Positions 1 to 41,070 of a stretch of 41,070 bases of DNA are shown here, piece after piece. The translations under genes and the position numbers were made by a program. A model generated the notes under the pieces. That model had not been told where the DNA came from, searched no databases, and saw only the letters and a program-made list of their open reading frames with translations. Where the stretch lies: positions 1 to 41,070 of the forward strand of contig JANXBS010000027.1 in assembly GCA_025060615.1 (NCBI GenBank). Reading direction: 5' to 3'. How positions within the stretch are numbered: the stretch's first letter is position 1; every line of letters starts with the position of its first letter. This DNA is from Anaerolineae bacterium (GTDB lineage Bacteria; Chloroflexota; Anaerolineae; DUEN01).

Positions 1-1
1 C

Positions 2-883
2 GACCCGGCAAAGCAGGACTTCACGCTTCACGTCTCACGCTTCACGCTTTCCGTGTTGGGGAACCGTCATTCCCTCCCCACCCTCATCCGCCAGCATTGC
101 ATTGATACTCTTATCCTGGCCATCACCCACGAAGTCAACGGCGAACTCCTGCAGGTCCTGATGGACTGCCTGGAACTGGGGGTGGAAATTGTGCCCATGC
201 CGGTGCTCTACGAGCAACTGACTGGCCGGGTGCCCATTGAACATGTGGGGAGCAACTGGTATGTGGCGATGCCCATCCACCACCCCCTGATCCGTCCGTT
301 CAACCAGATTGTGAAAAGGGCTCTGGACATCGTGGGTGCCACCCTGGGCCTGGTTTTCCTGGCGCTGGCGTTTCCCTTCATCGCCCTGGCCATCTACATA
401 GACTCGCCGGGCCCCATCTTCTACGTCCAGGAGCGGGTGGGGCAGGGCGGGCGCGTTTTCCGGGCCTACAAGTTCCGGACGATGGTCCCGGATGCAGAGA
501 AAGGGCAGGCCGTGTGGGCCCAGAAGAACGACCCGCGCGTGACCCGGGTCGGTCGTATCCTCCGTAAGACCCACATAGACGAGTTCCCGCAGTTCCTCAA
601 CATTCTCAAAGGGGAGATGAGCGCGGTGGGTCCCCGGCCGGAGCGGCCGGAATTCGTGGAGGAACTGGCCCGGGAGATCCCCTTCTACCGGGTGCGCCAC
701 GCCGTCAAGCCCGGCATGGCCGGATGGGCGCTGGTGAAATACGGCTACGCCTCTTCCAAAGAGGACACCGTTATCAAATTACAATACGACCTCTACTACA
801 TCAAGCACTGGTCGCTCTGGCTGGACCTGGTGATTCTGCTCAAGACGGTCCTGGACGCGCTGACTCTACGCGGGCGCGCATAA
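2..883 (+). CDS. Polyprenyl glycosylphosphotransferase (sugar transferase), 5' end outside window
   Basis: Membrane enzyme that moves a sugar-1-phosphate from a nucleotide sugar to undecaprenyl phosphate, the priming step of exopolysaccharide or O-antigen synthesis. The C-terminal catalytic domain is clear: one membrane helix (about 276-390), the KFRTM motif, the HIDEFPQF segment, VGPRPERPEF and the KPGMAGWALV region. Before it lies the end of the CoA-binding-like sensor domain typical of long family members. The frame has no stop back to the left edge, and DPAKQ at the edge fits the family, so the gene is taken as 5'-truncated by the window. A GTG at 53 is an internal codon. The segment between DPAKQ and VLGNRH is coded by four 7-bp repeats (20-47). 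Ends with TAA at 881. Family call is secure; the sugar is unknown. Confidence 0.9.
   Translation, partial: DPAKQDFTLHVSRFTLSVLGNRHSLPTLIRQHCIDTLILAITHEVNGELLQVLMDCLELGVEIVPMPVLYEQLTGRVPIEHVGSNWYVAMPIHHPLIRPFNQIVKRALDIVGATLGLVFLALAFPFIALAIYIDSPGPIFYVQERVGQGGRVFRAYKFRTMVPDAEKGQAVWAQKNDPRVTRVGRILRKTHIDEFPQFLNILKGEMSAVGPRPERPEFVEELAREIPFYRVRHAVKPGMAGWALVKYGYASSKEDTVIKLQYDLYYIKHWSLWLDLVILLKTVLDALTLRGRA
20..47. repeat. Four tandem heptamers (consensus YTCACGY) inside a coding region
   Basis: Positions 20-26, 27-33, 34-40 and 41-47 read TTCACGC, TTCACGT, CTCACGC, TTCACGC. The array is in frame inside the sugar transferase gene and replaces the usual short linker before the VLG motif. The heptamer period recalls the second repeat in this window at 7424-7473. 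Confidence 0.7.
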
Positions 884-1210
884 GCGCAGAGGGGCGGAAG
901 TCCGGAGGCGCAGAGAGGGTGGAGAAGGGGAGCGTTCGCAGTCCCTGAACTCATCTCCACCCACTACGTTATCTATATCCTCCTGCGGGTCCCGGCGATG
1001 TTTCAAGCTGGACTCTGGTTAAAACGAATCGAGCATAAGACTTCTCCTGAGTGGGATAGGCCAAAAGCCATTCGACCGATTCACAAGTGTATGCATGATA
1101 TGGGTTGGAAACCACGTGGCGACCGTGGACATGCGACTTTAGCTGCGGGGGAAGACGGCCCGACGCCTCAACCACCATCGGCCGCTAGTGGCTTTTTCGC
1201 GAATGTCCAG
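884..1210. other. Non-coding stretch between sugar transferase and lacI-type gene
   Basis: About 330 bases without a convincing gene. Open frames here have no ribosome site and no family resemblance. The first 40 bases hold a short imperfect direct repeat (GCGCAGAG at 884 and again near 909). No terminator with a T tract was seen. Confidence 0.5.
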
Positions 1211-1239
1211 TTGACATATTAGCTTCTCTATGTTAGAAT
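1211..1239 (+). promoter_or_regulatory. Sigma-70 type promoter of the LacI-family gene
   Basis: TTGACA at 1211-1216 and TAGAAT at 1234-1239 are separated by exactly 17 bases. Transcription should start near 1246. This excludes a TTG start at 1243 and supports the GTG at 1288. Confidence 0.8.
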
Positions 1240-1287
1240 ACGTTGTACAGCATACGATTGCAATATACGACATGGGGAAATGCTAGC

Positions 1288-2325
1288 GTGCCTCGCAAGC
1301 ATAGCGGCCAGCCAACCTCAATCACCATGCGCGATGTGGCCCGGGTCGCCAACGTCTCTCAGAGCACCGTCTCCCGCGTTTTGAATCGTTCCGCCTCCCC
1401 CATTCCCATCGGTGAGGAGACTCGCCAGCGGGTCCTCGCTGCCATTGAGCAATTGGGATATCGCCCTAATGTCTACGCCAGAAGCCTGCGTGGCCAGAAG
1501 ACGCGCATGATCGCCATGATGATCGCCGACATCTCTAACCCCTTTTACCATCCTATGGTGCGTGCTGTGCAGGATGTGGCGCATCAGCATCACTACGACG
1601 TGATGGTGGCCAATTCGGATCACCTGCGCGAGAACGAGGAGCATTTCTGTGATGCGATCATCCGGCGGCCCGTGGATGGCATCGTCATCGTACCTTATCA
1701 CCTTACTGAGGAAGAATTAGACCGGTTGATAGAGCGCACCGGGGTGGCCATCGCCTGTCTAGGCCAGCACATCTCTCACCCCCGTGTGGATGTGGTCTTT
1801 GGCAACGACGGGGAGGCCACCTACGAGGCGGTGCGCTGGCTGATTGAACAGCGCGGCCATCGGCGCATCGGCTTCATCGGCGTCACCATGGCCTTCTCAG
1901 CCGGCGCTCGCCGTTATCAGAACTTCCGACGTGCTATGGATGAAGCTGGCTTGTCCGTCCCAACTGAGTATGTAGTTCAGGGGGATTGGTCATTCGAGAG
2001 TGGACAAGTGGCCATGCGCGCCCTTCTCACCCTGCCCACACCGCCGACAGCGGTCTTCGCCTGTAATGACAACATGGCTATCGGCGCCCTGATGGCCGCT
2101 CAGGAGATGGGATGGCGGGTGCCGGACGATATAGCCATCGTGGGCTTTGACAACATCCCACCCGGATCATGGATCCGTCCCCGTTTGACCACTGTCGCTC
2201 AATATCCTCGGGAGATCGGGCAGCGATTGGCGGAAGCCTTATTCGAGCGAATTGAGGGCAACTATAGCGGGCCAGGGCGTCGCTTCGAGGTCCCCTGTCG
2301 CCTGATCGTGCGCGAGTCAGCGTAG
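1288..2325 (+). CDS. LacI/GalR-family transcriptional regulator
   Basis: 345 residues. The N-terminal LacI helix-turn-helix is clear ([20 protein letters not shown], about residues 13-32), with the hinge helix region ending [12 protein letters not shown] periplasmic-binding-protein-like sugar domain follows ([33 protein letters not shown]). GTG at 1288 is chosen because GGGGA lies 9 bases upstream, the promoter starts RNA near 1246, and the protein then begins close to the helix-turn-helix as in the family. It lies just ahead of the sugar ABC and glycosidase genes on the same strand, so it most likely represses them in response to a sugar. I could not find a convincing palindromic operator with a central CG. 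Confidence 0.93.
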
Positions 2326-2409
2326 TTCTCCACCCATGGCAAGCTACGCTATCATGGCTTTAGCCTGGCGTCAGAAGGGCCACGGCCTGTCGGATCCTGT
2401 ATCTTTGAT

Positions 2410-2425
2410 AAGGAGGAGGTGATCC
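2410..2425 (+). promoter_or_regulatory. Very strong Shine-Dalgarno-like site far ahead of the binding-protein gene
   Basis: The bases 2414-2425 (AGGAGGTGATCC) are a 12-base perfect complement of the conserved 3' end of bacterial 16S rRNA. The site sits about 80 bases ahead of the lipoprotein ATG, which has its own AGGAGGA at 2493. A TTG at 2431 could open a 36-codon frame running to TGA at 2539-2541, overlapping the start of the next gene. Whether it is a leader peptide or a ribosome standby site is unknown. Confidence 0.4.
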
Positions 2426-2504
2426 GATCGTTGGGGGTGGTTAAGCAAATCTGCGTGCTCTTTTATGGGTTGACCGCATCAACTCTTTTTCCAGGAGGAT
2501 CTCT

Positions 2505-3905
2505 ATGTTTCAGCAAAGACTTTCCCGCCGAGAATTCTTGAAGACCAGTGGTCTCGTGGTAGCCTCAGCTGCGTTGGCGGCTTGCGCCGCGCCAGCGGCT
2601 CCAGCCACGCCAGCCGCTGAGAAAGCGGAAGAGGCCCCCCCTGTTGAGCCTACGCCTGTGCCAACGGTCGCCGTAAACGTGTATGGTGCTACAGAAAAGC
2701 CCGTGGTCCTGTGGCATGGTCTGACAGGGGCGGATGGAGCCACGTTCGCCACGCTGCTGCAGAAATACGCCGAAGAGAATCCCGATCAAGGAGTCCGTTC
2801 CGAGGCCTACGTCTGGGACGTGTTCTTCCAGAAGTTCCCCACCGCCGTGGCTGCTGGCACACCGCCGGATATGGCGATCTTCCACGCGGCAGAGGTGCCG
2901 CAGATGACGTCTCAAGGCCTTATGATGCCATTGGACGACGTCTATACCGCTATGCAAATTCCCAAGGATGACTTCCTCAAGACCGTCATGGACGTGATCA
3001 CTATCGAAGGCAAGACGATGGCAGTGCCGTTCGACACCCACGGCTGGACCTGCTTTGTGAACACCAAAGTGGTTAAAGAGGCCGGTCTAGATCCTGAGAA
3101 TCTGCCCAAGAACGGTGAGGAGTTCATCGCTTGGGCCAAGCGGATCACGGTGGATGAATCCGGGAGACACCCTGACGAGGATGGTTTTAACCCGGACAAG
3201 ACTAAAATCTGGGCGTTCTGGTACACCTGGCCACGCTTCACGATGCCTACAACATGGTTCCAATATGGTGGTGGCCCGTTCAATCCACAGACCAATAAAG
3301 CGACGCTGAACACTGCGGAGAGCATTGCGGCCGTTCAGTACTGGCACGACTTGATGTACAAGCATCATGTAGTTCCACCTGCCTTACCTGGAGTGCCATG
3401 GGCCGGCGATGTGTATAAAACTGACTCGTTGGCCATCATGTGGGAGGGCACCTGGAGCCTGAACTACTTCAGGGACAATCCAGATGTGGCTGAGCATACC
3501 ATCTGTGTGCCCATCAATTCGTTGGCTCCCGACGGAAAGCAGGGACAGAAGATTGACTCACACATCTTCTGTATCCCAACTGGTGTCCAACAAGATGGTG
3601 TCGAGCGCGCCTCTAAGTTGATCAAATGGCTGCTGGATCATAACGCGTTGTGGGGCACTTCAGGGCAAATCCCGGCACGCTTGTCCGCTCAAAAAGATCC
3701 CATGGTGCAAGAGATATGGTCAGTCAAGGCCAGCGCTGAAGCGTTCAGCAAGTTTGGCCGCACCGACTTCCCGCACAAGGCTTTCATCGAGATCCAAACT
3801 GCTTGGGAATCCGCTGTCAGCGCTGCCCTGGCGAACACCACGCCGCTAGAGGAGGCATTGAACATCGGTAATCAGCAGATCCAATCCATTCTCGATCGCG
3901 GCTAA
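2505..3905 (+). CDS. ABC sugar-binding lipoprotein (CUT1 family, extracellular solute-binding family 1)
   Basis: 466 residues. It binds a carbohydrate outside the membrane and delivers it to the two permeases coded next. The N-terminus has a twin-arginine motif (SRREFLK, residues 7-13) and a lipobox ending LAAC with Cys27, so it is probably exported folded by Tat and lipid-anchored. An Ala/Pro linker follows (about 28-55), then a family 1 binding fold with the typical KTMAVPF and [11 protein letters not shown]-like segments. ATG at 2505 has AGGAGGA 5 bases upstream. No ATPase gene follows, so a shared MsmK-like ATPase elsewhere must energise uptake. The ligand is not visible from sequence; the arabinofuranosidase neighbour suggests arabinose-bearing oligosaccharides. 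Confidence 0.92.
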
Positions 3906-3981
3906 TAGCCCGCCATACCATCCCCGCTCTTCTGATAGCGAGAGGAGTGGGATTCCCCCTTTCTATGCCGAAATCCCGCTG

Positions 3982-4010
3982 GGTAGGTGAAGAGAATATC
4001 TTCACCTACC
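3982..4010 (+). other. Perfect 12-bp intercistronic hairpin between binding protein and permease
   Basis: GGTAGGTGAAGA (3982-3993) and TCTTCACCTACC (3999-4010) pair perfectly around a 5-base loop. No T tract follows, so it is not a classical terminator. Such hairpins often protect the binding-protein mRNA and lower permease expression. A second stem, TGCTATC (4022-4028) with GATAGCA (4040-4046), lies just before the permease start and overlaps its likely ribosome site GGGGAG. Confidence 0.75.
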
Positions 4011-4051
4011 TACAAACATTTTGCTATCCGATTCGGGGAGATAGCATAAAG

Positions 4052-4984
4052 ATGACAGCCATTCGGTCGCTCTCGATCAAGGTGGCCTCTAGAAACAAAC
4101 GGTGGAGCCGATTACGGCAACAACTGCCAAACTATCTGTTTATCCTGCCACACTTGATCCTGTTTACCGTCTTCCTGGCTTGGCCGATCGTGCGTGGTTT
4201 GCAGATCAGCGCCTACGACTGGAAGATCATGCTGCCGTTTAAGGATCAAAAATTCATTGGCTTAGCCAATTTCATAGCGCTGTGGAATGATCCCCTGTGG
4301 TGGAAAGTGCTAAGCAACACGGTAAAGTTCACCCTAATGACCCTAGCACTGAACACGTTGTTCCCGCTCTTTGTGGCCGTCGCACTGAAACAAAATTTCC
4401 GTGGGCGAGATTTCTTCCGGACGCTCTTCTTTGCTACTAGCCTCCTCTCCGTTTCGGCTATGGCTATCATTACAGCGCGTATCTGGGATCCCCAGCGCGG
4501 TATTTTGAATTATCTGCTCGTGGATATCCTGAATCTGCCTCGCATTCAATGGCTGGGAAATGCCAAGACAGTGCTGCCCACCCTGGCGGTTACAACTGTA
4601 TGGTGGACGTTTGGATTTCCAATGCTAGCATTTCTCACCGCTCTGCAAAATATTCCGGAGCAAATCTATGAGGCGGCTAAGATCGATGGAGCTGGTCCTT
4701 GGCAGACCTTTACCCGGATCACGCTGCCACTGATCACGCCCACGACGCTCTTCGTGGTATCCACGCAGTTCATCGCGCAAATGCAGATGTTTGGGCAGGC
4801 ATACATCCTTACAGGCGGTGGCCCTGGCCACGAATCCCGCACGGTGATGATCTACCTGTATGAGACGGCCTGGAAATTCTTCCGGATCGGCTATGCTTCT
4901 ACAATGGCTGTGGTGATGGCAGCCCTCATGATTGTCGCAACGCGCGTTTGGTTCGCCCTGTTCCGAAACCGATTTGAGTACTAG
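4052..4984 (+). CDS. ABC sugar permease 1 (MalF/UgpA type)
   Basis: 310 residues with about six membrane helices. The EAA loop is clear ([20 protein letters not shown]) and contacts the ATPase. N-terminal [21 protein letters not shown] is typical for the first helix of CUT1 permeases. The open frame extends to 3947, but that would put the start before the hairpin at 3982. ATG at 4052, with GGGGAG 11 bases upstream, gives the normal family length. It follows the binding-protein gene and is 9 bases from the second permease. Confidence 0.92.
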
Positions 4985-4993
4985 GAGTACTTT

Positions 4994-5866
4994 ATGTCCA
5001 ACCGGGTCTCGACTCGTGTGATTCCTCTGCTGCGATTCCGCATTTCGCTTTCAACTGTTTTGCTCTGGCTCGTCCTGACGCCTATCGGAATTACGCTGGT
5101 AGTGCCCGTTTGGTACATGGTAGCTAAGGCCTTTACGCCGGAGATCAATCAGCTCAAGTGGCCGATCGTTTGGGTACCCGATCCTTTTACCCTGGAGAAC
5201 TTCAAGCATATCTTCGCCGACAAGACATTGCCGATCATGCGTTGGATGGCGAACAGCTTCCTTGTGACAGGCGTTGGGACCGCGTTGGTGTTGTTTCTTT
5301 CCTCGCTGAGCGCCTATGGCTTCGCCCGGCTTCAGTTCCCCGGCCGTGATCTGATTTTCTTTATCCTCCTCATTAGCATGATGGTGCCGGGCGTTGCTAC
5401 TCTAATCCCTACTTTTCTGCTGTTACGCGATCTCCGGTTGCTGGACAACTACCTTTCCCTGTGGCTCCCTGGCGCTGCTAGCGTAGGGGCAATCTTCTTC
5501 CTGCGACAGCAGTTCTTTGCTATACCCCGTGAGCTAGAGGACGCCGCGGTGATTGATGGTGCTGGGCGATTCCGCGTGTTCTGGCAAGTCTGTTTGCCTC
5601 TAGTGCAGTCAGCGCTGATTGCGCAGGGTATCTTGACCGCTATGGCTTTCTGGAACGATCTGTATTGGCCACTAATCACGTTGAGCACCCGCGAGTTATT
5701 AACTTTGCCTGTAGGCTTGATGGTACTTAGCCAGGGCAGCTATATCCAGCGCGGGTTAGCTTTTGCCGGCGGTTTTATCGCCACCGTTCCTCCTTTGCTG
5801 ATTTATGCCATTTTCCAACGCCAGATCATTCAAGGTATGGCTACAGCTGGCCTAGCCGGCCGGTGA
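4994..5866 (+). CDS. ABC sugar permease 2 (MalG/UgpE type)
   Basis: 290 residues with six predicted helices. The conserved cytoplasmic loop reads [20 protein letters not shown], the EAA motif of the MalG side, and the C-terminus ends [15 protein letters not shown] as in this family. ATG at 4994 has AGGAG 7 bases upstream. It forms the membrane channel with the first permease. The transporter lacks its own ATPase gene here. Confidence 0.92.
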
Positions 5867-5919
5867 TCTCAGGATCCAAGGCCTCACGCCTCATCCTATC
5901 ATGCCCCAAGGTGAATCAA

Positions 5920-7410
5920 ATGACTCAACTCGCCCAAATCTATCTCGACATCCACCGCGTCATCGGCGAGGTCTCGCCGCTGTTGTTCGGGGGCTTCGCC
6001 GAGCATATGGGCCGCTGCATCTACGGCGGCATCTACGATCCCCAGTCGCCCCACGCCGACGAGGACGGACTGCGCACCGACGTGCTGGCCGCGCTCCGGG
6101 AGCTGGGCTACACCATCATCCGCTACCCGGGCGGCAACTTCCTCAGCGGCTATAACTGGCTCGACGGCGTCGGACCTAAAGCGCAGCGTCCACGCCGCCG
6201 CGACCTGGCCTGGCAGTCCATCGAGACTAACCAGTTCGGCACCAACGAGTTCATGGTCTTCTGCCGAAAAATCGGCGCGCGGCCCATGCTAGGGGTAAAC
6301 CTCGGGACGGGCACCATCGAGTCCGCTGCTAACCTGGTGGAATATTGCAACGCGCCCACTGGCACGTACTATGCCGACCTGCGCGCCGCCCACGGGTTCC
6401 CGGAACCCCACGGCGTGAAATACTGGTGTCTGGGCAACGAGATGGACGGCCCATGGCAGATCGGCCATTTGGACGCAGTGGACTACGCCAAAAAGGCCCG
6501 CGAGGCCGCCAAGATGATGCGCTGGCACGACCCCTCCATTCAGCTCGTGCTCTGCGGCTCGTCTAATGATGAGATGCCTACCTTCCCGGAATGGGATCGC
6601 ATCGTGCTCGAGACGTGTTGGGATCAAGTGGACTATCTCTCCATCCACATGTATGTGAGCAACCACTACGAGCAGGATACGCCCAGCTATCTGGCCCTGG
6701 CCAAGCGTTTCGAGGAATTCGTAGACACGATGGCCGGCACGCTGCGCTATGTGAAGGCCAAAAACCGCAGTAAACACGAGGTCTACCTCTCGTGGGACGA
6801 GTGGCAGGTCTGGCATCCCAGCGAATCGAGGGGCAACTGGACCGTAGCGCCTCACCTCGCCGAGTGCACCTATAACCTAGAAGACGCCCTTGTCGTCGCC
6901 CAGTGGCTTAACGTCTTTCTGCGCAAGTGTGACGTGGTGAAGATCGCCTGCGTAGCCCAGATCGTGAACATCATTTCTTGGTTGCAGACGACGACGGACC
7001 GCCTGCTCAAGCAGACATCGTTCTATCCGTTCCAGTTGGTGAGCAACCACGCACGCGGCAACTCCTTGGATGTGTTGGTGCGAGCACCCCGCTATGAAAC
7101 GAAAAAGTACGGCGATGTGCCGATCCTGGATGTGGCCGCCACGCATGATCCCGCCACTGGCGCGCAGGCGATCTTTATCGTCAACCGCAGCCTGACAGAG
7201 CCGATGGCCACCGAGGTAATCTGGCAGAGTGGAGCACCTCAACAGGTCGTTCGGGCGTATCAGATCGCCGGATCCGACCCCCAACTGGCTAACACCTTCG
7301 AGAACCCTCACGTGATCGTCCCTCAGCCCCTGACTGGCCTGAGGATGGACGACAACCAACTCTCGCTCTTGTTGCCGCCGCTATCGTTCACGATGGTGGC
7401 TTTGAAGTAA
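5920..7410 (+). CDS. Alpha-L-arabinofuranosidase, glycoside hydrolase family 51
   Basis: 496 residues, no signal peptide, so cytoplasmic. Family 51 enzymes release terminal arabinofuranose from arabinan and arabinoxylan oligosaccharides with retention. The acid/base sits in [10 protein letters not shown] (Glu174) and the nucleophile in LSWDEWQVW (Glu294). This is almost the same numbering as the known Geobacillus enzyme (175 and 294), which supports ATG 5920 over the longer frame from 5863. AAGGTGA lies 5 bases upstream. The N-terminal [18 protein letters not shown] and the C-terminal beta-sandwich ending FTMVALK are typical. The DNA between 5867 and 5919 is short, so co-transcription with the transporter is likely. 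Substrate inside the family is not proved. Confidence 0.95.
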
Positions 7411-7423
7411 AAACGGGATTCGA

Positions 7424-7473
7424 CAGACGACGGACGATGGAGGATAAGGAAGCGCTCCTTCGTCCGTCGTCTG
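7424..7473. repeat. Inverted heptamer repeat / hairpin between the GH51 and GH2 genes
   Basis: CAGACGACGGACGA (7424-7437) and TCGTCCGTCGTCTG (7460-7473) are perfect 14-bp inverted arms. Each arm is itself built of 7-bp units (CGACNGA on the left, CGTCYGY on the right). The loop of 22 bases holds a smaller AAGGA/TCCTT stem. It could be a mobile or slippage-derived repeat that also acts as an mRNA hairpin inside the operon. Confidence 0.8.
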
Positions 7474-7511
7474 CCGTCTACAGATCATCCCAGTTAAGAC
7501 AGGAGATCTTC

Positions 7512-10226
7512 ATGACTGTACGCGACCATCTCTCCCTCGACGGTGCCTGGGACTTCCAATTCGACCCCGCTGGTGACCTCTCCCCAGGCCAGATCACGGC
7601 CTGGCGAACTGCCCAAGTCCCTATGCCCTGGCAGGCTCAGTTCCCTGACCTACACGAGGCAACTGGGATCGGCTGGTATCGCAAGTCGTTCGAAGTGCCG
7701 ACAAGTTGGGCGGGGCGGGCTGCTGTGCTTCACTTCGGTGCAGCCGACTACTTCGCCGAGGTGTGGGTGAACGGGCACTATGTTGGTTCCCATGAAGGAG
7801 GCCATCTCCCCTTCGAGTTCGAGGTCTCCGCCTGGCTGCGGCCGGGCCAGCGCAACGAGCTGCTCGTTCGGGTCGTGGACCCCGGCGCAGATCCGGAGCG
7901 CTACGCTGACTTCCCGATGGCCGAGATCCCGCATGGCAAGCAGTCGTGGTATGGGCCACAGGGCGGGCTATGGCAATCGGTCTGGATCGAAGCACGGTAC
8001 CCGATCTATCTGCATCCGATCCGCATCACGCCCGATCCACACCATGCGCAGGTCACGATAGATGCGCGGTTCAACGCGCCGGCGGCTCCCGGCATGGCGC
8101 TCACCCTTGTGATCAGTGATCCCGATGGTAAGATGGTGGCTCAGGGGACCAGAGAGCTGCCCATCGGAGCCACCTCTGCCTCCATGACACTGGATGTGCC
8201 CGGCTTTCGCTGGTGGTCTCCCGAATCGCCAGCCCTCTACCGAGCCGAGGCCCGCCTCCTAGTTCACGGGTCCACCGTGGATGTGACGGACGACACCTTC
8301 GGCTTTCGCACCATTGAAGCGAAGGAGGGACGCATTTGGCTCAACGGCCAGCCCATCTATCTGCGCAGCGCGCTCGACCAGGATTACTATCCAGGCACCA
8401 TCGGCACGCCCCCGTCGGATGCCTTCCTGGACGATCAGTTCCGCAAGGCGAAGGAGCTAGGACTGAATTCGTTGCGCCTCCACATCAAGGTGGGTGATCC
8501 TCGTTATTACCGGGCCGCCGATCGAGCCGGCTTGCTCATCTGGAGCGAGATCCCCAACTGGGCCCTGCTGACGGAGAAGGCCAAGGCACGAGCCAAGGCC
8601 ACCCTGGAGGGGATGATCGAACGGGACTGGAATCGGCCTTCGCTCATCGCCTGGTCCATCATCAACGAGGGATGGGGGCTGGACCTGCCGAACGATGCCA
8701 CGCACCGGGCCTGGCTCAAGGAGATGACCGCTTACGCCAGGCAGCTCGACCCATACCGGCTGGTCGTGGACAACTCGCCCTGCCCGCCCAATTTCCACAT
8801 CCAAAGCGACCTGGACGACTATCACATTTATCGCGCGATCCCAGACCACTACCGTGAGTTCGATGCCTGGGTCGAAGAGTTCGCCACTCGCCCGAACTGG
8901 ACGTACAGCCCTTTTGGGGACGCCGTGCGGACCCGCCAGGAGCCGCTGGTCGTATCCGAGTTCGGCAACTGGGGGCTACCCGACGCCGATCTACTCTCCG
9001 CCCATGGCGAGCCGTGGTGGTTCGAGACCGGGCTGGAGTGGGGCGACGGAGTAGTATATCCTCATGGCGTGCAACGGCGATGTCGGCTGTGGGGCCTGGA
9101 TCGGGTCTTCGGCAGCTACCAGAAGCTCGTCGAGGCCACGCAATGGCAAGAGTACCTGGCACTGAAGTTCGAGATCGAGGCGATCCGCCGGCGGCCTGCT
9201 ATCCAAGGCTATGTCATCACCGAGTTCACCGATGTGCATTGGGAGTGTAATGGGCTATTGGATATGGAGCGCCGGCCTAAGGCGTTCCATCAGATGCTGC
9301 GTCGCATCAACGCCGACGATGTGGTCGTGCCTGCTAGCGAGCGATGGGCCTATTGGGCGGGCGAGCCGGTAGCCGTGCAGGTGTGGCTCTCCCATTATGG
9401 CGCGGCCATCCCGGGGGCCGGCGTGGTGCGCTGGCAGGTGGAAGGGACGGTGCTGGCCGGGGAGATGCCCGCGCCGCCTCTCGCGCGCGGCCAGGTGGTG
9501 AATCTGGGCGAGATCACCTTCGCTGCGCCGGAGGTAACCGGGGAGTATGGGCGACAGTTCACGCTCAGCCTGTGCTGGCAGGGGGCTGATGGCCGCGTGG
9601 TGGCCGAAAACGACTTCACCTTCAGCGTGTTCCCGCTCGGATTGCGATCGGTTGCGCCCGAAGCGGCCTTGTGGACGCCAAATAGCGAGCTGATGGATCG
9701 GTTGCGAGGGCTGTCATGGCCTGTAGCAGATGCGCTGAGGCCGAACGCCCTCGTCATCGCACGTCAGTTGGACCTTGAATTACACCGTTGGGTGCAGCAT
9801 GGAGGGCATCTGTTGCTGTTGGCCGATGGGCCTGAGGCGCTGAGCGCGCCACTGCCGCATGTTCGCGTGGTGCCCAGGCAGGGCACCGTATGGCAGGGAG
9901 ATTGGGCTAGTTCGTTCTCCTGGTTGAGGCGAACCGGCCCGTACGCAGCGCTGCCAGGTGGGCCGCTCCTGGACTTCAGCTTTAGCCGCGTGATCCCGGA
10001 GCATATCATCGCTGGGCTATCGCCCTGGGATTTTGAGACCGATGTGGATGCGGGGTTATTCGTCGGGTGGATCCACAAGCCGGTGGCGCTGATCGCTCGG
10101 GTGCGCTATGGGCGCGGCGTGGTATTGATCACCACGTTCCGGATATGCCACGAGAACGTCGGCGAGGATCCTGTGGCGACGGCGCTGTTGCGAGCGCTGG
10201 TGTCTCGGCTCTCACCTACCCATTAG
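7512..10226 (+). CDS. Glycoside hydrolase family 2 enzyme (beta-galactosidase/glucuronidase-like)
   Basis: 904 residues, no signal peptide. Domains in order: jelly-roll sugar-binding domain (about 1-165, with the WYRKSFEVP and GADYFAEVWVNG segments), immunoglobulin-like domain (about 170-270), TIM barrel (about 270-610) and extra C-terminal beta and Rossmann-like parts. The acid/base is expected at Glu386 in WSIINEGWG and the nucleophile at Glu483 in VVSEFGNWG. GYVITEFTDVHWECNGLLD matches the usual GH2 barrel end. ATG 7512 has AGGAG 6 bases upstream; the longer frame from 7437 starts inside the repeat and is rejected. Its place after GH51 suggests it trims the same imported oligosaccharide. 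The exact sugar (galactose, glucuronate, mannose or arabinopyranose) cannot be read. Confidence 0.9.
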   Translation: MTVRDHLSLDGAWDFQFDPAGDLSPGQITAWRTAQVPMPWQAQFPDLHEATGIGWYRKSFEVPTSWAGRAAVLHFGAADYFAEVWVNGHYVGSHEGGHLPFEFEVSAWLRPGQRNELLVRVVDPGADPERYADFPMAEIPHGKQSWYGPQGGLWQSVWIEARYPIYLHPIRITPDPHHAQVTIDARFNAPAAPGMALTLVISDPDGKMVAQGTRELPIGATSASMTLDVPGFRWWSPESPALYRAEARLLVHGSTVDVTDDTFGFRTIEAKEGRIWLNGQPIYLRSALDQDYYPGTIGTPPSDAFLDDQFRKAKELGLNSLRLHIKVGDPRYYRAADRAGLLIWSEIPNWALLTEKAKARAKATLEGMIERDWNRPSLIAWSIINEGWGLDLPNDATHRAWLKEMTAYARQLDPYRLVVDNSPCPPNFHIQSDLDDYHIYRAIPDHYREFDAWVEEFATRPNWTYSPFGDAVRTRQEPLVVSEFGNWGLPDADLLSAHGEPWWFETGLEWGDGVVYPHGVQRRCRLWGLDRVFGSYQKLVEATQWQEYLALKFEIEAIRRRPAIQGYVITEFTDVHWECNGLLDMERRPKAFHQMLRRINADDVVVPASERWAYWAGEPVAVQVWLSHYGAAIPGAGVVRWQVEGTVLAGEMPAPPLARGQVVNLGEITFAAPEVTGEYGRQFTLSLCWQGADGRVVAENDFTFSVFPLGLRSVAPEAALWTPNSELMDRLRGLSWPVADALRPNALVIARQLDLELHRWVQHGGHLLLLADGPEALSAPLPHVRVVPRQGTVWQGDWASSFSWLRRTGPYAALPGGPLLDFSFSRVIPEHIIAGLSPWDFETDVDAGLFVGWIHKPVALIARVRYGRGVVLITTFRICHENVGEDPVATALLRALVSRLSPTH

Positions 10227-10282
10227 AGCTGGTGTGGTTTCCTGAAGTCTCAGTTGAGCAGGTGCCATTCCGCTTAAACCTT

Positions 10283-10311
10283 TTGCCCACCTTCATCATC
10301 CGACGTATAAT
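10283..10311 (+). promoter_or_regulatory. Promoter of the HEPN/nucleotidyltransferase pair
   Basis: TTGCCC (10283-10288) and a perfect TATAAT (10306-10311) with 17 bases between. Transcription would start about 10318, exactly at GGAGG, giving a leader of only about 10 bases before the GTG at 10329. Confidence 0.6.
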
Positions 10312-10328
10312 GTCCCCGGAGGTGAGGG

Positions 10329-10727
10329 GTGGAGCGAGCTGCTGATTGGATGGATCAGGCCCAGGGTGATCTGGCACATGCCAAGAGCGATGCGGAGCGT
10401 GGATTTTACGATTGGGCTTGCTTTTCCGCTCAACAAGCGGCTGAAAAGGCGGTCAAAGCAGTCTTCCAGAAAATGGGTGCCGAAGCATGGGGACACTCGG
10501 TTGCCGATCTTTTGGAGGAGCTGGCCAAGTCAAGCCCGGTGCCTGAGGAACTCAAGGACATCGCGTTAGAGTTGGATAAGGCGTATATCCCCACGCGCTA
10601 TCCAAACGCTCACCCTTCTGGCTCGCCGCGACGCCGCTATACTCGTACGGAGGCCGAACGGATGACGGCCTATGCCGAGAAAATCGTCCGGTTTTGTGAA
10701 GGTCTTTTATCCGCCCTTCAGCCGTGA
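10329..10727 (+). CDS. HEPN-domain protein, probable toxin of a HEPN/MNT pair
   Basis: 132 residues, all helical. HEPN proteins are RNases or RNA binders that use an R-X4-6-H motif; here it is RYPNAH with Arg90 and His95. The FSAQQAAEKAVKAV helix is the usual dimer helix of this family. GTG at 10329 has GGAGG 6 bases upstream. The gene overlaps the following nucleotidyltransferase gene. In characterised pairs the nucleotidyltransferase silences HEPN by adding AMP to a tyrosine next to the motif. No Tyr follows His95 here in the HxY position, so control may be by binding or at another tyrosine. Both glycosidases end just upstream; this is an inserted accessory module. Confidence 0.85.
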   Translation: MERAADWMDQAQGDLAHAKSDAERGFYDWACFSAQQAAEKAVKAVFQKMGAEAWGHSVADLLEELAKSSPVPEELKDIALELDKAYIPTRYPNAHPSGSPRRRYTRTEAERMTAYAEKIVRFCEGLLSALQP

Positions 10728-11013
10728 AGAATTGATCACCCTGCTGCGTCAGCGAGTGAGCATGTTGCAAGAGAAGCTGCCGTTGAAGCGAGTGGTGCTC
10801 TTCGGCTCTTATGCTCAGGGCAGACAGACTATCGCTAGCGATGTAGATTTGTTGGTCATCTATGCCGGAGAGCCTCGAGAGGATGCTTACGCCCTGGTAA
10901 AGCGGACGCTAGGCATTCGCCTCCTTGAGCCACACGTGTACGCGGAGAGAGAGTACGAGCAAGCGAAGGAAACGTTGGAATGGATGGTCAAAGGCGGCAT
11001 CCTCATAGAGTAG
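10696..11013 (+). CDS. Minimal nucleotidyltransferase (MNT), probable antitoxin
   Basis: 105 residues from GTG 10696, or 113 from ATG 10672; neither has a good ribosome site, so translation is probably coupled to the HEPN gene, which it overlaps. The polymerase-beta-like motif is intact: LFGSYAQGR then SDVDLLV, with Asp49 and Asp51 as metal ligands. VKVFYPPFSREEL at the GTG start resembles family N-termini. A third acidic residue may lie in the LEPHVYAERE segment. Known relatives AMPylate or bind their HEPN partner and so act as the antitoxin. Function as a pair is inferred from overlap and order. Confidence 0.85.
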   Translation: MKVFYPPFSREELITLLRQRVSMLQEKLPLKRVVLFGSYAQGRQTIASDVDLLVIYAGEPREDAYALVKRTLGIRLLEPHVYAEREYEQAKETLEWMVKGGILIE

Positions 11014-11037
11014 AGCGTAGATAGGCCACCCGCTTAG

Positions 11038-11051
11038 CAGCAACGTTGCTG
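11038..11051. other. 14-bp perfect palindrome between convergent genes
   Basis: CAGCAACGTTGCTG lies between the stop of the nucleotidyltransferase (11013) and the stop of the oxidoreductase (11064). It may be a bidirectional transcription end or a chance palindrome; no T tract is present. Confidence 0.35.
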
Positions 11052-11063
11052 ATCATCGCCAGC

Positions 11064-12113
11064 TTAGCCGCCATTGGCTTGCAGAGGAAGGGACACTGGC
11101 TGGCCGGTGCGTGCCGATTGGTAGATCGCCAGGATGATCTCCACCGATTTACGCCCCTCTTCGCCTGAGACGGGCATGGGCTTGCCTTCCAAGATCGCGT
11201 TGACCGACGCCTGAAAAATGGGAAGATGGGCTTTCCACCAGGGCGCGCCCGGCTCCGGCACATAGGTGCCGGCCAGTTCTGGATCGTCCTCGGAGGGCAT
11301 CCCGTCGCCCTCGGCCACTTTGCACTCCACCAGCCGATTGTCCTCGATGGAAGCGCCGCCCCGATCACCATGGATGTCCAAGCGGGCTGAAAAGCCAGGA
11401 TTAGCTGCGGTTGTCCCTTCAACGATCCCCAACGCCCCGCTGCGAAACCGCAAGACGGCCGTGGCCACGTCTTCTGTTTCGATCTCATGGGCCAGCGTGT
11501 TGGTATAGGCGAAGACCTGCTCCACCGGCCCCATGCACCATTGAAGCAAGTCCACATAGTGGATGGATTGGTTCATCAGCGCGCCGCCGCCATCCAGCGC
11601 CCAGGTGCCGCGCCAACGGGCGATATGAAAATATTCCTGCGTCCGCCACCAGCGCACCAGCGCGTTGCCCAGCACTGGTCGGCCGAAGATCCCTCGCCGC
11701 ATGGCCAGATACAGTCGCATCACGTCACGGTGAAAACGGTTCTGAAAGATGACGCCCAAACGCACGCCCGCCTCTCGGGCCGCAGCGATCATGCGGTCGG
11801 CATCGGCTAGGTGGATGGCCATCGGCTTCTCAGTCAGGATATGCTTACCCGCACGGGCCGCCTCGATCGCCTGTTCGGCGTGCATCCCGCTAGGCGTGCC
11901 GATGGTCACCGCGTCGATATCAGGCCGCGCCAACATCTCCCGGTAATCCTGATACCAGGCCACGCCATAGCGCTCAGCCACCCTCTGCGCCACCTCCGGC
12001 ACAGCGTCAGCCACAGCCACCAGCCGTGCCCCTCGCACCGCTTGCAACACCTCAGCGTGCACGGTGCCGATCACGCCGCAACCGATCACCCCAAAGCGGA
12101 TCTCGTCACTCAC
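11064..12113 (-). CDS. Gfo/Idh/MocA-family NAD(P)-dependent oxidoreductase
   Basis: 349 residues. The Rossmann fold begins FGVIGCGVIGTVHAE (glycine motif near residue 10) and the family signature GKHILTEKPMA holds Lys96, which is the usual catalytic lysine. The C-terminal alpha/beta domain has GGGALMNQSIHYVDLLQW, where the histidine is often catalytic. GTG at 12113 is chosen because GGAGGAGGAAG lies 6 bases upstream; the longer frame to 12149 would overlap the end of rimI. Substrates of this family are sugars, inositols or related polyols; which one is not visible. It follows tsaE-tsaB-rimI on the same strand. Confidence 0.9.
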   Translation of the reverse strand: MSDEIRFGVIGCGVIGTVHAEVLQAVRGARLVAVADAVPEVAQRVAERYGVAWYQDYREMLARPDIDAVTIGTPSGMHAEQAIEAARAGKHILTEKPMAIHLADADRMIAAAREAGVRLGVIFQNRFHRDVMRLYLAMRRGIFGRPVLGNALVRWWRTQEYFHIARWRGTWALDGGGALMNQSIHYVDLLQWCMGPVEQVFAYTNTLAHEIETEDVATAVLRFRSGALGIVEGTTAANPGFSARLDIHGDRGGASIEDNRLVECKVAEGDGMPSEDDPELAGTYVPEPGAPWWKAHLPIFQASVNAILEGKPMPVSGEEGRKSVEIILAIYQSARTGQPVSLPLQANGG

Positions 12114-12145
12114 GGCGGCTTCCTCCTCCCCCCTGTGTTTCATGA

Positions 12146-12757
12146 TCAAACCTCCCTCGCCTGTGCTTCAGATGGGTGTTCGCGCATCAGCTCACGCCCC
12201 CACGCGCGTAGCCGCGCTGATACGATCGCGCGCCGTTGCGCTAGCAGCCGCTGCATCGCCGGCGCCCTCAGCGAAGGCGTCGCCATGATCAGAGCGTCCT
12301 CGTTGTTATCGCTGTAGTAGCGCCGACGTACCCCTGTCTGTTCGAAACCGGTGCGACGATACAGTCGCTGGGCTGTCAGATTGCTTGCGCGCACCTCGAG
12401 CGTCGCCCGCTCCGCCCCTACTGATCGGCTTAGATCGAGCAGATGCAGCAGAAGCCACTCGCCCAGGCCGTGCCGTCGGAAGGAGGGGTGGGTGGCAAGG
12501 GTGCAGATGTGCGCCTCCTCTTCTAAGAGCCAAAGCCCTCCGTAGGCCAATAATGCGGGCAAAGTCGTGAAGCGTGCTACGGGGCGCACGGCTAGGTAAT
12601 ACCCGTTGGGATTCTGGGTGAGCTCGTAGCGGTAGACGCTACGCGGCCACGGAAGGGCGAAGCTGGCCTGTTCCAATGACATGAGCTCGTCCAGATCTTC
12701 CAGGCGCAGAGGGGTCACCACCACAGGTAACACGCCGGAGTTCTCAACCTCGTTCAT
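12146..12757 (-). CDS. rimI: Ribosomal protein S18 alanine N-acetyltransferase
   Basis: 203 residues, GNAT fold. RimI acetylates the N-terminal alanine of ribosomal protein S18 using acetyl-CoA. The acetyl-CoA loop reads RRHGLGEWLL and the C-terminal RimI signature RRYYSDNNEDALIM is well kept. The protein is longer than the usual 150-160 residues by a C-terminal basic extension (about 50 residues, MQRLLAQRRAIVSARLRAW). Its ATG overlaps the tsaB stop by four bases (ATGA), which shows translational coupling. Confidence 0.9.
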   Translation of the reverse strand: MNEVENSGVLPVVVTPLRLEDLDELMSLEQASFALPWPRSVYRYELTQNPNGYYLAVRPVARFTTLPALLAYGGLWLLEEEAHICTLATHPSFRRHGLGEWLLLHLLDLSRSVGAERATLEVRASNLTAQRLYRRTGFEQTGVRRRYYSDNNEDALIMATPSLRAPAMQRLLAQRRAIVSARLRAWGRELMREHPSEAQAREV

Positions 12758-13425
12758 GCGCTTTCCCCCGACGGTTCATGCAGATAGATCGGGCTGAGGG
12801 TCGCCGGATCGTCTATCTTCCCCGCCTGCCAACGCGCCCAGGCGATCTCCGCGAGCATCCCCGCGCGGCGCAAGCGCATCGCCGGCGGCGCCAGCAGAAA
12901 TCGCTCACCCAGGAGATGGCTCAGGCGATCGGCGTTCTGGGCTAACAGCTCACCACTGAACAGGGTCGGCTCATCCGCTGCGGCAGCCACGGCGTCTACT
13001 GGGCTCAGCCGGTAGCCGGTGACCGTTTCCCAGCCGTTGGCGGTATGGCGATAGAGCGCCCAGCACAGGCGGCCGCGGCCGGCCTGTACCACTGCACACA
13101 CCGGGCGCGGCTGCCATTGGTGGGGATAGGCGACCACGTCAAGGGTGGGCACCCCGATGAGCGCTGCCCCAGTGGCCAGTGTTAGCCCTTTGGCCAGGCT
13201 TAGCGCCACGCGTAACCCGGTGAACGAGCCGGGGCCCAGCGACACGGCCACCGCGAGGAGCTGAGATGGATACACCCCCGCTTGAGCGAGCAAGGCGCTC
13301 ACATGAGGAGCCAGCTCAACGGTATGCCGCCGGGCTGAATGCCAGCTATGCTCGGCCACCACGCGCCACCCGTCGTAGAGCGCGATGCTGGCCAAATCGG
13401 TAGCCGTGTCGAGAGCAAGCAGCAT
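12754..13425 (-). CDS. tsaB: tRNA threonylcarbamoyladenosine synthesis protein TsaB
   Basis: 223 residues. Inactive ASKHA-fold partner of TsaD in forming t6A at position 37 of ANN-decoding tRNAs. Visible family marks are MLLALDTATDLASIAL at the start and VAVSLGPGSFTGLRVALSLA in the middle. ATG 13425 is chosen because it starts right at the conserved strand; a GTG at 13464 would add 13 residues that do not fit. The ribosome site is weak for both. tsaD is not in the window. Confidence 0.92.
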   Translation of the reverse strand: MLLALDTATDLASIALYDGWRVVAEHSWHSARRHTVELAPHVSALLAQAGVYPSQLLAVAVSLGPGSFTGLRVALSLAKGLTLATGAALIGVPTLDVVAYPHQWQPRPVCAVVQAGRGRLCWALYRHTANGWETVTGYRLSPVDAVAAAADEPTLFSGELLAQNADRLSHLLGERFLLAPPAMRLRRAGMLAEIAWARWQAGKIDDPATLSPIYLHEPSGESA

Positions 13426-13497
13426 GCGGTCTCGCCAGAATCCCCATGAGCTGTGTACCGGCACCAGCCTTCTTGGAGCCGAGATAAGCGATCAGCC

Positions 13498-14040
13498 TCA
13501 AGCGCATGTAGAGGCTTTTGCCTGCCGCAGCGCGCGGACCAACGCTGCATAACGAGCGCCGCGCCCCACGATCTCGATCTCGCGCTCCGATGGACCGGCC
13601 CAAGCCAAGGTCACATCCAACCGCTCGGCCGGCAACAGTCCCCGCTTACCAGGCGTTGAGGCCAAGCGATCGGCCCATTCGATCACACAAACCCCGTCAT
13701 TGGATAACAGCTCTTCCAGCCCGATCTCCCACGCTTCAACGGGAGCATCAGTCAGGCGGTAACAGTCCACATGATAGAGCGGCGGTGTAGAGCGGTATTC
13801 GTTGATCAGAATAAAAGTCGGGCTGGTGACCGGTTGGGTGATCCCCAGCCCGCGCGCCAGGCCCTGTACCAACGTGGTCTTCCCCGCGCCCAGATCGCCG
13901 AAGAGGGCGATGACATCCCCTGCCTGCACCCATACCGCCAGCGCAGTCCCCAGCGCGGCCGTCTCCTCGGGCGCGCGACTATGGCAGACCCACCGTTCCT
14001 CTTCAGGCGGAGAAGCTTGACCAGATGCAGAGATGCTCAC
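13498..14040 (-). CDS. tsaE: tRNA threonylcarbamoyladenosine synthesis ATPase TsaE
   Basis: 180 residues. P-loop ATPase that recycles the TsaBD complex. Walker A is GDLGAGKTT (residues 48-56), followed by [14 protein letters not shown] and the LYHVDCYRL and CVIEWADR segments of the family. The GTG start at 14040 has no Shine-Dalgarno site, and a TATAAT box ends only 7 bases upstream, so the mRNA is probably leaderless. First gene of tsaE-tsaB-rimI. The C-terminus is somewhat longer than usual. Confidence 0.92.
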
Positions 14041-14047
14041 AAGAGGG

Positions 14048-14076
14048 ATTATACTGCGAAGCCGTTAGCCGTCCAA
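14048..14076 (-). promoter_or_regulatory. Promoter for leaderless tsaE transcript
   Basis: On the minus strand TTGGAC (14071-14076) and perfect TATAAT (14048-14053) are 17 bases apart. The usual start point, 7 bases below the box, falls on the GTG start codon of tsaE. Confidence 0.7.
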
Positions 14077-14123
14077 TCCAGAGGGATCGGTTATAACAGT
14101 CCTCCGGGTATACATGCCGAGGA

Positions 14124-14155
14124 GGCCCCCTCCCCCGAGCTTGGGGAAGGGGGCC
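14124..14155. terminator. Strong GC hairpin downstream of the secreted-protein gene and remnant
   Basis: GGCCCCCT and AGGGGGCC (14124-14131 with 14148-14155) plus CCCC/GGGG (14133-14136 with 14143-14146) form a 12-bp stem with one mismatch and a short loop. It lies after the minus-strand protein gene and its remnant and upstream of the tsaE promoter. No T tract on either side, so rho-independent action is uncertain. It may also be a dispersed repeat. Confidence 0.5.
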
Positions 14156-14204
14156 AGTGAAATAAAGCCCTTTCCCGAACCGGTGCTCTGGGCAGCCGAT
14201 GGCA

Positions 14205-14473
14205 TTACGGCCCCCGCAAGATCAACGGCAGGTAGGTCGGCGAGCTTCCAACGAAGATCCTCCGACTGGCCATGCCGCTTTGGCCATCGCGGTCGGTCAC
14301 GACCAAGGTGATCTGATGCCATCCCCACTGGAGCCCCCGCACCGAGAGATGGCGACCAGTGCCCAGGTTTCCTTGCCGGTCGGAAAGCCAGCTCAGCCCG
14401 GCATCGGGCAGGTTGCCGTCCTCAACAATGAAAGCGGTCGGCTCCGGATGATGGCGTTGAAGGACTCTATCAC
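14205..14473 (-). pseudogene. Remnant of the C-terminal end of a secreted multidomain protein
   Basis: A minus-strand frame ending with TAA at 14205-14207 codes about 85 residues without a usable start. It reads as the last PKD/Ig-like domain of a secreted protein: AFIVEDGNLPDAGLSW, then LSDRQGNLGTG, GWHQITLVVTDRDGQS, and the tail TYLPLILRGP. The tail has the same form as the end of the complete protein next door (LYLPLLSKP). The frame enters only after the neighbour's TAG at 14495, so it is a separate broken gene or the former C-terminus of that protein cut off by a rearrangement. Confidence 0.75.
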
Positions 14474-14494
14474 ACGGCGTAGTTCTCTGACAAG

Positions 14495-17400
14495 CTAAGG
14501 CTTGCTCAACAGCGGGAGATATAGGCTGTATTTCTGGCCATAGTGCGCCGAGGCGACGACATAGGGCGACTCTGCCGAGGCGGCAACGGCCTTGACCCGG
14601 TATTGATAGATGCCATCCACCAGGTTGAAGGCATCCGTGTAGCCGGTGGCGTTGGCAGGCAGGGCCGCGATCACCTCGAAGCTGGCGACGCCCGGCGCGC
14701 GCCGCTCCACTACATACGCGCTCTCATTGGTTGCGTTGTCCTGCCAGGCGAGCTGCACGCTGCCCTGCTGCACACGAACGCGAAGCTGTGTAGGCGCCGG
14801 CAATGTGGCAGGCAGGGTCGCGGCGCTCACCGGGCCGGCCAGACCGGAGTCGCCCGTTGCGTTCCGGGCGCGCACTTTGTAGAAGTAGGTCGTGCCTGGA
14901 GCCAGGTCCCGATCCGTGAAGAGGGTCGCACCGGCGCCCACGGAACCGACCACGGCATAGGTCCCATCTGCCCTGTCGCTGCGCAGGACCTCGAAGCCCA
15001 AGAGCTGGCTGGCGTCGCCCGCGTAGCTCCATCGCACCTCGACGGACTCGGACGACCGTGGTGCAGCCTGGAGATTGCTGGGCGCGCCAGGCAGCGGCGG
15101 CAGGGCTTCCACCGGCTCCGAGAAGGCATAGTCAGAGGAGAACACCGCGTCGCCTGTCTGAGCGGCCTCGACGCTTGCGCCCGCCTCGGCGGCCATGGCG
15201 CCCTCACCCTCGGTAACCACGATGCTCATGTCCGCCTCGATCGTCGTGACGCCCTCGCCCAACTCGGCAGCTATGATACCCTCGCCTGGCTCGGCAGCCA
15301 TAGCGGCGGCGCCGCTGAGGCCGTCAGCCTCGCTGCCCAGCGCCTGCACCCGGAAGACGAAGGGCTGGCCGGCCGGCAGTTGGGTCGCGGTGAACGACGT
15401 GGCGTTGGCCGGGGCGTTGCCGATCCAGGCGCACACGCCACCAGCGCAGCGTTCGATCCGGAACCCGGTTTCGCCGACGCTGTTGTCGCGCCAGCGGATG
15501 ATCACTTGGCCGATGCCGGCCTCAGCCACCACCTCGCTGGGAAGGCTCAGCCAGCCAGCCTGGCCTACCGCCACGAGCCTGCCATCGCCGGTGGTGACGT
15601 ACACCGTGCGGTTGGCGCCGATCACCGGCGCGCTGCGGGCGTCCACCGGCGCGCCCAGGTCCACTCGCCACCGCACCTCGCCGGTGGCGACGCTGAGCGC
15701 ATACAGGTGCGTCCCCGCCGCAACATACAACAGGCTGTGATCCACGGCTGGCGTCGCCAAGATAGACGTGCCGAGGTCTTGCCGCCAGCGCAGGGTGCCG
15801 TCCGGTGCCAGGGCGACCACCCGGCCGTTGCGGTTGACGGCGTAGATTGTGCCGTTCAAACCGATGGCCGGGGTGGCCGTCACCTCTGCGCCGGTGTCAT
15901 ACGCCCAGCGCTGTGTACCGTTGAGCGAGAGGCTGACGACCGCGTTGCCGCGCCCGACGTAGACGTGGTCATCCGGCCCGACGGCCGGCGCCGTGGTCGG
16001 GCCAGAGGCAGGCGCCAACTCCCGCTGGATCACCCCGCCGTAGCGATCCACCAGATAGAGCCGCACCGCGCCGTTGTCGTTGGTCCACACCCCGCCGCCC
16101 CCACGGGTGAGCGCCACGGGTCCCCTGGGCGAGCCGAAGGAGTTGATGAGGGTCAGCGAGCCCGGCGTGTAGCGCATGATGCCGAACCGGGTGGGCAGCC
16201 AGACCACGCCATCCGGGCCGATGCGCGGCGCGCCGGTGAACTCATTGCCGAGCGTCAACGTCCGCGTGTCGCGGGGGTTCAGATCGCGATCGAACACGCG
16301 GAGGGTGTTGCCCGCGACGACGTAGACGCCCTCGGTAGCCAACGCCGGCTGGTGGTCCGGCGCGACGGCCAGAGGCCGGCTATCGAGCAGCGTCCCGTCG
16401 GGGCGAAATCGTAAGATCTGACTGCTGCCGGCGACGACGATCAGGCCATAGCGGTTTACCACCGGCGCCGTGCGCGGTGTGCCAGTAGTCGTCGTCCAGA
16501 GCCGTAGGCCGGCGGACGGGCCGTTGGCCGTCGTGGCGCTAGAGGCGAACCAGTCGCGGCCGGCCTGGGGCCAGAAGGCGCGCATGTCGGCCGGGTTGCC
16601 CCAGTAGCTGAAGGCGGGATCGCCGAAGAGCTGCATGGTCGCCAAGCGCCAGTCGCCGGGGTTCACGCGGATGATGGCCTCCATCCCCTTCCACAGCGCA
16701 TCGCCCAGCCGCAATGGAGCCTCCACGATGTCCCGGTTGAACCAGTCCTGCAGCGGATCCAGCGCGCTGACCGGGACGATGTTCAGCCCCCCGACCCAGG
16801 CGGCAACTCGGCCGTTGGCCAGCAGCCGGCTGGCGACCGTCTCGCGGCCCTGGCGCCAGTCGCCCCGTCCCCCTGGCGGAATGATCCAGACGTCGCCGGT
16901 GGAACAGGCGTTGGCGAAGACCACCGGGACGATGCCGAGCCGCTCAGGCATGAATGCATGGATAAAGGACCGTGGGGGGGTGAGCTCATAGCATGGCTCA
17001 TCTCCGCAGCGGCCCTCCCTTGGGCGCACCGGGTTCTCGATCTGACGGTTGTCGTTCCAGTCCTCGGTCCAGTGCTGGGCATAGACGCCGTCGCCGTCGC
17101 CGTGGCCCTCGACATTGACCAACCCGAACGGTCGGTCTCGCCATTGCTGATCCATATTGGCCCCGCTCAAGGCCGCATCGGCCGGCTGCCGGCTGGGGCT
17201 CAGCGCAGGATCGCCCCCCGGCGCGGTGGTCTGATACAGGGCCGTGATGTTCATCTCCGGCTGAAGGATCGGCCGGAGGGTGACGTTCAAGTGCTCGGCG
17301 GAGTCAAGGCCAAAGGGCTTCACGCCATCCCACGGGAAATATAAAGCCCCATCCGCCCCGTACATGGTGCCATCCACCGTCACCGAGCGGCCGCCGTCAA

Positions 17401-19708
17401 TGTAGCGGTTCGCTCCCTGGCTCCACGAGCGGCCGTCGAAGCCCCAGAACGCAGCGGCCAACAGGGCGTTGCGCTTGTCCGGCGAGCCACTGGCCTCCGT
17501 GGCGGCCATGGCGCGCAGCGCTCGGCGCACCTCCGCAGGCGTGTTGAGCGGCAGCCGGCCCAGGGCGATCTCCGCCTTCCAGTCGTCCTCGGGGCCGGCC
17601 GAGCTACCAAAAGGCCCCTCGCGGAGAGGCGAGCCCGGCGGAGGACATTCAAGTAGAGGGCCTCCGGGCCTCTCTGGGGGCACCTCGCGCTCCCCGGGCG
17701 CGCAGAAGAGGTACTCGCCGTAGAAGCCATTGTTGTTAGTGTCCCAGTTGGAGTCCAGGTCAGCGTAGTACCAATCGGTCACCAGCGCCGGGACGTAGTT
17801 CGGTCCTGGAGTGCGGTAAGCCCTAGGTCCTTCCCAGCCGACCTCGCGCACCGGGATCTTGTCCCCGCGGCCGACCAGCAGCGCGTACACCGGGTTCGGG
17901 CGATAGGCCTGCCAGCGGCTGCGCAGCCAGTTGCGCACCTTCTCGGCCAGGTCACGGCCGGAGACGGTCAGGTTGATGGTCTCGGTGCTGATGGTCTCCA
18001 CCTGATACCCCTGAAGCTGCTTCATGTCCACCAGCGGCCACAGGTCCATATCGCGCACCGGCGGGCTATACACGATCAGGTAGTGGCGGTTGAAGGCCGG
18101 CACCATGCCGGGATCGAGGGCATCTACAAATCGGCCGCCTAAGTAGGACCTGCCCGATGCAGCGCCGGGGTAGACCAGCAGGTTGGCGCTGAGCGCCGTG
18201 CCGTCGGGGCCGGCGTCCGCCGAGACCGAGGTGACCCCGCGCGGATCAATCTCCTGAACATAGAACAGGGAAGGGCTGTAGCCTCGGTAGAGTAGGGTGT
18301 AGTCGCCGCTGCCGCCCGTTCGCGCCGTGTCCAACAACGAGCCAGAGCCGATCAGGTGCACGGTGACATTGGCGATCCCATTCCCGCGAGTGTCGGTCAC
18401 CCGCCCCGAGAAGGAGAAAGACGGTACAGGGCCGACCAGATTGCTGAACCTCACGGTGGCCCAGCTCGCCGGTCGGTTTTCCACAGCGCCGACCGGCCAG
18501 GGGTTGTTGGCGACGAGCCCGCCGCCCAGCTCGACCGCTTCCATGCCGACCGTGGCGCTCCAATCCTCGGGCAGGCCCAGCAGTGTGCGGCTCAAGCGGA
18601 ACTCCGCGTGCCAGAAAAACTCGTCGTAGGAGGCCGCCACGCTCCACGAGCCGGCTGGCGGAGAGAGCGGCCGAAAGCCACCGGCTCCGTCCCCCTCTTC
18701 CGCGCGGATGGCGCCGTCAACCGTGATGACGAAGCGATAGTCCCCCGGCTGCGCCCGCTCGTGGCGGCTCCCATCGCGGTCTATGGCCACAGCCGCCGAG
18801 CGCCCTGCAGCCCGCTCCAGGCCGGCAAAACAAACGTAGAGGTCGGTAGCCGTGTGCTGGATGTAGACCGTCGTGTAACTTCTCTCGCGCAGCCCTACCC
18901 GCTCGGCCGCGCCGTACTCGGCGGCCTGGCAGCGCCCATCTACGGTTACGCTGCTGGTCGTCCGCGGCACCGTCAGGTCCTGGGGCAGCACGCCGTTGGT
19001 GTCGAAGCGCGGATTGCCGCGGAGCAGACTGGAATACCTCCCTTCCGCTTCCCGATGATGGCCGTTGAGGCGCCAGACGCCTCGCAGCCCGCCTCGAGAC
19101 CAGACCTCGCGATACATGTCGGCCCGGATCTCCTCCTGCGTGCGCACGACATCCCAGATGCGCACCTCGTCCAGCATACCGTAGAAGTAGTAGAAAAAGC
19201 CGGTCTGGTAGCCGCTTCTCGGATCGGCTCCGATGCCGAGCGGCGCATCGTTGGATGTCAGCGGCCCGCTGCCGGCGGTGGAGTCTAGGTCGAGCTCGCC
19301 GTTGACGTAGTACCGACGCCGGGTGCCATCATACGTGACCGCGATGTGGGTCCAGACATTGGCGGGGATCTGTCTATTGCCGTCAACGGCCGAGCCGATG
19401 CCGCGAGGGTAGAAGCGGATCCGGCCGGTGCAGAACCCCAGCCAGTAGCCGGTCCTCCAGTCCTTGCCCACCACGGTCTCGCAGCGGTCGTCGCGGAAGC
19501 GATAGACCCACGCCTCGATGGTGATGGCGGTGCGAGGATGGGGTCCGTTTTCCACCTCCACGAAGTCGCCATCGCCGTCGAACTTGAGCGTGCGCAGGGT
19601 TGGCCCGAACTCGTCGGCGTGCGCCGGCGGCGCCGGCGGCACCAAGGAGGCCAGGACCAGCGGCATGCATATTAACCATCGTATCAGAATGCTGATCTTG
19701 CAGTTCAT
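14495..19708 (-). CDS. Secreted multidomain protein with gingipain-like C25 peptidase domain and beta-propeller
   Basis: 1737 residues. Signal peptide 1-31 (ends PAPPAHA). Then: LamG-like jelly roll (about 40-235, ITIEAWVY, HIAVTYDG, GMLDEVRIWD), CBM9/DOMON-like domain (about 245-430), carboxypeptidase-regulatory-like beta domain (about 435-500), a C25 cysteine peptidase-like domain (about 540-1070) with VNVEGHGDGDG (His869) and VFANACSTGD (Cys935), a PQQ-type beta-propeller (about 1085-1460), FN3 repeats to the end, and the tail LYLPLLSKP. An Ala/Glu/Gly-rich stretch (about 1537-1595) splits the FN3 region. ATG 19708 has GGGGAGGT upstream. C25 peptidases cut after Arg or Lys; substrate here unknown. 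The final tail is likely a surface retention or sorting signal (inference). Confidence 0.85.
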   Translation of the reverse strand: MNCKISILIRWLICMPLVLASLVPPAPPAHADEFGPTLRTLKFDGDGDFVEVENGPHPRTAITIEAWVYRFRDDRCETVVGKDWRTGYWLGFCTGRIRFYPRGIGSAVDGNRQIPANVWTHIAVTYDGTRRRYYVNGELDLDSTAGSGPLTSNDAPLGIGADPRSGYQTGFFYYFYGMLDEVRIWDVVRTQEEIRADMYREVWSRGGLRGVWRLNGHHREAEGRYSSLLRGNPRFDTNGVLPQDLTVPRTTSSVTVDGRCQAAEYGAAERVGLRERSYTTVYIQHTATDLYVCFAGLERAAGRSAAVAIDRDGSRHERAQPGDYRFVITVDGAIRAEEGDGAGGFRPLSPPAGSWSVAASYDEFFWHAEFRLSRTLLGLPEDWSATVGMEAVELGGGLVANNPWPVGAVENRPASWATVRFSNLVGPVPSFSFSGRVTDTRGNGIANVTVHLIGSGSLLDTARTGGSGDYTLLYRGYSPSLFYVQEIDPRGVTSVSADAGPDGTALSANLLVYPGAASGRSYLGGRFVDALDPGMVPAFNRHYLIVYSPPVRDMDLWPLVDMKQLQGYQVETISTETINLTVSGRDLAEKVRNWLRSRWQAYRPNPVYALLVGRGDKIPVREVGWEGPRAYRTPGPNYVPALVTDWYYADLDSNWDTNNNGFYGEYLFCAPGEREVPPERPGGPLLECPPPGSPLREGPFGSSAGPEDDWKAEIALGRLPLNTPAEVRRALRAMAATEASGSPDKRNALLAAAFWGFDGRSWSQGANRYIDGGRSVTVDGTMYGADGALYFPWDGVKPFGLDSAEHLNVTLRPILQPEMNITALYQTTAPGGDPALSPSRQPADAALSGANMDQQWRDRPFGLVNVEGHGDGDGVYAQHWTEDWNDNRQIENPVRPREGRCGDEPCYELTPPRSFIHAFMPERLGIVPVVFANACSTGDVWIIPPGGRGDWRQGRETVASRLLANGRVAAWVGGLNIVPVSALDPLQDWFNRDIVEAPLRLGDALWKGMEAIIRVNPGDWRLATMQLFGDPAFSYWGNPADMRAFWPQAGRDWFASSATTANGPSAGLRLWTTTTGTPRTAPVVNRYGLIVVAGSSQILRFRPDGTLLDSRPLAVAPDHQPALATEGVYVVAGNTLRVFDRDLNPRDTRTLTLGNEFTGAPRIGPDGVVWLPTRFGIMRYTPGSLTLINSFGSPRGPVALTRGGGGVWTNDNGAVRLYLVDRYGGVIQRELAPASGPTTAPAVGPDDHVYVGRGNAVVSLSLNGTQRWAYDTGAEVTATPAIGLNGTIYAVNRNGRVVALAPDGTLRWRQDLGTSILATPAVDHSLLYVAAGTHLYALSVATGEVRWRVDLGAPVDARSAPVIGANRTVYVTTGDGRLVAVGQAGWLSLPSEVVAEAGIGQVIIRWRDNSVGETGFRIERCAGGVCAWIGNAPANATSFTATQLPAGQPFVFRVQALGSEADGLSGAAAMAAEPGEGIIAAELGEGVTTIEADMSIVVTEGEGAMAAEAGASVEAAQTGDAVFSSDYAFSEPVEALPPLPGAPSNLQAAPRSSESVEVRWSYAGDASQLLGFEVLRSDRADGTYAVVGSVGAGATLFTDRDLAPGTTYFYKVRARNATGDSGLAGPVSAATLPATLPAPTQLRVRVQQGSVQLAWQDNATNESAYVVERRAPGVASFEVIAALPANATGYTDAFNLVDGIYQYRVKAVAASAESPYVVASAHYGQKYSLYLPLLSKP

Positions 19709-20014
19709 GCGGCACCTCCCCTGGCTGGATGGACCAGCGCAAGGCTTTACACGGGGGCACGCGCGCAGGCATTGGTCACTAAGTATGATATTATAGAGAT
19801 TTATCGTCCTAAAATCGTCCAGTCAGCGCGCAGGAAGCGAGAAAAGCTTCCGGCCCACGTCCAAACCCCAAAAGGTGGCTACAGCACAAAGGGGTATCGG
19901 ACCGGACGTTTATCGGACGATAGTTTGATATACTTCTCCTAAATACGACTAACACTCTAGCTAGCGTCGGTCGCTTTCGCTATCATGTGGTCAGGACCAA
20001 GATAAGGAGGAGCA
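19709..20014. promoter_or_regulatory. Divergent intergenic region with repeated ATCGTCC/GGACGAT motif
   Basis: 306 bases between the minus-strand peptidase gene and the plus-strand AIM24-family gene. A TATAAT box on the minus strand at 19790-19795 could serve the peptidase gene, and TATACT at 19929-19934 the plus-strand gene; neither has a good -35. The motif ATCGTCC occurs at 19803-19809 and 19814-19820 and in inverted form at 19915-19921 (GGACGAT), flanking both boxes, so it may be an operator shared by the divergent genes. Confidence 0.4.
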
Positions 20015-20722
20015 ATGGCTCACAAACTTGACTACACCATCGTGGGGGATGACATGCAACTGGTCGAAATCACACTTGACCCCGGCGAAGGGGTGCGCGC
20101 CGAGGTCGGGACGATGGCCTACATGGAAGATGGCATCGAGATGGAAACCGGAACCGGAGGCGGTCTCCTGAAGGGCCTCCAGCGCATCGCTACCGGCGAG
20201 AGCTTTTTCATCACCACCTTCTGGAACCGCGATGGCCGCCCTCGCCGGGTAGCCTTTGCCGCCCCCTATCCAGGCAAGATCATTCCGCTTGACTTGGGCG
20301 CCTTAGGACAGAGTTTTCTCTGTCAAAAGGACGCCTTTCTTTGCGCAGCACACGGGATTGACATAGAAATCGCCTTCACCAAACGCCTGGGGGCCGGCCT
20401 CTTTGGCGGCGAAGGGTTTATCCTCCAGCGCCTCTGTGGCGACGGCCTGGCCTTCGTCCATGCTGGAGGTACCATCATCGAGAAGGAGCTGATGGACGGC
20501 GAGACACTGCGGGTGGATACGGGATGTCTGGTGGCCTTCGCCCCGACGGTGGACTATGACATCCAATTCGTGGGGGGGTTCAAGAACGCCCTATTAGGCG
20601 GCGAGGGGATCTTTCTGGCCCGTCTGCAAGGCCCAGGCAAAGTCTATCTGCAGAGTTTGCCCTTCTCCCATCTAGCCGATCGCGTCTTGGCAGCTGCTCG
20701 CGCGGTGCGTACACGTGGGTGA
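20015..20722 (+). CDS. AIM24-family (TIGR00266) protein
   Basis: 235 residues, no signal or membrane segment. The family folds as a beta-rich trimer-like barrel; its bacterial role is unknown. Visible marks are the N-terminal [20 protein letters not shown], the glycine-rich [18 protein letters not shown] and the later [19 protein letters not shown] and [11 protein letters not shown] repeats. ATG at 20015 has AAGGAGGAG 4 bases upstream, a strong site. Followed after 54 bases by a small membrane protein gene with its own ribosome site, probably one operon. Confidence 0.9.
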
Positions 20723-20776
20723 GCGAACATCGTTAGGAGCAAGCGAACAATCTCTACTTTTTGAGGAGGAAATTCC

Positions 20777-21292
20777 ATGGGCTTCTTTGGTCTCAAAAAC
20801 GCCATCAGCGGTTTATGGGGCGGCCCCCTCATCGCGCTCATAGGTGGTGGGATCCTTTTCCTCGGCATCCAATGGCGCGCGAACACGCAGGCGTTCGTCG
20901 CGTCTGCGGCCCGCGCAGAGGGCCGAGTCGTGGAGCTGGCCGTCGAAACCCGCGTGGAAGAAGGTCAAGAGAAAAGGCTTTTCTATCCGGTAGTTGAATT
21001 CACCACAGAGGATGGTCGGGTAATACGCTTTCGGGAGGGTACCGGCAGCAATCCGCCCTCTCACCAGGTCGGCGACACGGTGCAGGTGTTATACAACCCG
21101 CAGGTACCGGAAGATGCCCGGCTCGAAGGCTGGTCCCTCTGGATTGGTCCGACCCTCGTGCTCGCCTTTGGCACGCTTTTCATCTTCCTGGGGGCCATCG
21201 CATTCCTGCAGTCGCTCTTGGTCGTGCTCGGCTTAGGCGGCCTACTGGGAGTGCTGGCTTTTCTCTTGTTGCGGCGAAGAGCCAGGCCTTAA
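20777..21292 (+). CDS. DUF3592-family membrane protein
   Basis: 171 residues. One membrane helix near residues 14-32, a soluble beta domain (about 35-115, ARAEGRVVEL, FYPVVEFTTEDGRVIRF, GDTVQVLYNP) and two more helices near the C-terminus, ending with an Arg-rich tail RRRARP. The beta domain with PVVEF and VLYNPQ is diagnostic of DUF3592. ATG 20777 has GAGGAGGAAA 5 bases upstream. Function unknown; the pairing with the AIM24-family gene suggests an envelope role. Confidence 0.88.
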   Translation: MGFFGLKNAISGLWGGPLIALIGGGILFLGIQWRANTQAFVASAARAEGRVVELAVETRVEEGQEKRLFYPVVEFTTEDGRVIRFREGTGSNPPSHQVGDTVQVLYNPQVPEDARLEGWSLWIGPTLVLAFGTLFIFLGAIAFLQSLLVVLGLGGLLGVLAFLLLRRRARP

Positions 21293-21331
21293 TGGGCACC
21301 CTGCATGAGAGGAGTTGTTGAACCGATCGCC

Positions 21332-24300
21332 TCAGCCGGCCTGCAACTGCCGATTAAAGGGCAGGTTGAGAAAGGCACGGCGGGCTTCTTCGTGGGGAAT
21401 AGCTGCTGCGCGGGACTCGAGCATAGCGCGCGCCTCCATCAGCAGTGCGTCGGCTTGAGCAGTTTCACCTAGCGCGCGCAGGGTTTTTGCGGCTGCCCAT
21501 AACACCGCTTGCGGATGCAGAATGCCTGCTGGCGCAGCGCGGTAGAGGGTCAGCATCTCTTCCATCGCTAGGCGCGCTGCTTCTAGATCGTTCAGGCGCA
21601 AGTACGTCTCCACCAGGTCCACCAGATCGTGGCATAGGTCGGACGTTTGGCCCAGCTCACGGCGTAAGGACAGGCCGGCCTGAAGATGTTCCAGCGCTTG
21701 CCTCTCATGGCCCAATTCGCGTTCCGCAGCCCCTAGCGCGATCAGCGCGGCCGCTTGCAATGGACGGCTGCCGATGGCCTGCGCGCGTTCCAAGCCGCGC
21801 TGGGCTTGCAGGCGAGCGGCCGCATAGTCAGCCTGATAGTGGGCGATCACAGCGCGATTGATAGCGCAAACCGCTTCCCCGCGCTGATCCTGTATCTGGG
21901 CGAAAAGGCGCTCCGCCCTCTCCAATGTCTGCCAGGCTTGCGGATAGCGGCCCAAATTTATATGAAAGACGGCTAAGTTGACCAGAGTCGCCGCCCGGCC
22001 TTGTGGCCGTCCTAGCGCTTCATAAAGCCGAGCGGCCTGGCTGAAGGCGAGCTCAGCGGCGGAGACATCGAACAGACGGACATGGGTGGTCGCTAATTGG
22101 AGCAGAGTCTCGGCCTCGCCGACGCGGTCCCCCAGGGATTGGGCGAGTTCCAATGCCTGCTGGTTTAATTGCCGTGCTCTGGCGAACTCCTGGTGAGCGA
22201 AGGCGATGCGAGCGGCTGTCTCAAGGGTGCGGAAGACGACAAAACGGTTGGACTGTCGCTCTGCCAGCGACATCGCCTGGGTGAGCAGATCGTGGGCTGT
22301 GCGAAAATCCCCCTGGTGTAAGGCAACCTCGGCCAGAAGGCAGAGGCAGGTGATCTGAGCGGCCTCATCGTTCTGAGCGCGATAAAGGGCGAGCGCCTGT
22401 TGCAGCCTCCGTTGGGCCTGATCATAGCGGCCAGTCAGCATGGCATGCACGGCTTCCTCTCGAAAGAATTCCCCCTCCTGGCGAGGATGGCCAGCCGCTC
22501 GGGCACCCAAGGCCTGCAGCGCTTCAGCCTCTTGTTCGCGCTCTCCGCGGGCGCGGTGCAGCAGAACCCGCCTTCGGAGATAGAGACATTCTCGCTCTGG
22601 ATCCTGAAGCAGGGTCACCAGTTGTCCCATCTCATGTAGATCGGCCTGCTGAGCTGCAAGTGCATCGGTGTGGGCCAAGATCTGCTCGCGGAGGGCCAGT
22701 AGATCAAAGCGCAGCGCAGGGTCAGAAGCCCAGGCGAGGCCACGATCCAGCCAACGTCGAGCCTCTGCGCTGGCGTAGAGCGAGAGGGCGTAACGGGCAG
22801 CTCGCAGATACCAGTGGGCTGCTTTTTGCCCCTCTTCCGCTCCCTCCCAATGGCCGGCGATGAGCGCGGCAAGTTCCTCCTGGCGTGTCGGGTACAGCTC
22901 GGCCAACGCCCGTGCCGCGCGACGATGATACCGTCGACGTTCTGTAGCGCGCAGAGTGGAATAGACCGCCTCGCGTAAGAGGTGGTGGCTGAAGGTATAG
23001 GCGAATGGGCTGCCCACTTCTCGCAACATGCGTCGGCTGAGCAGGATCTCGATGTGATCCAATACGCTGCCCTCGCTCCATCCAGTCATCTCGCTAAGCA
23101 GTTCCACATCAAAGCTCAGGCCACATACGGCAGCCACCTTAACCAAGGTGAGCGTTTCCGGGTCGAGGCGCTGCAACCGTTCGGCGAGCAGCTTGCGAAT
23201 GGCTTCTGGCAGAGGGGCCATTGGCGGAGGCAATAGCTCTTCTCGCCTGCTGGCCCTCTCGAGCAGGTCCTGCAGGACCTCGATGGCAAAAAAGGGGTTG
23301 CCCTCACTATACTCGTAGAGATAGGCGCCGAGATCTCCCTCCGACAGGAGATGGGCATACTCTTCTACCATCGCCTGCATGGCCGAAAGCGAGAGAGGGG
23401 CGAGATCCAAGTGCAACATGTGCCCCGCGGCTTGTAGGCGACGCTTCACCTCACGCAGCGGATGCGTGGGACTGATTTCCTCGCTGCGATAGACGCACAG
23501 CAAGAGGAGGCGATGGGAAAAGGCGCGTCGGCTGATAAACTCCACCAGCGCCCAGGTGGCAGCGCCAGCCAGGTGTAGATCCTCGAGGATCAGCAACAAT
23601 GGACGGGGACGAGCTAGTTCCGTCAGGAGCGTGGCCAACGCATCGAACAAGCGCATCTGCTCACGCTCGAGATCCAGGCGTTCCAGTGGGAGGGGAGAAG
23701 TGACGGGGTCAGAGGAAGATGGCGACCATTCTGGCAGAACAGAGGTGATGACGGAGGCTCGCAGTGGATCAAGGTTGAGATTTTGCCACAAGGGCAACGC
23801 CGAGCGCAACGCATTGAGCAGCGCTTGGTAGGGCAGCGGTTCGTCAGCTGTCATCTCTCCTTTGAGCACGCGCCCGCCATGGGCTTCCACCCATGAGGCG
23901 AATTCTGCGACCAGCCGGCTCTTCCCAATGCCGGCCAAACCGCTCAACAGCACTAGCCCCCCTTCGCCGCGTCTGGCTTGCTGCCAGCGAGCCTGCAAGG
24001 TCTCCATCTCCTGCCGACGGCCGACAAAGGGTAGGCACAACGTCTGCGCCTTAGCCGCCTTTTCGACGGAAGAGGGTACGGGCATCAAGGCGGCCGGCAA
24101 CGTTTCCTCGCGCAGGATGAGCTGATGCAACGCTTGCGTTTCAGGCATCGGCTCGGCTTGGAGTTCCTGTCGCAGGCGGCGGGCAAACGTCTCGTAATCC
24201 TGCAGCGCGCCGGCGCGGTCTCCAGCCTCGTAACGTAACATCATCAGGCGACGTAGGGCGTTCTCTTGAAAAGGCTCGTAGGTCAACAGCCGCCGTGCAC

Positions 24301-24811
24301 AGGCAATAGCCCGCGGATAATCGCGGCGCTGATAGTGATCCAAGATCAAGCGCTCTAAAGCGGTCAAAAATTGCTCGCGCAGCCGCTCCCGCACTGGATG
24401 TAGCCATTCTTCATCCTCGAAGCCTTCCAACAGATCGCCACGATAGTAAGCCACCGCCTCCGCCCACTCCTCCCGCTCTATAGCGCGCTCGAATTCGGCC
24501 ACGTCCAGCCAAAAAGAAGCTTCGGGGTTCCATTGGAGATGGCGGCGTGTGATCATCAGCCAGGGGAGAGGGGGATCGGCTGAGGGGAGCGCGCGCGTCA
24601 GGTCATGCAGGTGGCGACGCAAGTTCGCCAGTGCCTCCTCCTCTGAGAACTCTGGCCATAGAGTAAAGGCGATCTTGTTCCGGGGCAGAGGCATATGCCG
24701 ATATAACAGCAGGTAAGCAAATAAGGGAAGCGTCTTCGAGCGTCCTGAAAATCGTAGGTTTGTATCATTCCAAACCAATTGGGGAGAACCGAAGAGAAAA
24801 ATCTTTAGCAT
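21332..24811 (-). CDS. BTAD/AAA ATPase/TPR transcriptional regulator (SARP-LAL type)
   Basis: 1159 residues. N-terminal winged helix (about 1-95, FGSPQLVWNDTNLRFSGRSK and HLHDLTRAL), bacterial transcriptional activation domain (about 96-240, FERAIEREEWAEAVAYYRGD), STAND-like AAA domain with Walker A GLAGIGKSR (about 290-298) and Walker B LLLILEDLHL (about 405), then tetratricopeptide repeats to the C-terminus. Such proteins sense a ligand or partner through the repeats and switch on transcription in an ATP-dependent way. No Shine-Dalgarno site is seen before ATG 24811. It lies 260 bases below the tubulin-like module on the same strand and could regulate it or be unrelated. Confidence 0.9.
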   Translation of the reverse strand: MLKIFLFGSPQLVWNDTNLRFSGRSKTLPLFAYLLLYRHMPLPRNKIAFTLWPEFSEEEALANLRRHLHDLTRALPSADPPLPWLMITRRHLQWNPEASFWLDVAEFERAIEREEWAEAVAYYRGDLLEGFEDEEWLHPVRERLREQFLTALERLILDHYQRRDYPRAIACARRLLTYEPFQENALRRLMMLRYEAGDRAGALQDYETFARRLRQELQAEPMPETQALHQLILREETLPAALMPVPSSVEKAAKAQTLCLPFVGRRQEMETLQARWQQARRGEGGLVLLSGLAGIGKSRLVAEFASWVEAHGGRVLKGEMTADEPLPYQALLNALRSALPLWQNLNLDPLRASVITSVLPEWSPSSSDPVTSPLPLERLDLEREQMRLFDALATLLTELARPRPLLLILEDLHLAGAATWALVEFISRRAFSHRLLLLCVYRSEEISPTHPLREVKRRLQAAGHMLHLDLAPLSLSAMQAMVEEYAHLLSEGDLGAYLYEYSEGNPFFAIEVLQDLLERASRREELLPPPMAPLPEAIRKLLAERLQRLDPETLTLVKVAAVCGLSFDVELLSEMTGWSEGSVLDHIEILLSRRMLREVGSPFAYTFSHHLLREAVYSTLRATERRRYHRRAARALAELYPTRQEELAALIAGHWEGAEEGQKAAHWYLRAARYALSLYASAEARRWLDRGLAWASDPALRFDLLALREQILAHTDALAAQQADLHEMGQLVTLLQDPERECLYLRRRVLLHRARGEREQEAEALQALGARAAGHPRQEGEFFREEAVHAMLTGRYDQAQRRLQQALALYRAQNDEAAQITCLCLLAEVALHQGDFRTAHDLLTQAMSLAERQSNRFVVFRTLETAARIAFAHQEFARARQLNQQALELAQSLGDRVGEAETLLQLATTHVRLFDVSAAELAFSQAARLYEALGRPQGRAATLVNLAVFHINLGRYPQAWQTLERAERLFAQIQDQRGEAVCAINRAVIAHYQADYAAARLQAQRGLERAQAIGSRPLQAAALIALGAAERELGHERQALEHLQAGLSLRRELGQTSDLCHDLVDLVETYLRLNDLEAARLAMEEMLTLYRAAPAGILHPQAVLWAAAKTLRALGETAQADALLMEARAMLESRAAAIPHEEARRAFLNLPFNRQLQAG

Positions 24812-24961
24812 ATTACCACTGCTACTGGATTTGAGGACTTACTTATGAGAACGTAGCATCTTCTGGCGTGCAGGGAGGGGGACATGCTAAAGAGCTTTGT
24901 AGAACCTGCGGTAACACCGACTGCGCAAGTCAGGTTGGAAGCTTAGTTCTACTCCTAATCG

Positions 24962-24982
24962 CTCTCCTTGAGGGCAGGAGAG
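24962..24982 (-). terminator. Small hairpin below the tubulin-like operon
   Basis: CTCTCCT (24962-24968) and AGGAGAG (24976-24982) pair perfectly around 7 bases, between the stop of the pseudo-tubulin gene and the regulator gene. No T tract, so only a weak candidate. The rest of 24812-25073 shows no gene. Confidence 0.3.
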
Positions 24983-25073
24983 GGTATCCATCAAGTCTAT
25001 CTCGCTGTCAGCCCAATTGTAAAGACGAAAGTCAACAGGAGCAAATCGCAACCGTCAAATCCAAGGAGAAGGA

Positions 25074-28022
25074 TCAGGGGGAATGCTCAGGGTTTGACAT
25101 TGCAAGATCCGCCGAAGAGTTAGATTGGTACGCTTCCATGGCAATTGCAACGTTAGCTGCCTCCGACGGCAGTCCGCCGAGCAGCGCGGGGCTGACGATC
25201 AACCGGCTGCGCTCCTCGGCATTCAAGCCCGCAAAGGTGATCGCATAGCTTTGTAACTGCGGCAAGCTCTCCACGAGCAAGCCATGTAATGTGCGCACGA
25301 CGATGATCGAGAAGGGATCAGATGAAGGGATAGGATGGACGCGCCGTGCCGCGTTCGTTTCACGGCCCACCCATTGGCTCATGGTATGCGGAACAGCCGC
25401 CAGGTCAATGCTGACCAGCGTGCCCAATTCGGCTTCTAGCTCTTCAAAGCCGATGAAGGGGCGAGCACGCAAGCACAGGTCGTCCAGTTGCCAGCCGACA
25501 TCGGCCGACCGCGCCCCCGGCACCTCTCGTCGAGCCAGGCGCATCAGCGATGCTTCCACGCTGACACCCGGGGGCAGATACGGCTGAGACACCATCGCCG
25601 CGTAGCGGGCTATCGCTCCGGAGATCGCCTCAGCCAGCGGCGTGCGTGGGGTAACCTGGCCAGTCCAGCTCAACGCAGGGCGATGCCTTAGCTCATCCAG
25701 CGTAGGTTCGGTCAGGACCCCTTGGATCGTCTCCCGCCATGCATTTTCCAGTTCATCAGGTGGACTGTTGCTGTTGGCCCACAAACGGGGAGAGACTTCT
25801 TCACTGATCCAACGCCGCGCCCTCGCCCAGATGCCGTCGTAGATGGCGGTATCCAAAATGGGAATGCGCACGTAAGAGGCATCCGCAGTAAGGGGGCGGG
25901 TTAACCAGGTGGCGAGCTGCCCGCGTTCGGCCTCTAGTTCGGCTAGCGCACGTTGCAGATAGGTGATGCGCTCCCGGACCTTCTCATATAAGACAGTGTG
26001 CGCGTTGACGGTCAGATCGTACAACAAATCGTTAAGTTGACGATGGATGACAGCCGCCTTGGCCTGGATCAGCCGATGAGCCAGTTGATCGAGCTGTTTC
26101 CTCGCCAATGCCAGCGCGCCGACGCCGGCAACCGCTCCTATCGCAATGGCCTCGATCACCAGGCGCACAAGCCCGGCCGCCTGTAATTCCCCCGGGCCGG
26201 TGCCGATGGCGCGAGTGATAGCCGTCATGACGATCAAGCTGAAGATGAGTAGGCCTAAGAATACCCATTCAGGATGATGATGCAGCCAGCTCCATCGTTC
26301 GATCGCATGGAGGACGCGGTTGACCTGTTCTGACCCAGTGCGATGGCGCAACATGGGAGGGATGGCCATCTGACTTCGCTGGGCGGATAGCCCGGCGCCA
26401 TCCTGTTGAACTAGCTCAGCCACTTTCTGCACGCAGTGAAGCGCCATTCGCAGGCTGCCCCGGCGCCCTTCGCGGATTAATTGGAGCAGGAAGTCGTCCA
26501 TCCGTTCGAGCAGATAGTTGACAGCCGTCTGTCCCGGCCGCAACGACCTGGGGGAACCCTCTGGCGAGGCCTCCGCAGGCTCCCCCCCCCTTTCCTCCTC
26601 CACATCTGACGCCGGCATCATCCCGGCGCGGATCAGCAGATCCTGACGCCAGCGGGGTAGATGAGTTCCCTCTAGCAGAGCGAAGTGATGCTGGATGGCC
26701 TCCACCCGTGCCAGAGGCCCCAACCCCTCAGTCCCGCTGAGGGGCGGTTGTAGCTCTCCCGGACGCAGGCGGATCGGCTGGAACGGCCCGGCAGGGACGT
26801 CGCTGGCTCGCGCCTGAGATGCCTCCGGGTCCAGCTCGATGGGTGTATCACCGATCAACGCCTGTTCCAGTCTTACCACTGAAAGAAATCCCCCGGCTAA
26901 AGTGTGCGCCAGCTCTTCGACCCGGCGAGCTTGTTCGGGGGTCAGAGGAGCCAGAAACTGGTCACGAAGCAGATGGAGTCGAATCTGATCGCGGCTGCGC
27001 GCTCGCATCATCTCGACTGGGACATATACAGAAGCCGCGCCCAGGCTGCTATAGCTACGTTTTTCGTGTAGCACGGACAAATCGGGAGCCAACCGCTCAC
27101 TAAGAAACCGATCAGCATCGGATAGTAAAAATGCCTCCAGCGCGTTGGCTACCATGGCGATGAGCTCACCCTCGCTTTGAGCCATGGTTCCACCCACTTT
27201 CTCTCGGCTGAACAGATAGCGAAGGTCCATAGGGTGGGTACCTAGGGATTCCAGCCAACGGCTGCTGGGCAGCTCTGCGCGAATGCGTTCGTGTCGCGCC
27301 GGATCGGACGACTCCAGGGCGCTCATTTCTTGCAAAACCAGATGGATGCCGGCCAATTCGTAGGGACGGGCAGTCGGCGCAGCGAACGAATCGGCCTGGA
27401 ATAGCCCAATCACCTCGATGGGGGTATAGTTGCCAACAGCCTGACGGATCAACGCGGCAAGCGGCCAAATCAAGACGGACGTCACATCCTCGGCCAGCGA
27501 GGCTAGGAAGTAAACAGTGAGCCTGGCGATCTCCGATGTGGGCTCATCCCGGTCCACCCGCGCCTGATCCATAATCCACATCAACTGTTGCGTGATGCTC
27601 GACTCGTGAGCGGCCAGCGTGTGGACGATGGCCTTGCGGCCAAAGTAGGCGATGTCCGGCGGCGGAGTGCACGTCTGCAGGACCTCGATAGCCTCTTGCA
27701 GGCGCCGATAGGTTTCCTTTCGCCAGGCTTCGCTGTCGCGTCGCCCCTCGACGGCCTTGTCGGACAGAGCATGCCAGGGGAACTCGGCAAAGGCAGGGGT
27801 ATCCCAATGTCCTACGCGGGGCCGGGCAACGGTGATCTGCCCCGCGTCATCCGGCATCACTAGGGCAAAGCTGGCCACGTAGTGAATGGGCGTCAGGTTA
27901 GGCGCCACCAGTGAGCGGCGCTCGTCGGCCAGGCGCAGACGCGGCCACAAATGGGCCAGCGCGCGACATCCCCACCCTCCTAGGCCAATCAGCGCCGCCC
28001 GGCTATTTCGAGTCGCCCCCAT
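25074..28022 (-). CDS. Degenerate tubulin-like membrane protein (pseudo-GTPase paralogue)
   Basis: 982 residues. The N-terminus has a tubulin-type first loop, GLGGWG (13-18). The later segment TVYFLASLAEDVTSVLIW (about 169-186) aligns with YIYIVTSLCGGTGSGVFLD of the upstream tubulin-like protein. The GGTGSG loop has become AEDVTS, so nucleotide binding is probably lost. Flanking matches (GRKAIVHTLAAHESSITQQL against GRLSFFRRYRTFWNQLEPKL, and IEVIGLFQADSF against IITGILGMPSLF) support common descent. Two membrane helices lie at about 586-606 and 619-642, followed by a soluble C-terminal half with coiled coil (YLQRALAELEAERGQL). ATG 28022 is preferred over 28028 because GGAG lies 7 bases upstream. 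Third gene of the module, 104 bases after the second. No characterised function known to me. Confidence 0.75.
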   Translation of the reverse strand: MGATRNSRAALIGLGGWGCRALAHLWPRLRLADERRSLVAPNLTPIHYVASFALVMPDDAGQITVARPRVGHWDTPAFAEFPWHALSDKAVEGRRDSEAWRKETYRRLQEAIEVLQTCTPPPDIAYFGRKAIVHTLAAHESSITQQLMWIMDQARVDRDEPTSEIARLTVYFLASLAEDVTSVLIWPLAALIRQAVGNYTPIEVIGLFQADSFAAPTARPYELAGIHLVLQEMSALESSDPARHERIRAELPSSRWLESLGTHPMDLRYLFSREKVGGTMAQSEGELIAMVANALEAFLLSDADRFLSERLAPDLSVLHEKRSYSSLGAASVYVPVEMMRARSRDQIRLHLLRDQFLAPLTPEQARRVEELAHTLAGGFLSVVRLEQALIGDTPIELDPEASQARASDVPAGPFQPIRLRPGELQPPLSGTEGLGPLARVEAIQHHFALLEGTHLPRWRQDLLIRAGMMPASDVEEERGGEPAEASPEGSPRSLRPGQTAVNYLLERMDDFLLQLIREGRRGSLRMALHCVQKVAELVQQDGAGLSAQRSQMAIPPMLRHRTGSEQVNRVLHAIERWSWLHHHPEWVFLGLLIFSLIVMTAITRAIGTGPGELQAAGLVRLVIEAIAIGAVAGVGALALARKQLDQLAHRLIQAKAAVIHRQLNDLLYDLTVNAHTVLYEKVRERITYLQRALAELEAERGQLATWLTRPLTADASYVRIPILDTAIYDGIWARARRWISEEVSPRLWANSNSPPDELENAWRETIQGVLTEPTLDELRHRPALSWTGQVTPRTPLAEAISGAIARYAAMVSQPYLPPGVSVEASLMRLARREVPGARSADVGWQLDDLCLRARPFIGFEELEAELGTLVSIDLAAVPHTMSQWVGRETNAARRVHPIPSSDPFSIIVVRTLHGLLVESLPQLQSYAITFAGLNAEERSRLIVSPALLGGLPSEAANVAIAMEAYQSNSSADLAMSNPEHSP

Positions 28023-28126
28023 GGTCATGCTCCGCTATCCAGAATCAGGGGAACAAAGCCGATAGGGCAACTCGTGGCCATCATCACACGCTGCCGCATC
28101 AACTCGCTACCCATTATCTCAATGCC

Positions 28127-30649
28127 TTAAATCGCTTGATTCGCCAGAATCACCTCAGGCAGTCTCTGCCAATCTGCCTGCAGGTGAACGGGGCTGCGCT
28201 CGAGGAACTCTCGGTAATGGCGATATAGGGTCTCGATGTTCTCGATGTACATGACAGGCAGCCCGTGGCTGATCTTGCACGCCTCGATGCGAAGCGGATC
28301 ACCCGTAGCTACGCGCTCGTACTCGCTGTAATCGCGCAGGAGGTCGTCATACAGCTTCAGATGACGAATGGGATCGTCCACGCCCACCAGGATCGTCTGC
28401 TCCAGGTCTTGCTCGTCCAGCCCGCCCCGGTCCAGATCATAACGCCAGAAGGGATGACAGCGAGCGAAAAGCTGTTTAACCCGCTCCTGAAGCATGGCGC
28501 GGTTGGTGGCAAGGATGCGAGCAAAGTGGAACTCCTCCGGCTGGATGGAGACATCTACCACCTCGCGCCGGCTGTGATGCAGGAGCCGATCGCGGATATC
28601 AAACCAAGTGATTGGTTGGTCCTCATGCTCGCCCAAGTGTGCGCGTAGCTTCAGCAACTTTATGTAAGTCGTCTCGCCGAAGGCGCGCTGTTCACTGGTC
28701 TCCATCTCCACCCAAAAGATCAACGGGTCCTGGACCAGCTGGCTCAGTGACTGCTCCAAGCGATGGCTTAAGACGCGTTCCCAATTACGCCGCTCAAAGT
28801 CGTTGACGATGTAACGCTCATCCACAGCCTCGCTGGTGAGCGCATAGGCGTTCTCCCAGGTGGTGCGAGCGCCCAATCGGAAGAACAAGCCTAGCGGCTC
28901 GACGATCCCCTTCTCGCGGGCCGCCTCCATATCCCCGATACGGTTCTCAACGTCCCAGCGCAGGCGCTCGGTAACGGGAATCAACCGGCTCCATAGCTCG
29001 TGCAACGTCTGCACGCGCTGGCGGGCGCGGCTCAAGCGCGCCATTTGCTCGCTCAGGATAGCTCGCTCGCGGCGGGTGGCACGCTTCAGATTGTCCACGA
29101 ACAACATGTCAAAGGGCCAGAAGCTGAGCAGGTTGACGATAAAGGGATCGCGCACCCGCGCCAGATTAACCTCCAGCGTCTCGATCCGGTCGGTCAGGTT
29201 CTCCACATCTTCGTGAGCCTGATCACGTTGGGTTACCAGCGCTTGGTGTAGCGTGTCTATAAAGTAATGAGCGCCACGTAAGCCATAGCGTTGGGCTACC
29301 TGATGGATTTCATCGCGCAGGTCTAAGAGCAACTGTTCGTACGCGGCCTCACTCCATCGGCCTACTGCTGTTTCGCCTTCCGGTTCCCATTCCGCCTCTT
29401 CGAGCTCTTCCTCTTCTTCCTCTTCCCCGAACTCCTCCTCGGAGGGTGCCGGTGTTGTCACCGGTTGTCTGCGTCCCATCACGGCGTCTTGTACGAATGT
29501 GATCACCGATTGTGCCTCGGCAGCTAGCTCGTTTTTGTCTTCGGGCGTCAGCTCACGCAGTAGCCCCAGGTTGAGCAAGCGCTCGGCATACTTAAGCGCG
29601 CAGTACTCCAGCATGCGCTCCTTGGGCACCACCAGCGCTGAGGTGGCAAACGAGCTGTAAGCCAACATGCTCATCCCGCTGCGGTGTCGCTCTTGGGAGA
29701 TGTTGACATCGTAGGACCAGATGCGGGACCCGATGTGCGAGACCGTCTCCAGAAAGATCTGGTGGGCCATCATCTGCTTGACGTCGTCGAGCGTGTCCAG
29801 GGTTTCACCAGCGATGTTGCGCCGCTCAATCAGATAGATGCGATCGAACGGACGGCTGACGGTGATCGGATCCTCACCTGGGTACTGCACGACGAAGTCG
29901 TAGCCGCTTTGGAAGGCGTCCAGCTCCTTCAAGGCTGCATAAGCGTTGGCCTGGATGCGTCGTTTTTGCAGATCGCTATCCAGCTCTTCTAGGAACAGCG
30001 AGGGCATGCCCAGGATACCAGTGATGATGGCATGCTCGCCAAAGAGGTGACGGAGCTTGTGAGCCACGTCTAGAAAGACGCCGCTGCCGGTGCCGCCGCA
30101 GAGCGAGGTGACGATGTAAATGTAGCGAATGCCGCCCTCTCGGATGACGGGATAGCCGCGGTTTTCGGTCTCTTCGATGGTGGCGACGGCGGCCATACGG
30201 CTCAACTTGGGCTCGAGTTGGTTCCAGAAGGTGCGATAGCGGCGGAAAAAGGAGAGCCGGCCCACGCAGCGGATCTGGCGGGCGCCGCTGTGGATCTGGC
30301 CCAGCGGGACTAGCTCTGGTGGCCAGTTCCACCATGCCTTGATGGTAGGGTGATTGTCCAGATGGCGTAGGACCTGGCTGGCGTTGTAGCCACCGATATA
30401 GGCATATTCATGCCGATGCAGGTACTCCTGGCCAGGCAGGTTGGCCCAAGGCATGGTATCCACCCCCAGAAGCTGGATGATGCCCGGGATCTCCTCCGCC
30501 GGCCCTAATCCCCACGCCTCACGCAGCCGGCGTTTGAAGAAGCGCAGCACATCCACACCCGTGCCCCCTAACCCGATCACTAAGGTGGGACGGAGAGTGG
30601 GCTTGGCGGATAAATCCCCATTCGATGAAACGCGTATTGGCCCTACCAT
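28127..30649 (-). CDS. Tubulin-like GTPase (Tubulin_2-type family)
   Basis: 840 residues. The tubulin/FtsZ fold is shown by GLGGTG (26-31) and the signature loop SLCGGTGSG (182-190), which binds GTP phosphates in tubulin and FtsZ. The GTPase part covers about 1-400, longer than FtsZ. It is followed by a highly acidic linker (a run of Glu near 405-430), then coiled coils (QRDQAHEDVENLTDRIETLE and RERAILSEQMARLSRARQRV) around a hydrophobic stretch FIVNLLSFWPFDMLFV that could touch the membrane. It is not FtsZ: there is no FtsZ C-terminal peptide and the size is double. ATG 30649 has GAGGGAG 6 bases upstream and lies 18 bases after the von Willebrand gene stop, so translation is coupled. Polymerisation is inferred. 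Confidence 0.82.
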   Translation of the reverse strand: MVGPIRVSSNGDLSAKPTLRPTLVIGLGGTGVDVLRFFKRRLREAWGLGPAEEIPGIIQLLGVDTMPWANLPGQEYLHRHEYAYIGGYNASQVLRHLDNHPTIKAWWNWPPELVPLGQIHSGARQIRCVGRLSFFRRYRTFWNQLEPKLSRMAAVATIEETENRGYPVIREGGIRYIYIVTSLCGGTGSGVFLDVAHKLRHLFGEHAIITGILGMPSLFLEELDSDLQKRRIQANAYAALKELDAFQSGYDFVVQYPGEDPITVSRPFDRIYLIERRNIAGETLDTLDDVKQMMAHQIFLETVSHIGSRIWSYDVNISQERHRSGMSMLAYSSFATSALVVPKERMLEYCALKYAERLLNLGLLRELTPEDKNELAAEAQSVITFVQDAVMGRRQPVTTPAPSEEEFGEEEEEEELEEAEWEPEGETAVGRWSEAAYEQLLLDLRDEIHQVAQRYGLRGAHYFIDTLHQALVTQRDQAHEDVENLTDRIETLEVNLARVRDPFIVNLLSFWPFDMLFVDNLKRATRRERAILSEQMARLSRARQRVQTLHELWSRLIPVTERLRWDVENRIGDMEAAREKGIVEPLGLFFRLGARTTWENAYALTSEAVDERYIVNDFERRNWERVLSHRLEQSLSQLVQDPLIFWVEMETSEQRAFGETTYIKLLKLRAHLGEHEDQPITWFDIRDRLLHHSRREVVDVSIQPEEFHFARILATNRAMLQERVKQLFARCHPFWRYDLDRGGLDEQDLEQTILVGVDDPIRHLKLYDDLLRDYSEYERVATGDPLRIEACKISHGLPVMYIENIETLYRHYREFLERSPVHLQADWQRLPEVILANQAI

Positions 30650-30667
30650 CAAACACTCCCTCGTCGT

Positions 30668-33600
30668 TTATCCTTCACCCAAGTAACGGAAATAGTACTT
30701 GTCTCCGCTTTCCGCCAGGCGGATGCGGAAGCGAGTGCCTGGGATGAGCACGTGCCCGCCCTCTCCCACCGCATGCCAGCGGTTGGTCTCTGGCCGCCAG
30801 TAGGCCACACGTGTCGGTGCAGGAGCTGTCGGGTTCGCCCGCAGAACCGGCCGCCAAGTGGCCCGCGTAGCCCGCCCGATCACCCGTTGCTCCAGCTCGA
30901 GGATCGCCAGCGCCCGCGCCCGATCCGCCGGCTTAGTGCTGAAACCGACGCCGGCGCGTCCCATCACCAGGTAAAGCGCGCGATGGCGTGGCACGGTAGC
31001 CATCTCGCCCGAGGCGTCAGCCATGACCACGCCACCCTCGCGAGGGGCCGCCGGCCGCAGCTTGAGGCCGGTGTTGATTAGAACCAGCAGCACCAGCCAG
31101 CCTACAAACCCGCTGAGCCGGATCGGCGGCAAAGGCCAGAACCAAGTGCGCAGGAAGGTGCCAATGGGCGATAGACGGCGCGCCCAAGCCTGAGCGGGCG
31201 TGAGCTGGCGCACTGTGAAGCTGATCCTAGAAGGCCGGATGCTCACATCATCGCTGGCACGCAACACGATGGTGCCCTGGTACAGCCCAGGGGGCACCTT
31301 GCCTTCACTGCTGATAAGCAACGGCATCCGATAGCCGTCGCCGCTGGGCTGAATCACGCCAGTGCGGACTGTCAGTGCGCTGGCGGCCCGCACATCCCCG
31401 CCGGAGTGGCGCACATCGGCCAGCGCGGCGTCCACTCGCGGCGGGCTATCTTTGAAGGTCAGTTGCATCTGAATGGGCAGATTGGCCGGTTGAGTGAGAT
31501 CAACCACCTCGCCGAAATCCAGCACATCGCCGCTGAGGGCCAAAATCAACTCCGGTTGGGGCACGTTGAACACCACCTGCACTCGGCGCGGCTCGATGGA
31601 TAGGCCAGACGGCGAGGTGAAGACGATTTCGCCGCGGTACACGCCGGCCGGCGGCCGGGCGATGGCGGAGAGCCGCACCGGGAGCACATAAGTACGTCGG
31701 TCATCGCCGCGCGGGACGGCCTGTCCCACCAGCACACTGAAGCCGCTGGCATCCACAGCCTGGTTGCCCCGTGTCAGATTCGTGAGCGTACCCTCGATCT
31801 CTGAGGCCACGCCCTCGGTGAACTCCGCGGTGATCTGAAACTCCCGCGGCTCGCGCGGCTGGCGGATCTCGCCCAAGTCAACAGAATTGGGCATGCTCAG
31901 CCGCACCTCAGGCTCCGGGATGGTGAACCGAAGCGGCACCGTGGCCGGTTGTACATCCAGATCCTTGCCGGCGTTGAAGGTGATCGCGCCTGTGTAGCGG
32001 CCAGGAGCCAACTGGTCGAAGCCGCTGAGGGTTAGCAAGGATTTATATCTGTTGCCGCCCTGGTGAGTGGGACGGGCCAAGCTAATGGTCAGGCCAGACG
32101 GACGCACGCCGGGCGTATCAGACTGGATTTCGACGGTGGCCTTGAGCTGGAACGGTTGCTCGGTGTAAGCCGACAGCATTAACTCACGTTCGATGGAATC
32201 CTGGTAGAGGGGCACATTGCCCAGGTCGAGGATATCCGGCAAAGACTCCAGCCGCAGCGCATCGCGCATCGTCAGGCCGCCTTCAGCGAAGTCATTGTAG
32301 ACTACGCCGTCCGCAGTGGTCGCAGTTGCCAAGAAGAGCACGGCGTAGCGCCGCCCCTGTACCGGTGAGAAGCTCTGGTCCTCACAAACGCCAGCCACAC
32401 AGGTCAGGGAGATGCGAATGACCTCGCCGGTGTTCTGATCCTGCAAGATCGCCTCCACCTGAGCCTCCTTCGGGGGCTGTGGGCCCTCGAAGTGGACACG
32501 CAAATGCAACTGACCACCCTCTACCAACCCGTCCGATCGCTCGGTGGGGCTATCGGCGATGAGGGGCGGGAACTCCCCTGCTTCTAAAATGAACTCCTTC
32601 TGCAATCGCAAGGGGGTCACCTGGCTGCCGATCTGAATCTGCACCCGCGTCTGCTGGCCGGGCTGCATCCCCGGCTGGGACGGCACGATCGCCCAATAGA
32701 GGGTGCCATCCTGGGTGAGGCGCTCTGTGGTCATAGGGTATTGCACGCCCTCAACGCGAGCCAGAAGTTGCAGTCCGGAGGCCAGGGCGCCCGCGCGTCG
32801 CACCGTTGCCCCTAGGAAGACCGGCTTGCCGATGGGGTAATAGCGAGGCGTGGCCGTGGAATCGGCGCCGGGCATCGGTCGCGGGTAGGCCAGGTCAATG
32901 GTGGTGACCGACTCAGCAATGACCAGACCACTGCCGCCAGTCGCCTGCAGCGCGCGGGCCACCCACTCGCCGCTCAACGGGCTATTGTGGGCGATGGTGA
33001 TCATCTCGTAGTGATTTTCCACGATCCGACGGATCGTAGCCCCACCGCTCAGCTTGTCCAATCCGAGGATGGAGACGCCATCGAGGGTGAGGTCAGCGAA
33101 AGCGGCGGCTGTCTCACGCGTCTTGGGCAGAACTAGGCTTAGCGAGGTAACCCCTTGCTCCTCGCTCGTCTTCACCATGCCCACTTGCCCGCCGATCAAA
33201 TCCACGATGTCTACGTATCGGTTAGGCTGGATGTAGGAATAGATGGTGGCGTAGGCGCGCAACAAGCCGGAGGGGCTGTCCACCTGCTGGACCACACTTC
33301 GGGTATCCGCCACCATGCGCTCCGCCACCTGAGGGTCGGTGTCCTGGCCCAACAGGATGGGGAAGATAGGGACGCCCTCCTCGCCCAGCTCAGAGATCAC
33401 CTGAAATAGCTCTGATCGCTGCTCGGGTGGATAAGGACGGCCATCGGTCAGGAAGACGATGAACTGGCGGTTTGCCCCGCGGTTGCGGCGGAGGAGATCC
33501 TGGGCCATGCGCAGCCCCAGCCGGATGTCAGTCAGCCGTTCCATGGGATCGGCCGGCTCAGTGGGCTGCACGATAGCCGCCTTGAGCCGGTCGCGGGACG

Positions 33601-33922
33601 CCTGGTCAGAGATGATGTCGAAGCCGCCGTTGGCCGCCGCGCCATAGCCGGTGGGATAAGTGTGAAACGAGATCACAGCGATGCGGTCATTCGGCCGCGC
33701 CAGGTCTATAAACAGGCGAGCAGCGCTGTGGCGCAGCCCGTCCGGGTCGTTGGGCTGTCGGGTGCCGCCGGCCCATAGATCGCTCATACTGCCAGAGTCG
33801 TCGATGAGTAGGACGACATCCAAGGAGTCAGACGTGCTGGCCTGGGCAACCACAGGAACGCTCCACAGCCACAGCATGACTGTTAGAAAGATCACCCAAA
33901 TGCATCGGCGCACAGGTGCCAT
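30668..33922 (-). CDS. Exported von Willebrand A protein with C-terminal membrane anchor and cytoplasmic tail
   Basis: 1084 residues from ATG 33922 (GAGGT 9 bases upstream; the longer frame from TTG 33964 is rejected). Signal peptide about 1-27 (WVIFLTVMLWLWSVPVVAQA). The von Willebrand A domain follows at once with an intact metal site: DDSGS (41-45) and FLTDGRP. Then a long series of beta-sandwich repeats, each with a D-[LF]-G-[EN]-V-type strand (ILDLGNVP, VDLGEI, LDFGEV), about 90-110 residues apart. One membrane helix near 932-952 (GFVGWLVLLVLINTG) and a 132-residue cytoplasmic tail with VIGRATRATWRP and HVLIPGTRFRI, faintly FHA-like. First gene of the tubulin-like module. Probably a surface or periplasmic binding head that signals inward. 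Confidence 0.85.
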   Translation of the reverse strand: MAPVRRCIWVIFLTVMLWLWSVPVVAQASTSDSLDVVLLIDDSGSMSDLWAGGTRQPNDPDGLRHSAARLFIDLARPNDRIAVISFHTYPTGYGAAANGGFDIISDQASRDRLKAAIVQPTEPADPMERLTDIRLGLRMAQDLLRRNRGANRQFIVFLTDGRPYPPEQRSELFQVISELGEEGVPIFPILLGQDTDPQVAERMVADTRSVVQQVDSPSGLLRAYATIYSYIQPNRYVDIVDLIGGQVGMVKTSEEQGVTSLSLVLPKTRETAAAFADLTLDGVSILGLDKLSGGATIRRIVENHYEMITIAHNSPLSGEWVARALQATGGSGLVIAESVTTIDLAYPRPMPGADSTATPRYYPIGKPVFLGATVRRAGALASGLQLLARVEGVQYPMTTERLTQDGTLYWAIVPSQPGMQPGQQTRVQIQIGSQVTPLRLQKEFILEAGEFPPLIADSPTERSDGLVEGGQLHLRVHFEGPQPPKEAQVEAILQDQNTGEVIRISLTCVAGVCEDQSFSPVQGRRYAVLFLATATTADGVVYNDFAEGGLTMRDALRLESLPDILDLGNVPLYQDSIERELMLSAYTEQPFQLKATVEIQSDTPGVRPSGLTISLARPTHQGGNRYKSLLTLSGFDQLAPGRYTGAITFNAGKDLDVQPATVPLRFTIPEPEVRLSMPNSVDLGEIRQPREPREFQITAEFTEGVASEIEGTLTNLTRGNQAVDASGFSVLVGQAVPRGDDRRTYVLPVRLSAIARPPAGVYRGEIVFTSPSGLSIEPRRVQVVFNVPQPELILALSGDVLDFGEVVDLTQPANLPIQMQLTFKDSPPRVDAALADVRHSGGDVRAASALTVRTGVIQPSGDGYRMPLLISSEGKVPPGLYQGTIVLRASDDVSIRPSRISFTVRQLTPAQAWARRLSPIGTFLRTWFWPLPPIRLSGFVGWLVLLVLINTGLKLRPAAPREGGVVMADASGEMATVPRHRALYLVMGRAGVGFSTKPADRARALAILELEQRVIGRATRATWRPVLRANPTAPAPTRVAYWRPETNRWHAVGEGGHVLIPGTRFRIRLAESGDKYYFRYLGEG

Positions 33923-34005
33923 ACTATTTGTACCTCGGCGAGCGCTTCCCATTGCGCTGGTCAAACCACGCGAGATCGAAAAGGTCGAGGGGATGACTTT
34001 ACAGA

Positions 34006-34011
34006 ATTATA
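34006..34011 (-). promoter_or_regulatory. Possible -10 box of the vWA/tubulin-like operon
   Basis: A perfect TATAAT on the minus strand, about 85 bases ahead of the vWA start. The matching -35 (near AGTGTT) is poor. The 184-base gap after sppA suggests a separate transcript for the module. Confidence 0.4.
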
Positions 34012-34106
34012 GCCGCGTTTTTCAGGTTAACACTCGCTGAGAATCGGCCGAACGCAATACGACTATCAGACGTGGATGAGTCGCCCACCGGGGAGAAAGG
34101 CGTTCA

Positions 34107-35057
34107 TTATGGCGCAACATAACGATATTCTAAAACGGGACCGCTCGAGACGTCCCAGAGCTGCTCCCATGAGCGAGTTGGCACTGAAAGGCGATCCAGG
34201 CTGAAAAGCAAGGCGTCCCAAATGCTCGGCATCGGGCGGTATTCGATGATGCGAGGCTCTCCCTCGATGCCGCCCAGCTCTCTGGCTTTATCTATCGCCT
34301 GTTGCAGATCTCCTAAGGCGTCAACCAGGCCGAGTTCTAACGCCTGCTGTCCGCTGTACACGCGTCCATCGGCCAACGCCCGCACCTGTTCCATTCCCAT
34401 GCTGCGCCCCTCAGCCACCACCTGGACGAAGGTGGCGAACGCCTCGTCAATGAGACGCTGCAAGATCTCCCTGGCCTCTGGGCTCAGCTTTTCGAAAAGG
34501 CTGCCCTCGGCCTTGCGCGGCGCACTGCGTAGAATCACGGCCTCGATCCCCAACTCGTCGAAGAGCTCTGCCGCGTTCGGGATCACCGCGACGACGCCGA
34601 TGCTGCCGGTGAAGGTGTTCGGATTGGCCACGATATAGTCAGCACCACAGGCGAGGTAGTACCCGCCCGACGCGGCGACCTCGCTCATGAAGGCGACGAC
34701 GGGCTTGGTGGCCCGCCGCAGGGCACGATACACCTCGTCAGAGCCGACCACACTGCCGCCAGGACTGTTGATCCACAGGACGATGGCCTTCACCGAGCGA
34801 TCCTCCTCCGCCCGCTTGAGGTCCTCGATGATGCGCTCGCTATAAGCGCCAATCGCCCACGGCGAAGGGGCTGGGCCGCTCACGATCGTCCCTTGCACAC
34901 GGACGATGGCGACCGCCGGGCTGAGCGGCGCTCCCCGCCCTGCTATGGCAGCGATCAATACAGCCGACAGGCATAAGCCGCCAACCAGGATGACCACTAA
35001 TACGGCCATGACTACCCAGGGCCAACGCCTCTTCTGCGGCGAAGCCACTGCACCCAT
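34107..35057 (-). CDS. sppA: Signal peptide peptidase SppA (36-kDa type)
   Basis: 316 residues with one N-terminal membrane helix (about 12-38). It degrades leftover signal peptides in the membrane using a Ser/Lys dyad. The serine lies in SEVAASGGYYLACGAD, the lysine in APRKAEGSLFE, and the family segments IVLWINSPGGSV and TFTGSIGV are present. ATG 35057 has GGAGGGGGGT just upstream. It follows tyrS by 12 bases, so the two form one transcript. The C-terminal 40 residues (IIEYRPMPSIWDALL onward) are less conserved. Confidence 0.92.
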   Translation of the reverse strand: MGAVASPQKRRWPWVVMAVLVVILVGGLCLSAVLIAAIAGRGAPLSPAVAIVRVQGTIVSGPAPSPWAIGAYSERIIEDLKRAEEDRSVKAIVLWINSPGGSVVGSDEVYRALRRATKPVVAFMSEVAASGGYYLACGADYIVANPNTFTGSIGVVAVIPNAAELFDELGIEAVILRSAPRKAEGSLFEKLSPEAREILQRLIDEAFATFVQVVAEGRSMGMEQVRALADGRVYSGQQALELGLVDALGDLQQAIDKARELGGIEGEPRIIEYRPMPSIWDALLFSLDRLSVPTRSWEQLWDVSSGPVLEYRYVAP

Positions 35058-35069
35058 ACCCCCCTCCCG

Positions 35070-36293
35070 TCAGCCAGTGATACGCACGAACCGCCGGCGT
35101 CCCACTTGCAGCACCTGTTCCCGGTCTGGCGTGATGAGCAAGTCCAACTGCTGAACCACCTCACCATTCAAGCGCACACCACCCTGTTGAATCAGCCGGC
35201 GCCCCTCGCTGCGCGAGGACACCAGCCCAGCCGCCACCATCACATCGAGCACAGTAGCTGCTCGTTCCAGTCGGTACTCAGGTATTTCCGGCGGCAACTC
35301 ACGCTGTTGGAAGACACGCTTGAAATGCTCCTCTGCCGGGCCGACCGCCTCATCGCCATGGTAGATGCTGACGATCTCCCGCGCCAGTTCCATCTTGACA
35401 TCGCGTGGGTGCAGCCGTCCGCTCCGTAACCCCTCTTCGATCGCAGCAATTTGAGCGGGGGTGTAGCGAGTGAGAAGGTTGAAGTAGTTCATCATGGCCG
35501 AGTCAGGAATGCTCATCACCTTGCCGTACATCTGTTCCGGCGGCTCGTTGATGCCGATGGCGTTGCCGATGGACTTGGACATACGCAACACGCCATCGGT
35601 GCCCACCAGGATGGGCAGGGTGATGGCCACCTGTGGCCGCTGGCCGAAATACTCTTGAAGCTTGCGGCCGGCCAGCAGGTTGAATAGCTGATCGGTGCCA
35701 CCGATCTGCACATCGGCGCGCAGAGCCACGGCGTCATATCCCTGCATGAGGCCGTACATGAACTCATGGAGCCAGATGGGATCACCCCGCTGCATCCGTT
35801 TGGCAAAGTTGTCGCGCGCCAGGAATTGCTGCACCGTGAAGTTAGAGGCTAGCTTGATGACATCGGCAAATGTGAGCGGCGCCAGCCAACGCGCGTTATA
35901 GTCTATGATGGTGCGCTGAGGGTCTAGGATGCGAAAGGCCTGCTCGGTATAGGTGCGGGCGTTCGCTTCCAGCTCTTCCGGGGTCATCTGGCGACGCACG
36001 CTCTCTTTGTCGCTGGGATCGCCGATCAGGCCGGTGAAGTTACCAATCAGGAAGATGCACTCATGTCCCAACTCCTGAAACTGACGCAGCTTTCGCATCG
36101 GGACGGTATGGCCTAGATGTAGATCAGGCGCGGTGGGGTCTACCCCTAGGTAGACACGCAACGGCCGGCCAGTCTGTTGCGACTCAATCAGCCGCTCCCG
36201 TAGCTCTCGCTCCATGGTCTCCCTGATCTGCAGGTCACCGTACTCGACCCCGCGCATCAGGATCGCCATCGCTTCATCTATTGTGCATTCCAT
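35070..36293 (-). CDS. tyrS: Tyrosyl-tRNA synthetase
   Basis: 407 residues. Class I synthetase that charges tRNA-Tyr. HIGH motif as [16 protein letters not shown] motif as [10 protein letters not shown], and a C-terminal S4 RNA-binding domain ([20 protein letters not shown]). The KMSKS rather than KFGKS form places it in the TyrZ-like branch. ATG 36293 ([15 protein letters not shown]) has GGAGTGGAAAG upstream; the longer frame from 36353 begins inside the leader. It has a good promoter and a 120-base structured leader. Confidence 0.95.
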
Positions 36294-36339
36294 AGAACTT
36301 TCCACTCCGTTCAGAGTTGAACCGCCGCAACAGGCGCCA

Positions 36340-36402
36340 CTGCACTTAAGCATGTTGGAAAATGCCCAGAGGCCTTTCCTTAAAGACTATGGTGAAGTGC
36401 AG
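36340..36402 (-). promoter_or_regulatory. Structured leader of tyrS
   Basis: The RNA between the tyrS promoter and its start holds CTGCACTT and AAGTGCAG (36395-36402 and 36340-36347), an 8-bp stem enclosing 47 bases. It could regulate tyrS. A classical T-box with the conserved GGTGGNACCGCG sequence is not present. Confidence 0.4.
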
Positions 36403-36423
36403 CGCTACCCCACGGCAAGAGAT

Positions 36424-36452
36424 ATTCTAACCGTATTACGAAGGGCGGTCAA
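36424..36452 (-). promoter_or_regulatory. tyrS: Promoter of tyrS-sppA
   Basis: On the minus strand TTGACC (36447-36452) and TAGAAT (36424-36429) with 17 bases between. Same -10 as the LacI-type gene promoter at 1234. Start near 36417 gives a leader of about 125 bases. Confidence 0.8.
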
Positions 36453-36474
36453 TCGAGAGAATAGTAGTGCTCTA

Positions 36475-36614
36475 AGAGGGTGTCTGAACAGCCTCGACCC
36501 CCCTTTTGCGCAGTTGTCGTAGGCGCAAAGGGGAGGAGTGGTCTTCCTCAATGCCTTCTCCGCCTCGCTTAAGCCGGCTTCCGTCCCACTCGGCCAATTT
36601 TCGTGACACGCTCT
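36475..36614. mobile_element. Possible 140-bp MITE-like element
   Basis: The ends AGAGGGTGTC (36475-36484) and GACACGCTCT (36605-36614) are inverted copies with one mismatch, and the sequence just inside (TGAACA) is like ends of IS5-type elements. The copy is flanked by GCTCTAAG (36469-36476 and 36610-36617), which overlaps the ends. Inside is a hairpin CCCCTTTTGCGC with GCGCAAAGGGG. No transposase gene. Only one copy in the window, so it is a suggestion. Confidence 0.35.
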
Positions 36615-36625
36615 AAGGGCGAGAC

Positions 36626-36653
36626 TAGACAAAGCGCGCTCCCTTGGTATAAA
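36626..36653 (+). promoter_or_regulatory. Promoter of the FAH-family gene
   Basis: TAGACA (36626-36631) and TATAAA (36648-36653) are separated by 16 bases, ahead of the start at 36722. It sits just outside the right end of the possible MITE. Confidence 0.6.
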
Positions 36654-36721
36654 AGGCAAAAGCGACGCCTTCCTTAGGGGGCCCTGTTACTGAACGAGCA
36701 CTCGAGAAGGAGCGATCAACC

Positions 36722-37594
36722 ATGTACTTGTGCCGTTTTTCCACGCTGACCGGTCCTCACCTTGGCTTGATCTTCCATAACCAAGTGTACGACTTAACCA
36801 CCATAGATCCTGGCCGTTTCGGCTCACTTGCGAGCTTTCTTGCCTGGTCCGCTGGGACGATTTCGCCAGCAGAGGCATTGATGGCCGCAGTGGCCCATCA
36901 CCGCCCCTTACCGGGCGGCCCAAGCCACGTGCAATGGCTCAAGCCAGTGGATGAGCAGGAGGTATGGGCGGCCGGGGTTACCTATCTGCGCAGTCGAACA
37001 GCTCGCGAGCGGGAATCCCTAAGCAGCGATCTATACAGCCGGGTATATGAGGCTGCCCGCCCTGAGCTTTTCTTCAAAGCCACCCCCAGCCGCACTGTAG
37101 GCCCTGGGGAGCCGGTGCGTGTGCGGGCCGATTCCAATTGGACAGTGCCCGAGCCAGAATTGGCGCTGATACTCAACCCGCGTCTGGAGATCATTGGCTT
37201 CACTGGGGGCAATGACATGAGCGCCCGCGACATCGAAGGAGAAAACGCTCTCTATCTGCCCCAGGCCAAGATCTATCGCCAGTGTTGCGCGCTGGGGCCG
37301 GCCATCCGGCTGGCGGGGACGGGGGTAGATCCCACAGCCCTAGCCATCCGCCTGGAGATCGAGCGGGCGGGTGAAATTGTCTTCGAGGGTTCCACCCGAA
37401 CCGATCAGATGGCGCGCTCGTTCACCGAGCTGATCGGCTATCTGGGACGAGAGAACGAGTTTACGCAGGGAGTGGTGCTCCTCACAGGGACGGGGATCGT
37501 CCCGCCTGACGATTTCACGTTGGCGGACGGGGATATCATCACCATCGAGATCGAGGGGATTGGCACGCTGCGTAACCCAGTGGTAAGGGGATGA
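36722..37594 (+). CDS. FAH-family protein, resembling 2-keto-3-deoxy-sugar-acid dehydratase
   Basis: 290 residues. The C-terminal FAH fold has the metal-binding glutamates in VPEPELALIL and the loops FTGGNDMSARDIEGEN and YLPQAKIYRQCCALGP. The segment VWAAGVTYLRSRTAR followed by YEAARPELFFKATPSRTVG is close to the branch that dehydrates 2-dehydro-3-deoxy-pentonates (non-phosphorylative arabinose/xylose breakdown) and not to true fumarylacetoacetase. ATG 36722 has AGAAGGAG 8 bases upstream. If correct it would use arabinose freed by the GH51 enzyme 30 kb away, but the link is inference. Confidence 0.82.
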   Translation: MYLCRFSTLTGPHLGLIFHNQVYDLTTIDPGRFGSLASFLAWSAGTISPAEALMAAVAHHRPLPGGPSHVQWLKPVDEQEVWAAGVTYLRSRTARERESLSSDLYSRVYEAARPELFFKATPSRTVGPGEPVRVRADSNWTVPEPELALILNPRLEIIGFTGGNDMSARDIEGENALYLPQAKIYRQCCALGPAIRLAGTGVDPTALAIRLEIERAGEIVFEGSTRTDQMARSFTELIGYLGRENEFTQGVVLLTGTGIVPPDDFTLADGDIITIEIEGIGTLRNPVVRG

Positions 37595-37615
37595 AAAGCG
37601 CGTGTTCCCCGGCTC

Positions 37616-38329
37616 TTAGCCCCTCTCGGAAGGCGGCCCTTCCGATGGCCTCTGGGCAGCGGGTTTAGGATTGGGCTCGGCAAAATGCAAGGCGATGCGC
37701 TCCATTCGGTTGGGACGCTGGCCCAGGCCTAACGCGTCCAGGACCTCATCAGGGCGGCCGGTCGCGCCAGGCTCCGCCCGCAAGCGCATCCACAGAACCG
37801 GCCAGCCATCCCTATCCCTGCCCTCCAGCCACAGCGATTCGATTAGTGGACGTAGGTCGTAAGGGCGAGCCGGCTGTTCCGGCTGGCGACGCCGGTCGCG
37901 CGGCAGCCTGTCCGCCGCCAGGATACGGCGCACGCGCTGCTCCAGCTCCTCCCAAGGGAGGTCGGCCGCATCCACCGCCACACGCCAGTCGGCGGCGCGC
38001 AGAAGGGCCTGTAGAGAAGGAAGCTGTAGATCCACTTCCTGTACGTCCAGCAGCTCTATGCCAGACGGCAATTCAGCGCGAATCCGCGTGGCTACTTCTT
38101 GCGGTGGCATCGCCTTTTCCATCCACAGATCGGCCACCTCAGCGCGGCCAAAGCAGCCGGTGGGCAAGGCAGCGGCAAACTGGATACGTAACTGCGGGTT
38201 ATACCCCCGGGTATAGGCAACCGGCAATCCGGCGCGGCGCAGCGTGCGCTCCCAGAGCCGGACGACGTCTAGATGGGAGATCCAGCGCAGCGACTCGCCG
38301 TGGGAAAAGGTTAGGCGTAGGCGTTGCAT
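37616..38329 (-). CDS. DUF2344/TIGR03936-family protein
   Basis: 237 residues. Family of unknown function, usually fused to or beside a radical SAM protein. The marks are LRLTFSHGESLRWISHLDVVRLWER and YTRGYNPQLRIQFAAALPTG. Here no radical SAM gene is adjacent; upstream is an OsmC gene on the same strand. No ribosome site before ATG 38329. The C-terminal part is rich in Arg, Pro and Glu. Confidence 0.85.
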   Translation of the reverse strand: MQRLRLTFSHGESLRWISHLDVVRLWERTLRRAGLPVAYTRGYNPQLRIQFAAALPTGCFGRAEVADLWMEKAMPPQEVATRIRAELPSGIELLDVQEVDLQLPSLQALLRAADWRVAVDAADLPWEELEQRVRRILAADRLPRDRRRQPEQPARPYDLRPLIESLWLEGRDRDGWPVLWMRLRAEPGATGRPDEVLDALGLGQRPNRMERIALHFAEPNPKPAAQRPSEGPPSERG

Positions 38330-38358
38330 ATGATAGTTAGCATGTCAGCATATCGTGA

Positions 38359-38408
38359 AATCGGCTCCCGATGGGAGCATAGGGACCCGCTCGCCATGGG
38401 AGCCGATT
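38359..38408. terminator. 11-bp inverted repeat after the OsmC gene
   Basis: AATCGGCTCCC (38359-38369) and GGGAGCCGATT (38398-38408) pair perfectly around 28 bases, between the OsmC stop and the DUF2344 start. On the minus strand only a short TTT follows. Possible terminator of the OsmC gene. Confidence 0.45.
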
Positions 38409-38463
38409 GCTTTAGCCAGAGGGCAGGCGGATCATCAGCCATCCGGCCTTTGCGGTCCCTCTC

Positions 38464-38904
38464 TTATGACACCAGCTTCGCATCTACCTCGATCTCAATG
38501 CTGCGCAGCGCGTTAGAGACCGGGCATCCCTTCTCGGCCTCCAGCGCGATCTGCTGGAAGGTGGCTTCGTCTAAGCCAGGGACACGTCCGCGTGTCTCCA
38601 AGCGCATTTTGGTGATGCGAAAACCGCCCGTGGGCTGCGGCGTCAGGTGACAGATCGCCCGCGTCTCGATGCTCTCCGGCTTATACCCTTTGCCGCTGAG
38701 GGTATGCGCAAACGCCATGCTATAACAGGCCGCATGAGCTGCCGCGATCAGCTCTTCCGGATTGGTGCCGGGGGAATTCTCAAAGCGGGTGGCGAAGCTG
38801 TACGGGACATCCTTGAGAACGCCGCTGGCGCTAGAGATCTTGCCATTGCCGCCGCGCAAATCCCCATACCACACAGCCTCTGCCGTGCGTCTGATGTCAG
38901 CCAT
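38464..38904 (-). CDS. OsmC-family hydroperoxide reductase
   Basis: 146 residues. OsmC/Ohr proteins reduce organic hydroperoxides with two cysteines; both are here in HAACYSMAFAHTL and EKGCPVSNAL. TNPEELIAAAHAACYSMA and the N-terminal GGNGKISSASGVL are closer to OsmC than to Ohr. ATG 38904 has AGAAGGAGGCGATC upstream, a strong site. Single gene between a short non-coding region and the DUF2344 gene. Confidence 0.92.
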   Translation of the reverse strand: MADIRRTAEAVWYGDLRGGNGKISSASGVLKDVPYSFATRFENSPGTNPEELIAAAHAACYSMAFAHTLSGKGYKPESIETRAICHLTPQPTGGFRITKMRLETRGRVPGLDEATFQQIALEAEKGCPVSNALRSIEIEVDAKLVS

Positions 38905-39144
38905 GATCGCCTCCTTCTGATTGATCTACCGTTTCGATCAGCGCATAACAAGTGAGCCAGGCACCGATGGAGAACCAGCGCCTGGGGCGTTTGCTCCCGC
39001 TCCCACAAGCTACAAGCTGCTCGTATAGATCATACGATCCTGAGCTCGCACAGCCCGCCTTGAGCCAGGGGATCCGGAAGCCATCTTTGGAGGGGGAGCG
39101 AGGCTTATCCTATCATCACCGCGGCCTGGTGGCTGGATGCTCGC
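38905..39144. other. Non-coding stretch between OsmC and the receiver protein
   Basis: 240 bases with no convincing gene. Only the ribosome site of the OsmC gene at its left end is clear. No RNA gene or terminator recognised. Confidence 0.4.
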
Positions 39145-40389
39145 TTACCGTTCATCTTGCGCCTGGGGTGGAAGGCTGAGGGAGACCCCTGAAACCAGCC
39201 GATCGAGGGCCTCCAGAAACGCCTGTTGGCTGACCGGCTTTTGCAGGAAGGCTGTGGCCCCTAGCAGGCCGGCCAGCTCTTTCTGGGGCAGGATGGTGCA
39301 GACGAGGATGGGGATGTGCTGAGTGGTGGGGTGATGACGGAGGCGCGCTAAGACGTCCCACCCATCCACAGCCGGCATCATGATGTCGAGGACGATGGCG
39401 CGTGCGCCCGTACTCTGGACGAGGGGGATCGCCTGATCACAGTCGGCGGTGGTGATCACACGGAAGCGCGAGTTCTCAGCATACCTTTGGAAAAGCTGTC
39501 GGGCATCTGGGTTATCGTCAATCACCAACACGGGAATGCTTCCCACCGTCGGCACAATCACATCGATCCGTAGGGGAGCACCAGGAGATGCGTTCAACCG
39601 GCCGCCAAATGGGGCGAGGAGTTGAGAGGCGGTATGCAGCGCAGATAGGACTTGCTCAAGGGCGGGTCGCTCTCCAGTTGGGACATCCACCCGTTGGATA
39701 GTGACCACTACGTTCGTTTCAGACTGGGCCAGCGCGAGGGAAAGGGTGCCTCCGCTCACCTGCGGGATCGCGGCGGTTAAGGCCGTTAGCAGTGCTTGAC
39801 GGAGGACGGATGGCGGCACGGCGACCGGGGGTAGGTCGGGTGGTGGATGTTGCGACAGGATCACATGGTAGTGCTGTGCCAAAACGGACGCCTCACGCAG
39901 CGCCTTGGCCAGCTCGATGGAGACGTGGCTGGTTTCCAGGCCGAACCCCTCTCGTAGCCAGGCCAATTCCTCGCTCAGGGCGAGGTCTCGGTTCGCAAGT
40001 GAGCCTTCTGGTAGGCTCGTGGGACGGTGGGGAGCTTGTTGGACGAAGGTAAGCCGTTGCCACAGGGCATCGGCCAGGAGCTCGATGGCGTTGGCTTGTT
40101 CGCGGCGCAGTTGACGTTCGCTGATACCTAGCTGGAAGGCCACTTCCTTCTGGGTGAGCTGCTCCACATAACGGTAGTACAAGACCTCATAGGCGCGGGG
40201 GGCCAGTGGGCTTTTCACTTTCTTTAGTGACTCAATCGCGTCCAGGAGGGCCTGCTGAAGCGCGAGTGGGCCGGCTGGCTCGTGCTTGCGGGCGAGCAGG
40301 GGCAAGAGGGGGCTTCGGCGCAGGCTTTGCAGGTCATCGAGCTGCATCAGCGCGGTGCGCAACGCCGTGACGAACTGTTTTCGATCCAT
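39145..40389 (-). CDS. Signalling protein: sigma-like helix-turn-helix, degenerate histidine-kinase ATPase, C-terminal receiver
   Basis: 414 residues from ATG 40389 (an upstream GTG at 40434 would read through a repeat). N-terminal part ends in a sigma-region-4-like helix-turn-helix (about 65-105, LTQKEVAFQLGISERQLRRE). The middle (about 160-285) looks like a HATPase domain: VPPSVLRQALLTALTAAI is the N-box region but the key Asn is missing, and LLAPFGGRLNASPGAPLRIDVIVP is the end strand. The receiver has VLVIDDN, the phosphoacceptor Asp335 in IVLDIMMP, and Lys in FLQKPVS. A DNA-binding output placed before the receiver is the reverse of the usual order. The promoter is probably TTGTCA/TACACT at 40457-40486. 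Confidence 0.8.
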   Translation of the reverse strand: MDRKQFVTALRTALMQLDDLQSLRRSPLLPLLARKHEPAGPLALQQALLDAIESLKKVKSPLAPRAYEVLYYRYVEQLTQKEVAFQLGISERQLRREQANAIELLADALWQRLTFVQQAPHRPTSLPEGSLANRDLALSEELAWLREGFGLETSHVSIELAKALREASVLAQHYHVILSQHPPPDLPPVAVPPSVLRQALLTALTAAIPQVSGGTLSLALAQSETNVVVTIQRVDVPTGERPALEQVLSALHTASQLLAPFGGRLNASPGAPLRIDVIVPTVGSIPVLVIDDNPDARQLFQRYAENSRFRVITTADCDQAIPLVQSTGARAIVLDIMMPAVDGWDVLARLRHHPTTQHIPILVCTILPQKELAGLLGATAFLQKPVSQQAFLEALDRLVSGVSLSLPPQAQDER

Positions 40390-40404
40390 CCTGTCCTGTT
40401 TTTT

Positions 40405-40426
40405 GCCGGTTTTTGGCCGGTTTTTG
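40405..40426. repeat. Two tandem 11-bp repeats (GCCGGTTTTTG)
   Basis: Two exact copies at 40405-40415 and 40416-40426, directly upstream of the ATG of the receiver protein. They lie in its 5' leader if ATG 40389 is the start. They may affect expression or reflect slippage. Confidence 0.6.
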
Positions 40427-40456
40427 GGAGACACCTTTTCGTGCCATCCCTTTTAT

Positions 40457-40486
40457 AGTGTATCATGGCTTTACAGGCATTGACAA
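40457..40486 (-). promoter_or_regulatory. Candidate promoter for the receiver-protein gene
   Basis: On the minus strand TTGTCA (40481-40486) and TACACT (40457-40462) with 18 bases between. The region is shared with the divergent URO-D-family gene. Confidence 0.4.
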
Positions 40487-40511
40487 CTCACCCGAAAGAG
40501 GGTCTGTGTCC

Positions 40512-41070
40512 GTGCTAACCAAACGCGAGCGTGTGTTACGAACGATTCGTTTCCAAGAGACTGACCGAACCCCTTTATATGACATCCTCCAAAATGATGC
40601 CATCATTGAGCACTACTCGGGACAAAAGCTTACGGTGGAAAACGGTCATTGGGTGAAGGGGATCGCTATCGGTCGCGTCCTGGATATGACTCGCATGCCT
40701 GAAGGGCCTCAGGCCCCGCGCGAGGAACGATGGGAGAATGGCATCGTTGTACGCGTCGAACGATGGACCCAGTGGATTATCGAACGTCCCTTTTACGACA
40801 TTCCTAGCCTGGCGGAGTGGGTGAAAGGTGAGATCCGGCGTAATAACGCTCAGATTTTTGGCCCTACTTATGCTGAGCGTGTACATCACCATATTCGAGA
40901 ATGCCAGGCCGTCTTTGCTCAAGGCGATCCCACTGGCCGTCAAGATCCCGCGGTTCTCATCCTGGAAAGCGGGGTAGGGCTCACTGAGATGTATTGGATG
41001 ACTGGCATTCAGATGTTCTCTTATCTTATGGCCGATTATCCTGATCTGGTGGAGGAGTGGTTAGAGGCTC
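40512..41070 (+). CDS. Uroporphyrinogen decarboxylase-family protein, 3' end outside window
   Basis: 186 complete codons, open to the right edge. The start VLTKRERVLRTIRFQETDRTP is the N-terminus of URO-D-family proteins, which include uroporphyrinogen decarboxylase and many methyltransferases. The conserved later part with the catalytic Asp cannot be judged here. The Arg-Asp-rich PLYDILQND and ERWENGIVVRVERW segments resemble the uncharacterised methyltransferase-like branch more than HemE. GTG 40512 has AAAGAGGG about 9 bases upstream; GTG 40506 is too close to it. Not seen with other haem genes. Confidence 0.75.
   Translation, partial: MLTKRERVLRTIRFQETDRTPLYDILQNDAIIEHYSGQKLTVENGHWVKGIAIGRVLDMTRMPEGPQAPREERWENGIVVRVERWTQWIIERPFYDIPSLAEWVKGEIRRNNAQIFGPTYAERVHHHIRECQAVFAQGDPTGRQDPAVLILESGVGLTEMYWMTGIQMFSYLMADYPDLVEEWLEA

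Follow-up and report, generated by a model that had tools for sequence, protein, structure and literature searches.

Operons in which the gene for an FtsZ-like protein, FtsZl1, stands beside a vWA gene were described by Makarova and Koonin in 2010, who proposed a role in membrane remodelling (PMC2875224). According to the main text of that paper, FtsZl1 (Pfam PF13809) combines an FtsZ-like N-domain with a coiled coil and a helical C-domain, the adjacent vWA gene carries an intact MIDAS, a signal peptide and a TM segment, a normal FtsZ is also present, and Chloroflexus is among the listed species. GTPase, kinase and OmpA partners are frequent, not universal, and are no strict criterion in that text, and some of the lineage-specific genes (A1–A2, B1–B9) are detailed only in supplements. 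One reviewer of the same paper raised the question of how periplasmic vWA proteins could function together with an FtsZ-like protein of the cytoplasm, and held that localisation hampers interpretation. Neighbourhoods with a vWA gene and two tubulin genes were placed among predicted conflict systems by Kaur et al. in 2020 (PMC7159879), in a proposal on GAP1-N2 systems whose available text names Chloroflexi among the hosts, reports the tubulin theme in Firmicutes and Actinobacteria only, and makes no mention of one tubulin being inactive. vWA systems with tubulin domain proteins have also been reported near CRISPR by Altae-Tran et al. in 2023 (PMC10910872). PF13809 also occurs in Corynebacterium glutamicum, a genetically tractable laboratory organism. 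FtsZl1 has been known since 2010, and we found no paper with a functional test of FtsZl1 proteins.

We focus here on a locus of an Anaerolineae bacterium, in a window that comprises the whole stretch of 41,070 nucleotides analysed (contig JANXBS010000027.1, positions 1–41,070). The trio occupies 33922 to 25074 on the minus strand, as do all features given below, and runs from a vWA gene (30668–33964 from TTG, or 30668–33922 from the ATG at 33922, 1084 aa from ATG) through an FtsZl1 gene, Pfam Tubulin_2 (28127–30652 from TTG, or 28127–30649 from the ATG at 30649, 840 aa), to a degenerate paralogue with a membrane hairpin, pseudo-FtsZl1 (25074–28028, 984 aa). The vWA stop and the FtsZl1 ATG are 18 nt apart, and 98 nt separate the second gene from the third. 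The three-protein anatomy of the original prediction is borne out by ORF calling, Pfam, motifs and TM prediction, whereas its claim of no described function does not stand, since the vWA/FtsZl1 operon and the vWA/two-tubulin arrangement each have a predicted function in the 2010 and 2020 papers, as far as their texts were available. The trio is not an undescribed system, and its vWA and FtsZl1 genes belong to a known family. It matches the 2010 operons in the domains of FtsZl1, in the adjacent vWA gene with its MIDAS, signal peptide and TM segment and in the presence of a normal FtsZ, and the Firmicutes versions of GAP1-N2 systems in having two tubulin–coiled-coil genes with an extracellular vWA. 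Unlike the systems in those texts, it has no GTPase (P-loop, GAP1 or TRAFAC), kinase or OmpA gene among its Pfam-scanned neighbours. Its flanks are housekeeping genes, TyrS and an S49 peptidase, and the same neighbours occur in two related loci (L064 and L066). Within the family, dN/dS is 0.04–0.17 for all three genes, indicating purifying selection, with dS near saturation. Because of this selection, and because the order recurs in 44 loci, the trio is not a chance arrangement.

The vWA protein consists of a signal peptide, a vWA domain (33290–33820; PF00092/PF13519; VWA 1.4e-7, VWA_2 5.5e-8), a beta-rich ectodomain, one TM helix predicted from hydropathy at about residues 931–949 (31076–31132) and a cytoplasmic tail of 134 residues (30671–31072) that is conserved within the clade. 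The MIDAS motif DDSGS (residues 41–45, 33788–33802) is completed by Thr131 and Asp160. Other clades have, at the position of the tail, either an FHA domain or the ending DPWxSxW; an FHA identity for the window's tail is unsupported (hhalign against FHA-bearing tails, E 0.16).

FtsZl1 has the features of the FtsZl1/Tubulin_2 family: the N-domain profile, both nucleotide loops, a coiled coil with a helical C-domain and a vWA neighbour with MIDAS. No TM segment is present. The GTPase-like domain (29573–30583) matches Tubulin_2 at 1.7e-63 (215 bits over profile positions 1–355 of 356; 218.5 bits in a second search) and PF00091 Tubulin at 3e-4. The T1 loop GLGGTG (residues 26–31, 30557–30574) and the T4 loop CGGTGSG (residues 184–190, 30080–30100) are intact on inspection; from these loops and the behaviour of the superfamily, the protein would be the nucleotide-binding subunit, binding GTP and assembling. 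Near its end lies the motif TGDPLRIEACKISHGLP (28256–28306), common to FtsZl1 and its paralogue, which we do not claim for the family as a whole because a strict pattern fits only 14 of 81 active copies.

Pseudo-FtsZl1 scores just below the 27-bit Pfam cut-off for Tubulin_2 (8.7e-6, 25.7 bits). Its homology to FtsZl1, firmly established by profile comparison, reaches E 1.1e-32 in a family-level hhalign covering 344 columns, E 4e-20 in an HMM search and, for the C-terminal region, E 6.8e-5 by HMM. Its T1 reads GLGGWG against GLGGTG in FtsZl1, and alignment with the active copy places LAEDVTSV (27474–27497) at T4, so that the GTP-binding loop is destroyed. The C-terminal motif is retained as SSDPFSIIVVRTLHGL (25278–25325). 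Hydropathy and the AF2 helix pattern indicate a two-helix membrane hairpin at about residues 590–608 and 615–633 (26130–26261); since the loop of the hairpin is short and without basic residues and the flanks are basic, both ends of the protein should be cytoplasmic.

In terms of fold, the assignment of both proteins to the tubulins rests on sequence profiles. AF2 with five sequences gave poor models (pLDDT 42 for FtsZl1 and 55 for pseudo-FtsZl1), in which the FtsZl1 helices 434–500 and 515–579 are of fair confidence and the helical C-domain of low confidence. Foldseek with both models returned helical and dynamin-like noise with nothing at E < 0.001, a result that counts neither for nor against a tubulin fold because the models are poor, and a profile search of PDB sequences for a solved relative of FtsZl1 gave coiled-coil noise only. 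FtsZ and tubulin use the T7 loop for polymer-coupled hydrolysis. No equivalent was found in FtsZl1 by alignment to Chloroflexota FtsZ (hhalign E 9e-6), because that alignment stops at H5, and PMC2875224 has the same H5 limit. FtsZl1 is not a canonical FtsZ: Pfam finds no FtsZ_C in the window proteins, the alignment ends at H5 and the genome carries a separate canonical FtsZ for division, in line with the earlier claim that the protein is neither FtsZ nor TubZ. It shares the GTP-binding N-domain with FtsZ and eukaryotic alpha/beta tubulin, and its pairing with pseudo-FtsZl1 recalls the unequal subunits of the latter. Unlike FtsZ and tubulin, however, the pair lacks FtsZ_C or Tubulin_C and an identifiable T7, and one subunit has lost its nucleotide pocket and is predicted to sit in the membrane.

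We consider it about an even chance (roughly 0.5) that the trio works as a device across the membrane: FtsZl1 would assemble in a GTP-dependent manner, with pseudo-FtsZl1 as its anchor or seed and the vWA protein as the gate. Of type I topology, the vWA protein would bind a ligand outside through its metal-dependent head, while its tail would face both tubulin-like proteins in the cytoplasm. FtsZl1 would provide the nucleotide-binding subunit, and its paralogue, in which the pocket is lost, the C-terminal domain preserved and the hairpin newly acquired, may act as a permanent membrane-bound interface where FtsZl1 in its GTP form assembles. A bound ligand would alter how the tubulin-like pair is clustered or which state it is in, and the altered pair would start, hold or cap assembly under the membrane. 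That this amounts to an obligate unequal polymer of a soluble nucleotide-binding and a nucleotide-dead membrane subunit, switched from outside through the vWA receptor, is a tentative extension that we think rather unlikely.

A census of Chloroflexota and plasmid records supports such a device in several ways. Conserved adjacency in other genomes, whose absence was set beforehand as refuting the original prediction, is present: the complete trio occurs in a single order on one strand at 44 loci in 16 family-level groups of Chloroflexota. The vWA gene lies directly upstream of FtsZl1 in 68 of 77 readable loci, with the D-x-S/T-x-S/T of the MIDAS intact in 66 of these 68 and the other two truncated at contig ends, and a detectable paralogue follows directly in 48 of 76. 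Labour is strictly divided: 72 of the 81 active copies have GGTG at T4 and none of the 48 detected downstream paralogues does, whereas a TM segment is present in 42 of these 48 and rare in the active copy. The GGTG that the pseudo copy of L089 seems to keep belongs to T1 rather than T4. Three third genes (L088, L090, L091) are natural fusions of vWA, PD40 and Tubulin_2 in a single chain, whose signal peptide and TM positions put the vWA outside and the tubulin domain inside, which lends independent support to the proposed coupling across the membrane; four more (L089, L151, L169, L170) share their length and TM layout. In L101 and L182, two loci from a single family that lack a paralogue, active FtsZl1 itself carries the hairpin at the same place. 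Loci with Ser/Thr kinase and FHA genes have an FHA domain as their vWA tail, and the genome's own division FtsZ is further support. Paralogue distances follow those of the active copy and vWA (r = 0.87–0.91; 0 of 500 shuffles for the active–pseudo pair), a correlation that is largely shared descent, conserved order and co-divergence being no proof of contact. The domains, topology signals, paralogy, conserved order and one-sided loss of T4 are established at the level of sequence; from the fusions and conserved order we infer that the three proteins may associate physically, and the direction of signalling is likewise our interpretation. The proposed device is weakened by the T7 loop not being found, by the lack of a structure to back assembly, by the absence of detectable FtsZl1 homology in about a third of downstream genes, and by one group of third genes without the hairpin, which nevertheless matches the membrane group at hhalign E 3.2e-24 with the shared member L142 left out. 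Since the tree, which carries long-branch warnings, needs three or more switches between the active and the pseudo state, a single ancient active/pseudo pair is not shown.

Decay of the third gene into a functionless copy would explain the destroyed T4 and an evolution faster than that of the active copy, and is nonetheless very improbable, given that dN/dS within the family is 0.12–0.17, that all open frames are full length, that the C-terminal motif and hairpin are retained and that the gene is present in many families. Far more serious is a conflict or defence module, an NTP-dependent sensor-and-assembly system against invaders or non-kin, of which the window trio would be the core with its effector lost or elsewhere; we give it somewhat less than even odds. 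It is the setting proposed for vWA/two-tubulin neighbourhoods in the available text of PMC7159879. In an Anaerolineae subtype, genes for a GTPase (L081), RT and Cas1 follow in the operon; its RT–Cas1 loci (L082, L148), of which L148 lies between two CRISPR arrays, fit the systems of PMC10910872. Three Thermaceae plasmids whose flanks differ share the series vWA, FtsZl1, third gene and BrxL, and HMM detects no FtsZl1 homology in their third gene. RT–Cas1 or BrxL in related operons favours defence for part of the family; other subtypes have kinase/FHA and GTPase genes. Around the window trio, on the other hand, there are no CRISPR or cas genes and no adjoining effector or nuclease, PADLOC matches none of the three proteins, the housekeeping neighbours are kept in L064 and L066, and inheritance in the family is chromosomal.

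That chromosomal locus, kept with its neighbours, also fits a role in envelope remodelling unrelated to defence, in which FtsZl1 filaments under the membrane would shape or bud it and the vWA protein would guide from outside. This follows the 2010 proposal, and all three proteins are predicted at or near the membrane; it is, however, a general prediction from gene context whose localisation troubled the reviewer, according to the available text of PMC2875224, and the window copy has no OmpA or other envelope gene beside it, and we regard it as possible and rather unlikely. Similarly doubtful is a switch that forms no filament, with FtsZl1 as a GTP-dependent dimeric regulator and pseudo-FtsZl1 as its membrane receptor. 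The T7 loop that was not found, the long C-terminal coiled-coil and helical domains, unlike those of FtsZ and tubulin, and the strict pairing of one active with one inactive copy all agree with it, although every member of the tubulin superfamily characterised so far makes filaments, as stated in the available text of PMC2875224.

The trio order, the T4-dead membrane partner and the fusions are not described in the available texts of PMC2875224 and PMC7159879, and the main text of the former mentions no constant partner in the form of a T4-dead paralogue with a membrane hairpin, and no vWA fusions to such a paralogue. The membrane-anchored pseudo-FtsZl1, with its fusions to an extracellular vWA, offers a concrete, testable answer to the reviewer's question. 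Conserved in many relatives, it suggests a route from an outside signal to a tubulin-like polymer inside. If the proposed device is right, a tubulin-family assembly would be anchored and nucleated by its inactive sibling, and if the unequal polymer is true as well, this would be a transmembrane-signalled prokaryotic cytoskeletal device.

ORF reading and Pfam place three co-directional genes at 25074–33922 on the minus strand, and the original prediction of an exported vWA protein, a tubulin-like GTPase and a pseudo-tubulin agrees with them in reading frames, domains, loops and transmembrane (TM) layout. The product of the first gene (1084 aa) has a signal peptide and a vWA domain whose metal site (MIDAS) is intact; a beta-rich ectodomain, a single TM helix and a tail of 134 aa complete it. 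FtsZl1 (FtsZ-like 1; 840 aa), from the second gene, has an N-domain matching Tubulin_2 (Pfam, 215 bits) and keeps the nucleotide-binding loops T1 (GLGGTG) and T4 (CGGTGSG). The third, pseudo-FtsZl1 (984 aa), has GLGGWG at T1 and LAEDVTSV at the T4 position; despite its weak Pfam match (25.7 bits), it is on sequence evidence a full-length paralogue of the second, homologous in both the N-domain (hhalign E 1.1e-32) and the C-domain (HMM E 6.8e-5). It carries a two-helix hairpin with basic residues on both flanks and none in the short loop, and both its ends should therefore be cytoplasmic. Since the AF2 models of FtsZl1 and pseudo-FtsZl1 were both unusable, the tubulin fold of the window proteins is predicted from profiles. 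That the active copy is not FtsZ, as originally proposed, holds: the genome separately encodes a canonical FtsZ (184.8 bits), and the family aligns with Chloroflexota FtsZ profiles (E 9e-6) only as far as helix H5, the same limit described by Makarova and Koonin (PMC2875224), with no T7 region identifiable in FtsZl1 in this comparison. FtsZ_C is present in 40 of 41 sampled genomes of the host's class.

Among sampled genomes, Tubulin_2 occurs in 25 of 201 phylum-wide and in 91 of 396 from the class. We examined 93 loci, the window included, sampled from genomes with a Tubulin_2 match and biased towards strong matches; the census rests on the 81 that combine a strong FtsZl1 with a T4-like motif. 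A vWA gene lies immediately upstream of FtsZl1 in 68 of 77 readable loci, its MIDAS D-x-S/T-x-S/T part intact in 66 (contig ends cut the other two), and a detectable paralogue immediately downstream in 48 of 76, an undercount because TM-less third genes of another subtype also align lengthwise with the membrane ones (hhalign E 3.2e-24). Both neighbours are present at 44 loci from 16 family-level groups. T4 reads GGTG in 72 of the 81 active copies (GGQG, GGQN, GGTN or GGTC in the remainder) versus none of the 48 paralogues, 42 of which have TM segments.

Within the window's family, dN/dS is 0.04–0.10 for FtsZl1, 0.11–0.14 for the vWA gene and 0.12–0.17 for pseudo-FtsZl1; dS is close to saturation. 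Pseudo-FtsZl1 evolves faster than the active copy, yet is constrained. Paralogue clades mirror active-copy clades, and since the tree requires at least three switches between active and pseudo states, with long-branch warnings, it cannot decide between one origin of the pseudo copy and several. The neighbouring TyrS and S49 peptidase genes are retained at two census loci, L064 and L066: the trio is a chromosomal resident of this family rather than a mobile cassette. Directly downstream of the trio lies a 1159-aa regulator with BTAD, AAA_16 and TPR repeats (21332–24811, minus strand), and further on a protein of 1737 aa that combines a hydrophobic segment at its N-terminus with Laminin_G_3, C25 (gingipain-type) peptidase, beta-propeller and fn3 domains (14495–19708, minus strand).

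In the mechanism we propose, the three proteins would associate, with pseudo-FtsZl1 as membrane anchor and template, FtsZl1 binding GTP and assembling as its GTP-dependent partner, and the vWA protein gating the pair, so that the signal would pass inwards. Fusions, a displaced hairpin and FHA tails support, but do not prove, a physical path that connects the vWA head outside the cell with the two tubulin-like proteins. The third genes of L088 (4268–9763), L090 (9757–16158) and L091 (11215–18297) encode single chains of 1800–2360 aa in which a PD40 propeller region stands between vWA and Tubulin_2, with an additional CAP domain in the latter two; the succession of elements (signal peptide, vWA, two TM helices, propeller, a further TM helix, Tubulin_2) places the vWA domain outside and the tubulin domain inside. 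Judged from length and TM pattern, L089, L151, L169 and L170 share this build. L101 and L182 are without a paralogue and carry the hairpin near residue 600 of the active protein itself. An FHA domain forms the tail of the vWA protein in the L068/L070/L072/L186 clade (1.5e-7 in L068, 1.3e-6 in L072), whose operon encodes FHA proteins and a Ser/Thr kinase. The tail of the window's vWA protein shows conservation within its clade, with no FHA likeness detectable by hhalign. In one family (L078, L079, L083, L092, L093, L155, L160, L164, L171) the tails end in a conserved DPWxSxW-like linear motif, possibly a docking peptide.

It is well supported that the window trio belongs to a known kind of module, whose function has so far been predicted only; its membrane-bound, nucleotide-dead sibling is a conserved feature absent from the main texts consulted, with priority for the third gene uncertain. 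Membrane remodelling has been predicted for FtsZl1/vWA operons (PMC2875224), as has biological conflict in PMC7159879, which describes Firmicutes neighbourhoods with two tubulins and an extracellular vWA protein. The new gene contexts lean towards a defence role for part of the FtsZl1 family; beside the window trio there is no GTPase, RT, Cas1, CRISPR array or BrxL. On three Thermaceae plasmids, from Meiothermus, Thermus and Allomeiothermus, vWA, FtsZl1, a third gene (~680 aa) and BrxL are conserved within differing flanks (L104:6306–14383, L188:6404–14363, L189:6375–15467; HmaC/DUF499 in the Meiothermus flank), forming a candidate defence cassette; a recent BREX survey (PMC12839542) does not mention tubulin or FtsZ. 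In several Anaerolineae the vWA, FtsZl1 and third genes continue into a P-loop GTPase, a reverse transcriptase (RT) and Cas1, all three identified in representatives. Such operons lie in L148 (2147–12072) and likewise in L081, where the GTPase is of DUF697 type, L082, L086, L087, L153, L158 and L184. CRISPR arrays with an identical repeat lie on either side of the L148 operon (1–317 and 13621–13952), which we compare with PMC10910872. Such a link between a tubulin-like/vWA module and spacer acquisition by RT-Cas1 is worth separate study.
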